Shown in pieces: positions 1 through 40,997 of a stretch of 40,997 nucleotides of DNA (positions are counted from its first letter, which is position 1; the number at the start of each line of letters is the position of its first letter). A program made the translations under genes and the position numbers. The stretch is taken from NCBI GenBank assembly GCA_905182715.1, contig CAJJCP010000006.1, positions 1 through 40,997 on the forward strand, given 5' to 3'. Under the pieces are notes generated by a model, which saw only the letters and a list, made by a program, of their open reading frames with translations, did no database searches and was not told the DNA's origin. The stretch is from an uncultured Candidatus Poseidoniales archaeon (lineage in GTDB: Archaea > Thermoplasmatota > Poseidoniia > Poseidoniales > Poseidoniaceae).

Positions 1-24
1 ATACCCTCGGGTACTCCTTATCAG

Positions 25-98
25 TGGGCGATGCAGGATTCGAACCCGCGTCGACGGGTTCGAAGCCCGTCAGGATATCCAGGCTACCCTAATCGCCC
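25..98 (-). tRNA. tRNA-Arg (anticodon TCG)
   Basis: The reverse strand folds as a cloverleaf: 7-bp acceptor stem GGGCGAT/ATCGCCC, D arm with GG in the loop, anticodon stem ACGGG/CCCGT enclosing loop CTTCGAA, and T arm GCGGG-TTCGAAT-CCTGC. With T33 second in the loop the anticodon is TCG, so the tRNA reads arginine CGA. The discriminator base is A at position 25 and no 3' CCA is encoded, as is usual in archaea. No intron is seen. Confidence 0.93.
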
Positions 99-153
99 TT
101 AGCCTTGCGAGTCACCCCCCCTTCTTGAAGAAGGCGGAAGGATTGGCTCGTAT

Positions 154-558
154 ATGGCGCGCTCTTTACCGTGTATTCCAACGGGATGCTCCGCCTGTTG
201 TCGCGAGACAACGATGCCTCTCACGAAGGCAGAAGCCTCCCTTCTTTCGCGTCGAACTGGGATGGCTGTCGAAGACTTTTCTTGGCGCAATAAGGGTATT
301 CTCACGCTTCTCAACGATGAAACAACCCGCGCTTGTGTCTTTTTGCTAACGTCATCTGCCGATGTCAGTGCGGAGGGAATGTGTTCAGTGTACGAAGTCC
401 GGCCTCAGGGTTGCCGTACCTATCCAAATGTTTTGAATGACCAAGATAAGGCCATTCTCGATGAAGGATGCCCTCACAAAGCACAGTTCCCTGAACCAAC
501 AGAAGAAGATGCCATTATTCTCCTCAATCTTGAGGAACAATTGTTGCGTGAAGAATGA
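154..558 (+). CDS. YkgJ-like cysteine-cluster protein
   Basis: This small cysteine-rich protein (134 aa) resembles the YkgJ/CxxCxxCC family of putative zinc- or iron-binding proteins. The cluster near residues 12-16 reads CSACC. It is followed by a cysteine near residue 61, the segment MCSVYEVRPQGC, where the RP-x-x-C spacing is typical of the family, and a final GCPH. The biochemical role of the family is not settled; metal chelation is inferred from the cysteines. There is no signal peptide or membrane segment. The last 35 bases overlap tail-to-tail with the TrmG10 gene on the other strand. Confidence 0.72.
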   Translation: MARSLPCIPTGCSACCRETTMPLTKAEASLLSRRTGMAVEDFSWRNKGILTLLNDETTRACVFLLTSSADVSAEGMCSVYEVRPQGCRTYPNVLNDQDKAILDEGCPHKAQFPEPTEEDAIILLNLEEQLLREE

Positions 559-1663
559 GTCGTCCTAAACTTGCGTGAACATGTTCAACCCAACGGTTGT
601 TGATTCGCCATCCGGTTGCAGTAAAAGTCGATTGAATATCATCCCACTTTCCATGAAGAAGTTCGACCGAAGCATCAGGCTCGAGTGCTTCATCTGGAAG
701 TTCACCAAAAGGATGAATTGGCAAAATTAACACCAAATCAGCGTTCGAAGCAGCTACCATTCGAGTGCTTTCGAGGACGGAACGAATCAATTCAGCATGG
801 TCGAGAGAGCCTTGAGAATTCCTTCCATAGGGAGGATCGAGTACAAAACCGCAGATTCGATGATGCGCATCGGAGGGAATGACGTGTGGCAATCGTGTCG
901 CATCGCCTAACAGGATTTGAGCATCTGAATCTGGCATTGCCCAATCGAGGTTTTGTTGGGCTCCTTCGATCATCAAAGGGTCAAGGTCAACACCGTATGT
1001 TTCACGTCCTGAAAGCGCTGCTTCCAAAACAAAACCACCGGTTCCAGTCATGAGGTCGAGTGTTGCGCCTTTGTCGCGCGGACCTGATGCCATATTGACG
1101 GCTAAACGGGCAAGGCGAGGGTCGAGGCTGACGGGTTTGAAGAACGGGCGGTCTGTTGCACGTCGAGAAGTAATGCCGTCAGAATCATCACCTGAACCAA
1201 CCATCCAACCGCAGGCAATGATTCCTGCACTGGCGTCAAGTACCAGCCCGATGCGATGCTCTGGAGATTCCAAATCGATTGAATACTCTTGAGAAGAAAG
1301 GATTCCTCCGATTTTCCTTGCCAAGTCTCGACTGCTGACTCCGGCCATTTTCCCTTCATGTTTCATCGGGCGCACGGCGACTGAGCCTGAACGAGGATAG
1401 GCTTCGAGATAGGATTTCATCTGTTCGATAAAGGCCGAAGTATCTGCATCATGCTCCCATACGATTGCGTCGAGAAGCAAGGCTTGGCATCCACTCGAAC
1501 AATCAACAGCGGCCTGCATTTGTGACAGAGTCGGTTCTCCTTCAAGACGAACCAATCGGCGAGAAGCAAGGCGAACCAGTTTGGTATGCGGGAGCAGAGC
1601 TGAGATTTCCGCCCGTGCCAATGCAGGATGCCAGCCACGTAAACTCGCTACATGACTCGCCAT
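524..1663 (-). CDS. trmG10: tRNA (guanine(10)-N2)-dimethyltransferase, THUMP + SAM methyltransferase
   Basis: This enzyme probably methylates N2 of guanosine 10 in tRNA using S-adenosylmethionine. The N-terminal half (about residues 1-160) looks like a THUMP-type RNA-binding region. The C-terminal half is a Rossmann methyltransferase with motif I DLMTGTGGFVLEAAL, the acidic turn GVDLDPLMIEGAQQN, and the catalytic DPPYGR motif expected for N2-guanine methylation. The length of 379 aa is slightly above that of archaeal Trm-G10. It is divergent from the flap endonuclease gene with a short shared promoter space, and its 3' end overlaps the YkgJ-like gene by 35 bases. Confidence 0.88.
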   Translation of the reverse strand: MASHVASLRGWHPALARAEISALLPHTKLVRLASRRLVRLEGEPTLSQMQAAVDCSSGCQALLLDAIVWEHDADTSAFIEQMKSYLEAYPRSGSVAVRPMKHEGKMAGVSSRDLARKIGGILSSQEYSIDLESPEHRIGLVLDASAGIIACGWMVGSGDDSDGITSRRATDRPFFKPVSLDPRLARLAVNMASGPRDKGATLDLMTGTGGFVLEAALSGRETYGVDLDPLMIEGAQQNLDWAMPDSDAQILLGDATRLPHVIPSDAHHRICGFVLDPPYGRNSQGSLDHAELIRSVLESTRMVAASNADLVLILPIHPFGELPDEALEPDASVELLHGKWDDIQSTFTATGWRINNRWVEHVHASLGRLILHATIVPQD

Positions 1664-1705
1664 GGTGAGTGCTTGCGCCTCGCCTTTTTGACCGATTCGG
1701 ATGCG

Positions 1706-1711
1706 AATATA
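1706..1711 (+). promoter_or_regulatory. TATA-like element of the flap endonuclease gene
   Basis: AATATA lies 28-33 bases before the ATG at 1739. That spacing places transcription start almost at the start codon, consistent with a leaderless archaeal transcript and supporting 1739 over upstream in-frame starts. Confidence 0.4.
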
Positions 1712-1738
1712 GACATACTGTCACCTTATGTACACTTC

Positions 1739-2767
1739 ATGGGCTGTAATCTTCGTGACCTCGTAACGCCTGAGGACATCGATTTAGCCAGTTTATCTGG
1801 GCAGCGCGTTGGCATCGATGCTTTTCTGACAGCATTCCAGTTTCTCACCACAATGCGAGACCGTTCGCCTCAAGGCGACGGCGGGCCACTTCGCGCTGAC
1901 AACGGAAAAATAGTTTCCCACCTGATGGGTTTTCTTAATCGAACAACGACTTTGTTGAAACTTGGAATTCGGCCGATTTACATTTTTGATGGAGAATCAC
2001 CAGAATTGAAAGCCGATGAATTAGCATCTCGTAGAGCTCGCCGAGATGAAGCCAAACGAGTCCATGAAGAAGCATTAGCCGCGGGTGATTTTGCATTGGC
2101 GCAAAAAATGGCTCCCCGTATCATGTATTATTCTCAAGAAATGGTTGATGAGACCAAGCAAATGCTCGACTACCTCGGCGTGCCCTGGGTTGTCGCCAAA
2201 GCCGAGGGCGAAGGACAAGCAGCAGTGATGGCTGCAAAAGGCCAACTTGACGTCGTCGCTACCCAAGATTGGGATGCGTTACTGTACGGCACACCTCGCC
2301 TCGTTCGGAACCTGATGAGCGATGGTACCAAGCAGCACGGTCGAACTGTCCGAGCCCAACTCATCAATCTCGATGAAATGCTTGGCAGTCACGAACTTAG
2401 TCGAGAACAATTAATCGATCTGGCCATTATGATCGGAACTGATTTCCACCCAGGCATCAAAGGAATTGGGCCAAAAACTGGAATTAAACTCATCAAAGAA
2501 CACGGTTCCATCGAAACGATTTGTCAAGTAAAGGACAAAGAAGTCCCACAGCGTCTCGATGAAATCCGAGAAATATTCCATAACCATCCAGCGGTTGAAG
2601 TAGCCGATAAAGACCTACTCCCTGGCCAAATTGATATCAAAGGCCTCACTCAATTTTTGCAAGTTGAACGACAATTCAGTCAACGCCGGATGGATAACGA
2701 GTTGGACAAATTACGAGATGTCGGCCTTATCCGAGATGGTGGCCAAACGTCACTGTTCTCATTTTGA
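1739..2767 (+). CDS. fen: Flap endonuclease 1 (FEN-1)
   Basis: This structure-specific nuclease removes 5' flaps during lagging-strand maturation and repair. The start at 1739 gives the family N-terminus MGCNLRDLV, whose second-position glycine enters the active site; upstream in-frame starts would add a non-homologous tail. Metal-binding acids lie in VGIDAF, IYIFDGESP, KAEGEGQAA, ATQDWDALLYG and IGTDFHPG. The helix-two-turn-helix region is GIKGIGPKTGIKLI. The last residues QTSLFSF form a PCNA-interacting (PIP) box. At 342 aa the length matches archaeal FEN-1. The 3' end overlaps the CoA-transferase gene on the opposite strand by 9 bases. Confidence 0.97.
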   Translation: MGCNLRDLVTPEDIDLASLSGQRVGIDAFLTAFQFLTTMRDRSPQGDGGPLRADNGKIVSHLMGFLNRTTTLLKLGIRPIYIFDGESPELKADELASRRARRDEAKRVHEEALAAGDFALAQKMAPRIMYYSQEMVDETKQMLDYLGVPWVVAKAEGEGQAAVMAAKGQLDVVATQDWDALLYGTPRLVRNLMSDGTKQHGRTVRAQLINLDEMLGSHELSREQLIDLAIMIGTDFHPGIKGIGPKTGIKLIKEHGSIETICQVKDKEVPQRLDEIREIFHNHPAVEVADKDLLPGQIDIKGLTQFLQVERQFSQRRMDNELDKLRDVGLIRDGGQTSLFSF

Positions 2768-3796
2768 AGGGTGCATAAAGCGCAAAGGGCTTGCTAAGAC
2801 GTCAACGCCCTGATATTGTGTAACTGCTTGACGCGCTACGCTTTGAGGGTCGTTAAGAGCCTCGAGTACGGTGTTGACTGGAGCGCATGGAACGCCTGTT
2901 AATTTCTCTTCAAGGTCACTGCGAGTAAGGTTCGAAACTGCGTTTGAAACAGATGTTTCAACTGCATCACGTGCATGAACACGCCCTTCATTGGTTGCCC
3001 AATCATCATGGTTGTCAAGTGACAGTGCTTCAACTAAAGTGAGCCATTGATTATCAGAGCCCACGCCAATGACAAACCATCCGTCTTTCGCCTCAAACGC
3101 CCGATAGGGTACAAGATTTGGATGGGCTGAGCCCATCGGAGTTGGATTTACGCCACTTGCCATGGCATTATGCGCTTGATTGACCAAAGCAGCAACGGCA
3201 CAATCCCACAGTGAGAGGTCGATGCGCATGGCTTCACCTGTCTTTTCCTTGTGGAACAGCGCAGCGAGAATTGCATTTCCTGCATTGAGCCCAGTAATGA
3301 CATCAATCCATGCCACGCCAACTTTGACGGGTGCAGCTCCTGCCTCTCCAGTGATGCCCATGATGCCGCTTCGTGCTTGTAAGGCGACATCGTAACCTGG
3401 CTCATCGCGACGAGGGCCCGTTGCTCCATAGGCTGAAATTGAGCAAAGAATAACGTTGCTTGGTAAAGGCCCGAGCAGACGCTCAAGCGTTCCTGGGCGG
3501 AAGTTCTCAACAACGACATCTGCTGTTTCGATCAGTGCCCGAACATCTTGCGCTTCTCGTTTGAGGTCAAAGTTGACTATTTCTTTGCCCCGATTACACG
3601 ATAAGAAATACGCTGCGACTTTTTTCCCGTCGAAACCGGTGGTGAATGGTGGCCCCCATTGACGGGTGTCATCGCCCCATGGTGCTTCGATTTTGATGAC
3701 TTCAGCACCGAGGTCAGCCAACATCTGCGTTGCATAAGGTCCAGCCAAGATACGCGAGACATCGACGATTCGAATACCCTCTAGAATTCCGCTCAT
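2759..3796 (-). CDS. Class III CoA-transferase (CaiB/BaiF family)
   Basis: Family III enzymes move CoA between a CoA thioester and a free acid through an aspartyl-CoA intermediate. The protein opens with LEGIRIVDVSRILAGP, followed by ATQMLADLGAEVIKIE and the block PGYDVALQARSGIMGITG, whose Asp fits the catalytic residue. The N-terminal methionine at 3796 (MSGILEGIR) starts exactly where the family starts; the open frame runs another 60 codons upstream into non-homologous sequence. At 345 aa it is shorter than typical 380-420 aa members. The substrate cannot be read from the sequence. It is divergent from the membrane-protein gene at 3849. Confidence 0.88.
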   Translation of the reverse strand: MSGILEGIRIVDVSRILAGPYATQMLADLGAEVIKIEAPWGDDTRQWGPPFTTGFDGKKVAAYFLSCNRGKEIVNFDLKREAQDVRALIETADVVVENFRPGTLERLLGPLPSNVILCSISAYGATGPRRDEPGYDVALQARSGIMGITGEAGAAPVKVGVAWIDVITGLNAGNAILAALFHKEKTGEAMRIDLSLWDCAVAALVNQAHNAMASGVNPTPMGSAHPNLVPYRAFEAKDGWFVIGVGSDNQWLTLVEALSLDNHDDWATNEGRVHARDAVETSVSNAVSNLTRSDLEEKLTGVPCAPVNTVLEALNDPQSVARQAVTQYQGVDVLASPLRFMHPSK

Positions 3797-3848
3797 GTAC
3801 CCCCGAAGTGTCCGAAAGGGTTGAACCTCACGCCCCGAACCGTTGGCT

Positions 3849-5318
3849 ATGGAGCGGTTAAATTTCGAAGACGACCGGCTCTGGATACGTTTGTTGATGT
3901 TGGGCATCTTGCTCAACCTCATCGTTTGTTTCACCAGCGATTTAGGACTCGATACACAGGTGAAAATGGCCGTCAATGAAGATGGTGCTCTTCCTTGGGG
4001 CGATTTACGTCCTGAAACTGCAGGCGAAAGCGACCCGAATGATGGAGGTCAACGGGTCGTATTGCCGCTGTATAATCTGTCAGAAATTGCTATCAAAGCG
4101 ATGGCCTTCCTTACTTTTGCCGGCATGATTGCTTGTTTATACCGGTGGGGCGGGGTTCGTTCTGCTGCTGTTCTTTCACTCTCACCAGCATTCATATTCT
4201 CGATTGGCCGAGGCTATGAAGAAGTCTACTTGGCTGTTTTTTGTGCTGCGGCATTCATGCTGTTCACAGGTGTACTTTCAGAAAAAAACAGAATACTCCA
4301 GTCATTTGGAGGCGCACTCGCGTTCATGCTGATGCCGTACGCAAAGGGTTTCACCGATGGGACTGGAATACTGATTGGAGCGGCCGTGTTGACAGTTGTA
4401 GTCACTCTTTGGAACGAAATTGAACAGCGGGGTGGAGAGAAAACCAAATGGATGTCAAAACCTCATGTCGTTGGCATTGTTGTCTTTATTTCCGTTTCTC
4501 TTTGTATGATCGTTCTCGGGATGCTCGAATACAGCAGTACGTTTTCCATCATGATGGAAAGTCCTGTCCGATACGGTACTGCGTTGGTATTTTCGATATT
4601 GGATGTCGTGGTTATTTTCACTTTCATTGGGATGGTGTCATGGCCCTTTATCGGACCTCTGATTCAAGGGCTCACATCGATTAACGATTCGAAAACCGCT
4701 CAAATGACTGGATTCATTGTAGGAATCCTGACTGCCCTCGTATTCTATGTAGCAGCCCTTTGGACCTATGAAGCGAGTATTTGGAATGCAAATTGGCCTG
4801 GTGTCATATGGACGATGGGCAATAACGGACGATACGCAACCATGCTGTTCATTCCATTTGTGATGTTACTTCAACAACTCAGACATCATACCGAAGTGCC
4901 AACCTATGATGCTCCACTTTCAAAAGCAAAGGTCATGGGATTAACGCTTCTTTTGTTGCTGCCACTTTCTATGCTTGCATCACTTCACGGACAAACCATG
5001 TGGACGGATGAAGCAGCAAGTGAAATGAATCTCGAAGATGGAGAAGAATTCCTGTATGTCTCAGAAGATACGCTTGGTATGCACTGGCTCTATACGTTCT
5101 ATGCTCCACTGGATGCGGAGGAAAAGGGGATTACCGGTCATTGGAGATCAATAGATTCGACCTGGGAGTCGGATTTGGACTCCACCTTATCGCAAGTGAC
5201 AACGCTCGTTGTTTCACCTGATGTAACATTGACACCCAAAGGATGGATTGTTGAATCAAGTGGAGAAGTGAATCTTCTCAACGGGGGAGGCGAGTGGCGC
5301 GTGTTAACGCGCTCCTAA
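3849..5318 (+). CDS. Multipass membrane protein, possible GT-C type glycosyltransferase
   Basis: This 489-aa integral membrane protein has about ten hydrophobic helices. A first helix (LLMLGILLNLIVCFT) is followed by a long polar loop with several acidic residues, and a short GRGYEE motif precedes another helix. A soluble C-terminal domain of about 110 residues follows the last helix. A helix, then an acidic first external loop, many helices and a soluble tail resemble GT-C glycosyltransferases that use lipid-linked sugars, but no diagnostic motif was identified, so function is open. The ATG at 3849 is preferred over an upstream in-frame TTG at 3843. Confidence 0.6.
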   Translation: MERLNFEDDRLWIRLLMLGILLNLIVCFTSDLGLDTQVKMAVNEDGALPWGDLRPETAGESDPNDGGQRVVLPLYNLSEIAIKAMAFLTFAGMIACLYRWGGVRSAAVLSLSPAFIFSIGRGYEEVYLAVFCAAAFMLFTGVLSEKNRILQSFGGALAFMLMPYAKGFTDGTGILIGAAVLTVVVTLWNEIEQRGGEKTKWMSKPHVVGIVVFISVSLCMIVLGMLEYSSTFSIMMESPVRYGTALVFSILDVVVIFTFIGMVSWPFIGPLIQGLTSINDSKTAQMTGFIVGILTALVFYVAALWTYEASIWNANWPGVIWTMGNNGRYATMLFIPFVMLLQQLRHHTEVPTYDAPLSKAKVMGLTLLLLLPLSMLASLHGQTMWTDEAASEMNLEDGEEFLYVSEDTLGMHWLYTFYAPLDAEEKGITGHWRSIDSTWESDLDSTLSQVTTLVVSPDVTLTPKGWIVESSGEVNLLNGGGEWRVLTRS

Positions 5319-5320
5319 CC

Positions 5321-5500
5321 TCAAGCGTTCTTGTCAGCTTGGACTTGTGCACGGACAGCTTGTGCAGCAGACTTTGCGTCTTGCATAGCCTTGCGCACAC
5401 GGGTGCCAGCAGCAGCGTTACCCTTGTCATGCTTGACAGCATCACCAAGAGCGGCAGTTAAATCATCAATCATCGTTTGAACCATAGCCTCGACGGACAT
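5321..5500 (-). CDS. Histone H1-like (Hc1-type) small basic protein
   Basis: A 59-aa protein starting MSVEAMVQTMIDDL. The middle, KHDKGNAAAGTRVRKAMQDA, matches the conserved pattern KGN-x-AAGTRVRK of the short Hc1/histone H1-like proteins of bacteria. Those proteins are helical and associate with the nucleoid. A DNA-binding role here is inferred from that resemblance. The start at 5500 is chosen because the longer frame adds 40 residues with many cysteines and no homology. It is divergent from aceE. Confidence 0.75.
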   Translation of the reverse strand: MSVEAMVQTMIDDLTAALGDAVKHDKGNAAAGTRVRKAMQDAKSAAQAVRAQVQADKNA

Positions 5501-5680
5501 AACTTGCCCGCAGAGTAATCGGCTTTTATTGGTTCCTCCGGAAAAACATGAAAAACGGCAACAAAAATCGATGCATAGAGCGCCGGCTTGCAAAAAATGC
5601 TCCGAAAAGGCACATCCCACTGAAACTCCGACCGGATTTCAAGCGAGAGGTTGAAAGCCCCTAGGTTAGAGGGGGTGTCA

Positions 5681-5688
5681 AGGAGGAG
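5681..5688 (+). promoter_or_regulatory. Strong Shine-Dalgarno before aceE
   Basis: AGGAGGAG ends six bases before the aceE ATG at 5695. This near-perfect ribosome binding site contrasts with several leaderless starts elsewhere in the window and fixes the aceE start. Confidence 0.75.
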
Positions 5689-5694
5689 TAAGAC

Positions 5695-8244
5695 ATGGGC
5701 TTTGGTGTTCGAGGAACTTTACCTGACCCTGACCCTGTTGCAACACAGGAATGGGTTGATTCGATTCTTGCGGTCCGAGACCAGCTTGGAGACGAAGAAG
5801 CCCGTCGCATCTTGCTTTCAACCGTTGACGCAGCTCGACATGCTGGCGTTGAAATTGACGTTGTCAATACCCCTTACCTCAATACGATTCACCCTGAAAG
5901 CCAAGGGACCTATCCGGGCGATTTGGAAATGGAACTGCGCCTCCATGGCATTAACCGATGGAATGCAATGATGATTGTCACTCGAGGGAACAAATATTTC
6001 GAAGGCATTGGCGGTCACATCTCCACCTATGCATCAACATCTCACGCATGGGAGATTGGATTCAACCACTTCTTCCGTGGCAAAGATGGCGCAGGACAAG
6101 GCGACCACCTCTACTGGCAAGGGCACGCATCTCCCGGGATCTATGCTCGTGCTTGGCTTGAAGGAAGATTAACCCATGAGCAAATGGAAGCGTTCCGTCA
6201 GGAAACTGGAGGCAAGGGCTTGTCTTCGTATCCGCACCCTCGCCTCATGCCTGATTTCTGGGAATTCCCATCCGTCAGCATGGGCCTTGGAGCTATGACT
6301 GCGATTCACCAAGCGCGCTTTAACCGCTACCTCGAAGACCGAGGATTGGTTTCCACCGCTAACTCCCGAGTATGGTATACAATGGGCGATGGTGAATCAG
6401 ATGAACCTGAATCATTGTCCCAACTTTCTCTTGCAGGTCGTGAGGGTCTTGACAACATTGTCATGACCATGAACTGTAACCTTCAGCGTCTCGACGGCCC
6501 CGTTCGAGGCAATTCAAAGATTGTTCAAGAACTCGAAGGCCGCTTCCGCGGTGCTGGCTGGAACGTCATCAAAGTGCTCTGGGGAAGCAGTTGGGATGAC
6601 TTGTTCGCTCGAGACTCTGCAGGCTTAATCGCTGCACGCCTCGATGAATTGGTCGATGGTGATGAACAACGCATCATGACGGCAGACGGTGCTATTATTC
6701 GCAAGGATTTTTTCAACTCTGAAGGACTCGCCGCATTAGTCGCTCATTTGAGTGATGATGACTTAGTCGACTTGTGCGCAGATGTTGGCGGGCACGATTT
6801 CCTCAAACTCCATGCAGCCTATGCTCAAGCGACTGCTCACAAAGGTCAGCCGACCGTTGTGCTCATGCGTACCATCAAAGGATTTGGACTTGGACCTGCT
6901 TTTGCAGGTCGAAACACAACCCATCAAAAGAAGAAGGCCGGAATGGAAAGCATACAGTACATGCGCGACGATTTGGGTCTCAAGTTTACTGATGAAGAAC
7001 TAGAAAACTACCCCTATGTCATGCCAGAAGATGTGCCCGAAGTGGTGGCCTATGCCAAGCAACGCAGAGCCGTCATGGATGGGTTCGTGCCAACTCGAGT
7101 CGTTCCAAAGTTCGACCTCAAACTCCCCGGAGAAGCAACCTATGCGGATTTTGATGAAGGTACCAAGGGCAAGATGGAAGTTTCAACGACCATGGCCTTC
7201 GTGCGAATTTTACGCTCTTTGATGAAAGACAAAGAATTCGGAAAGAGAATCGTTCCAATTATTCCTGACGAGGCTCGAACCTTTGGTATGGATCCCTTAT
7301 TTGCTGAATTTGGTATTTACCATCCCGAAGGCCAACTCTACAAACCAGTCGACCACAAAGTGCTGATGAAGTACAAGGAATCGGCAAAAGGCCAACTCTT
7401 GGAAGAAGGCATTAACGAAGCAGGCGCAACTTCGACGTTCATCGCCGCAGCGACCTCTTTTGCAACCCACCATTATCCTACAATTCCGTTCTACACCTTC
7501 TATTCGATGTTCGGATTCCAACGTGTGGCTGACCTCATTTGGTCTGCAGCAGACCAACGTGCTCGTGGTTTCCTCATGGGAGCAACCTCAGGTCGAACCA
7601 CACTCAACGGTGAAGGTTTGCAACACCAAGACGGCCACTCTCTTCTGATGGCTCATACCAATCCTGCAGTTCGTGCCTGGGACCCAGCCTTCGCTTACGA
7701 ATTGGCCACCATCATCCGACACGGAATCGATGAAATGTACGGCCAAGACAAAGACGTCATCCACTACATTGCCGTCTACAATGAAAATTATCCTATGCCT
7801 CCTAAGCCAGAAGGTGTTGACCAAGGTATCATTCGTGGCATGTATTTGCTTCGAGGTGCTCCAAAGGGCGACGGCCCAATCGTTCGCCTCATTGGTTCAG
7901 GACCGATCATGGTGCAAGTCTTGGATGCAGTTGAGAAACTCGAAGCCTATGGCGTTCGGTCAGAAATATATTCAGCAACATCCTATGGTGAAATGCGCCG
8001 AGAAGGTTTGGAATGCGACCGATGGAATCGATTGCACCCAAGCAAAGCCGCAAAGCAACCGTGGATTGAGCAAATGCTCGGAACCGGAGATGTTCCAGTC
8101 ATTGCCGTCAGCGATAACATGGCAGCAGTCCCTGATATGATTCGACAATGGGTCGGTGGCCACTTTACCGTCTTAGGAACCGATGGGTTCGGTCGCTCTG
8201 ATACCCGTGAAGCACTTCGCAGATTCTTTGAAATTGATGGGTAA
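5695..8244 (+). CDS. aceE: Pyruvate dehydrogenase E1, homodimeric type (AceE), main part
   Basis: E1 decarboxylates pyruvate with thiamine diphosphate and passes the acetyl group to lipoyl-E2. The sequence follows bacterial AceE throughout: NTPYLNTI and GDLEMELRLHGINRWNAM near the N-terminus, HASPGIYARAWLEGRL, the thiamine-diphosphate/Mg motif GDGESDEPES (from about residue 231) with NCNLQRLDGPVRGN, then IPDEARTFGMDPLF and FYSMFGFQRVADLIW. The frame stops after REALRRFFEIDG, but AceE proteins normally continue about 40 residues; those residues are encoded one frame over from 8237 (next entry). 849 aa plus the tail approximates the 887 aa of E. coli AceE. No E2 or E3 gene lies in the window. 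Confidence 0.95.
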   Translation: MGFGVRGTLPDPDPVATQEWVDSILAVRDQLGDEEARRILLSTVDAARHAGVEIDVVNTPYLNTIHPESQGTYPGDLEMELRLHGINRWNAMMIVTRGNKYFEGIGGHISTYASTSHAWEIGFNHFFRGKDGAGQGDHLYWQGHASPGIYARAWLEGRLTHEQMEAFRQETGGKGLSSYPHPRLMPDFWEFPSVSMGLGAMTAIHQARFNRYLEDRGLVSTANSRVWYTMGDGESDEPESLSQLSLAGREGLDNIVMTMNCNLQRLDGPVRGNSKIVQELEGRFRGAGWNVIKVLWGSSWDDLFARDSAGLIAARLDELVDGDEQRIMTADGAIIRKDFFNSEGLAALVAHLSDDDLVDLCADVGGHDFLKLHAAYAQATAHKGQPTVVLMRTIKGFGLGPAFAGRNTTHQKKKAGMESIQYMRDDLGLKFTDEELENYPYVMPEDVPEVVAYAKQRRAVMDGFVPTRVVPKFDLKLPGEATYADFDEGTKGKMEVSTTMAFVRILRSLMKDKEFGKRIVPIIPDEARTFGMDPLFAEFGIYHPEGQLYKPVDHKVLMKYKESAKGQLLEEGINEAGATSTFIAAATSFATHHYPTIPFYTFYSMFGFQRVADLIWSAADQRARGFLMGATSGRTTLNGEGLQHQDGHSLLMAHTNPAVRAWDPAFAYELATIIRHGIDEMYGQDKDVIHYIAVYNENYPMPPKPEGVDQGIIRGMYLLRGAPKGDGPIVRLIGSGPIMVQVLDAVEKLEAYGVRSEIYSATSYGEMRREGLECDRWNRLHPSKAAKQPWIEQMLGTGDVPVIAVSDNMAAVPDMIRQWVGGHFTVLGTDGFGRSDTREALRRFFEIDG

Positions 8245-8368
8245 AGCAGTTGCACTTGCAGCACTTTCAGCATTGGTAAGAGATGGTTCAATCGATGCCA
8301 GCGTTTACGAAAAGGCCGAGAAAGAATTTGGAATTTCAACCGAGCGTGAAGACATCACTGAAATCTGA
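8237..8368 (+). CDS. Displaced C-terminus of AceE (separate 43-aa frame)
   Basis: The frame starts with ATG at 8237, overlapping the aceE stop. Its product, with VALAALSALVRDGSIDASV and then YEKAEKEFGI, looks like the usual end of AceE (the family pattern is VVAALxxLAxxGxID, then a short xxAIxxFGID segment). Removing one G from the GGG at 8239-8241 joins it to the main frame. Either the assembly has an extra base, the gene is mutated, or the end is made by +1 frameshifting or as a coupled separate peptide. An extra base is the simplest explanation given similar shifts elsewhere here. Confidence 0.6.
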   Translation: MGKAVALAALSALVRDGSIDASVYEKAEKEFGISTEREDITEI

Positions 8369-8430
8369 TGCCCATCGGCAGTCAAGACCAAAACCAACAG
8401 CCTTCTCATTGCATTTGAGAGGCGGCGCAG

Positions 8431-9087
8431 TTGACGAGTGTATTTGTGTTGTGTGGAATTCTCATGTCGCCTCTCCTCCCCTTTATGCTGGTTTACGCCA
8501 TCATACGGTATGGGAAGAGCAAAATAAACGGCAGGATGGTAAATTTGGCTCCTGCTCTCCAGTTTCAGTGCCTACCCTCTTCACAAATCGCTCCTTATCG
8601 CCGACTTTTCATGCTCCGTGGGACCTCGGTTCTGGTTGGCCAAATCACTCCATTTGGCTGTCTGATTTGGGTGAAGAAATCTAAAAGAAGGGCGGGCAGC
8701 AATAAAAGCGATTACACGAGATTAGAAGTTCACCTCCCAAGGACACTCAACCTCGGACTCAAAATTGAACCGGAGTTCTCAAATTTAACCTCTTTATTTG
8801 ACCTTTTCGACAAGGACCTCCAAATCAACGATGAGGTCTTTGATAAAATGTTCAAAATAAGGGCGAACGATTCCAATGCCGTTTACCAGTTCCTCACACC
8901 TCAACGAAAGGTAGCGATCTACAACGCTCAACAGGCAATGATGAAAACAGCGGCACTGCAAATCACAGACACCATGGTCGAGGCTCAAATCCATGGTACA
9001 GACATGAATGCGGAAGAAATAATCTTTGTAATGAGGCAACTCGTAGCCGTAGCGCATCAAGTTTCGAGCCCCTCACCTCAAAGGTGA
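8431..9087 (+). CDS. Membrane-anchored hypothetical protein
   Basis: The family is not recognised. The reading frame begins at TTG 8431 (an in-frame ATG lies at 8464) and encodes an N-terminal hydrophobic segment FVLCGILMSPLLPFMLVYAI, a basic middle region, and a soluble C-terminal domain. That domain contains FDKMFKIRANDSNAVYQFLT followed by PQRKVAIYNAQQ. An 'x-ranDxxaVxxfLtpxxr' pattern recurs in uncharacterised membrane-associated bacterial and archaeal proteins, but this does not give a function. It follows the aceE tail by about 60 bases on the same strand. Confidence 0.6.
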   Translation: MTSVFVLCGILMSPLLPFMLVYAIIRYGKSKINGRMVNLAPALQFQCLPSSQIAPYRRLFMLRGTSVLVGQITPFGCLIWVKKSKRRAGSNKSDYTRLEVHLPRTLNLGLKIEPEFSNLTSLFDLFDKDLQINDEVFDKMFKIRANDSNAVYQFLTPQRKVAIYNAQQAMMKTAALQITDTMVEAQIHGTDMNAEEIIFVMRQLVAVAHQVSSPSPQR

Positions 9088-9127
9088 TTCGGGCGCTTGT
9101 GAGAACACGGCTTCCTTGGGTTGAGGT

Positions 9128-9478
9128 TCACTCGCTTCCGACAAGTTTGTAATCATCAGAAAGTGGTGTAGCACCGGTTTCCATTGAGATGATTTGACCG
9201 TCTTTGAAGCGCATGAACGACATCACAGCTTCAGAATCTGAATCGTTTGCAAAGTGAACAATAGAGTGAGCAACGCCGACTTCATCGTTTTCGAACAAGA
9301 TTCTGTTGTGTTCTGATGTTGGAGTGCTGCCGCCGCTGACGAATCCGAGAATGTCAGATTTACTCATGGTGTGTCCGCCCACATGCGGGTTGAAGACACA
9401 ATCATCGTGGATGATTTTTCCGAGTGCTTCGACGTTTGCGGTATCCCAGGCTTCATTGTATGCTGCTATGATAGACAT
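9128..9478 (-). CDS. SnoaL-like / NTF2-fold protein
   Basis: A 116-aa protein starting MSIIAAYNEAWDTANVEAL, the typical first helix of SnoaL-like NTF2-fold proteins. It continues with IIHDDCVFNPHVGGHTMSK, strands ending VMSFMRFKDGQIISME, and a short C-terminal tail. NTF2 folds serve as small enzymes (isomerases, cyclases) and as beta subunits of ring-hydroxylating oxygenases. It lies on the same strand as the Rieske oxygenase and cupin genes, from which it is separated by the island, so it may once have belonged to that operon. The open frame extends 40 codons upstream without homology. Confidence 0.75.
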   Translation of the reverse strand: MSIIAAYNEAWDTANVEALGKIIHDDCVFNPHVGGHTMSKSDILGFVSGGSTPTSEHNRILFENDEVGVAHSIVHFANDSDSEAVMSFMRFKDGQIISMETGATPLSDDYKLVGSE

Positions 9479-9564
9479 GATTTCTCCTTGAGGTCTCCGT
9501 TTATTAAACTCGTCGTATGGAGAATCTGCCGTAAAATATCTCATTCTTCTTGGCGCAAATTGAA

Positions 9565-9575
9565 GACACACCGTG
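9565..9575. repeat. Candidate left attachment-site core (11-bp direct repeat)
   Basis: GACACACCGTG occurs here and again, in the same orientation, at 18423-18433. The two copies bracket the AT-rich island, and this one lies about 150 bases before the serine recombinase start. A short common core is what serine-recombinase integration leaves behind. The flanks beyond the 11 bases are not identical. Confidence 0.45.
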
Positions 9576-9688
9576 CAGTATGGCCGACCATATAGCAACC
9601 CGAAAATCCACTTTTACTTCTGCTTCCGCAAGCAGAATGACAAGGACACACAGCCCGATTGTCAATGGAAGTCAGAAGCGCGTGGGCG

Positions 9689-9697
9689 TATATAGCA
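9689..9697 (+). promoter_or_regulatory. TATA box of the recombinase gene
   Basis: GTATATAGC is centred about 26 bases before the ATG at 9719, implying a leaderless transcript starting at that codon. This favours 9719 over the ATG at 9710. Confidence 0.5.
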
Positions 9698-9718
9698 AAC
9701 CTGTAACATATGGGAGCG

Positions 9719-10429
9719 ATGAGCAAGCAGACCCAAGCAGAACCGTGCGTTCTCTATATTCGAGTTTCAACAGCTCCGCCAAGCCAACCAAGGTGTAAGC
9801 CTCAAAGCGCAGATTGCGAGAGGAAACTTCACGCACAATATCAGAATTTTCTGCTTCCAAATACCCACATTTTCATTGATAGTGGAGTCAGTGCCAAAAC
9901 TCCACTGTGGTCAAGACCTGCTGGTAAGCAGATGAAGGCGTTCATCGCTAAGCACAAAATCAAGCAGATAATTGCTTACAGAATGGACCGATTATTCCGC
10001 AACACCCTCGATTGCCTTGCTACAGTTGAAGAATTAGAGAAACAAGGCGTAGGAATTCAGCTCTGTGAATCAGGCGGAATGCCGCTTGACTTGTCAACGG
10101 CAATGGGTAAAATGATGCTGACCATGCTTGCAGGATTCGGTGAAATGGAGCGCAACATCATCAGCGAGCGAACCACCATGGCGCTGCAACATCTCAAAGA
10201 TACAGGAAGACGTTTCACATACGACAAGTATGGATGGGATGCGGATAAGGACAACAATTTCATTGAGAATGAGGATGAGCAGTATTGGATTGAATACATC
10301 AATGCAAGATACCATGAAGACGGCATCAAAGTCTCAGAGATTGCAAGAGAACTGAACATCTGTGGCGTTCCAACCAAGCGTGGAGGAAAATGGGCTCACA
10401 AACAAGTAAGTCGGATTTTAAAAAGGTGA
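9719..10429 (+). CDS. Serine recombinase (resolvase/invertase family), with a compensated frameshift
   Basis: The catalytic N-terminal domain starts CVLYIRVST, where the Ser of YxRxS is the nucleophile. It is followed by IDSGVSAKTPLWSRPAGKQM, YRMDRLFRNTLD and GFGEMERNIISERT with conserved arginines. A short DNA-binding domain follows, ending in GVPTKRGGKWAHKQVSRIL, as in 'Recombinase'-domain integrases. Between the first motif and IDSGVSAKT the frame reads non-homologous residues, while the +1 frame at about 9778-9822 encodes RQANQGVSLKAQIAR, the expected family motif. An extra base near 9777 and a missing one near 9822 would explain this. At 237 aa it is much shorter than large serine integrases. 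It probably mobilised the island. Confidence 0.85.
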   Translation: MSKQTQAEPCVLYIRVSTAPPSQPRCKPQSADCERKLHAQYQNFLLPNTHIFIDSGVSAKTPLWSRPAGKQMKAFIAKHKIKQIIAYRMDRLFRNTLDCLATVEELEKQGVGIQLCESGGMPLDLSTAMGKMMLTMLAGFGEMERNIISERTTMALQHLKDTGRRFTYDKYGWDADKDNNFIENEDEQYWIEYINARYHEDGIKVSEIARELNICGVPTKRGGKWAHKQVSRILKR

Positions 10430-10430
10430 A

Positions 10431-11348
10431 TTACCCTATTCCACGTAATATTTTCTTTACTTTTTTGTAAATCTGCTTATGTAATTTCTTTTTCTTGTTC
10501 TTTTTTGGAACATAATCCTCTAGGTTCTTTTGTTCCCTGCTAAAGTCAAGTGTGTGGTCAACTCCTGTTTCATGCCCCCCACGATCTACAAAGTTTGGTA
10601 GTTCATGAGAAATTAGATAATCAATCGCAAAGCCAGTCCAATAATCCTGTTTGCCTTCTGAAAAAGTAGGATATTCTTCCCAACCAAAATTTGGTCTTTT
10701 TACATACAATATCCCAGACGCCTTCATGTTGTTTTTATTTTCCCATCTACCCATCTCATTGTCATACCAACCTGATTTACCTCCGTTTGAAGTATGATCC
10801 TTCTTTAGTCTAAATTTGATGCCAATTAGTGTATCAAGATGGGGTGACAAGACCTCTGCAACTTCAGGTGGGCATTTTGGTAACTTCGCGTAGTTGCTAA
10901 TTTGATACTGGAGCCTAAGATATGTACCATTTTTGAAGCTAAGTTGAAAGTTTATTGGGCGTTGAGAATACTTCTTATTTAATTCACTAGCAACTATTTT
11001 CAGTTTATCATGCCATTCTTGTGTCCAGTCAAGTCGAACAAGATCAGCATGATTGATTTCATATTCCCATGGGACCACGCTAGAATCCTCATTGGTAATC
11101 AAGTACATTTCATAACTTTCGACAATTGCCTCTATATCTCTCTTTTTTGAAAATTTACCCGGTCTTGTTAGGCTTGGAAATGCATCTGTGGATGTTTTTT
11201 CGAAGTTCCAAACAATCAACAATTTTGGTAATTTATCTGCAGTCCATCCATCTATGGATGAAAGGCGTAAACTCCTTCCAGAATTGATTTTCCGAGACTT
11301 GTTTTCCGACTTCTCGAGACGTTTTAGCCAGTTATCTCCACTAGTCAC
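10431..11348 (-). CDS. Unknown island protein paired with the methyltransferase
   Basis: The family is not recognised. The product is 305 aa, soluble, with a basic C-terminus (KKNKKKKLHKQIYKKVKKIL). Aromatic, charged motifs include KSGWYDNEMGRWENKNNMKA and RPNFGWEEYPTFSEGKQDYW. No Walker, PD-(D/E)xK, HNH or helicase motif can be named with confidence. The start lies 4 bases after the methyltransferase stop, so the two are almost certainly co-transcribed; by position it could be a restriction, specificity or immunity partner. Its end abuts the convergent recombinase. Base composition is AT-rich like the rest of the island. Confidence 0.75.
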   Translation of the reverse strand: MTSGDNWLKRLEKSENKSRKINSGRSLRLSSIDGWTADKLPKLLIVWNFEKTSTDAFPSLTRPGKFSKKRDIEAIVESYEMYLITNEDSSVVPWEYEINHADLVRLDWTQEWHDKLKIVASELNKKYSQRPINFQLSFKNGTYLRLQYQISNYAKLPKCPPEVAEVLSPHLDTLIGIKFRLKKDHTSNGGKSGWYDNEMGRWENKNNMKASGILYVKRPNFGWEEYPTFSEGKQDYWTGFAIDYLISHELPNFVDRGGHETGVDHTLDFSREQKNLEDYVPKKNKKKKLHKQIYKKVKKILRGIG

Positions 11349-11352
11349 GGTA

Positions 11353-13233
11353 TCAATCGTGGCTAGGCCTATCTCTCATATAACCTCGTAACGCTTCCAT
11401 TTTACCAAATAATGAATTGGTTTTGCATCCAAAAACCCGCTTATGCGGCGTCATATTGATGGTTTTCAGTAACTCATTATCTAACTCTTGCAACAGCTCT
11501 TGTTTGTAATTATAATTGATATTTGGAATCTGCTTACCAGCATTATGTTTGAAGACCCTACAGTCATCAACTGCATCATCCAATTTTTTACTGAATTCTG
11601 CAGCAATTTTATTCTCTAAAGCGAGTATTGGGAATGACAATATATCCTTCATTTCTACTTGGAAACCATTACCATTAATCCTCCACCACCAATAAAACAA
11701 ATTACTATTCAAAGTTGAATGAATGAGGTGATAATATTCTTCTGAAACTCGCAACTGAATTGTATTTGGCCTTTCAAGATCAAACGGTACTGCGGTTATG
11801 AAATAGCGAATGGCTTTTGGAATAAATAAAATTCTCCCACCTTCTTTTACTATGGTATCAGAGATTGTATTCTTTTGACGTTTCAATTTCCGAAACAATT
11901 CAAGATCCTGTCTGCTTTCTAACATAGGTATTGCGCCATTATGAATGTCACTTTTAGCGATTTTAATTTGATTTAGATTCTTGAACAAATCATCTCGTTC
12001 TTCTCTTCGTCTCCATCTCAAGAGGGGTGAAGTGTAAATTGAGTGTTTTTCATTACGATTCAACAGTACTATTGTTGTTCGTTGATTGATGTTCGTATTT
12101 GTGTTTGATTCAATCTTTCCTTGATCGAATAAGAAATCTGGAACACTGTCAAAAATCTGCATTCTCAAAGATGATTCATCATCAATCAAACGCTGTCTAA
12201 GAGGCAATGTTTCTTTTGATGCAACGATGCTTTGTGGAATTATGTAGCATAATAACCCATCATCATTTAATAAATTCAAGGCTAATTCAGTAAATGCGCA
12301 GTACAAATTTCGTGTACTCGCCATAGTAAAGCCTTGCAACATTTCTGGTTTCACTCGCACATACGGAGGATTACCAAACACTACGTCAAAACCACCATTC
12401 ACTTTGAAGCCAGTGATTTTGTTCCAAGAAACCTTGTCTTCGCAAGCCCCCAGTTCTAAACTATCACAATTAGCCATGTTAAATTCGATTCCTGATTGCG
12501 GACATCCAGCAGAAATCCAAAGAACTACTTTTGCTAGTTGTAAAGCCTCTCCATCGATATCTGCCGAATAAATTACTTTGCTGCAAATGTCAAACCTAAA
12601 CTTTGCTTCATCTTTCAGATTCCACTTACGAGATGCCTTCTTCCAAAGAACTCTTACTAATTGAGAGCAGAACGCACCAGACCCAATCGCTGGATCCAGC
12701 ACCTTCATTTCGAGTAGTTCTTCGAGAGAACCACAGCGAGAAACCATGGCCTTAGCAACATTTGAACACATATATTCTGTGACATCATATGGAGTGTATA
12801 TCTTCCCAGCATCTCTTCTTGCAGGATTGTGGACTAATTCAACATCATTATTTTTCCATATTGCTTGATGGCCAGAGAATAATTCTGATACACCACCTAG
12901 ATCTTCTTCAGTGAGAATCTTTCTATTGTTTTTGATATAATCCTGAACCTTTTGAGTGTAATTAGATTTTTCAACTTGAATAATTTGTTCAATACCATTT
13001 TCAAAAAGTGAGAGGGGTTGTCCTTTTTGCACTAAATGTTGGGGGATTTTTTGTCCAGTAATTGCTTCAACTGCATTCCCTAATGTGAGATTTAACGCCG
13101 AAATATATTCTCTCTGTATTGACTTTATTGATGATTTAGGGCTCGTATATGTTCTGATGTGGTCCATGATTGAATTTGCACATAGAGTTGTCAAATCTTT
13201 ACGAGCCTTGCTACGTAAAAGCTGACTGACCAT
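11353..13233 (-). CDS. N6-adenine DNA methyltransferase, Eco57I-like
   Basis: This enzyme probably methylates adenine N6 in DNA. Motif X-like TPYDVTEYM lies near residue 147, the SAM-binding motif DPAIGSGAF at about 180-188, and the catalytic NPPYVR from about 288, in the order of gamma-class Type IIG/Eco57I-like methylases. The C-terminal half (about 390-626), with paired repeats such as FYWWWRINGNGFQVEMKDIL, is the likely target-recognition region. No nuclease motif is obvious in the N-terminal 130 residues, so this may be a methylase without its own cutter. It is divergent from the PLD-helicase gene, and the unknown 305-aa gene follows in the same operon. Confidence 0.9.
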   Translation of the reverse strand: MVSQLLRSKARKDLTTLCANSIMDHIRTYTSPKSSIKSIQREYISALNLTLGNAVEAITGQKIPQHLVQKGQPLSLFENGIEQIIQVEKSNYTQKVQDYIKNNRKILTEEDLGGVSELFSGHQAIWKNNDVELVHNPARRDAGKIYTPYDVTEYMCSNVAKAMVSRCGSLEELLEMKVLDPAIGSGAFCSQLVRVLWKKASRKWNLKDEAKFRFDICSKVIYSADIDGEALQLAKVVLWISAGCPQSGIEFNMANCDSLELGACEDKVSWNKITGFKVNGGFDVVFGNPPYVRVKPEMLQGFTMASTRNLYCAFTELALNLLNDDGLLCYIIPQSIVASKETLPLRQRLIDDESSLRMQIFDSVPDFLFDQGKIESNTNTNINQRTTIVLLNRNEKHSIYTSPLLRWRRREERDDLFKNLNQIKIAKSDIHNGAIPMLESRQDLELFRKLKRQKNTISDTIVKEGGRILFIPKAIRYFITAVPFDLERPNTIQLRVSEEYYHLIHSTLNSNLFYWWWRINGNGFQVEMKDILSFPILALENKIAAEFSKKLDDAVDDCRVFKHNAGKQIPNINYNYKQELLQELDNELLKTINMTPHKRVFGCKTNSLFGKMEALRGYMRDRPSHD

Positions 13234-13401
13234 GTTACTCTCTTACTGCCAACGGTATTTAAGCTAATTCAATGCAAGAGGTTAAAATGTCTTGAGGCGT
13301 AGGTCCACTTGAACAATGGGGTGATTATTTGAGCAATATAGGTGCCTTAATTTTGGTCAAATCCGACTCTTTTTCTTTGAATTAAGATAAAATGAAAGGG
13401 T
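13234..13401. promoter_or_regulatory. Divergent promoter region of the defence cluster
   Basis: This 168-bp AT-rich space separates the methyltransferase (minus) and PLD-helicase (plus) genes. On the minus strand TTAAATAC (13255-13262) lies 22-29 bases before the methyltransferase ATG, a good TATA box for a leaderless start. On the plus strand TTAAGATA near 13382-13389 is a weaker candidate about 15-20 bases before the GTG at 13402. One shared region would let modification and the other functions be balanced. Confidence 0.5.
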
Positions 13402-15591
13402 GTGATTTTTGTGGAGAATACGGATGAACTCAGCGGAGGTGGATTATCCGACGATTTTAATGTCATGGATAGATTATATGCCCCCTGTTTAAAATGGGCG
13501 ACAAAGTATGTTCGAGATGCAGGATATTTTGGTTCTCAGGTATATCGGGCAATGGATAAAGAGATGTTGGATTTCGTGTTGAGAAACAAGGACAATCACA
13601 TCACTCTTATCATAAATGTAGATATCCAGCCTTCAGACTATGACGCAATGGTTTTAGATGATTTAGGATGTAAGGAACAAGTATTCAAAGAATTACGTGA
13701 AATGCTTGAGGACGATGTGTTGAAAGATCCGGTGAAAATGTTAGCATCGATTATTGCTGTTAAACAAATGACTGTTTACGTGAGTCTTCGTAACAGACCA
13801 TCAGGTTCCAAATCCTTAGACCATTCAAAGACTGGCTATTTTACTAATGGTGAAAAAACAGTGTACTTCGACGGCAGTTTCAACGAAACTTATCCCGGTA
13901 CAGTTCGTGGCCTAGATAAAGGAAATAAAGAGCATTTTCATATTTATGCCGATTGGGAGACTGATCCTAAGACATGGCGTCAGCATGTAGCCCCATTTAT
14001 AAAAAGATTAGATGATGATTGCAAAGGCTCGTTCCCCAAAACTTCTGCTCCGGGTACTATCATTGTTGAAATTGAAGATATTCCAAGGGATAAATTACCC
14101 ACGCTAAAGGATGAGGATTGGGATCCAGAGAACCACAAGGAACGAGCAGCCCAAAGATCTGCAAATCTTTACAAAGAGTTCGAAGATAAAATCGCTCATA
14201 AATCGAAATCTGAAGATGACACAACTGAGGTGGGGTCCGAACAAGTTCATGAAATAGCAGATTTAGTATCCAAAGAAATACTCTCTCCAACTGAACTAGT
14301 CAAAGGTCGCAAGCACCAAGGAGAAGCATTGAAAGAGTGGAAAGATGCAGGATTCAAAGGTATCTTAAAGCATGCAACTGGCAGTGGAAAGACAATCACG
14401 GCACTTTCTGCGATAGAACAGCATCTTGCGGAAAATAAGCCAGTTATACTTGTGGTGCCTGGAATACCTTTACTAAATCAGTGGGAAGATGAGATACGTG
14501 AGAAACTTGGTTTGAACATTGATTTGGCTCTTTTTGGAGATGGTCGGCAAAAGAACGAAGATTATTCACTGTTTAAAGCAATCATGAATAAAGGGCTTTC
14601 CTCCCCGACATTAATTCTATGCACAAAAGACACTTTGACGGGACAAACAGTGTCTCCGTTGTTGAAAAATACAGATGAAGAAAATCTGGCTAACATTTTA
14701 TTTGTTTTCGATGAATGTCACAAAGCCGGAGAACCTAAATGGCGTTCACTGATGAATTTAAGATTTGGAAAATGTCTTGGACTAAGTGCTACGCCTGAAC
14801 GCGCCATAGGGATTGCTGATGATGGTAGCGAAAATAAAGAAAATGGAAACGATATCATTGCGTCTTTACTCGGAGAAGTTGTTCACACCTTTGACCTCAA
14901 AGATGCCATTGATGCTGAATACCTAACAGGATTTAGATATTACCTCCATGAGGCTGAACTCACCATAGCAGAACAAAAAGAGTACGATGAAGAAAGAAAA
15001 AATATAGGTCAATGGGGGGGTCCTCCCGACCAGAACATTGCAATCCATAAAGCAAGACGAATCGTCAAAAAAGCAAAAAATAAAATCCCTATCGCCGCTC
15101 AAATTATTTCTGAGAATTTCAATTTAGGCGATTATTGGTTAATTTATTGTGCGACTACCCCCATGTTGAATGAGGTAAGGGCACAAATCGGAAAGCTAAA
15201 TCCGAATTTACAAAAAGAAATCTATGAGTTTCATTCCAAAAACAAAGACTATAGGGATAAAGATCTAGAATCTTATCGTAGACAAGGAGGCATCATGCTT
15301 GCGATGAAATGTCTCGACGAGGGAGTTAATATTCCAAATATCACACATGGAATTGTTTTGTCTTCATCAACTATCGAGCGTGAGTTCATTCAACGGCGTG
15401 GTCGAATGCTGAGGAAAGCGGAAGGAAAAGAACTAGCTCATATTTACGATGTGATTTGTTTGCCGCATTCCAGTGCGAGCCCATCATCAAGGGAAAGTAT
15501 ACTGAAACACGAAAGAAATAGGGTGGAGGAATTTGGCTCGATAAGTAAGAATTCTCTTGGAATAAAGTTGCAACTCCTTAAAATCAAATGA
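13402..15591 (+). CDS. PLD-family nuclease domain fused to SF2 helicase
   Basis: A 729-aa two-part protein. The N-terminal part has a phospholipase-D/HKD-like signature: H141-x-K143 in LDHSKTGYF and GSFN at about 158-161, which fits the HxK...GSxN half-site of PLD nucleases. After a charged linker comes an SF2 helicase: ATGSGKT (about 325-331), DECH (437-440), SATPER, and motif VI QRRGRMLR from about 664. Such fusions occur in restriction and phage-defence clusters, where the helicase translocates on DNA and the PLD domain cuts. The start codon is GTG. It is first in the plus-strand half of the cluster, followed by the small protein and DndD-like ATPase. Confidence 0.88.
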   Translation: MIFVENTDELSGGGLSDDFNVMDRLYAPCLKWATKYVRDAGYFGSQVYRAMDKEMLDFVLRNKDNHITLIINVDIQPSDYDAMVLDDLGCKEQVFKELREMLEDDVLKDPVKMLASIIAVKQMTVYVSLRNRPSGSKSLDHSKTGYFTNGEKTVYFDGSFNETYPGTVRGLDKGNKEHFHIYADWETDPKTWRQHVAPFIKRLDDDCKGSFPKTSAPGTIIVEIEDIPRDKLPTLKDEDWDPENHKERAAQRSANLYKEFEDKIAHKSKSEDDTTEVGSEQVHEIADLVSKEILSPTELVKGRKHQGEALKEWKDAGFKGILKHATGSGKTITALSAIEQHLAENKPVILVVPGIPLLNQWEDEIREKLGLNIDLALFGDGRQKNEDYSLFKAIMNKGLSSPTLILCTKDTLTGQTVSPLLKNTDEENLANILFVFDECHKAGEPKWRSLMNLRFGKCLGLSATPERAIGIADDGSENKENGNDIIASLLGEVVHTFDLKDAIDAEYLTGFRYYLHEAELTIAEQKEYDEERKNIGQWGGPPDQNIAIHKARRIVKKAKNKIPIAAQIISENFNLGDYWLIYCATTPMLNEVRAQIGKLNPNLQKEIYEFHSKNKDYRDKDLESYRRQGGIMLAMKCLDEGVNIPNITHGIVLSSSTIEREFIQRRGRMLRKAEGKELAHIYDVICLPHSSASPSSRESILKHERNRVEEFGSISKNSLGIKLQLLKIK

Positions 15592-15606
15592 TTACCATCC
15601 TCAGCA

Positions 15607-15614
15607 TTATATAC
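15607..15614 (+). promoter_or_regulatory. TATA box before the small protein and DndD-like ATPase
   Basis: TTATATAC sits 21-28 bases before ATG 15635, the right spacing for a leaderless transcript. It suggests the small protein, the ATPase and the last small gene can be transcribed separately from the helicase, and it favours 15635 over the TTG at 15620. Confidence 0.5.
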
Positions 15615-15634
15615 TGCTATTGAATGTAAATAGT

Positions 15635-15904
15635 ATGGCCCACACGGATCATGAAAAAACAAGTGGGTTAGACTTACCTCAAGTTCCATCTATCACTCCT
15701 ACCATTGATGAACTAAAAATCACTTTGAAGAAATACCGTGACAAAATCCCAGAACTTTCTGAACTAACCAACAAAAGGCTCGAAGAAATTCTTGACAAGT
15801 TGTACCAAAACTCGTATAATGCCGATGGTGGGGCAAAATTAAAAATAGATTTGGATAATTTACTCGATGAGATTGTAGATGAGATATACTCGGAGAGCGA
15901 TTAG
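15635..15904 (+). CDS. Small acidic helical protein of the defence cluster
   Basis: An 89-aa protein of unknown family. After a short polar N-terminus it is almost entirely predicted helix, with IDELKITLKKYRDKIPELSE and NKRLEEILDKLYQNSY and a strongly acidic end, LDEIVDEIYSESD. Its stop is directly followed by the ATG of the DndD-like gene, with no spacer, so translation is probably coupled. By position and size it could be an adaptor or regulator of the ATPase; nothing in the sequence shows a catalytic site. Confidence 0.7.
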   Translation: MAHTDHEKTSGLDLPQVPSITPTIDELKITLKKYRDKIPELSELTNKRLEEILDKLYQNSYNADGGAKLKIDLDNLLDEIVDEIYSESD

Positions 15905-17950
15905 ATGATTCTAGAGAAAGTATCTCTTCAAAACTGGCAACCTTATTTCGGTAAGGGGAAAGACAGGCATGTATTTGATTTCACTACCAAGAAATCGAAT
16001 TTACGTAATTCTGCCATATTATACGGTGAAAATACACAAGGCAAATCTTCATTTTGGGAGGCAATTCGATTCGCCCTTCATGGTACAGTACCGATCACTC
16101 AAAATGCAGATAAGCCACTTATCTCATTCGAACTCGATGAACGCCCATTACTAAATGTAGAAGCTTATGAAGCTGGAGATTATTTGTGTAGTGCTGAATT
16201 GGAATTCAGCCATGACGGTAAAAAATACAATCTGACGCGAAGTTTTTACGAGAAACCCACAGTCACTCTGCCTCGAAATGACTATGAGATGACCAAAACG
16301 TTAGACATTAAAATCTCCTCAACTGGAAAACCAGTAACCGATCCACAAAAGTTTATCAATGATATTATCCCTGAAAACTTGTTAAATTTCTTTATGTTTG
16401 ACGGTGAAAGGATAGAAGACTACAAACAACTCCTTTGGGATACTGAAGAAATCGTTTTGGTTGATGATATTGAGAAAATCCTTCGCCTCACAATGTTTAC
16501 CGATGGAATTAGTGGATGTTACAAAATTGCTCGTTCTGTCAGAAGAGAGATTGTGGGTTATGATGCTAATATGGTTAAAGACGCGTCCAAACTGAGGAAA
16601 ATACGGTCGAAAAAGTCTGAACTTGATTCTGCGACTTCGGATTTTGAATTGGCAAAAAGCGGTCTTGATCAAAAAATCGATGATGAGGCAAATCTAGCAG
16701 CATGGCTTAGTGCGAATGATAAAGCACAGTTAGCCAATCAGATTATTGAATCATCCACAGCTCGGATAAAGGCAATCAAAATAGAAAAAGGTATTTTGAA
16801 GAATAAGCGTTCAAAGCTGATGAATAAATCGTGGACAGCGATTATGCAGACGACCATTAAAAATCAAATTAAAGCAATTCAACAGATTATAGATAGACAA
16901 TCGGGGGAGGGTCAGAAAATCATTCATCTTGGTCAACGAAATGACCACTTACGTTCTTTAATTGCTGGTGAAAAATGTAAAAGTTGCAACACACAATTGA
17001 AGTCCCCGTTACCAAAAGATGAGACACTATATCTCTCAGAAATTGAGGCGAATCAATCTGAGATCGAATCATTAACAGGAGCCAAGGCTTCTCCAGATCC
17101 TCATGATTTAATTACCCAAGAACGTTCATTAAGGGAGTTATTATCTGGAGTAGATTTGTCTGACCTCAAAGAAATTAATACCAAAATGAATTCACTTGAC
17201 GAAGAAACACGCATAGAGAAGCAGAAATTGGACAAGTCAACCGATTCAATAAACTCAACAAAAAGAAGCGAAGTTGCAACGAAACATCAGGAACGAATCA
17301 CTTTAATTGGAGAAATTGCAGTATTGAAAGGACTTGTATCGGATATCAAGGAATATTCTGAAGAATTAGAACGAGAGCATTCTGCCCTTGTGGGATCTGG
17401 TTCCGCAGGTCTGGGGAGTAAGACCGTCGCCCACAAAAAAGCCGAATTGAAAGTAAAATTACTTACTGGGCTTGACAAATTACTCGAACACACAAAGCTC
17501 CCGTTTAGAGAAAAAATGAAAACTCAAGTTGAAAAATACGCAACTGCTGTGTTTTTGCGGTGTACAAACATGAGGGATACATATGCCGGCCTCAAAATCG
17601 ACAATACTTTCAAAATTAACATCATCAAAAAAGATGGTAAAACAGATGCAGGTAGCAAAGGACAAATGGCGCTTGTCGCCTATTCAATGCTCGATGCGTT
17701 GACTCGATGTTCTTCCATCGAGTTTCCATTTATTATTGATACACCAGGTAGATCACTCGATTCTAAAAACATGCAACGTGTATTTGACCACATCTTCGAT
17801 TCAAATCGCCAAGTCATTTGTTTGCCAACACCTGCTGAATTAGATCCTGATACTGGCGATATCCGTTACGCAGCAAACGTAGCAGTGACTTATGGTTTGA
17901 AGAATAACAATAACCGTTCTACAGCAACGGAAAGAATACGAATTACATGA
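15905..17950 (+). CDS. DndD-like SMC/Rad50-type ATPase
   Basis: This 681-aa ABC-type ATPase has the SMC/Rad50/DndD layout. The Walker A motif is GENTQGKSS (41-49), unusual in having Thr-Gln where most have Gly-x-Gly. The segment NFFMFDGERIEDY closely matches the FFFDGE(K/R)I block of DndD proteins. Two coiled-coil arms flank a zinc-hook-like CKSC near residues 358-361. The ABC signature region GSKGQMALVAYSML and Walker B FIIDTPGRSLD close the protein. DndD belongs to DNA phosphorothioation systems, but no dndA, B, C or E is present, so the resemblance is at the ATPase level only. It overlaps the next gene by ATGA. Confidence 0.88.
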   Translation: MILEKVSLQNWQPYFGKGKDRHVFDFTTKKSNLRNSAILYGENTQGKSSFWEAIRFALHGTVPITQNADKPLISFELDERPLLNVEAYEAGDYLCSAELEFSHDGKKYNLTRSFYEKPTVTLPRNDYEMTKTLDIKISSTGKPVTDPQKFINDIIPENLLNFFMFDGERIEDYKQLLWDTEEIVLVDDIEKILRLTMFTDGISGCYKIARSVRREIVGYDANMVKDASKLRKIRSKKSELDSATSDFELAKSGLDQKIDDEANLAAWLSANDKAQLANQIIESSTARIKAIKIEKGILKNKRSKLMNKSWTAIMQTTIKNQIKAIQQIIDRQSGEGQKIIHLGQRNDHLRSLIAGEKCKSCNTQLKSPLPKDETLYLSEIEANQSEIESLTGAKASPDPHDLITQERSLRELLSGVDLSDLKEINTKMNSLDEETRIEKQKLDKSTDSINSTKRSEVATKHQERITLIGEIAVLKGLVSDIKEYSEELEREHSALVGSGSAGLGSKTVAHKKAELKVKLLTGLDKLLEHTKLPFREKMKTQVEKYATAVFLRCTNMRDTYAGLKIDNTFKINIIKKDGKTDAGSKGQMALVAYSMLDALTRCSSIEFPFIIDTPGRSLDSKNMQRVFDHIFDSNRQVICLPTPAELDPDTGDIRYAANVAVTYGLKNNNNRSTATERIRIT

Positions 17951-18387
17951 ACGGTGATATTATGAGTGAAGAAACGAAAGAAAGCGGTGGAGGAACACTC
18001 GCAGTTGCAGGCCATCTTAAGCACGTGGTAAATGATCTTAAGAAGCATCTTTTTCCAGAAGACTCCTTGGCTCGAGATGTCCATTTGTTCGCAATTTCAA
18101 TTGGGATTGAAAAGAATCAAACTTTACAGTTATCTGATTGGAAGAGGGGAGATGCCAAGGCAAAGTCGAATCCAGGGTCTCACATCAACACAATTCCTGA
18201 GCTTGAAGGATTGAAGGTTTTATTACAATACCGTGGTGATCTCGAAGATGGAGTCCAACTCAATACTGCGTTAAATGAATATCTCAACGGCGGGCTGACT
18301 TGGCTGAAAAGTGAAGAGATACACAAAGGTAGTATCGACATTTTAATCAAAAAGATGCCAAAACTGTTTGGCAGTGAAAAGGAATAA
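17947..18387 (+). CDS. Small dnd/defence-associated protein, end of cluster
   Basis: The 146-aa product begins in an ATGA overlap with the ATPase stop (an alternative ATG lies at 17962), so the two are translationally coupled. HLFAISIGIEKNQTLQL and LNEYLNGGLTWLKSEE recall small proteins associated with dnd-type clusters ('FxFAAxxGyxxxxxxx' followed by 'eYaNGGlexL'), but the match is weak and made by eye. There is no catalytic motif or membrane segment. It is probably a partner of the DndD-like ATPase. It is the last gene before the right-hand repeat of the island. Confidence 0.75.
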   Translation: MNGDIMSEETKESGGGTLAVAGHLKHVVNDLKKHLFPEDSLARDVHLFAISIGIEKNQTLQLSDWKRGDAKAKSNPGSHINTIPELEGLKVLLQYRGDLEDGVQLNTALNEYLNGGLTWLKSEEIHKGSIDILIKKMPKLFGSEKE

Positions 18388-18422
18388 AACTTCCATAATG
18401 AGAATATTTGAAATAGTCTTAG

Positions 18423-18433
18423 GACACACCGTG
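18423..18433. repeat. Candidate right attachment-site core (11-bp direct repeat)
   Basis: Second copy of GACACACCGTG, matching 9565-9575 in the same orientation. It lies 35 bases after the last island gene and 31 bases before the end of the Rieske oxygenase gene. A short hydrophobic open frame from 18401 crosses this point and is probably a chance or chimeric frame. Confidence 0.45.
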
Positions 18434-18464
18434 GGGACTGTCTTTTTGATTTTTTTCTTTATGT

Positions 18465-19373
18465 TCAATCAAAGAGTTGACTCAGCATCCGATGGAAATG
18501 GTGCACCCCTTGCTCTCGTGTTGGTGAATATCTTCCTCGATCATAGGCCTTTGAGGCCATGCCTTTCTGCACTTCTTCAATCACCCACTGGTCTTGATGC
18601 TCAACGGTATCGAGCACCGAACCCGCTCCTTGACTGGCGAGTTCTGCATCGCTGACATAACCGCGATAGAGGATTCTGCATTGCTTGTGCGAGACTGGAA
18701 TTACCACGTTAACCGATAATCCCCAGGGGTAGAAATTGAACATCATGTTCGGGAAGAGCCACAGATAGTACGCTGCAATATCTTGGCCTTCATCAGGATG
18801 GCCTTTGGGTAAATCGAACTTGACATCCCCCTCCATCGCCTTGCCAATTTGCAACACGCCGCCGTCAAACGTCTCTGTGACATAGCCTGAATAATCGAGA
18901 GCTTGATTGAGTTCAGGATGAACATAAGGGATGTGAAATCCTTCCAGGAAATTATCGACATAGAGCAACCAGTTCGCCTCAACACTGTGGTCGCGGTCTC
19001 GGCTTGCATCGTGCGTGAACGATTCTGGTTTGAGAAATCCGAGGCGTTCTTCGAGCATTGCCCACGGCAGGTCTGGCACTTCTTCTTGGGCGGTGAAATA
19101 CATCCCCATCCATTGCTTGAGTGGGAAATTCTTGAGATTGTCGGTATCGCTTGGGAAATCAATCGCTTGCTCAAACTCTGCCATGTGTCGGAAGGTTCCA
19201 TCGAGGTTGAAGGTACGGCCATGGTAACGGCATTGGAGGTTCTTCTTTGTGCATGGTTCAAGCGCCAAACGCATTCCTCGATGAGTGCAGACATTGGAAA
19301 GACATCGCGTCTCTTCACCTTGAATCAAGACCATCGATTCACCATTGACCGCTTCAATATGCTCCAAAGGCAA
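18465..19373 (-). CDS. Rieske non-heme iron oxygenase, main part
   Basis: This looks like the large subunit of an aromatic-ring or related Rieske oxygenase, which uses a [2Fe-2S] Rieske centre and a mononuclear iron to insert oxygen. The Rieske ligands are in NVCTHRGM and LQCRYHGRTF (C-x-H ... C-x2-H). The catalytic block DNFLEGFHIPYVHPEL carries the conserved D-x-x-x-x-x-H-x4-H pattern. The C-terminal domain is complete to LSQLFD. This frame lacks the family's N-terminal ~45 residues, which are encoded in the neighbouring frame upstream (next entry). The substrate cannot be told. A cupin gene precedes it on the same strand. Confidence 0.9.
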   Translation of the reverse strand: MPLEHIEAVNGESMVLIQGEETRCLSNVCTHRGMRLALEPCTKKNLQCRYHGRTFNLDGTFRHMAEFEQAIDFPSDTDNLKNFPLKQWMGMYFTAQEEVPDLPWAMLEERLGFLKPESFTHDASRDRDHSVEANWLLYVDNFLEGFHIPYVHPELNQALDYSGYVTETFDGGVLQIGKAMEGDVKFDLPKGHPDEGQDIAAYYLWLFPNMMFNFYPWGLSVNVVIPVSHKQCRILYRGYVSDAELASQGAGSVLDTVEHQDQWVIEEVQKGMASKAYDRGRYSPTREQGVHHFHRMLSQLFD

Positions 19374-19525
19374 GATGGTATCGGCCTCAAACTGCGATTG
19401 TGCGCAGCAAATTGCCAGCCAGAAAAGACGTGTTTGAGTCGCTCAAATTCTTCTGATTCAGTGTAGAATCGTGAAGGGAGCGTTCTGGCCACTCGAATGT
19501 CGGCATCAATCAATTGCTCCGACAT
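19325..19525 (-). CDS. N-terminal piece of the Rieske oxygenase, out of frame
   Basis: Starting at ATG 19525, this frame encodes MSEQLIDADIRVARTLPSRF, then a short acidic helix and SGWQFAAHN, the standard opening of Rieske oxygenases. From about 19404 on it is out of frame. The main frame upstream of 18465-19373 reads SQFEADTILPLEHIEAV, which continues the homology directly. One missing base near 19404-19408 (CACAATCGCAG on the minus strand) would join the two into a protein of about 353 aa. So this is one gene, 18465-19525, either mutated or mis-assembled. Confidence 0.7.
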   Translation of the reverse strand: MSEQLIDADIRVARTLPSRFYTESEEFERLKHVFSGWQFAAHNRSLRPIPSCLWSILKRSMVNRWS

Positions 19526-19565
19526 GATTCGCACATCTCGCAGGTGGTTTTGAGGGTTCGGGCAC

Positions 19566-19925
19566 TTATACCCAAACATCGTTTTCTGCGGTTAACTGCC
19601 CTTCTGCATCGCCCGTATTCACCACGCCTTGCGGCTCAACTAGCAAAACATGGCATTCTTCTGCAGCGTATGGTTTGTGCATGATTCCTTTTGGAACCAC
19701 ATACATTTCTCCTTCATTCAACGTGATGGTTTCATGCTTCATTTCGATGCACATCGAACCTTTGACTACGATGAAGACTTCATCGGTATCAACATGATTG
19801 TGCCAGACGAAATCGCCTTTCATTTTTGCTAGCTTGAACTGGTAATCATTCATTTCAGCGATGACCTTTGGTGTCCAGAATTCATCAACTAAACTCAACT
19901 TTTCCCCAATATTGACCTTGGCCAT
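19566..19925 (-). CDS. Cupin-domain protein
   Basis: A 119-aa single-domain cupin. Motif 1 is WHNHVDTDEVFIVVKGSMCIE (residues 41-61), with two His and a Glu for a metal site, and motif 2 is VPKGIMHKPYA with the fourth His ligand. Such small cupins are metal-dependent dioxygenases, isomerases or sugar/acid binders. Lying 40 bases upstream of the Rieske oxygenase on the same strand, it likely serves the same catabolic step or senses its substrate. Its ATG at 19925 begins MAKVNIGEKLSLV, typical of this group. Confidence 0.85.
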   Translation of the reverse strand: MAKVNIGEKLSLVDEFWTPKVIAEMNDYQFKLAKMKGDFVWHNHVDTDEVFIVVKGSMCIEMKHETITLNEGEMYVVPKGIMHKPYAAEECHVLLVEPQGVVNTGDAEGQLTAENDVWV

Positions 19926-19980
19926 GGACTACCGAAGACTGAGGCCCTCAAATGAATGTATTGAGCATCAATTGTTAAAT

Positions 19981-20604
19981 CTAGAAGAATTCATTTTTTA
20001 CTGTCATCACCGTTGATTTTAGCATAAAGAGCAGGGCGATTACCCCTATGAGCGGGAAGATCAAGAAGATAAAAATGAACAGGTCAACTCCCGCTAGGCC
20101 CGCCTCTAATACAGCCTCGTCATGAGCGTCTGGGTTCACATAAACAGTGACCTCCTTTTCAGGTGGATACTCGTCGTTACTCGCCCAAGAGCTACAACTC
20201 GAATCCTTGCTGAAACTCACTAAGTCACCATCATACGTCATATTGTCAATCGTATAGTTGTAGGTGACCCATAAGCAGTATGTATCTCCTCCTTCACCGC
20301 TTGAAGAAACGGTCACTCCACTATCGATAATGGTGCCGTCAGTAGCCGTCCAGTCCTCCGTCCCAAGGTCTGAAAGAACCGGTCCACCGATGAGTACAGT
20401 TGCAATGAGGGAGACACTGCACCAAATTATCGCAAAAACCCAGCCTCCAAGGAGGCCCCCAATCTTCGCTCCCCGAGTCCCAAATTCGGGGGGTTGGTTT
20501 GGCTTATCCCATGCCGTACAGCCTTCATCTTGGAGAGTGGTAATTACCGTATCCAATAATTTCTGTGCATCTCGAGTCGAACTGATTCTTTTCATTCCAC
20601 TCAA
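19981..20604 (-). CDS. DUF3592-type membrane protein
   Basis: A 207-aa protein with a transmembrane helix near residue 50-75 (GGWVFAIIWCSVSLIATVLI) and another at the C-terminus (LFIFIFLIFPLIGVIALLFM). The external domain between them carries TATDGTIIDSGVTVS, YCLWVTYNYTIDNMTYDGD, and KEVTVYVNPDAHDEAVLEAG, the hallmark pattern of DUF3592. Function of the family is unknown. The N-terminal 50 residues are cytosolic and carry a GTRGAKIGG turn. It follows the 73-aa acidic protein by 13 bases and is probably co-transcribed. Confidence 0.8.
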   Translation of the reverse strand: MSGMKRISSTRDAQKLLDTVITTLQDEGCTAWDKPNQPPEFGTRGAKIGGLLGGWVFAIIWCSVSLIATVLIGGPVLSDLGTEDWTATDGTIIDSGVTVSSSGEGGDTYCLWVTYNYTIDNMTYDGDLVSFSKDSSCSSWASNDEYPPEKEVTVYVNPDAHDEAVLEAGLAGVDLFIFIFLIFPLIGVIALLFMLKSTVMTVKNEFF

Positions 20605-20617
20605 CTGTTTGAACTCT

Positions 20618-20839
20618 TCAAGAGCTTTTTTCTTCAGAAGCTAAGCGGTTTTGGTTATACCAATCGACAATTTCGTGTGCATCATTGTCACTGTCCCAAG
20701 TATCGACTGGGAAATCTGCCAAATCCACTTCTATTTTTGGAACAGGAGTTGTAACCTTTCTTTGAGAATCGTCTTCTTTCGCTCGTTCTGCTGACTCATC
20801 CTTTTCGTTAAGTTTAACATCCCAGAAATTGTCCGACAT
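20618..20839 (-). CDS. Small acidic hypothetical protein
   Basis: A 73-aa hydrophilic protein starting MSDNFWDVKLNEKDESAERA, with no recognised domain. It is rich in Asp and Glu and ends DWYNQNRLASEEKSS. The start at 20839 is chosen because the longer frame runs antiparallel through the aldo/keto reductase gene. It precedes the DUF3592 gene by 13 bases and probably forms an operon with it. Confidence 0.5.
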   Translation of the reverse strand: MSDNFWDVKLNEKDESAERAKEDDSQRKVTTPVPKIEVDLADFPVDTWDSDNDAHEIVDWYNQNRLASEEKSS

Positions 20840-20906
20840 AAACGAACCCTCAGAGAGCACACTTTTGTTCTTTTTCCCAGCAACTGCGCTGAACCGACCG
20901 GCTTGT

Positions 20907-21743
20907 TTACAATTCCGTGGTTGGGTCCCAACCTGAAACATAGTTCTCTTCCAGTGCCATGATGGCTTCCATTTCACTTGAAATGTCAACGTTGAGTGAA
21001 GCGATGTTCTCAATGATCCGCTTTGGATTGCTCGACTTGGGAATCGTAATGCATCCTTGGTCATAACAGAACTTGATGGCAACTTGGGCAGGCGTACAGT
21101 TGAGTCGTGTGGCGATTTCTGCAAGTCGGGGGTCATCGACTTTCTCGCCGCGTGCAAGTGGAGAGTAAGCCATTAATCGAGCCCCTGCGTCTTCTGTGGC
21201 TTGCTTGAGATGAGGTCGTTGTAGCCAAGGATTGTACTCGACTTGATTGACACTTGGCATGTAATTTGCATATTTTTTCATCGCATCCAAATGTGCAACG
21301 CCATAGTTGGAAACGCCGATAGATTTGACCCATCCTTGCTCAAGGCAGTATTCCATCGCTTTCCAAACGGGTGCGCGGTGTTCAGGATCAAGAGGCGGTG
21401 CATGGACCAAATAGAGGTCGATGTATTCGGTATCAAGAAGTTCGAGCGATTTCTTACATTGCTCAATGGTTTCTTCATACCCAACAGCATCTCCACGGCG
21501 AATTTTGGTCGTGATGAAGACTGAAGAGCGCTCAACACCCGTTTCTTTGAGGGCCCGCCCAACGTCACGTTCATTCTGATACATGCTTGCAGTATCGATG
21601 TGCGTATAGCCCGCCTTGAACGCAGCCAAGATCGAAGATTTGCATTCTCCACCATCCGACATCAAAAAGACGCCAAGACCAAATTGTGGGATTTCAGTGG
21701 GATAGGCTTCCTTGCCTTCCGGTGTTTGATGACTGATGTGCAT
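20907..21743 (-). CDS. Aldo/keto reductase
   Basis: This NAD(P)H-dependent oxidoreductase has the (alpha/beta)8 aldo/keto reductase fold. The catalytic tetrad is visible: Asp and Tyr in HIDTASMYQNE, Lys in FITTKI, and His in LYLVHAPP. GVSNYGVAHLD and VNQVEYNPWLQ are the conserved inner strands, and CITIPKSSNPKRIIENI is the cofactor 2'-phosphate/adenine loop with the usual K-S-x-x-x-x-R. The start at 21743 (MHISHQTPEGK) is favoured; a further 17 codons upstream are open. It is probably a general reductase of small aldehydes or ketones. Confidence 0.93.
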   Translation of the reverse strand: MHISHQTPEGKEAYPTEIPQFGLGVFLMSDGGECKSSILAAFKAGYTHIDTASMYQNERDVGRALKETGVERSSVFITTKIRRGDAVGYEETIEQCKKSLELLDTEYIDLYLVHAPPLDPEHRAPVWKAMEYCLEQGWVKSIGVSNYGVAHLDAMKKYANYMPSVNQVEYNPWLQRPHLKQATEDAGARLMAYSPLARGEKVDDPRLAEIATRLNCTPAQVAIKFCYDQGCITIPKSSNPKRIIENIASLNVDISSEMEAIMALEENYVSGWDPTTEL

Positions 21744-21826
21744 ATCTCGGCCAAAAGGTGGAGATTGATGAATCCGCCGATTCATTCGACTCAAGTTCGA
21801 GGTGGGGGGTTCAGCACACTGTTGAC

Positions 21827-22480
21827 TTATTCCGCTTCGAGTAGATCTGAATCTGTTGAACTCCGAACAATCAGCAGACCCAGAAGCAATACAGCGGCAC
21901 CCCCGGTACCAACCGCAACATATAGCAAAACCTCTTCGGGAGTCAACGGTTCATCTGTGTCGGAACTTTCAACAGATTGCTCTTCTTTATTGACACCAAA
22001 ACTACTACCGATTTGAGGAGCAGTTGAAGCGTTATGGCTGTCCATGTCTTTGAACAGGCGGATGGTAGCATTGACAGATGTACCGTCCTCACGAAGGTCT
22101 TGGTATGCATAATCGCCTTCAGTCCAGTTGATATCGAATTCAAGGACAAAACTTGTTGTGCAGTTTGGTTCGATTTTACTGTTATTTTCATCAGTCTCGC
22201 AATAAGCGTGAAGTTCTCCAGAATCCCAGTCAAAGGTTCCGTTGTACAAACCGTCTCCATCATGATCGTACACCAAGCGATGGGTGAGATTCGAAGCATT
22301 GTCAGTGTTATACCAGATGATTGAATCGTTATGGAAGATCTCTGGTGCAGTCTGTGAAAAGCCATCTTCTTTTACGAGGACGGTAAACGAATTTGCTGTG
22401 TGCGCACTTGACTGCAGTGGAGTGACTACGACAGCAGCCAAGAGGACGAAAAGAAGAACGGGCAAAGCCATGCGTCGCAT
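21827..22480 (-). CDS. Secreted, C-terminally anchored cupredoxin-like protein
   Basis: A signal peptide (MRRMALPVLLFVLLAAVVVT) is followed by a domain of about 120 residues beginning NSFTVLVKEDGFSQTAPEIF. It continues with SIIWYNTDNASNLTHRLVYD and a Cys/Tyr-containing stretch ending FDINWTEGDYAYQDL, an arrangement like plastocyanin-type cupredoxins or related exported beta-sandwiches. A Ser/Asp-rich spacer leads to a C-terminal helix VLLYVAVGTGGAAVLLLGLLI. Copper binding is not certain because the His-Cys-His set is incomplete by eye. ATG 22480 puts the signal peptide at the N-terminus; TTTATC about 22 bases upstream may be its TATA box. Confidence 0.65.
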   Translation of the reverse strand: MRRMALPVLLFVLLAAVVVTPLQSSAHTANSFTVLVKEDGFSQTAPEIFHNDSIIWYNTDNASNLTHRLVYDHDGDGLYNGTFDWDSGELHAYCETDENNSKIEPNCTTSFVLEFDINWTEGDYAYQDLREDGTSVNATIRLFKDMDSHNASTAPQIGSSFGVNKEEQSVESSDTDEPLTPEEVLLYVAVGTGGAAVLLLGLLIVRSSTDSDLLEAE

Positions 22481-22561
22481 AACAAAAGGTCGGGCCACAG
22501 ATAGATAAATCATCCCATGTGATGGGCGAATTGAAATACAACCCCTTGTTGAAACCTACCT

Positions 22562-24568
22562 ATGAAATCCAATCTACTGTTCATAAATCGCGATGCAGCG
22601 GACAGAATTATCACGTATGCTTTCGTTGGTTTGGTGACCATATGCCTGCTTTCTGCAACAGCATATCTTGCCCTTGGTGGAGAAAAAAATGCAGATGAAG
22701 CCGATACAGCTACTGCGTGGGTCGACCCTGTTGTTGAAATTGAAGACGAACAGCACAGCCACACCGACCTCTTAGCCCACCGGTTGAAAACCGACAACAT
22801 GGAACTCATCGACTATCATAATCTCAACTGCGACGGCAACGTTGCTCCGCCAGCCGAACTTGACAACGTCGCAGGACGGCCTTGTTTCCCAGAATACAAG
22901 AACATCGGACCGACACCTGGTGATTCTTCTGAGATCTCAATTGAAGGCAATTTCATGGAAGATTGCGTCAAGAACCCTGACGGGTCCGGTGGATGCTACG
23001 CCTATGTTTCTTCGTACAACCAATTCGAAATTTTGGACATCTCGGAACCAAACAACATTGTCCTCCTCTCGACCTACTACGCCGAAATTGGTCGAATGAT
23101 TGACATCAAGGTCACACCAGATAACAACTGGGTGCTGGTCAATCACGAATTGACAAACAGTGACCTTGACCCAATCCCAAATGACGATGACGCCAACAGC
23201 GGTGCAAACCGACTCGATGTCATCTCTGTGGTCAACAAGAATGAACCAATCAAGGTCGCTGAATGGAACAATCCCCCCGCAGGATTCCACAATCAAGACA
23301 TGCACGTGGACTGCGAGTGGGAACCAACAAACCCTCTATGGTCCATTGAAGAGTGCCACCTGTTCCTCTACGGTGCAGACCCCTATCCAGAAATGGTCGA
23401 AGGTGATTCTGGAACCTTTTACAAAGGCACACAAATCTTCTACGTCCCTCTCGGTTTTGAATCATGGATTGATCCAACTGCAACAGACGAAGAGCAAAAC
23501 AACAGCCGCCAAATCCTTCGCTGGGGAGGATATTCTCCAGAACCAGAAACAACCTGCGGTGGCTCGATTTTCAACCACGATAACGTGTTCCATATCCATC
23601 CAATCACCGGACAGAAACTCCTCTACATTTCCTACTGGGATGCAGGACTAAGAATCGTCGATGTCTCGAACCCTCCTGAAGTTCCTGACCCAGAAGGCAT
23701 CAGCTGGCCACAGGACAACGAAGTTGGTCGATGGCTTGGATGCCCGAGCGCTGACGATGGCTGGTACGGCCCTGACGGTGGTGGCCATGCCAACATGTCC
23801 TCCGAAGAATGGGGCGGCAGCAGCGGCGCCCTCAACGGTAACGGCTGGATCCACTACGCGGTTCCTTACGATCACTTGTTGTGCAACGGAGCCAAGGACA
23901 CCGACCCAATGGAAACATGGGATGTTGAATGCGGTACAGGACCAAACGACGCTGAATTCGGCATCAACTGGCGCCACTTGACCATGATCGCACCAGAGTA
24001 CGGCACCAACACCAACCACACCGGTTACATTTGGACCATTGACACCACCGATCCTGCCAAGCCGTTCTTGATGAGCAAGTGGAAGCTTCCCGGTTCAAGC
24101 ATCTTGCCTGACGGTAGCGAACACCCTCACCACTACATCCCAGGTGGCTATATTTACAGCCCTCACAACGGAGACACTGGAACTCACGGTAACGTCTACT
24201 GGACGCACTACCACGCAGGAAACTGGGTCACTGACCACAGCGATATTTGGCAAGACCTCGAGTGGGTTGATGGCACTCCAGCCCCTGAAATCGGCTACCC
24301 TGCTATTGCTAAGATGTCTGAAACCAAGACGTTGGGATACTACCTTCCTTCAGGCCCAACTTGGATTGACGACCCTACAACGACCTTAGGCTACGATATG
24401 GCTGATTGTTGGGCTTCGTGTATGATTCCATTCGACTGGGGCCTTCAATACGACCCTCGAGGCTATCTGTTCATTTCAGAGATGGTCACCGGTGTCTATG
24501 TGGTACAAATGGAGGAGGACAAGAATCCGAACTTTGTCTATCCACCTCTTTACCCAAGTGACGATTGA
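22562..24568 (+). CDS. Membrane-anchored LVIVD-repeat beta-propeller protein
   Basis: This 668-aa protein has an N-terminal membrane anchor (about 16-38, IITYAFVGLVTICLLSATAY) and a large external domain. Repeats typical of LVIVD propellers are seen: YNQFEILDISEPNNIVLLST, NRLDVISVVNKNEPIKVAEW, AGLRIVDVSNPPEV and YIWTIDTTDPAKPFLMSKWK. Each blade carries the [L/I]xV-x-[D/N]-x-[S/T]-x-P core. Numerous Cys pairs suggest disulfides, and His-rich stretches (HPHHYIPGGY, THYHAGNW) may bind metal. Function is unknown; cell-surface binding or an enzymatic role are both possible. A GC-rich repeat follows its stop codon by 10 bases. Confidence 0.8.
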   Translation: MKSNLLFINRDAADRIITYAFVGLVTICLLSATAYLALGGEKNADEADTATAWVDPVVEIEDEQHSHTDLLAHRLKTDNMELIDYHNLNCDGNVAPPAELDNVAGRPCFPEYKNIGPTPGDSSEISIEGNFMEDCVKNPDGSGGCYAYVSSYNQFEILDISEPNNIVLLSTYYAEIGRMIDIKVTPDNNWVLVNHELTNSDLDPIPNDDDANSGANRLDVISVVNKNEPIKVAEWNNPPAGFHNQDMHVDCEWEPTNPLWSIEECHLFLYGADPYPEMVEGDSGTFYKGTQIFYVPLGFESWIDPTATDEEQNNSRQILRWGGYSPEPETTCGGSIFNHDNVFHIHPITGQKLLYISYWDAGLRIVDVSNPPEVPDPEGISWPQDNEVGRWLGCPSADDGWYGPDGGGHANMSSEEWGGSSGALNGNGWIHYAVPYDHLLCNGAKDTDPMETWDVECGTGPNDAEFGINWRHLTMIAPEYGTNTNHTGYIWTIDTTDPAKPFLMSKWKLPGSSILPDGSEHPHHYIPGGYIYSPHNGDTGTHGNVYWTHYHAGNWVTDHSDIWQDLEWVDGTPAPEIGYPAIAKMSETKTLGYYLPSGPTWIDDPTTTLGYDMADCWASCMIPFDWGLQYDPRGYLFISEMVTGVYVVQMEEDKNPNFVYPPLYPSDD

Positions 24569-24577
24569 TTGAACACA

Positions 24578-24650
24578 GGGGGTCCCCTCGTAAACAACGT
24601 CGTTGCCGTCGGTAGCCTTGTAGTCGCCCGCATACACAACGGGGGCCCTT
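24578..24650 (-). repeat. GC-rich 72-bp repeat, copy B
   Basis: An imperfect repeat of 73 bases that is strikingly GC-rich against AT-rich surroundings. It begins GGGGGTCCCCTCG and ends ACAACGGGGGCCCTT on the plus strand, with TTGTAGTCGCCCG in the interior. It matches the reverse complement of 26739-26810 over its whole length, with GGGGxCCCC-type palindromes at both ends of each copy. It lies between the LVIVD gene and the PGF-CTERM gene. Confidence 0.7.
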
Positions 24651-24742
24651 GGAAACACTACCTTGGCCCTATTCAACTGATATGTGGTCTAATCATTGAT
24701 AAAATTAGATACATTTAATCATAATAAAAAATAGCAGCCTGC

Positions 24743-25710
24743 ATGAACAAGCAGTTCTTCACAACCTTTACACTTTTTTTGATTCTTCTTACTCCACTTG
24801 CATCATCAGAATCAAATGATGAATTTACTGTTAATACTAATCCACTTGAAATGACTACCGGAGATTACTTTCTTTATGATTTAGAAATTTCTGGGTGGTT
24901 AGATTCCATGGAATTTGAAGGCGTAGATGAGGTCCGAGAAAACAGTAATTCTGGGATGCGATTGGAATATGGTGGAGATTCGTGTCTCCAAACTGGGTGG
25001 AATGATTGTCGGTTTGGATTGCAGGAACTGGGGAATAAATATGACGATGATTTTCTCCAATGGAAGTGGAATCGACAATGATCAATTAGTGATACTGATG
25101 AAGTTTGAATCAACAAGAATTGTCTCGGATATGAAAGAGCAGGAAACAACAGTTCAGACAATCGATATGTGGTATACAATAGACAGTAAAGCATATCACG
25201 AAGAAGCCGTAGTTACTGTGATATCTTTGAACACAGAAACAGCAAGCAGTGAACCTGAGCATGTGAAGGCAGGAGACTCCTGGACCACAGATGAAACGAT
25301 TGAAATTACCCACAATGAAAAGTCAAGGATAAATGCAGAAGCATGGGAACATGAAACTGAAGTGATCGAAAGCGAAAACATCACGACGAACTACAATGCT
25401 GAAAGTGTTTCAAATGTTTATATCGGAAATACAAGTTACCAGTCTCTAAAAATTAAGTCACAGGAGATAGGATCTGAGGAAATGGATTATACCTATCGTG
25501 CGAAAACTGGAATGCCAATAAAAACGGAATCCTATGAAAATGGGAGCCTACAAATGATCGCGTACTTTAGTAGATTACAGTTGGACTAATGAGCCTATAC
25601 CAACTTCACAAGCAAATACTATTGCCGTTGGTGAGTTGCCAGGTTTCACAATAGTTTCTGCACTGATGTCGGCCCTTTTCGCTGTATATTTCGTTGCTCG
25701 GAAAGAATAG
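24743..25710 (+). CDS. Secreted PGF-CTERM surface protein, broken by two frameshifts
   Basis: The intact gene would encode about 322 aa. It starts with signal peptide MNKQFFTTFTLFLILLTPLA (frame of 24743, stop at 25081). It continues from about 25050 in the +1 frame, with FSNGSGIDNDQLVILMKFES and on to RLQLD (stop 25589). The third frame from about 25567 carries the end, PTSQANTIAVGELPGFTIVS and then a hydrophobic helix and ARKE. The PGF motif, helix and short basic tail are the archaeosortase PGF-CTERM signal. Deleting one T in TTTT (about 25050) and one in TTT (about 25566) restores a single frame. The body has no recognised domain and is probably a surface-attached protein. Confidence 0.65.
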
Positions 25711-25764
25711 TTTTATTATTTCTCGACGAACAAACTATACAACAAGTGAATAACGCATATCCAT

Positions 25765-25847
25765 GCATATGCGAGGGGAATTGCTGAACACCCTTGTACA
25801 CGCCCGTATCTATTGATGGGTTAGCAGTGGGTCGGTGCTAACGCTAC
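25765..25847 (+). repeat. Intergenic repeat, copy D (with 23-bp conserved core)
   Basis: About 83 bases that align with 28842-28927. They begin TGCGAGGGG, run through GAACACCCTTGTA, and end with the core 25824-25846, which is identical in 22 of 23 positions to the reverse complement of 26834-26856. Inside the unit GTTAGCA (25820-25826) and TGCTAAC (25836-25842) form a perfect 7-bp inverted repeat with a 9-base loop. No open frame is shared between copies, so it is probably not coding. Confidence 0.6.
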
Positions 25848-25931
25848 GGTTCAATATGGCCCATTTAGAGTCCTCAGATAGGGAGTTCCTCTTTTCTTGG
25901 GTTTATGGACAAACCCATGTATTCGCTAGTT

Positions 25932-26684
25932 TTAATCATCCAGTTGTTCACACCAGTCCGGGAAAATCGCTCTCTTATCATCAAAATAATCCTCATCGGC
26001 TCCACGCACAGAATCGATGTAAATTACACAAGAATCATCTGCGATTTCATTGGTTTGAACACCACTTTCAGAATCATAAAATGCTATGAACAATATTCGA
26101 TCACCATCAGAATCAATCTTGATTTCATATCTCCAAACTAAATCAATTTCATCGCCATCAATTATAAAAGTAGTTGTTAAATTATACCCTTCAGAACTCC
26201 ATTCAGTAAGCGACCCAGTTGATTCAGAACCCGTTCCATTAGAATAAAGCGTCATTGTATCTGTATAATTATACCACGTTCCAGCCAGTTCGGTTTGGTC
26301 TTGCTCTTCTGCTAAACTAGAAGCCCAAACATAAAGCACACCCGCGAGAACAACCGTGATGGCAACTAAGACAATTGGAATTATGACTGCAAGGGAAACC
26401 CAAAGAGCAGCCCTACTCTCATTCTTTGGTTGAATATACATTACCGATTGAGCACTAATTTGATAGGGCAATGTAGGTGATGCGTTGGTATTTGTTTGAT
26501 CCGAATAGTTGTTTGCTTTTTCGACACTTAACTCTGTTTTAGGTGGTTGATTTGGATTTGGCATCCAATCATTGCCATTCCACATCCAAAACCCATCATC
26601 ACTGATTTTAGTGAGTTGAACAGGAATCCATTTGGTGCCATCCCATTGATAGTGCCCATCTGGACTTATATTCCCAATCTCCAT
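25932..26684 (-). CDS. Membrane protein with W-x-W repeats and pilin-like hydrophobic segment
   Basis: A 250-aa protein. The N-terminal 50 residues contain two copies of a Trp motif, DGHYQWDGTKWIPVQ and DGFWMWNGNDWMPNP, a short repeat seen in Poseidoniales membrane proteins. One hydrophobic helix follows, AVIIPIVLVAITVVLAGVLY (about residue 98), continuing VWASSLAEEQ. This closely copies the N-terminal helix of archaeal type IV pilins, but here it is internal. The external domain (TWYNYTDTMTLYSNGTGSES and beyond) looks like a small beta-sandwich with two Cys near the end. Function is unknown. The coding sequence is AT-rich relative to neighbours. Confidence 0.7.
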   Translation of the reverse strand: MEIGNISPDGHYQWDGTKWIPVQLTKISDDGFWMWNGNDWMPNPNQPPKTELSVEKANNYSDQTNTNASPTLPYQISAQSVMYIQPKNESRAALWVSLAVIIPIVLVAITVVLAGVLYVWASSLAEEQDQTELAGTWYNYTDTMTLYSNGTGSESTGSLTEWSSEGYNLTTTFIIDGDEIDLVWRYEIKIDSDGDRILFIAFYDSESGVQTNEIADDSCVIYIDSVRGADEDYFDDKRAIFPDWCEQLDD

Positions 26685-26738
26685 GTATTATCCTAGATTA
26701 TGATTGATATATGTGTTTCTGCATAAGTCAGCGAACAT

Positions 26739-26810
26739 AAGGGGCCCCGTTGTAGACACGGGCGACTACAACGGTACCCACGGAGACACATACGACTACG
26801 AGGGGGCCCC
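26739..26810 (-). repeat. GC-rich 72-bp repeat, copy A
   Basis: Partner of 24578-24650 in inverted orientation. Bounded by GGGGCCCC palindromes at 26741-26748 and 26803-26810. Within it CCGTTGTAG (26747-26755) and CTACAACGG (26766-26774) form a perfect 9-bp hairpin with a 10-base loop. The hairpin partners are not fully preserved in copy B, so RNA structure is not proven. Confidence 0.7.
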
Positions 26811-26833
26811 TTTTACACACTCGTGTTTGAGTC

Positions 26834-26856
26834 TAGCGTTAGCACGGACCCACTGC
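26834..26856 (-). repeat. 23-bp conserved repeat core, copy A
   Basis: On the minus strand this reads GCAGTGGGTCCGTGCTAACG plus CTA. It matches 25824-25846 at 22 of 23 positions; a more diverged form is at 28904-28926. It lies about 23 bases upstream, in the same strand sense, of the GC-rich copy A. Confidence 0.65.
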
Positions 26857-26930
26857 AAGCCCTTTGATGTCCAACACTACACATGCGCCCACTCCATCCT
26901 GCCGGTCAGATGCCAGTTCAGATGCGCTGC

Positions 26931-28751
26931 TCAGTTTGCTGTGTTCCAATAGGACATTGGGTCCCAAGTCCCACCGACCACTGGCCAGCCTTCCTCACTC
27001 CATGTCAACGTGTTCGCTTGAATAAAAGCCCAAGCAATCCCGTCAGACCAAGGTTCTTCTTCATCGCCACCATCTGGGTAGAAGTGATGAGTAAAGACCT
27101 GAGTGTCCCCGTGTATGAAAATTGAAGGGTGGCCGGGACCGATGTACCCTGATGTTCGATCCATGACCAATGTGCCTCCACCCTCAAGCATCGAAACTCC
27201 GTTTGCATCAACATAGGGCCCGTCGATGGTTGTAGAACGACCAACATAGATCTCATAGGTTGATTCTGGACCTCCACAACATCTGAACCAGTTGACAAAG
27301 AGATAGTAGAAGTCGCCTTGTTTGTGAATGTAGGCGGCTTCTGTCCATGTATCCTCTTCGGCTTCTGGATCGAGGGGGCCATTTGCCAGATGAACAAAGG
27401 TGCCCGAAGCACCGTTATCCCAATCTTCACCGGTGAGGTGCTCACCAGTTGTCGAATTGACTTCAGTCATCCATATGTGGGCACCACCGTAGATGAGATA
27501 GGTTCGGCCGTCATCATCAGTAATTGTTGCAGGGTCCAAAGCCGGTGGCTCAGGTTCGTCGGTATTCGCTTCACCAAGCGGCTGGCAAAGAATCGGCGAT
27601 CCGTGATCTGTCCAAACCAAATTTGGAGCAGTTCCAGTGGCTTTGATCATTCCAATACACGATTCAGTTGAGTCTGGATTGCCCATTGCATTGCCAACTG
27701 GAACGGTGTAATACATGGTTCTGGCATCCAAGAATCCTGGAGCCCAATAGGCACCATCGTTGCTTGAAACAGATTGGGACACCCATGCTGGCTTTTCGCT
27801 CAACAGGCATTGACCTGGGCTAAAGGAGGTCTCATTGGGGAATATGTACCATGTTTCTAGACCGCAATTATAGCCATCTTCTTGCCCCTTTCCCGTGTTG
27901 GCAATCATCAACATACCATCAATTTCCACGATTTCAGAAGGATCGTGTACAACCCATTCTGCTTCCGCATAGTAGTAATTGCCATCGTAATTCATGCCGT
28001 TGAAGACCGTTTCGAGTGGATCAAGCGTCACGGGAGAATCGGACTGACGGGCTGTACTTTCAATTTCCAGAATGCGTTCTGCCATCATCATGCCAATAGC
28101 AACGCATCCATCGGGGGACGGGTGAAGTAAGTCTTCGTCGTAATATTCACGGTTGCTGGGTGTAATAGCGTCTCCCATGTCGAAAAAGTGAACGTTAGGA
28201 AGGGTGTTGGCAAGGGCTTCATAGCGAAGCTCCATCTCTTCCATGACCGCTTCACAGCCAACCATGCTCTCTGAATCAGACGGAATGTCATAGTAGGATG
28301 CAAGCATCACGTGCTTTGCGAAGGTTGAGACCTTATTGACCAAATCCACCATGTCACCTTGTGAAACATCATCAGATATGATTGCATCAAGAACGGCCCC
28401 CTCATCTTCATCGCAGTAGCCATCCACATCGTTTGCCCCACCGTTGATGATGACCCAATCCCAATTTTGTTCGACGAACTGAGACGGAATAGCGTAACTC
28501 TCTTCGATGACTTTGGCACCACTTTCGGCGTTGTTCAGCACTGCGAACCCTGCTTCCTCTCCCACGACCTCCGGGATGGTCGAGGCGTCTTCCCTGTTCC
28601 ATTCCATGACAGAGTCACCCATTCCCAACAGGGTTCGTTCTTCCGTGTTGAGATCAAATTCTTCTTCCAGTTCTTGTTCACTACCAAAGCAACCGGCTAT
28701 GCTTGAAAGAAGTAAAACCAGTGTAATTAGGAGTGCGCGCTGAGTGTCCAT
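26931..28751 (-). CDS. Lipoprotein: SGNH hydrolase fused to GH43 arabinanase-like domain
   Basis: A 606-aa exported enzyme. A lipobox LLSSIAGC makes Cys21 the lipid anchor. Residues about 40-235 are an SGNH/GDSL esterase: block I MGDS (Ser47), GGAND for block III, and DLLHPSPDG for the catalytic Asp-x-x-His. Residues about 245-600 are a five-bladed GH43 propeller: VHDPSEIVEIDG (general base Asp), AYWAPGF, ALDPATITDDDGRTYLIYGG, and EAAYIHKQGDFYYLFVNW with RCCGGPESTYEIYVGRS. The last block is typical of arabinan endo-1,5-alpha-L-arabinosidases. The fusion suggests deacetylation and hydrolysis of arabinan-type polysaccharide on the cell surface. Substrate is inferred. Confidence 0.88.
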   Translation of the reverse strand: MDTQRALLITLVLLLSSIAGCFGSEQELEEEFDLNTEERTLLGMGDSVMEWNREDASTIPEVVGEEAGFAVLNNAESGAKVIEESYAIPSQFVEQNWDWVIINGGANDVDGYCDEDEGAVLDAIISDDVSQGDMVDLVNKVSTFAKHVMLASYYDIPSDSESMVGCEAVMEEMELRYEALANTLPNVHFFDMGDAITPSNREYYDEDLLHPSPDGCVAIGMMMAERILEIESTARQSDSPVTLDPLETVFNGMNYDGNYYYAEAEWVVHDPSEIVEIDGMLMIANTGKGQEDGYNCGLETWYIFPNETSFSPGQCLLSEKPAWVSQSVSSNDGAYWAPGFLDARTMYYTVPVGNAMGNPDSTESCIGMIKATGTAPNLVWTDHGSPILCQPLGEANTDEPEPPALDPATITDDDGRTYLIYGGAHIWMTEVNSTTGEHLTGEDWDNGASGTFVHLANGPLDPEAEEDTWTEAAYIHKQGDFYYLFVNWFRCCGGPESTYEIYVGRSTTIDGPYVDANGVSMLEGGGTLVMDRTSGYIGPGHPSIFIHGDTQVFTHHFYPDGGDEEEPWSDGIAWAFIQANTLTWSEEGWPVVGGTWDPMSYWNTAN

Positions 28752-28760
28752 GGCATTACG

Positions 28761-28771
28761 CTCCGCCGGAG
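28761..28771. promoter_or_regulatory. Perfect palindrome upstream of the SGNH-GH43 gene
   Basis: CTCCG-C-CGGAG is an 11-base perfect inverted repeat 10 bases upstream of the lipoprotein start, near an AT-rich TATA-like stretch on the minus strand. It may be an operator or 5' hairpin; there is no direct evidence. Confidence 0.3.
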
Positions 28772-28841
28772 GCGTTTATGCTTTATTGCCAACAGTGATC
28801 GGCCGCATATGTTTCGAATCACAAGTGAACAAGTGGTTTGC

Positions 28842-28927
28842 TTATGTTTACGAGGGTTATGCTAAACGCCCTTCTAAACAAAACGCTTATTCAGAAGGGC
28901 TCTGAATGGGTCAGTTGGAACGCTACC
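28842..28927 (+). repeat. Intergenic repeat, copy C (diverged)
   Basis: Aligns with 25765-25847 along its length: TTTACGAGGG, AACGCCCTTCTA and the end GAATGGGTCAGTTGGAACG plus CTA. The core is degraded compared with the other two copies and the GTTAGCA/TGCTAAC hairpin is lost. The one-base length difference near CGAGGG breaks any shared reading frame. Confidence 0.5.
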
Positions 28928-29126
28928 GACGAATAGGACTGACTGCGAACTCTTTACAATCTCAAGTCTTGATAAATGGGATTCCGATAAATTTTTTGAT
29001 CCGTTCAAGGTTTTACGATGCGTGATGAAACACCCTTTGCTGAGATACTAAAAAGATTCAAACACCGATGTTCGATAATCAATTAACGGGTTAATACTGA
29101 TAAGAGTTCCCACTCACGACTGAATC

Positions 29127-30059
29127 ATGGGGGAGGGAAACAAACGGTTTTGGCAAACTGAAGTCCCCGAAAGAGCGCCCATAATGGCTTGGCTCATCTC
29201 ATGTGCAATCCTCACGGTTTGGAACCTCAGTCGTGGGCTGAATCTCTGGGCTGGATATAATTTTGGAGGCGTGATGATGGCTCTTTTGGCTGTTATGATT
29301 CTGTGGAAGGGACGTGCGCGTATCCCAGCTCTGCCGTTGTGGATTGGGTATTCGGCAACAATGCTCCATTTTATCGGAGGTTCATTAGGTGCTGCGGATA
29401 GCGGCTCTGGGCCCTTCTGCTTTGATGGGATGCAACCTGGTGAATGGTTGTGTGCAGATGGCTTGAACGGAATGTACCATGTCCACCCTTGGTGGGACAA
29501 GTTGGTCCACGGCATGAACAGCACAGCTATTGCTATTGCATGGTCGCTCGGTTGGAGAAGAATGTCCGAGCACAACGGTTGGCAACTCTCCCCTCAAGTT
29601 GTTGCGTTCACCGCTTTTTCCCTTAGCGTCGCCATCGGTGTGGCGTATGAAGTGTACGAGTTCTTTGGCAAGACCTTTTTCCAAACGATTGACCAGGGCG
29701 GATACGTCAACACGGCCTCCGATCTGGTAAGCGACATGTTAGGTGCAGGATTAGGCGTGTTGTTTACTCACTTCTACGACCCAATGAACAAAACTTCAGA
29801 CAAGAGCGGTCAATTGCCGCTTCCATCTCAATTGACGCTCACCAACAATGGTTCTATCCCACTCATGGCGATCGGCGCCATCCTCTCATTGGACTTCCTT
29901 TTGTTGAACGGGGGCATTGTCGACTCTGACTACGATTTGATTGGCCAGTTGATGCTTGGTTCCCTCTTCGTTTCAGGATTCATGGTCGCACGTTGCCTCT
30001 TCCAAAATTCGCAGGCAAACAAAACCGATGCTTCGGAACAAATTGGAATGTCTTCCTAA
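29127..30059 (+). CDS. YjdF/DUF2238-like integral membrane protein
   Basis: A 310-aa protein with about eight transmembrane helices. The block PWWDKLVHGMNSTAIAIAW, the helix ending GVAYEVYEFFGKTFF, and YVNTASDLVSDMLGAGLG carry the D-K-x-x-H, Y-E-x-x-E and D-x-x-x-D residues conserved in YjdF-type (DUF2238) proteins. The role of the family is unknown. An extra Cys pair (FCFDGMQPGEWLC) sits in the loop before the first conserved block. The ATG at 29127 is the first in frame and gives a short charged N-terminus before helix 1. Confidence 0.75.
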   Translation: MGEGNKRFWQTEVPERAPIMAWLISCAILTVWNLSRGLNLWAGYNFGGVMMALLAVMILWKGRARIPALPLWIGYSATMLHFIGGSLGAADSGSGPFCFDGMQPGEWLCADGLNGMYHVHPWWDKLVHGMNSTAIAIAWSLGWRRMSEHNGWQLSPQVVAFTAFSLSVAIGVAYEVYEFFGKTFFQTIDQGGYVNTASDLVSDMLGAGLGVLFTHFYDPMNKTSDKSGQLPLPSQLTLTNNGSIPLMAIGAILSLDFLLLNGGIVDSDYDLIGQLMLGSLFVSGFMVARCLFQNSQANKTDASEQIGMSS

Positions 30060-30275
30060 GTCCAAGCCCTTCCACTGAGATGACGTCCAAGGAGAAGAAG
30101 TACGAGATTCATATCGTACCTTGATGAGAATTAAGCAAGAGAGGGTCACGGTATCTGGACGGTTGGGTATTCAGCATTCTTCTTTTTTGGTGGCACGGCA
30201 TTGGCTGTGCTGTTCATTGCGATCTTTTGAAATAAAATTCGTTTCAATACTTATTCAGGTCTCTTTCAGGTTCGC
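30060..30275. other. Intergenic region with a possible broken membrane peptide
   Basis: No intact gene in 216 bases. A frame ending at about 30229 encodes GHGIWTVGYSAFFFFGGTAL plus AVLFIAIF, a convincing transmembrane helix, and an ATG at 30080 in another frame encodes MTSKEKKYEIHIVP. The two might be parts of one small membrane protein broken by a frameshift, but there is no homology to support it. GTACGA (30100-30105) and TCGTAC (30114-30119) form a 6-bp inverted repeat. Confidence 0.3.
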
Positions 30276-31298
30276 TCAAGAGCGCATCCAGAGATGAACC
30301 GTTTCATCTCCCCATTGCTCTGTAGTCGTGTGAGAAAGCCCCGCTGAAGAAAGGCGTTCAGCATCAATGTTAGAAGCCACAGGTTGTAAGTGCGTGACTT
30401 CACTGTGAATAAGATAGAATTCATCAACCAAACCTTGGTCGAGGAAATTAGCAATCGTTGTTGGGCCACCTTCAACCATCAGTCGTTGGATTTCTTGGTC
30501 ACCCAAAAGATTGAGCAGTGCAGGTAAGGAACTGAATTCTTCCCCCATCACAAGGGTCTGATGTTCATCGGTAAGCAAAATTGCATCTTCCGGTGTACGC
30601 TGATTCGGATCGATAATGACGCGAAGAGGTTGGCGTTCTGTTTTTACGCGTCGGACGGTCAATTGGGGATTGTCACGGACTACCGTTTCAACACCGACTA
30701 GAACTGCGTCACATTCTTTGCGAAGCGCATGTACATGGTCGAGACAAACCTCTGAAGTGAAACGTTGAGCTTCGAGACTACGGTCATCGACTGAGCCATG
30801 TGTATCCACTGCCATTTTGACGGTCACCAACGGGTGTCGATGTTGGCACCAATGTAAGAACGGTCGCATTTGGATTGCAGCCTCTGCTTCTAACAGGCCT
30901 TGCCGGACTAGAATGCCAGCGTCTTGGAGAACTTGGATTCCTTTTCCACGGACGGTTGGGTTCGGGTCATAGTGCGCAACAATGACCTCTTTGACTCCAG
31001 CCCACATCAGTGCCTCCGTACATGGAGGGGTGCGTCCGAAGTGATTGCAAGGCTCAAGCGTGACATAAGCAACAGCCCCATTCGGAGAGTGGCCGTTCGA
31101 TTCGGCATCATGGATCGCCATCTGTTCTGCATGAAGTCCGCCGAGGTGGTCATGCCAACCTTCAGCAATGACTTCTCCATCCTTGACCAATACACAACCA
31201 ACGAGAGGGTTCGGGCTGACCTTGCCTCTACCACGTTCTGCGACTTCCAGGGCTCGTTGCATGAACCCCTTTTCGTCTACAGTCCAGAGACTCGCCAT
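30276..31298 (-). CDS. ribD: Bifunctional riboflavin biosynthesis deaminase/reductase
   Basis: RibD deaminates and then reduces the pyrimidine intermediate of riboflavin synthesis. The N-terminal deaminase domain (about 1-145) has the zinc site: HAEQMAI (His-Ala-Glu) and TLEPCNHFGRTPPC with both cysteines. The C-terminal reductase domain has TVKMAVDTHGSVDD, DAVLVGVETVVRDNPQLTVR and LMVEGGPTTIANFLDQGLVD. At 340 aa it is close to bacterial RibD. Fusion of the two domains is a bacterial arrangement; most euryarchaea use separate enzymes with reversed order, so the gene was probably acquired. No other rib gene is nearby. Confidence 0.95.
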   Translation of the reverse strand: MASLWTVDEKGFMQRALEVAERGRGKVSPNPLVGCVLVKDGEVIAEGWHDHLGGLHAEQMAIHDAESNGHSPNGAVAYVTLEPCNHFGRTPPCTEALMWAGVKEVIVAHYDPNPTVRGKGIQVLQDAGILVRQGLLEAEAAIQMRPFLHWCQHRHPLVTVKMAVDTHGSVDDRSLEAQRFTSEVCLDHVHALRKECDAVLVGVETVVRDNPQLTVRRVKTERQPLRVIIDPNQRTPEDAILLTDEHQTLVMGEEFSSLPALLNLLGDQEIQRLMVEGGPTTIANFLDQGLVDEFYLIHSEVTHLQPVASNIDAERLSSAGLSHTTTEQWGDETVHLWMRS

Positions 31299-31497
31299 AC
31301 CCCTTCCACATCGCTCGGGTTCAAGACCTCTTGCATTTTACTTCACCCGTACTGTATGCAAAAAGGCCATTGCAAGTATATTCGGCTTGTCCAAATCCAA
31401 AATATGCAGTATGAGTTGATTCCTACCCGAAATAAATTACGCAAGTACACAGCCGTAGTAGAGAAGGTTTGAAACCAAACACCTGCCTCTTCTAAGC

Positions 31498-32562
31498 ATG
31501 TCAAACGATGATGCGGACCAAGTGCCCGTTGCTCTTAGCTTCGAACCCGACCTGTCCACAAAACAGAAAAAAGGCGCACACAAGCCTCTTTATGCAGAAG
31601 TTTTTACTCAAAAGCCGACGAAAGCGAAAGCCATCACATGCGTTCACCTTTTGGTAAACCCTTTCGCTGGTAAGAAAAAGGGAAGAAAAATTGGCGAGCA
31701 CGCCAAAGCCCTCCTCGAAAAAGAAGGGAAAACGGTCGATATCCATTTTTCAGACTACAGTGGCCATCTAAGCAAAATCGCTCAAGAGATCGATGCATCT
31801 GATGGCGACATCTTCGCTGTTGTTGGTGGAGATGGGAGTCTATCGGAAGTGATTACAGGGCGAATGAATGCAAAACCAGATGGAGGCGATTTATTCGCTC
31901 TTATCCCTGCAGGTACTGGTAACTCGATGGCAAATGACCTCCGCCTTACAACAACTGAGCAAGCCATTCACAGTCTCGTTCATGGTGCGCGTCAAAACCT
32001 CGACCTCGCGAGAGTGGAAATGGTCAATGGCCTTCCGGGTTCTGAAAATGGTCGAACAGTTCGATACAGTCACAATCTCGTCACATGGGGCCTCGGCGTT
32101 GATTCAACACTTAAGGCAGAAAAAATGCGATGGATGGGTCCAATAAGGTACGATGTCGGTATTCTCATGGCGATTATGGCCAATAACCGCCGTCATGCAA
32201 CATTGACCATCGATGGCGAAGAAATGAAAGGCGATTATACGCTCTTTTTGATTCAGAACAGCCAAACTGGGGGTTCGATGTTGCCTTTAGCACCAGGAGC
32301 TTCGCTCGATGATGGTCTAATGGATATTGGTATCTTGAAGAAAATGACGCGCAGAGATGTGCTCAAAGCCTTTGGCATGCTCAAAAGTGAGGGGCGGCAT
32401 GTGTTTCACCCACGCGTTGATTACCACAAATTCAGAACCTTATCAATCGAAACACCGGCTCCGGCTGCAATCAATGTTGATGGAGAGAACATCGGCTCTA
32501 CGCCGCTTAATATGGAAGTTTTACCAGGCGCAGTACAAATCTGCGTGCCTCACTCAGAATGA
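31498..32562 (+). CDS. Diacylglycerol kinase-family lipid kinase
   Basis: This 354-aa protein has the DAGKc/sphingosine-kinase-like catalytic fold. LLVNPFAGKKKGRKIG is the first strand and nucleotide loop, VVGGDGSLSEVITG the family GGDGT-like signature (here GGDGS), and LIPAGTGNSMANDL the second conserved block. The C-terminal domain ends INVDGENIGSTPLNMEVLPG, as in YegS-like kinases. It likely phosphorylates a membrane lipid or polyprenol, possibly in archaeal ether-lipid recycling; the exact substrate cannot be told. The first ~45 residues are charged and variable. The 3' end overlaps the convergent lipoprotein gene by 9 bases. Confidence 0.88.
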   Translation: MSNDDADQVPVALSFEPDLSTKQKKGAHKPLYAEVFTQKPTKAKAITCVHLLVNPFAGKKKGRKIGEHAKALLEKEGKTVDIHFSDYSGHLSKIAQEIDASDGDIFAVVGGDGSLSEVITGRMNAKPDGGDLFALIPAGTGNSMANDLRLTTTEQAIHSLVHGARQNLDLARVEMVNGLPGSENGRTVRYSHNLVTWGLGVDSTLKAEKMRWMGPIRYDVGILMAIMANNRRHATLTIDGEEMKGDYTLFLIQNSQTGGSMLPLAPGASLDDGLMDIGILKKMTRRDVLKAFGMLKSEGRHVFHPRVDYHKFRTLSIETPAPAAINVDGENIGSTPLNMEVLPGAVQICVPHSE

Positions 32563-33855
32563 GAAATCTGAGAACTCTTCTTCAGGTTCCTCAAAGGTAT
32601 TCCGAGTCTCTTTTGGTGGCTCAGGTTGTACTTCTTCATGCACGTGTTCCTCTTGAGGAGGTGCTGATTTTCGCTTACGAACTGATTTCTTCTTCGGAGG
32701 GCCAGCCGATTTCTTTGAGGTCGGAGCTGCTGATGTAAAGTGCTCCTTCTGCTGCTTTGGAGGCCCACTTGAAGTCACGCTTGAAGTCACGCTTGAAGTC
32801 ACGCTTGAACGTGTTTGACGTGGGGCTGAAGAGGATTGTGTCATAGGTACAGATATAACCGAGGATTGCTCAGTGACTTCACGCTTCATTTCTTTGGATT
32901 CAATCGTTTCAACGACCGATGAGCCCTTGCCGCCGAATTCGTTTGTCGAGCCCATGCTTGGGCCTGATGAGAGGACGCTGTCGAGATCAAAGCCAGCAAG
33001 CGCTGGTTCGGAAGATGATTTCTTTGAAGGTTGAGGTTGATTTTTAGAAGCCTGCTTACGCGCTTCATTTTTACGTTCAGTCGGCGATGTTAATCCAGAT
33101 GATTTTGCTGATTTGACGTCTTGCTTCACTTGCTTGATTGCGGCCATACCCGATTTACCAAGCAATGTTTTCATTGTAGATTTTGCACCTTGATGTACGA
33201 ACATCTTGGAAAGAATGAATGCTCCAATTCCTCCACCGACACCAAAGGCCAAGAAAAAGAGAATATATCCGGTTCGACCGATGAATGCTACATCTCCATA
33301 GACCCATTCGTCATCTGATTCACCGTTTGAACTAATGGTGGCTCCATCCAGTTCAATACTTGTGACAAAAACATAAACCCGTTCGTTGTTATTTGTGCCG
33401 ATTGAAAGACTGCAGTCTTCTTCAGCGGTTTGGAAATTGTTGTAATATCCTTGTGTGTTCCCGCTTGAATTCATTTGAACCAGATAGCCGTTGATGCTCA
33501 CTGGTTGATGCCATTCATCCAAAGATGTCATTCCATCATGGATGTTTTCGGTCGTTGGGATGAGACCGAGGATATACCAGCGTGAATCTGAATCTTGGTC
33601 TATTTCGTCAAGGTCGACCGAGCCTGCTCCAGTCTCAGGAAGAAGTGGCATATCCCAATTCTTGACATCAATTCGCGAACCTTCACCATCGACAACGTCT
33701 TTTGCCATTTGGAAAGACATGCTTTCAATGGCAACACTTGTCGTTACACCGAAGTCAAGGCCTCTTGCCCCAGTTGATTCGGAGTGGGATGAATAAAACT
33801 GACTTGCTGCAAGATACCCGGTGAAGGAAACCGTCGATGAATAATTCGTCTCCAA
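32554..33855 (-). CDS. Membrane lipoprotein, main part downstream of an in-frame stop
   Basis: Same frame as the signal-peptide piece at 33859-34065 but separated from it by TGA at 33859-33861. Its external domain of about 180 residues (TVSFTGYLAASQFYSSHSES to YVFVTSIELDGATI) is of unknown family. A transmembrane helix, GRTGYILFFLAFGVGGGIGA, follows. The long cytosolic tail is low-complexity: Lys/Ser/Pro-rich with SSVTSSVTSSVTSS, and acidic at the very end. A TTG at 33855 could serve as a separate start, but a mutated or misread Trp codon (TGG to TGA) is more likely. With the N-terminus it would be 502 aa. Confidence 0.65.
   Translation of the reverse strand: METNYSSTVSFTGYLAASQFYSSHSESTGARGLDFGVTTSVAIESMSFQMAKDVVDGEGSRIDVKNWDMPLLPETGAGSVDLDEIDQDSDSRWYILGLIPTTENIHDGMTSLDEWHQPVSINGYLVQMNSSGNTQGYYNNFQTAEEDCSLSIGTNNNERVYVFVTSIELDGATISSNGESDDEWVYGDVAFIGRTGYILFFLAFGVGGGIGAFILSKMFVHQGAKSTMKTLLGKSGMAAIKQVKQDVKSAKSSGLTSPTERKNEARKQASKNQPQPSKKSSSEPALAGFDLDSVLSSGPSMGSTNEFGGKGSSVVETIESKEMKREVTEQSSVISVPMTQSSSAPRQTRSSVTSSVTSSVTSSGPPKQQKEHFTSAAPTSKKSAGPPKKKSVRKRKSAPPQEEHVHEEVQPEPPKETRNTFEEPEEEFSDFSF
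32768..32809. repeat. 12-bp tandem repeat inside the lipoprotein gene
   Basis: Three and a half copies of CTTGAAGTCACG in a row, encoding SSVT repeats (minus strand) in the low-complexity cytosolic tail. Copy number is likely variable between strains. Confidence 0.85.
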
Positions 33856-33858
33856 GTC

Positions 33859-34065
33859 TCATCTTGGCCGAAGAACAACCGATTGCTTCAAGGCCTGAAT
33901 ATTCGTACTTTCGGAACCTAATCCGCTTGTCACCGTCGTCGATTCACGAGAAAATTGAACGTCAATTTCGCCGTTATCCGCCCCCCATGAGGCTGTTGAA
34001 GGGCCTAAACATCCAGCAAGAGCCATGCTGAGGACGAGTAAGACGGCGAATCGGCCTCGGCGCAT
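33859..34065 (-). CDS. Lipoprotein signal peptide piece of the interrupted gene
   Basis: It encodes MRRGRFAVLLVLSMALAGC, a clear lipoprotein signal peptide with lipobox MALAGC. About 50 further residues follow, SSWGADNGEIDVQF-like sequence ending SVVLRPR, before a TGA. The next codons (DLETNYSSTV) continue in the same frame as the main part, so both belong to one gene of about 502 aa. A short stand-alone lipoprotein of 68 aa is possible but less likely. Confidence 0.6.
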   Translation of the reverse strand: MRRGRFAVLLVLSMALAGCLGPSTASWGADNGEIDVQFSRESTTVTSGLGSESTNIQALKQSVVLRPR

Positions 34066-34138
34066 GATTGACCGAGGGGTGCTTTAGTTTGAGAACTCTT
34101 CCATTCATTTCCAAGGAAATTAGTACAAAAAGAGAAGG

Positions 34139-34221
34139 CGCCGAGAGAGGGATTCGAACCCCCGAGTCCAAGGGACAGTGGATTTCAAGTCCACCGCAAT
34201 ACCGGGCTATGCGATCTCGGC
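34139..34221 (-). tRNA. tRNA-Ser (anticodon TGA)
   Basis: The reverse strand folds as a class II tRNA: acceptor stem GCCGAGA/TCTCGGC, anticodon stem GTGGA/TCCAC with loop CTTGAAA (anticodon TGA), a long variable arm, and T arm GGGGG-TTCGAAT-CCCTC. The discriminator base is G, as in archaeal serine tRNAs, and CCA is not encoded. The length is about 83 bases. No intron is seen. Confidence 0.93.
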
Positions 34222-34285
34222 AAAAAGTCGGGATGGAAAACCCCGTTATCGCATGTACAGGTCGGATGACTGTTCAATATGAGGC

Positions 34286-34967
34286 TTACGCTTCATCTTC
34301 TTCATCGCTCGAGCGAATGTGAACGATGATTGCAGCGAGGCTTAAGCCTGAAACAGCGGCAAGCAAGCGTCATGCCTGGCAAAAACCCATCGGAATCCGA
34401 AGAAGAAGACTGAGAGGAAATCACTTGTTCGAGGTCTGCTCGGAAATCATCGGCCTTCCATGAGTCGCCAGTCCAAGCGATTTTCGGTTTCATGCCGTCC
34501 ATGATGTACGTAATAGTTGAATGGCCGACTGAAAAGTCAATGTCGACTTCTCCGTTACTGATACAAGACAAACGGTCATCTTCTCCCCATTCATAGCCCT
34601 CATCACACATGCAGTGTTTTCCGTCACCAGTTCCCATTTCCCAGCCATTGCCATTACAGACAATAGGGGCCATTTCGTCTTTAGGCTCGAGAGATTTAGG
34701 CATCGGAATTGCAGAGAGATTGGTCGAGTTTGGCGCCCATGCAATATATCCCGGATCTACAAAATCGTCAACGCCGACCATGGAAGCCTCCCAGCCTGCA
34801 CTGCTCGTATTCCAGGCGTACATCGACCAATACCATGACCAGTCGCTCGGACTGTTCACATCGTCGAGTGCTTCCACAAAATGGCCATAGGTCGGGTCGT
34901 TCGAAAACGAGGCGTTCAAGCCAGCACCAGCAAAGGCCCCTTTGGTGAGGTGGTAAGCATTGAAATC
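34286..34967 (-). CDS. Continuation of the Sco protein: second DUF4430-like domain and sorting tail
   Basis: This part belongs with the Sco gene upstream but is shifted by one base near 34968. It encodes FNAYHLTKGAFAGAGLNASF and a second DUF4430-like domain (TYGHFVEALDDVNSPSDWSW). A short Cys-rich stretch follows (VCNGNGWEMGTGDGKHCMCD), then a further small domain and DSDGFLPGMTLA. A second shift near 34362 (one extra base in GCTTGCC) hides the true end, AAVSGLSLAAIIVHIRSSDE with stop at 34286-34288. That end is a hydrophobic helix and short polar tail after LPGM, a PGF-CTERM-like sorting signal. Without repair the frame runs to 34302 and ends HRSHSLER. Confidence 0.65.
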
Positions 34968-35835
34968 AGTCTGAAGCGAATGGTCTCTCTGTCGTATTAT
35001 CAGGGTAGAGGATTTGAATCGAAGCATTTGGTTCATTCAGTTGAGGGAGTGCGAGGCCCGAAGTGTTCGCATTCGACGCTGCCCAAGCGAGATGTTCGTT
35101 TTCCAAAGCATCGATGTCGTCAATTCCAACCATGGACTCTTCCCACGCCATTGAAGAACTGTTGAAGGTGTGGAGGGCCCAATACCAAGACCAATCTGCG
35201 GGAGATTCAATTCCGTTGATTGATTGAACAAAATGCCCGTATTGGCCATAGGTTGCATTGAAGGTCCAATTGGCCTCTTCTGCAATGATTTCATTGAGGG
35301 TCCAACCTGTTGGTTCAAACATCATTTCACTTGAATTTCCAGACGCGTCAACAAATGTAACGGTCGGTTCAGAATTCGCTATGTGGGCCTGGATTACTTC
35401 TTCTTGAACGATGACACCAAAGGAGTTGTAGACGTCGGCAAGGAGATCTGATTCGCCAGTCAAATGGGGCCACTCAACACCGTGAAGGGCTGTGAACTCC
35501 GTGAGGCGTTCGGGTGTATCATAACCTGGGTCAACAGAAATTGAGATGAATTGGACTTCTTCGGCATCAGATTCTGAAAGACCTTCTTGAACTAATTTGA
35601 GGGATTGGGTAATCACGGGACATACGTCTATGCATCGAGTAAAAATAAATGCAACCACATGAACTTCGGAGAGGCTTTGGGAAAAGGTGAAGTTCTCATT
35701 GTTTTGGTCTGTAAGGGTAAAATCAAGGACTTCGGCTCGTGATAACTGATGTCCCTTGTATGCTGAAGATAAAGGCGTAGAAGCAATGAGGAGTAAACCG
35801 GCAATCAAGACGGTGACGAATCTACCTTTGTCCAT
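34966..35835 (-). CDS. sco1: Sco/SenC-type copper chaperone with DUF4430-like domain, N-terminal part
   Basis: This extracellular thioredoxin-fold protein of cytochrome oxidase assembly probably delivers copper to the CuA site of CoxB. It has a signal peptide (MDKGRFVTVLIAGLLLIAST), the Sco CxxxC motif FTRCIDVCPVI (Cys68, Cys72), VQFISISVDPGYDTPERL, and AHIANSEPTVTFVD holding the third ligand His. After the Sco domain (to about residue 175) it continues into a domain like DUF4430 (YGQYGHFVQSINGIESPADW). The frame stops at 34966, but homology continues one frame over. It is last in the cox operon, 54 bases after coxD. ATG 35835 is chosen over 35865 for the signal peptide. Confidence 0.88.
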   Translation of the reverse strand: MDKGRFVTVLIAGLLLIASTPLSSAYKGHQLSRAEVLDFTLTDQNNENFTFSQSLSEVHVVAFIFTRCIDVCPVITQSLKLVQEGLSESDAEEVQFISISVDPGYDTPERLTEFTALHGVEWPHLTGESDLLADVYNSFGVIVQEEVIQAHIANSEPTVTFVDASGNSSEMMFEPTGWTLNEIIAEEANWTFNATYGQYGHFVQSINGIESPADWSWYWALHTFNSSSMAWEESMVGIDDIDALENEHLAWAASNANTSGLALPQLNEPNASIQILYPDNTTERPFASD

Positions 35836-35889
35836 AATAATTATCCGAGAGGTGGAGTCTATCAAACCTTTGCCGACTATGTAATCCGC

Positions 35890-36279
35890 TTAACGCGTCT
35901 CAGCATAATCCCAGTTTGGTGTACACCAACTTGGAAGGTCAGTAACACCAGCAGGGTTTGACAAACCAATACCCCAGAGCATCAGGATAACAAAGAGTAC
36001 TGGGAACAGTGCTGTACGAGTGTAGATACGAGGATCGTCTTTCAAATGCATGAAGAAAGCTGCTATTCCGAATCCTTTGACGATACCGACGACAATCAAA
36101 ATAATCCAGACTGCCATTTTCGTAATTTTAATTTCCGTCCCAGGAATCTTTTCAAAGAAAACTGCACCGACTTCAAACAAGGTGAAGAACATCAATACGA
36201 GGAAGTTCCAAAAATAAATGTCTTTACCAGTCTTGGTCATTAGCCAGTGTTCCAATCCTTTCGTAGCATGTTCGCCCAT
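35890..36279 (-). CDS. coxD: Cytochrome c oxidase subunit IV
   Basis: A 129-aa membrane protein with three helices (FWNFLVLMFFTLFEVGAVFF, MAVWIILIVVGIVKGFGIAA and TALFPVLFVILMLWGIGLS), as in prokaryotic subunit IV. The block KGFGIAAFFMHLKDDPRIY is the typical VxxFFMHLK signature of the family. It starts 9 bases after coxC stops and probably stabilises the catalytic core. A short external tail ends in LPSWCTPNWDYAETR. Confidence 0.9.
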   Translation of the reverse strand: MGEHATKGLEHWLMTKTGKDIYFWNFLVLMFFTLFEVGAVFFEKIPGTEIKITKMAVWIILIVVGIVKGFGIAAFFMHLKDDPRIYTRTALFPVLFVILMLWGIGLSNPAGVTDLPSWCTPNWDYAETR

Positions 36280-36288
36280 TTTTTCACC

Positions 36289-37599
36289 TCAGTATAGATA
36301 GAATGCTGGGAAGATAACAACCCAAGCCAAGTCGACAAAGTGCCAGTAGAGTCCGAAGTATTCGATACCCTGTGCATTGTCTTCATCAAAGCCAACCGTG
36401 TCAGCCTTGAAGACGAGATACAGCATAACCAGCAAGCCGATGAAGACGTGCAGTCCGTGTGCTCCCGTAGCGATGTAGAAGATGGAACCCTGAACAGTTC
36501 CGATGTCGAAGCCTTCTGCAACCAAATGGCTCCATTCAACAAGTTTGAGAACGATGAACAGAGAACCAAGCAAGAGAGTGGCAATCAGATAGTTGCGGAT
36601 TTCGGCTTTTCGGGTTGGCATGATTTTGCCCATTAAGCCTGTTTTGGCTTTCCAATCCTTGTTGCGTGCAGTCTTCAATGCCAAGACAATCGTATAGGAT
36701 GAAATGATCAGAGCAAAAGTATTGATTGCACCAGGAAGTAAAGTTGCAAAATCATATCGCAATAAATCCGATGCGGTTACAACCGTTCCTTCTGGGACAT
36801 CCTTACAGGCTTCAACGCCATCACGGATTGCCCAGTCAGTACACCATTCAGTCCGCATACGAAGGTAGGAAGAAAAGAAGGTTGCGAAAACCATAATCTC
36901 AGACATAATGAAGACCCACAATCCAGCCTTACGGATGTGTTCGCCTTCGAACGGGTAAGATGTAGCAATTTGTTCGCCTTCCCCATTGAACGGTAAATCT
37001 TCGAACCACCAGTTCGAAACGGCGATAACGATGGTCAGCAAGCCAACTAAACTCAAAGTGAGCATACCGAGGTCGGCAGTGACGCTTGAATTCAACATCG
37101 CTTTACAAGCGATGGCAAAGTCGGGGAATCCTGCTAAAAAGAGCAGGATACCGAAAGCAAAGATGATCGGTGAAGCTGAACCGTGGTGGTCGCCGCCATA
37201 AGCATCGCCGTGGTCATCGCCGTGGTCGTCATCACCGTTTGGTTTACTGGCGTTAAGGAATCCACCAACGCCGATGAAAGTCGTATATGTAATCGACATC
37301 AAAAGTATGGTAATTCCAGAAACACGATACGACAAATACGAGAGGTGGGCTCCAACTTCTTCATGGTGAAGGTGGTCGAGGGATTTTGCTTCAGCAGCAG
37401 TAATATTTCCATCTAATGCATATTCAACCTCTTTATGGTGATATTCATCTTCAAGTTCTTCCCAAGTATCGTGTTTCACATCGGCCATGGCAACGCCAAG
37501 GGTAGCAAACAACAGAACACCGATGGTGAGGATGATTCCTCCCATCATGACTGCGCGCATCCAAATTCCATTTTCAACCTGCGCTCCGTGTCCACTCAT
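36289..37599 (-). CDS. coxC: Cytochrome c oxidase subunit III
   Basis: This 436-aa subunit has at least seven helices. Family blocks are HIRKAGLWVFIMSEIMVFAT, FFSSYLR, LLGSLFIVLKLVEWSHLV, GAHGLHVFIGLLVMLY and FGLYWHFVDLAWVVIFPAFY (HFVDxxW). It is longer than typical (about 270 aa). The N-terminal ~190 residues add two or three helices and a loop rich in His and Asp (DDDHGDDHGDAYGGDHHG, about 37182-37238). The start overlaps the coxA stop by ATGA. The longer open frame upstream is inside coxA and is not used. Confidence 0.95.
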   Translation of the reverse strand: MSGHGAQVENGIWMRAVMMGGIILTIGVLLFATLGVAMADVKHDTWEELEDEYHHKEVEYALDGNITAAEAKSLDHLHHEEVGAHLSYLSYRVSGITILLMSITYTTFIGVGGFLNASKPNGDDDHGDDHGDAYGGDHHGSASPIIFAFGILLFLAGFPDFAIACKAMLNSSVTADLGMLTLSLVGLLTIVIAVSNWWFEDLPFNGEGEQIATSYPFEGEHIRKAGLWVFIMSEIMVFATFFSSYLRMRTEWCTDWAIRDGVEACKDVPEGTVVTASDLLRYDFATLLPGAINTFALIISSYTIVLALKTARNKDWKAKTGLMGKIMPTRKAEIRNYLIATLLLGSLFIVLKLVEWSHLVAEGFDIGTVQGSIFYIATGAHGLHVFIGLLVMLYLVFKADTVGFDEDNAQGIEYFGLYWHFVDLAWVVIFPAFYLY

Positions 37600-39935
37600 T
37601 CTTCCGCCTCCTTGATGACAATGGCCTTGGGTTTTGTATTCCACAGTTTATCGCCTATAGATGTCTTTGAAGGTGTATGATGTCCATACTTGATGTTCAT
37701 ATCACCCTGAGTCGGAATGACATCGAAGGATGGGGTCGGTGGAGGAGAAGTTGTTGCCCATTCGAGCGACCATCCGCCCCATGGATCCTTGCCGGCAGGC
37801 TCACCATGTCTGTTCGACTTGATGATGTTCCACACGAGTAAGAGTTGGCTTAATCCAAAGATGAACGAGAAGATACTGATGGCTATGTTGTATTCTGCAA
37901 AGCCACTTTCCACAGTATAGCTGTGTGTTCGGCGCGGCATGCCCATGATTCCAAGAGCGTGCATTGGCCAGAACGTAGCGTTGTATGCAGAGAAACCAAT
38001 CAAGAAATGCCACAGGCCAAGCGTCTCATCGAGTTTCTTGCCAGTGGCCTTTGGGTACCAGTAGTACACACCAGAGAAAAGAGCGAAGACAGTACCGCCG
38101 ATGAAGACATAGTGGAAGTGAGCGACAACGAAGTAAGAATCGTGGAAGTGCATGTCCATGCCGGCAACAGGGAAGAACATTCCAGAGATTCCACCAAGCG
38201 TGAAGGTGATGAGGAATCCAAGCGACCACAGAGTATGGGTGCGCATGACAAGGCTACCGCCCCAAATCGTCATCAGCCAGTTGAAGATTTTCGCGCCCGT
38301 CGGAATAGCGACTGCCATCGTGGTAATCATGAAAGCAGCACGCCAGAATGGATCCATTCCCGAGGTGAGCATGTGATGGCCCCAGACAATGAAACCAACA
38401 ATTCCGATACCCGCCATTGCAAAGACCATCGATTTGTAACCGAAAATCGAACGGCGAGCACTGGTTGCTAGAACTTCAGAGACGATTCCGAAGGCCGGTA
38501 TAATCACCACGTAGACTTCTGGGTGTCCGAAGAACCAGAACAGATGCTGGAACAGTAAACTGTCTCCTCCGGAGGTGAAAAACACCGTTCCGATGGTATG
38601 GTCGAATAAGAGGAATGCCACACCGATGATGAATGCGGGCAAGGACATGTAGAGCATGAACACACTGACGAAGACAGACCAGGAGAACAATGGCATCTTC
38701 ATCCATCCAACTCCAGGAGCGCGCATGGTAAACACCGTGGTGATGAAGTTGACACCACCAAGAGTCGAAGAAGCACCAAGCATCAGCATTCCAGAGATGA
38801 AAGCGGTTGTTCCGGGATTTGACCCATATTGGGCCATTTCTGGGCCAAGGCTTCCTTCTGTCAAAGAAGAATATGGAGGGTACATGACCCACGTAATATC
38901 GGCTCCTTCACCAGACCAAATTCCAGTGTAAATCAAGGGGCTTGAGAACACCAAGAGCCAAAGACCCATGGCGTTGATCCGTGGAAATGCAAGGTCCTTT
39001 GCGCCAATTTGAAGCGGTAAAACATAGTTCATGAAGCCGGCAATCATTGGCATAGCAGCCAAGAAAATCATGGTCGTTCCGTGAAGGGTGAAGAAAGAGT
39101 TGTATTCAGTCTCGGTCAAGAATGTGTTCTCGGGTAAAGCGAGTTGAATACGGAACAGAAGTGCTAACACTCCACCGACAAGGAAGAACGTAAATCCAAA
39201 CAAGAAGTAAAGAATTCCGACTTCTTTGTGGTCTGTGGTGGTCAACCAAGGCTTGAGGTATGACCAGAATTTTGAGATGGTGAACGTTTGAGGTGAGCGG
39301 GTATAGAAAACCCACAAGACGCCCAGCAAGACCATGCCAAGTGAAAGACCAATGGCGGTAAGAAGAACAACCAAAGTACGAGCGGTCGGGCCCGTAGCGT
39401 CTGCATTCAATCCAGGAATAGAAAGGTCCGCTTGATTCCAATAGTCGCCACCAGCACCAGCGCCGCCGTTGACGGCGTTACCGTAGACTGTGAATTCAAC
39501 AACTTTGGAATCGTCCGCAGGAGCGACCCATTCGAAATCCCAAGTTCGAACGGTATTTCCTTCTGTTGTATGCGTGAGTCCGCCGTCCATCTCGTGGCTG
39601 AGTGATTCATTGACGGTTGAAACCATACCGCCGGTGCTGAGGATTCTGAATCCACCTGCACGGCCATTCCATCCAGTGCCATCTTCTTCGATGACGCCGC
39701 CGTTGTAGAGTTCCATCACATCGTTTTGAACAGTGACTGTGAATGAATAGGTTTCACTTGCGTTAAAGGTTCCCGGCAATCCGGTTACGATGACATTCGT
39801 ATCTGGTGAAGCGCCTGCGTGACAACTGCACCCGCCGTCTGCTGCACTACCGATTCCGGTAGGCATAGCCTCGAATTGTGGAGCTGCTACAAGCATGACC
39901 AGCACGAGAGCAAGAAGAGTGAATCGCTTGTACAT
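37596..39935 (-). CDS. coxA: Cytochrome c oxidase subunit I with an N-terminal secreted domain
   Basis: The catalytic subunit reduces oxygen at a haem-copper centre and pumps protons. The core starts near residue 230 (LTTTDHKEVGILYF). Haem and copper ligands are in FTLHGTTMIF, FFGHPEVYVVIIP (crosslinked His-Tyr pair and the Glu of A1-type enzymes), VWGHHMLTSGMD and HDSYFVVAHFHYV. Before the core lies an addition of about 200 residues: signal peptide (1-23), DGGCSCHAG (C36, C38, H39), a beta-rich domain resembling choice-of-anchor/Reeler modules, and a transmembrane helix (about 184-210). It overlaps coxB by one base (TGATG) and coxC by ATGA. Confidence 0.95.
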   Translation of the reverse strand: MYKRFTLLALVLVMLVAAPQFEAMPTGIGSAADGGCSCHAGASPDTNVIVTGLPGTFNASETYSFTVTVQNDVMELYNGGVIEEDGTGWNGRAGGFRILSTGGMVSTVNESLSHEMDGGLTHTTEGNTVRTWDFEWVAPADDSKVVEFTVYGNAVNGGAGAGGDYWNQADLSIPGLNADATGPTARTLVVLLTAIGLSLGMVLLGVLWVFYTRSPQTFTISKFWSYLKPWLTTTDHKEVGILYFLFGFTFFLVGGVLALLFRIQLALPENTFLTETEYNSFFTLHGTTMIFLAAMPMIAGFMNYVLPLQIGAKDLAFPRINAMGLWLLVFSSPLIYTGIWSGEGADITWVMYPPYSSLTEGSLGPEMAQYGSNPGTTAFISGMLMLGASSTLGGVNFITTVFTMRAPGVGWMKMPLFSWSVFVSVFMLYMSLPAFIIGVAFLLFDHTIGTVFFTSGGDSLLFQHLFWFFGHPEVYVVIIPAFGIVSEVLATSARRSIFGYKSMVFAMAGIGIVGFIVWGHHMLTSGMDPFWRAAFMITTMAVAIPTGAKIFNWLMTIWGGSLVMRTHTLWSLGFLITFTLGGISGMFFPVAGMDMHFHDSYFVVAHFHYVFIGGTVFALFSGVYYWYPKATGKKLDETLGLWHFLIGFSAYNATFWPMHALGIMGMPRRTHSYTVESGFAEYNIAISIFSFIFGLSQLLLVWNIIKSNRHGEPAGKDPWGGWSLEWATTSPPPTPSFDVIPTQGDMNIKYGHHTPSKTSIGDKLWNTKPKAIVIKEAEE

Positions 39936-40918
39936 CAGTACCCGCCTCCATCGCTACCGGTATCCATTTTCTTAATTCCCGTGTCAGCTGCACATGATGC
40001 ACCATCACGAGCGACGATGTCGATGAATCCTACCATCTTCGAGTGGTAATCACCGCAATATTCAGCACAGCGAATCGGGAAAGTGCCCGCATCATCCGGC
40101 ATGAACGTCATGACTGTACCCGCCTCAAGTCCAGGGACTAAATCTTCCTTAACACCCCATTCTGGCAACCAGAATGCGTGTTGAACGCCGACATAGGCTG
40201 GATTAGAGTCATCGTGTGGGCGGGAATAGAGGTCCAAAGTAGAACTCTCATCGCAAGGGATGATCAAATTTTCACCGCCAGCAGTTGAAAGAATAGTGCC
40301 GACGGGAAGGTGCTCCCAGGTGTGAAGTAAAACGTCATTGGCGTCATAGACAGTAACGACGTTGTGGAGATTGACATCCAGATAGAAATCTGAAATCGAA
40401 GCCATTTCCGCAGCTAAATCAATGGCATAATCGAACTTTACGCCGTCTATTTCGACGGTGACATTCGTAGCCTCGGAGCCGTGGGTATCGACTGTAAGGT
40501 CACTTGCAGACCAATCGACATTGACGTAGGTGACGCTTGGGTCATCTTCCCATGTGAGTTCTTCTTGATAGTGGAATTCCCAGAACCATTGCTTACCAAT
40601 AACATCGACGTTGAAGGTGTCTTCATCGCTTGGAATGGTCCATGCGGAATAGTTCGAGGCCAAAGCAATCATTGTGAGCCAAACAACAAGAATCGTTGGC
40701 ACTAAATAGAAGGCGACTTCCAGTTTTGTGTTGTGGCTATCAACGGGGAAAGAACCAACTTCGATGTGGTACTTTTCTAAATTCTCAACAGGCTCTACAC
40801 CGTCGCGGTAGCGCAGCATAGCGATAAACATCCATCCAAAGGTGAAGACACCCACGAGGATACTCCAAAACATATATTTGTCATACACGACATTGAAAAC
40901 AGTGTCTTCAGCAGGCAT
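39935..40918 (-). CDS. coxB: Cytochrome c oxidase subunit II (CuA)
   Basis: This subunit takes electrons from a soluble donor through a binuclear CuA site. Two N-terminal helices (YMFWSILVGVFTFGWMFIAM and VAFYLVPTILVVWLTMIALA) precede the cupredoxin domain. The aromatic patch GKQWFWEFHY is present and CuA ligands are His in GVQHAFWLPEWG and the set CAEYCGDYHSKM (C-x3-C-x3-H-x2-M). An insert of about 60 residues between the aromatic patch and the ligands (TVDTHGSEATNVTVEIDG and on) makes it 327 aa. It is first in the operon, with GAGG about 9 bases before the ATG. Confidence 0.96.
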   Translation of the reverse strand: MPAEDTVFNVVYDKYMFWSILVGVFTFGWMFIAMLRYRDGVEPVENLEKYHIEVGSFPVDSHNTKLEVAFYLVPTILVVWLTMIALASNYSAWTIPSDEDTFNVDVIGKQWFWEFHYQEELTWEDDPSVTYVNVDWSASDLTVDTHGSEATNVTVEIDGVKFDYAIDLAAEMASISDFYLDVNLHNVVTVYDANDVLLHTWEHLPVGTILSTAGGENLIIPCDESSTLDLYSRPHDDSNPAYVGVQHAFWLPEWGVKEDLVPGLEAGTVMTFMPDDAGTFPIRCAEYCGDYHSKMVGFIDIVARDGASCAADTGIKKMDTGSDGGGY

Positions 40919-40954
40919 AGATTATCCTCAATAATAGGGCCGATGGTACCGAAC

Positions 40955-40977
40955 TTAAACCCTTGTAGAATACAAGG
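40955..40977 (-). promoter_or_regulatory. Promoter and inverted repeat of the cox operon
   Basis: On the minus strand CCTTGTA-TTC-TACAAGG (40961-40977), a perfect 7-bp inverted repeat with a 3-base centre, directly precedes TTTAAG (40955-40960), which lies 37-42 bases before the coxB ATG. The first is a candidate operator overlapping the BRE position, the second a TATA-like box. Confidence 0.4.
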
Positions 40978-40997
40978 TGCTGCGCGACATATTTGTC

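Follow-up and report, generated by a model that had tools for sequence, protein, structure and literature searches.

Probable coupling of a PbeABCD antiviral system to DNA methylation in a serine-recombinase cassette of an uncultured Poseidoniales archaeon

The PbeABCD/CxC-ATPase–DndE family was first described alongside phosphorothioation genes. In Haloterrigena jeotgali, DndCDEA–PbeABCD is reported to confer ~10^4-fold protection, which is impaired by deletion of any pbe gene; replication of SNJ1 is blocked without visible DNA breakdown, and this requires the pbe genes together with the phosphorothioate mark (Xiong 2019, PMC6459918). According to the same report, 155 of 320 dnd-less PbeAC loci lie near methylases, and it is left open there whether the dnd-less half of PbeABCD systems is non-functional or responds to a different mark (PMC6459918). 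Methylase partners for the family have already been predicted in print, and CxC/DndE systems linked to methylases have been described (Rakesh 2024, PMC10853773).

We analyzed a 40,997-nucleotide stretch of DNA from an uncultured archaeon, hereafter the window, which carries an 8.9-kb island (Table 1). The island is probably a PbeABCD antiviral system of methylation type, borne on a serine-recombinase cassette. The four pbe genes and their family are known; the variant here is an Eco57I-type methylase plus a 305-aa protein in place of the sulphur-mark genes. All six ORFs claimed in the first-pass annotation are present, and its reading of a defence-type modification-plus-effector island, a variant in which methylation is coupled to an ATPase/helicase/nuclease effector, appears sound as far as the sequence goes. 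A serine recombinase gene, absent from that annotation, also lies inside the island limits. The six genes are kept together elsewhere: the set recombinase–methylase–305–PbeA–PbeB–PbeC–PbeD is complete and colinear in G112 (JABIGF010000011.1), an archaeon of the same order, the recombinase there being cut by the contig end. Identities with the window are 61% for the methylase, 54% for the 305-aa protein, 49% for PbeA, 28% for PbeC, and 34% for PbeD. Another genome, G525, has a third Pbe set for this order, next to a C5-type methylase.

Table 1. Features of the island (window coordinates)
Feature	Position	Strand	Basis or remark
Left direct repeat GACACACCGTG	9565..9575	+	Putative attachment-site core, left cassette end
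Serine recombinase, 239 aa	9710..10429	+	Resolvase + N-terminal half of Recombinase domain
305-aa methylase partner without a known family	10431..11348	-	ORF
Eco57I-type N6-adenine-class DNA methylase, 626 aa	11353..13233	-	PF07669, 3e-22
pbeA: PLD-type nuclease domain + SF2 helicase, 729 aa	13402..15591	+	PDLC02707, 8e-135
pbeB: small acidic helical protein, 89 aa	15635..15904	+	Place between pbeA and pbeC, size
pbeC: Rad50/DndD-like ABC ATPase, 681 aa	15905..17950	+	PDLC02747, 3e-67
pbeD: DndE-cognate/dnd_assoc_4-like, 146 aa	17947..18387	+	TIGR04062, E=0.005
Right direct repeat GACACACCGTG	18423..18433	+	Right cassette end

PbeA matches its PADLOC model at 449 bits (E=8e-135) and TIGR04095 at 4e-76, under the cut-off of the latter. 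Its N-terminus matches an antiphage PLD model in the NCBIfam search, Pfam gives a ResIII/DEAD helicase match and no PLD match, and residues H141, K143, and G158-S159-x-N161 (HxK...GSxN) are invariant in 7/7 aligned PbeA proteins. The PLD-nuclease/SF2-helicase fusion noted previously is thus confirmed, and it is the HKD/PLD nuclease–SF2 helicase fusion of PbeABCD. The composition helicase, methylase, and ATPase had also been taken to recall the Hma defence system, but the HmaA model reaches only 18.8 bits (E=7e-5) over a short helicase stretch, against the 449 bits of PbeA, and no HmaB or HmaC model stands among the best 25 of 54, 28, and 50 families for the three proteins; an Hma system is hence hardly credible. 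PbeC carries the FFMFDGERI block that had been recognized as DndD-like, and is matched by the PADLOC PbeC model at 3e-67 versus 3e-34 for the best DndD model, as a DndD-sister ATPase would be; TIGR03185 (DndD) is matched at 8e-28, under cut-off, and Rad50 structures match the PbeC family profile. By alignment, its hook is CxxC (CKSC, residues 358-361) and not the CxC of PbeABCD.

Three proteins had been left unassigned, of which two now have a name: the 89-aa protein is PbeB by position and size, and the 146-aa protein is PbeD, the DndE cognate. PbeB begins at ATG 15635, an upstream TTG at 15620 giving 94 aa instead; no PADLOC family matches it, nor any Pfam or NCBIfam model significantly, and small ORFs stand in the pbeB position in G112, G525, and other loci as well. 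PbeD occupies the same place as its G112 counterpart and has the EYLNGGL stretch in common with it, and 8/11 aligned PbeD proteins, including that of the window, match TIGR04062 at E<=0.01. As to the two ribbon-helix-helix domains sought in PbeD, the TIGR04062 match of the window protein is weak and the AlphaFold model (6 alignment rows, pLDDT 38) is unusable. The 305-aa protein stays unassigned, and the search fails to place all six genes in one system.

The methylase, recognized earlier by its NPPY motif, is confirmed by the Eco57I match; it carries DPAIGSGA and NPPY, with motif I ahead of IV. The only chains matched among solved structures are adenine-specific BrxX-type methylases, over about 80 residues. 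Its resemblance to type II/IIG methylases in the PADLOC search, together with the ResIII-type helicase of PbeA, would suit an ordinary type IIG/type I-like restriction-modification system with the methylase as specificity unit, PbeA as restriction subunit, and the ATPase as mere helper. This is very unlikely: a scan of seven window proteins found neither an HsdS-type subunit nor a PD-(D/E)xK model match, and PbeC and PbeD accompany PbeA in both bacteria and archaea, whether or not a methylase is there.

The 305-aa protein gave no match in Pfam, NCBIfam, PADLOC, or PHROGs, and its relatives, in G112, in G304, and as a remnant in G364, likewise none in Pfam. Matches in a PDB profile search were at chance level, the AlphaFold model (2 alignment rows, pLDDT 35) was unusable, and neither an IMG/VR scan (no confirmed relative) nor tblastn against plasmids (no match) added to the family. 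A profile search of the genome contigs returned, among the matches listed, G112 and L016; the latter is a false match, a GAPDH-like gene by eye. MTaX1 (PF20296) was considered as an identity and rejected. By eye, the stretch 'LLIVWNF..YEMYL' recalls the MTaX1 partners of L077 and L080; PF20296 was absent from the matches listed for two 305-aa relatives (limit E=1) and for the window protein (limit E=0.1), and hhalign of the two families gave a Probab of 0.04 (percent), a weak test with only 3 sequences a side. PF20296 occurs in 0/272 genomes and in no control, and an IMG/VR scan for further MTaX1 sequences yielded nothing beyond the three contigs already in the set.

A PbeA tree of 30 loci places the 8 with a methylase adjoining pbeA in a single clade (100/99) that includes the window and G112, with 22 loci outside; the PbeC tree (7 rows, SH-aLRT 98) agrees. 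In the fetched stretches, dndC or PAPS-reductase-type genes are found in 0/8 clade loci versus 10/22 outside. Methylases on the pbeD side are near at least 4 of the 22 outside loci (L013, L099, L101, and L107). The methylase motif search misses those of L023, L079, and L080; a search with 11 methylase proteins as queries adds L013 and misses one annotated in L101, so methylase absences outside the clade are not firm. IMG/VR scans with a single PbeC protein or a two-row PbeA alignment gave no confirmed relative, and a scan with a seven-row PbeA alignment gave 8 loci. Clear CxxC hooks are seen in 6/8 clade loci (window, G112, G525, L023, L079, and L081) and CxC hooks in 20/22 outside. The CxxC hook was nevertheless rejected as a strict marker of methylase coupling, since L082 and L084, outside the clade, have CxxC, and L077 (CECC) and L080 (CHCGTC) are readable both ways; an independent-pairs test of hook against methylase gave p=1 with 2 pairs (with L077 counted as CxxC, and L107 as the sole methylase-linked locus outside the clade).

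The methylase–305 module and a solitary PbeABCD, inactive or reading another mark, could instead be independent neighbours on one cassette, the former serving other effectors or orphan modification. In the window, the two operons diverge, and a promoter scan of 13200-13450, with a bacterial consensus only, found none. In G304, which retains the C-terminal tail of a related methylase, a DruE1-like (Druantia-like) operon adjoins the methylase–305 pair tail-to-tail, and in G524 a methylase of this family, without 305, lies within a helicase/GHKL/DGQHR/GIY-YIG-type operon, both being putative defence operons; hence, the pair or the methylase need not be Pbe-exclusive. However, the G304 contig begins within the methylase gene, so a pbe set may lie past its end; methylase, 305, and pbeA-D make up one colinear run in G112, with short gaps or overlaps; and the window and G112 PbeA both belong to the methylase-linked clade. 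We consider independent neighbours unlikely. An IMG/VR scan with the methylase gave no confirmed relative. The same distribution tentatively suggests, as a doubtful idea, that archaeal cassettes use the methylase–305 pair as a transferable unit for marking self DNA and combine it with unrelated effectors: PbeABCD in two genomes and a Druantia-type DruE operon in a third, whereas a fourth has only the methylase, within a GHKL/DGQHR helicase operon. The 305 family would then be a new reader/specificity factor through which the effector senses presence or absence of the adenine mark, and the PbeC proteins of the mostly CxxC-hooked clade would form a DndD/CxC ATPase branch that switched from sulphur to methyl marks.

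The dnd genes had been called absent. This stands in that dndC (TIGR03183) has no match in the genome of the window, a 73% complete MAG from which a dnd locus could be missing; it does not stand for PbeC and PbeD, which are DndD/DndE kin. Among 145 genomes of the order, the one TIGR03183 match, under the family cut-off, is in G112, whose dndC-like locus lies elsewhere in the genome; the G112 Pbe set could therefore in principle read a sulphur mark.

The island looks like a mobile antiviral gene cassette of putative integrative type. The limits drawn in the first-pass annotation are the exact outer ends of two copies of the 11-bp GACACACCGTG, the only exact ones in the window (0.02 expected from shuffling), and G+C is 0.391 in the island versus 0.481 in the remaining window. 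Directly after the left repeat, all 49 bases compared are identical to locus L065, the recombinase of which starts just inside; TTRAAATAGNNNTAG precedes the right repeat and also 3/4 repeats of L065. The two recombinases are 72% identical over the main frame, with one local stretch out of frame. The window recombinase matches PF00239 (3e-30) and PF07508 (7e-7) in Pfam, phrog_95 integrase (7e-50) in PHROGs, and, far under cut-off, the NCBIfam CcrB model (4e-22). An empty site with a single repeat copy was found in one relative, completing the features of an SCC-like cassette, and other cargo occupies the same site in two sister genomes. The cassette ends suggest a route by which such systems move in uncultured archaea.

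The gene identities, the cassette ends, the Pbe clade linked to methylases, and the conservation of the whole set in G112 are established; beyond these, a mechanism for methylation-type PbeABCD can be proposed. The Eco57I-type methylase, probably with help from the 305-aa protein, would mark host DNA at adenines within a sequence motif. On the published DndD/CxC–DndE model, PbeC and the DndE-like PbeD would bind DNA and scan it for the motif, engaging PbeA where the mark is absent. The PbeA helicase would act on invading DNA, and its single HxK...GSxN nuclease centre may nick that DNA or stall replication; PbeB is probably a small regulator that keeps the effector off. With a compact set kept in two archaea, and methylases beside all eight sampled members of a supported clade, the dnd-less question becomes directly testable with one methylase, one partner, and four effectors.

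SCC-type cassettes are bounded by direct repeats, carry a terminal Ccr serine recombinase gene, use one genomic site, and hold interchangeable or tandem cargo. The island has a terminal serine recombinase, direct-repeat ends, one genomic site, and interchangeable and tandem cargo in common with them; it differs in being archaeal, with a recombinase of ~240 aa far under the Ccr cut-offs and putative integration. Haloterrigena DndCDEA–PbeABCD, as reported, has the same PbeA helicase/nuclease, small PbeB, PbeC ABC ATPase, and PbeD, with PbeB of 66 aa and PbeD of 152 aa versus 89 and 146 aa in the window, but its partner is DndCDEA instead of an adenine-type methylase and a 305-aa protein (PMC6459918). 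The CxxC hook of the window differs from the family CxC described in PMC10853773, the Haloterrigena protein itself being outside the alignment. The CxC ABC ATPase–DndE + MTaX1 systems described by Rakesh 2024 (PMC10853773) share the ATPase–DndE core, an HKD-SF2 protein, a small protein, a methylase replacing phosphorothioation, and an extra methylase-side gene. Cytosine C5 and N4 enzymes are named there as their methylases, whereas that of the window is Eco57I-type (motif I before IV, NPPY); their extra gene is MTaX1 (PF20296), and the 305-aa protein is not detectably MTaX1. The plasmid locus of Aurantiacibacter atlanticus (NZ_CP015441.1, L023) likewise has a methylase directly ahead of pbeA-pbeB-pbeC-pbeD, a CxxC hook, and a PbeA of the same clade; in contrast, its methylase is of N6_N4 type, about 328 aa, and adjoins pbeA with no 305-aa gene between them.

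All six genes claimed in the first-pass annotation were found among the open reading frames (ORFs) of the window, at the positions and on the strands it gave, and the limits it set coincide with two identical repeats, GACACACCGTG, whose outer ends are 9565 and 18433. These are the only copies within the window (0.02 expected from shuffles), and the G+C content is 0.391 in the island versus 0.481 elsewhere in the window. PADLOC identified the 729-aa helicase as PbeA (E = 8e-135) and assigned the ATPase of 681 aa to PbeC (E = 3e-67; best DndD model, 3e-34), with NCBIfam concurring below cut-off (dnd_restrict_1 and DndD, respectively). The Hma reading of the helicase was abandoned, the HmaA model being marginal in PADLOC compared to PbeA. 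The 146-aa protein gave a weak NCBIfam match to dnd_assoc_4 (E = 0.005), a model that matches 8 of 11 proteins at the pbeD place, this one included, and it shares an EYLNGGL stretch with the PbeD of genome G112; the 89-aa protein occupies the position of the small PbeB gene. The profile matches and gene positions therefore define a pbeA-B-C-D run in order, with pbeC and pbeD overlapping by 4 bases. The opposite strand encodes a methylase of Eco57I type (Pfam PF07669, E = 3e-22) and a 305-aa protein with no matches in Pfam, NCBIfam, PADLOC, or PHROGs. Because motif I lies ahead of NPPY, the methylase is of what we take to be the N6-adenine-like order.

The grouping recurs elsewhere: all six genes are kept together in G112 ("Euryarchaeota archaeon SI053_bin38," JABIGF010000011.1), which carries the full set on a single strand in the order recombinase (interrupted where the contig stops), methylase, 305-aa protein, PbeA, PbeB, PbeC, and PbeD. 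Identities to the window are 61% (methylase), 54% (305-aa protein), 49% (PbeA), 28% (PbeC), and 34% (PbeD). PF02037 matched 1 of 11 PbeD proteins (E = 6e-11), attributed to that of G112 from its sequence. The 305-aa family is rare, being present in 2 of the 292 genomes sampled for the phylum and 4 of 318 of the order (the window's own genome, G000, counted in both). In G304 it is preceded by a methylase tail at the contig edge, the contig beginning within the methylase so that the upstream region lies beyond it; the pair and a DruE1-like operon (E = 1e-175) that includes a PD-(D/E)xK protein lie tail-to-tail, the operon being a Druantia-like variant. G364 has only a C-terminal remnant with a stop at a contig end, next to the flanking gene that the window also has. 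The methylase family (E ≤ 1e-30) occurs in 3 of 309 genomes, own genome included; in the third, G524, it ends a helicase/GHKL-type/DGQHR/GIY-YIG-type operon (domain labels by eye) without the 305-aa protein, possibly a further defense system. Helicases resembling that of this operon were seen in loci L095 and L096.

PbeA-like matches (E ≤ 1e-30) were obtained in 8 of the 309 genomes searched within the order, the window's own counted. Complete pbeABCD was seen in G000, G112, and G525, and in G525 it adjoins a divergent C5-type methylase. The helicase sits in an operon of another kind in G524, G485, and G457; in G455 and G229 its ORFs are longer, and the full-set count rests on genomes other than these two.

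We compared 34 Pbe loci taken from genomes of the order and the phylum and from plasmid, phage, and IMG/VR records. The set is non-random, having been gathered by searches with the window PbeA, with an alignment headed by it, or, for G525, with the PADLOC PbeA model closest to it. A match was present in 98 plasmid and 8 phage records, of which 17 and 2, respectively, were fetched. The PbeA tree comprised 30 loci, leaving out L026 (truncated) and the near-duplicates L078, L083, and L098. A methylase adjoins pbeA in eight loci, i.e., the window, L023, L077, and L079 (typed by Pfam) and G112, G525, L080, and L081 (by homology, motif, or eye), and these form one clade (support 100/99). No dndC or PAPS-reductase-type gene lies within the fetched stretch of any of the eight. 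Outside the clade, 10 of 22 loci have one, either dndC-like (L029, L097, L103 to L106, and L108) or PAPS-reductase-type (L025, L082, and L102), and in at least 4 a methylase is encoded beyond pbeD: directly after it in L107, about 1 kb away in L013 (E = 5e-12), farther off in L099, and as an annotated adenine methylase in L101. In L014, the end of a methylase-like ORF was seen by eye about 6 kb off. A quick PbeC tree (27 rows; L079, L101, and L103 left out for truncated or split PbeC ORFs) recovered this clade, represented by 7 rows (SH-aLRT 98). It paired the window's PbeC with that of G525 (SH-aLRT 84) rather than G112, differing from PbeA, which hints, if not in a well-supported manner, at exchange inside the operon.

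Rakesh 2024 (PMC10853773) defines this ATPase clade by its CxC zinc hook. Outside the methylase clade, 20 of the 22 loci have a CxC hook in PbeC; within it, the hook is CxxC in 6 of 8, L077 (CECC) and L080 (CHCGTC) being readable as either. The hook of the methylase-clade loci thus departs from the definition, yet is no strict marker, CxxC also occurring outside, in L082 and L084.

Between methylase and pbeA, L077 and L080 encode MTaX1 (PF20296; E = 9e-23 and 1e-11), a domain that the same source reports for methylase-linked systems. In G112 the 305-aa protein takes the same place. Its identity as MTaX1 was not detectable by Pfam or hhalign comparison, and a PF20296 profile search matched no genome and no control.

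As to sulfur-mark genes, dndC had no match in G000 (73% complete); among 145 genomes of the order it was found only in G112, below the family cut-off, in a dndC/dndD-like/dndE-like locus on a separate contig from the pbe set.

The island has the features of a mobile cassette, whose integration we infer. In G092 both flanking genes are adjacent with one repeat copy between them, an empty site. At the same site, G352 has a recombinase that shares 72% identity with that of the window over the main frame, as well as four repeat copies. The 49 bases after the first of these are identical to those after the left copy in the window, and each of the remaining three is preceded by TTRAAATAGNNNTAG, as is the window's right copy; we read this arrangement as three tandem cassettes. 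In G354, a recombinase region of 97.6% identity is accompanied by different cargo, cut by the contig end. The window's recombinase may be damaged or hold assembly errors.

Coordinates of the island and of related loci
Feature	Locus (genome)	Position	Observation
Island	Window	9565-18433	
Recombinase	Window	9710-10429	Frame differs locally (residues ~20-40) from L065 relative
PbeD	L004 (G112)	5555-6157	Seems to bear extra C-terminal SAP domain
Druantia-like locus	L021 (G304)	1-12683	DruE1-like helicase split over two genes, PD-(D/E)xK protein, three unknown proteins
Methylase operon	L033 (G524)	3281-11610	SF2 helicase, unknown 283 aa, GHKL-type ATPase, DGQHR (DndB-like motif) protein, GIY-YIG-type protein with SAP-like tail, methylase of window family
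dndC locus	L059 (G112, contig C24)	1237-13503	dndC-like, 64-aa, dndD-like, dndE-like genes, divergent from Dam-like methylase operon with long PLD-helicase-like protein (by eye except dndC)
Apparent tandem cassettes	L065 (G352)	2939-13238	Differing, defense-like cargo: C5-type methylase, Z1-domain protein (Pfam), GHKL-type protein/ATPase (all but Z1 by eye)
Other cargo	L061 (G354)	2633-6852	97.6%-identical recombinase region, then unknown cargo; first gene 681 aa, marginal DndB match (E = 0.006)

According to Xiong 2019 (PMC6459918), the four pbe genes with dndCDEA cut SNJ1 plaques ~10^4-fold in Haloterrigena. Protection needs the sulfur mark and is weakened by deletion of any pbe gene, a low level remaining without pbeA, and viral DNA stays intact while replication stops. 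In the same paper, 155 of the 320 PbeAC loci that lack dnd have methylases nearby, and a pairing of this kind is suggested. Rakesh 2024 argues that the HKD centre cleaves, the ATPase-DndE scans DNA, and cytosine methylases supply alternative marks. From these two papers we propose, as inference for every step past gene identity at this locus, that PbeC/PbeD would discriminate the methyl mark and that PbeA would act. The texts found name no adenine-type methylase with pbe genes; because the literature scope was partial, with the methylase-linked loci of Xiong's Supplementary Data 4 outside it, we make no claim to a first report. A system already described accounts for four of the six genes, and its pairing with methylases is known in general; new, as far as the search goes, are the conserved 305-aa family, the occurrence of the entire set in two archaeal genomes, the methylase clade, and the cassette ends.
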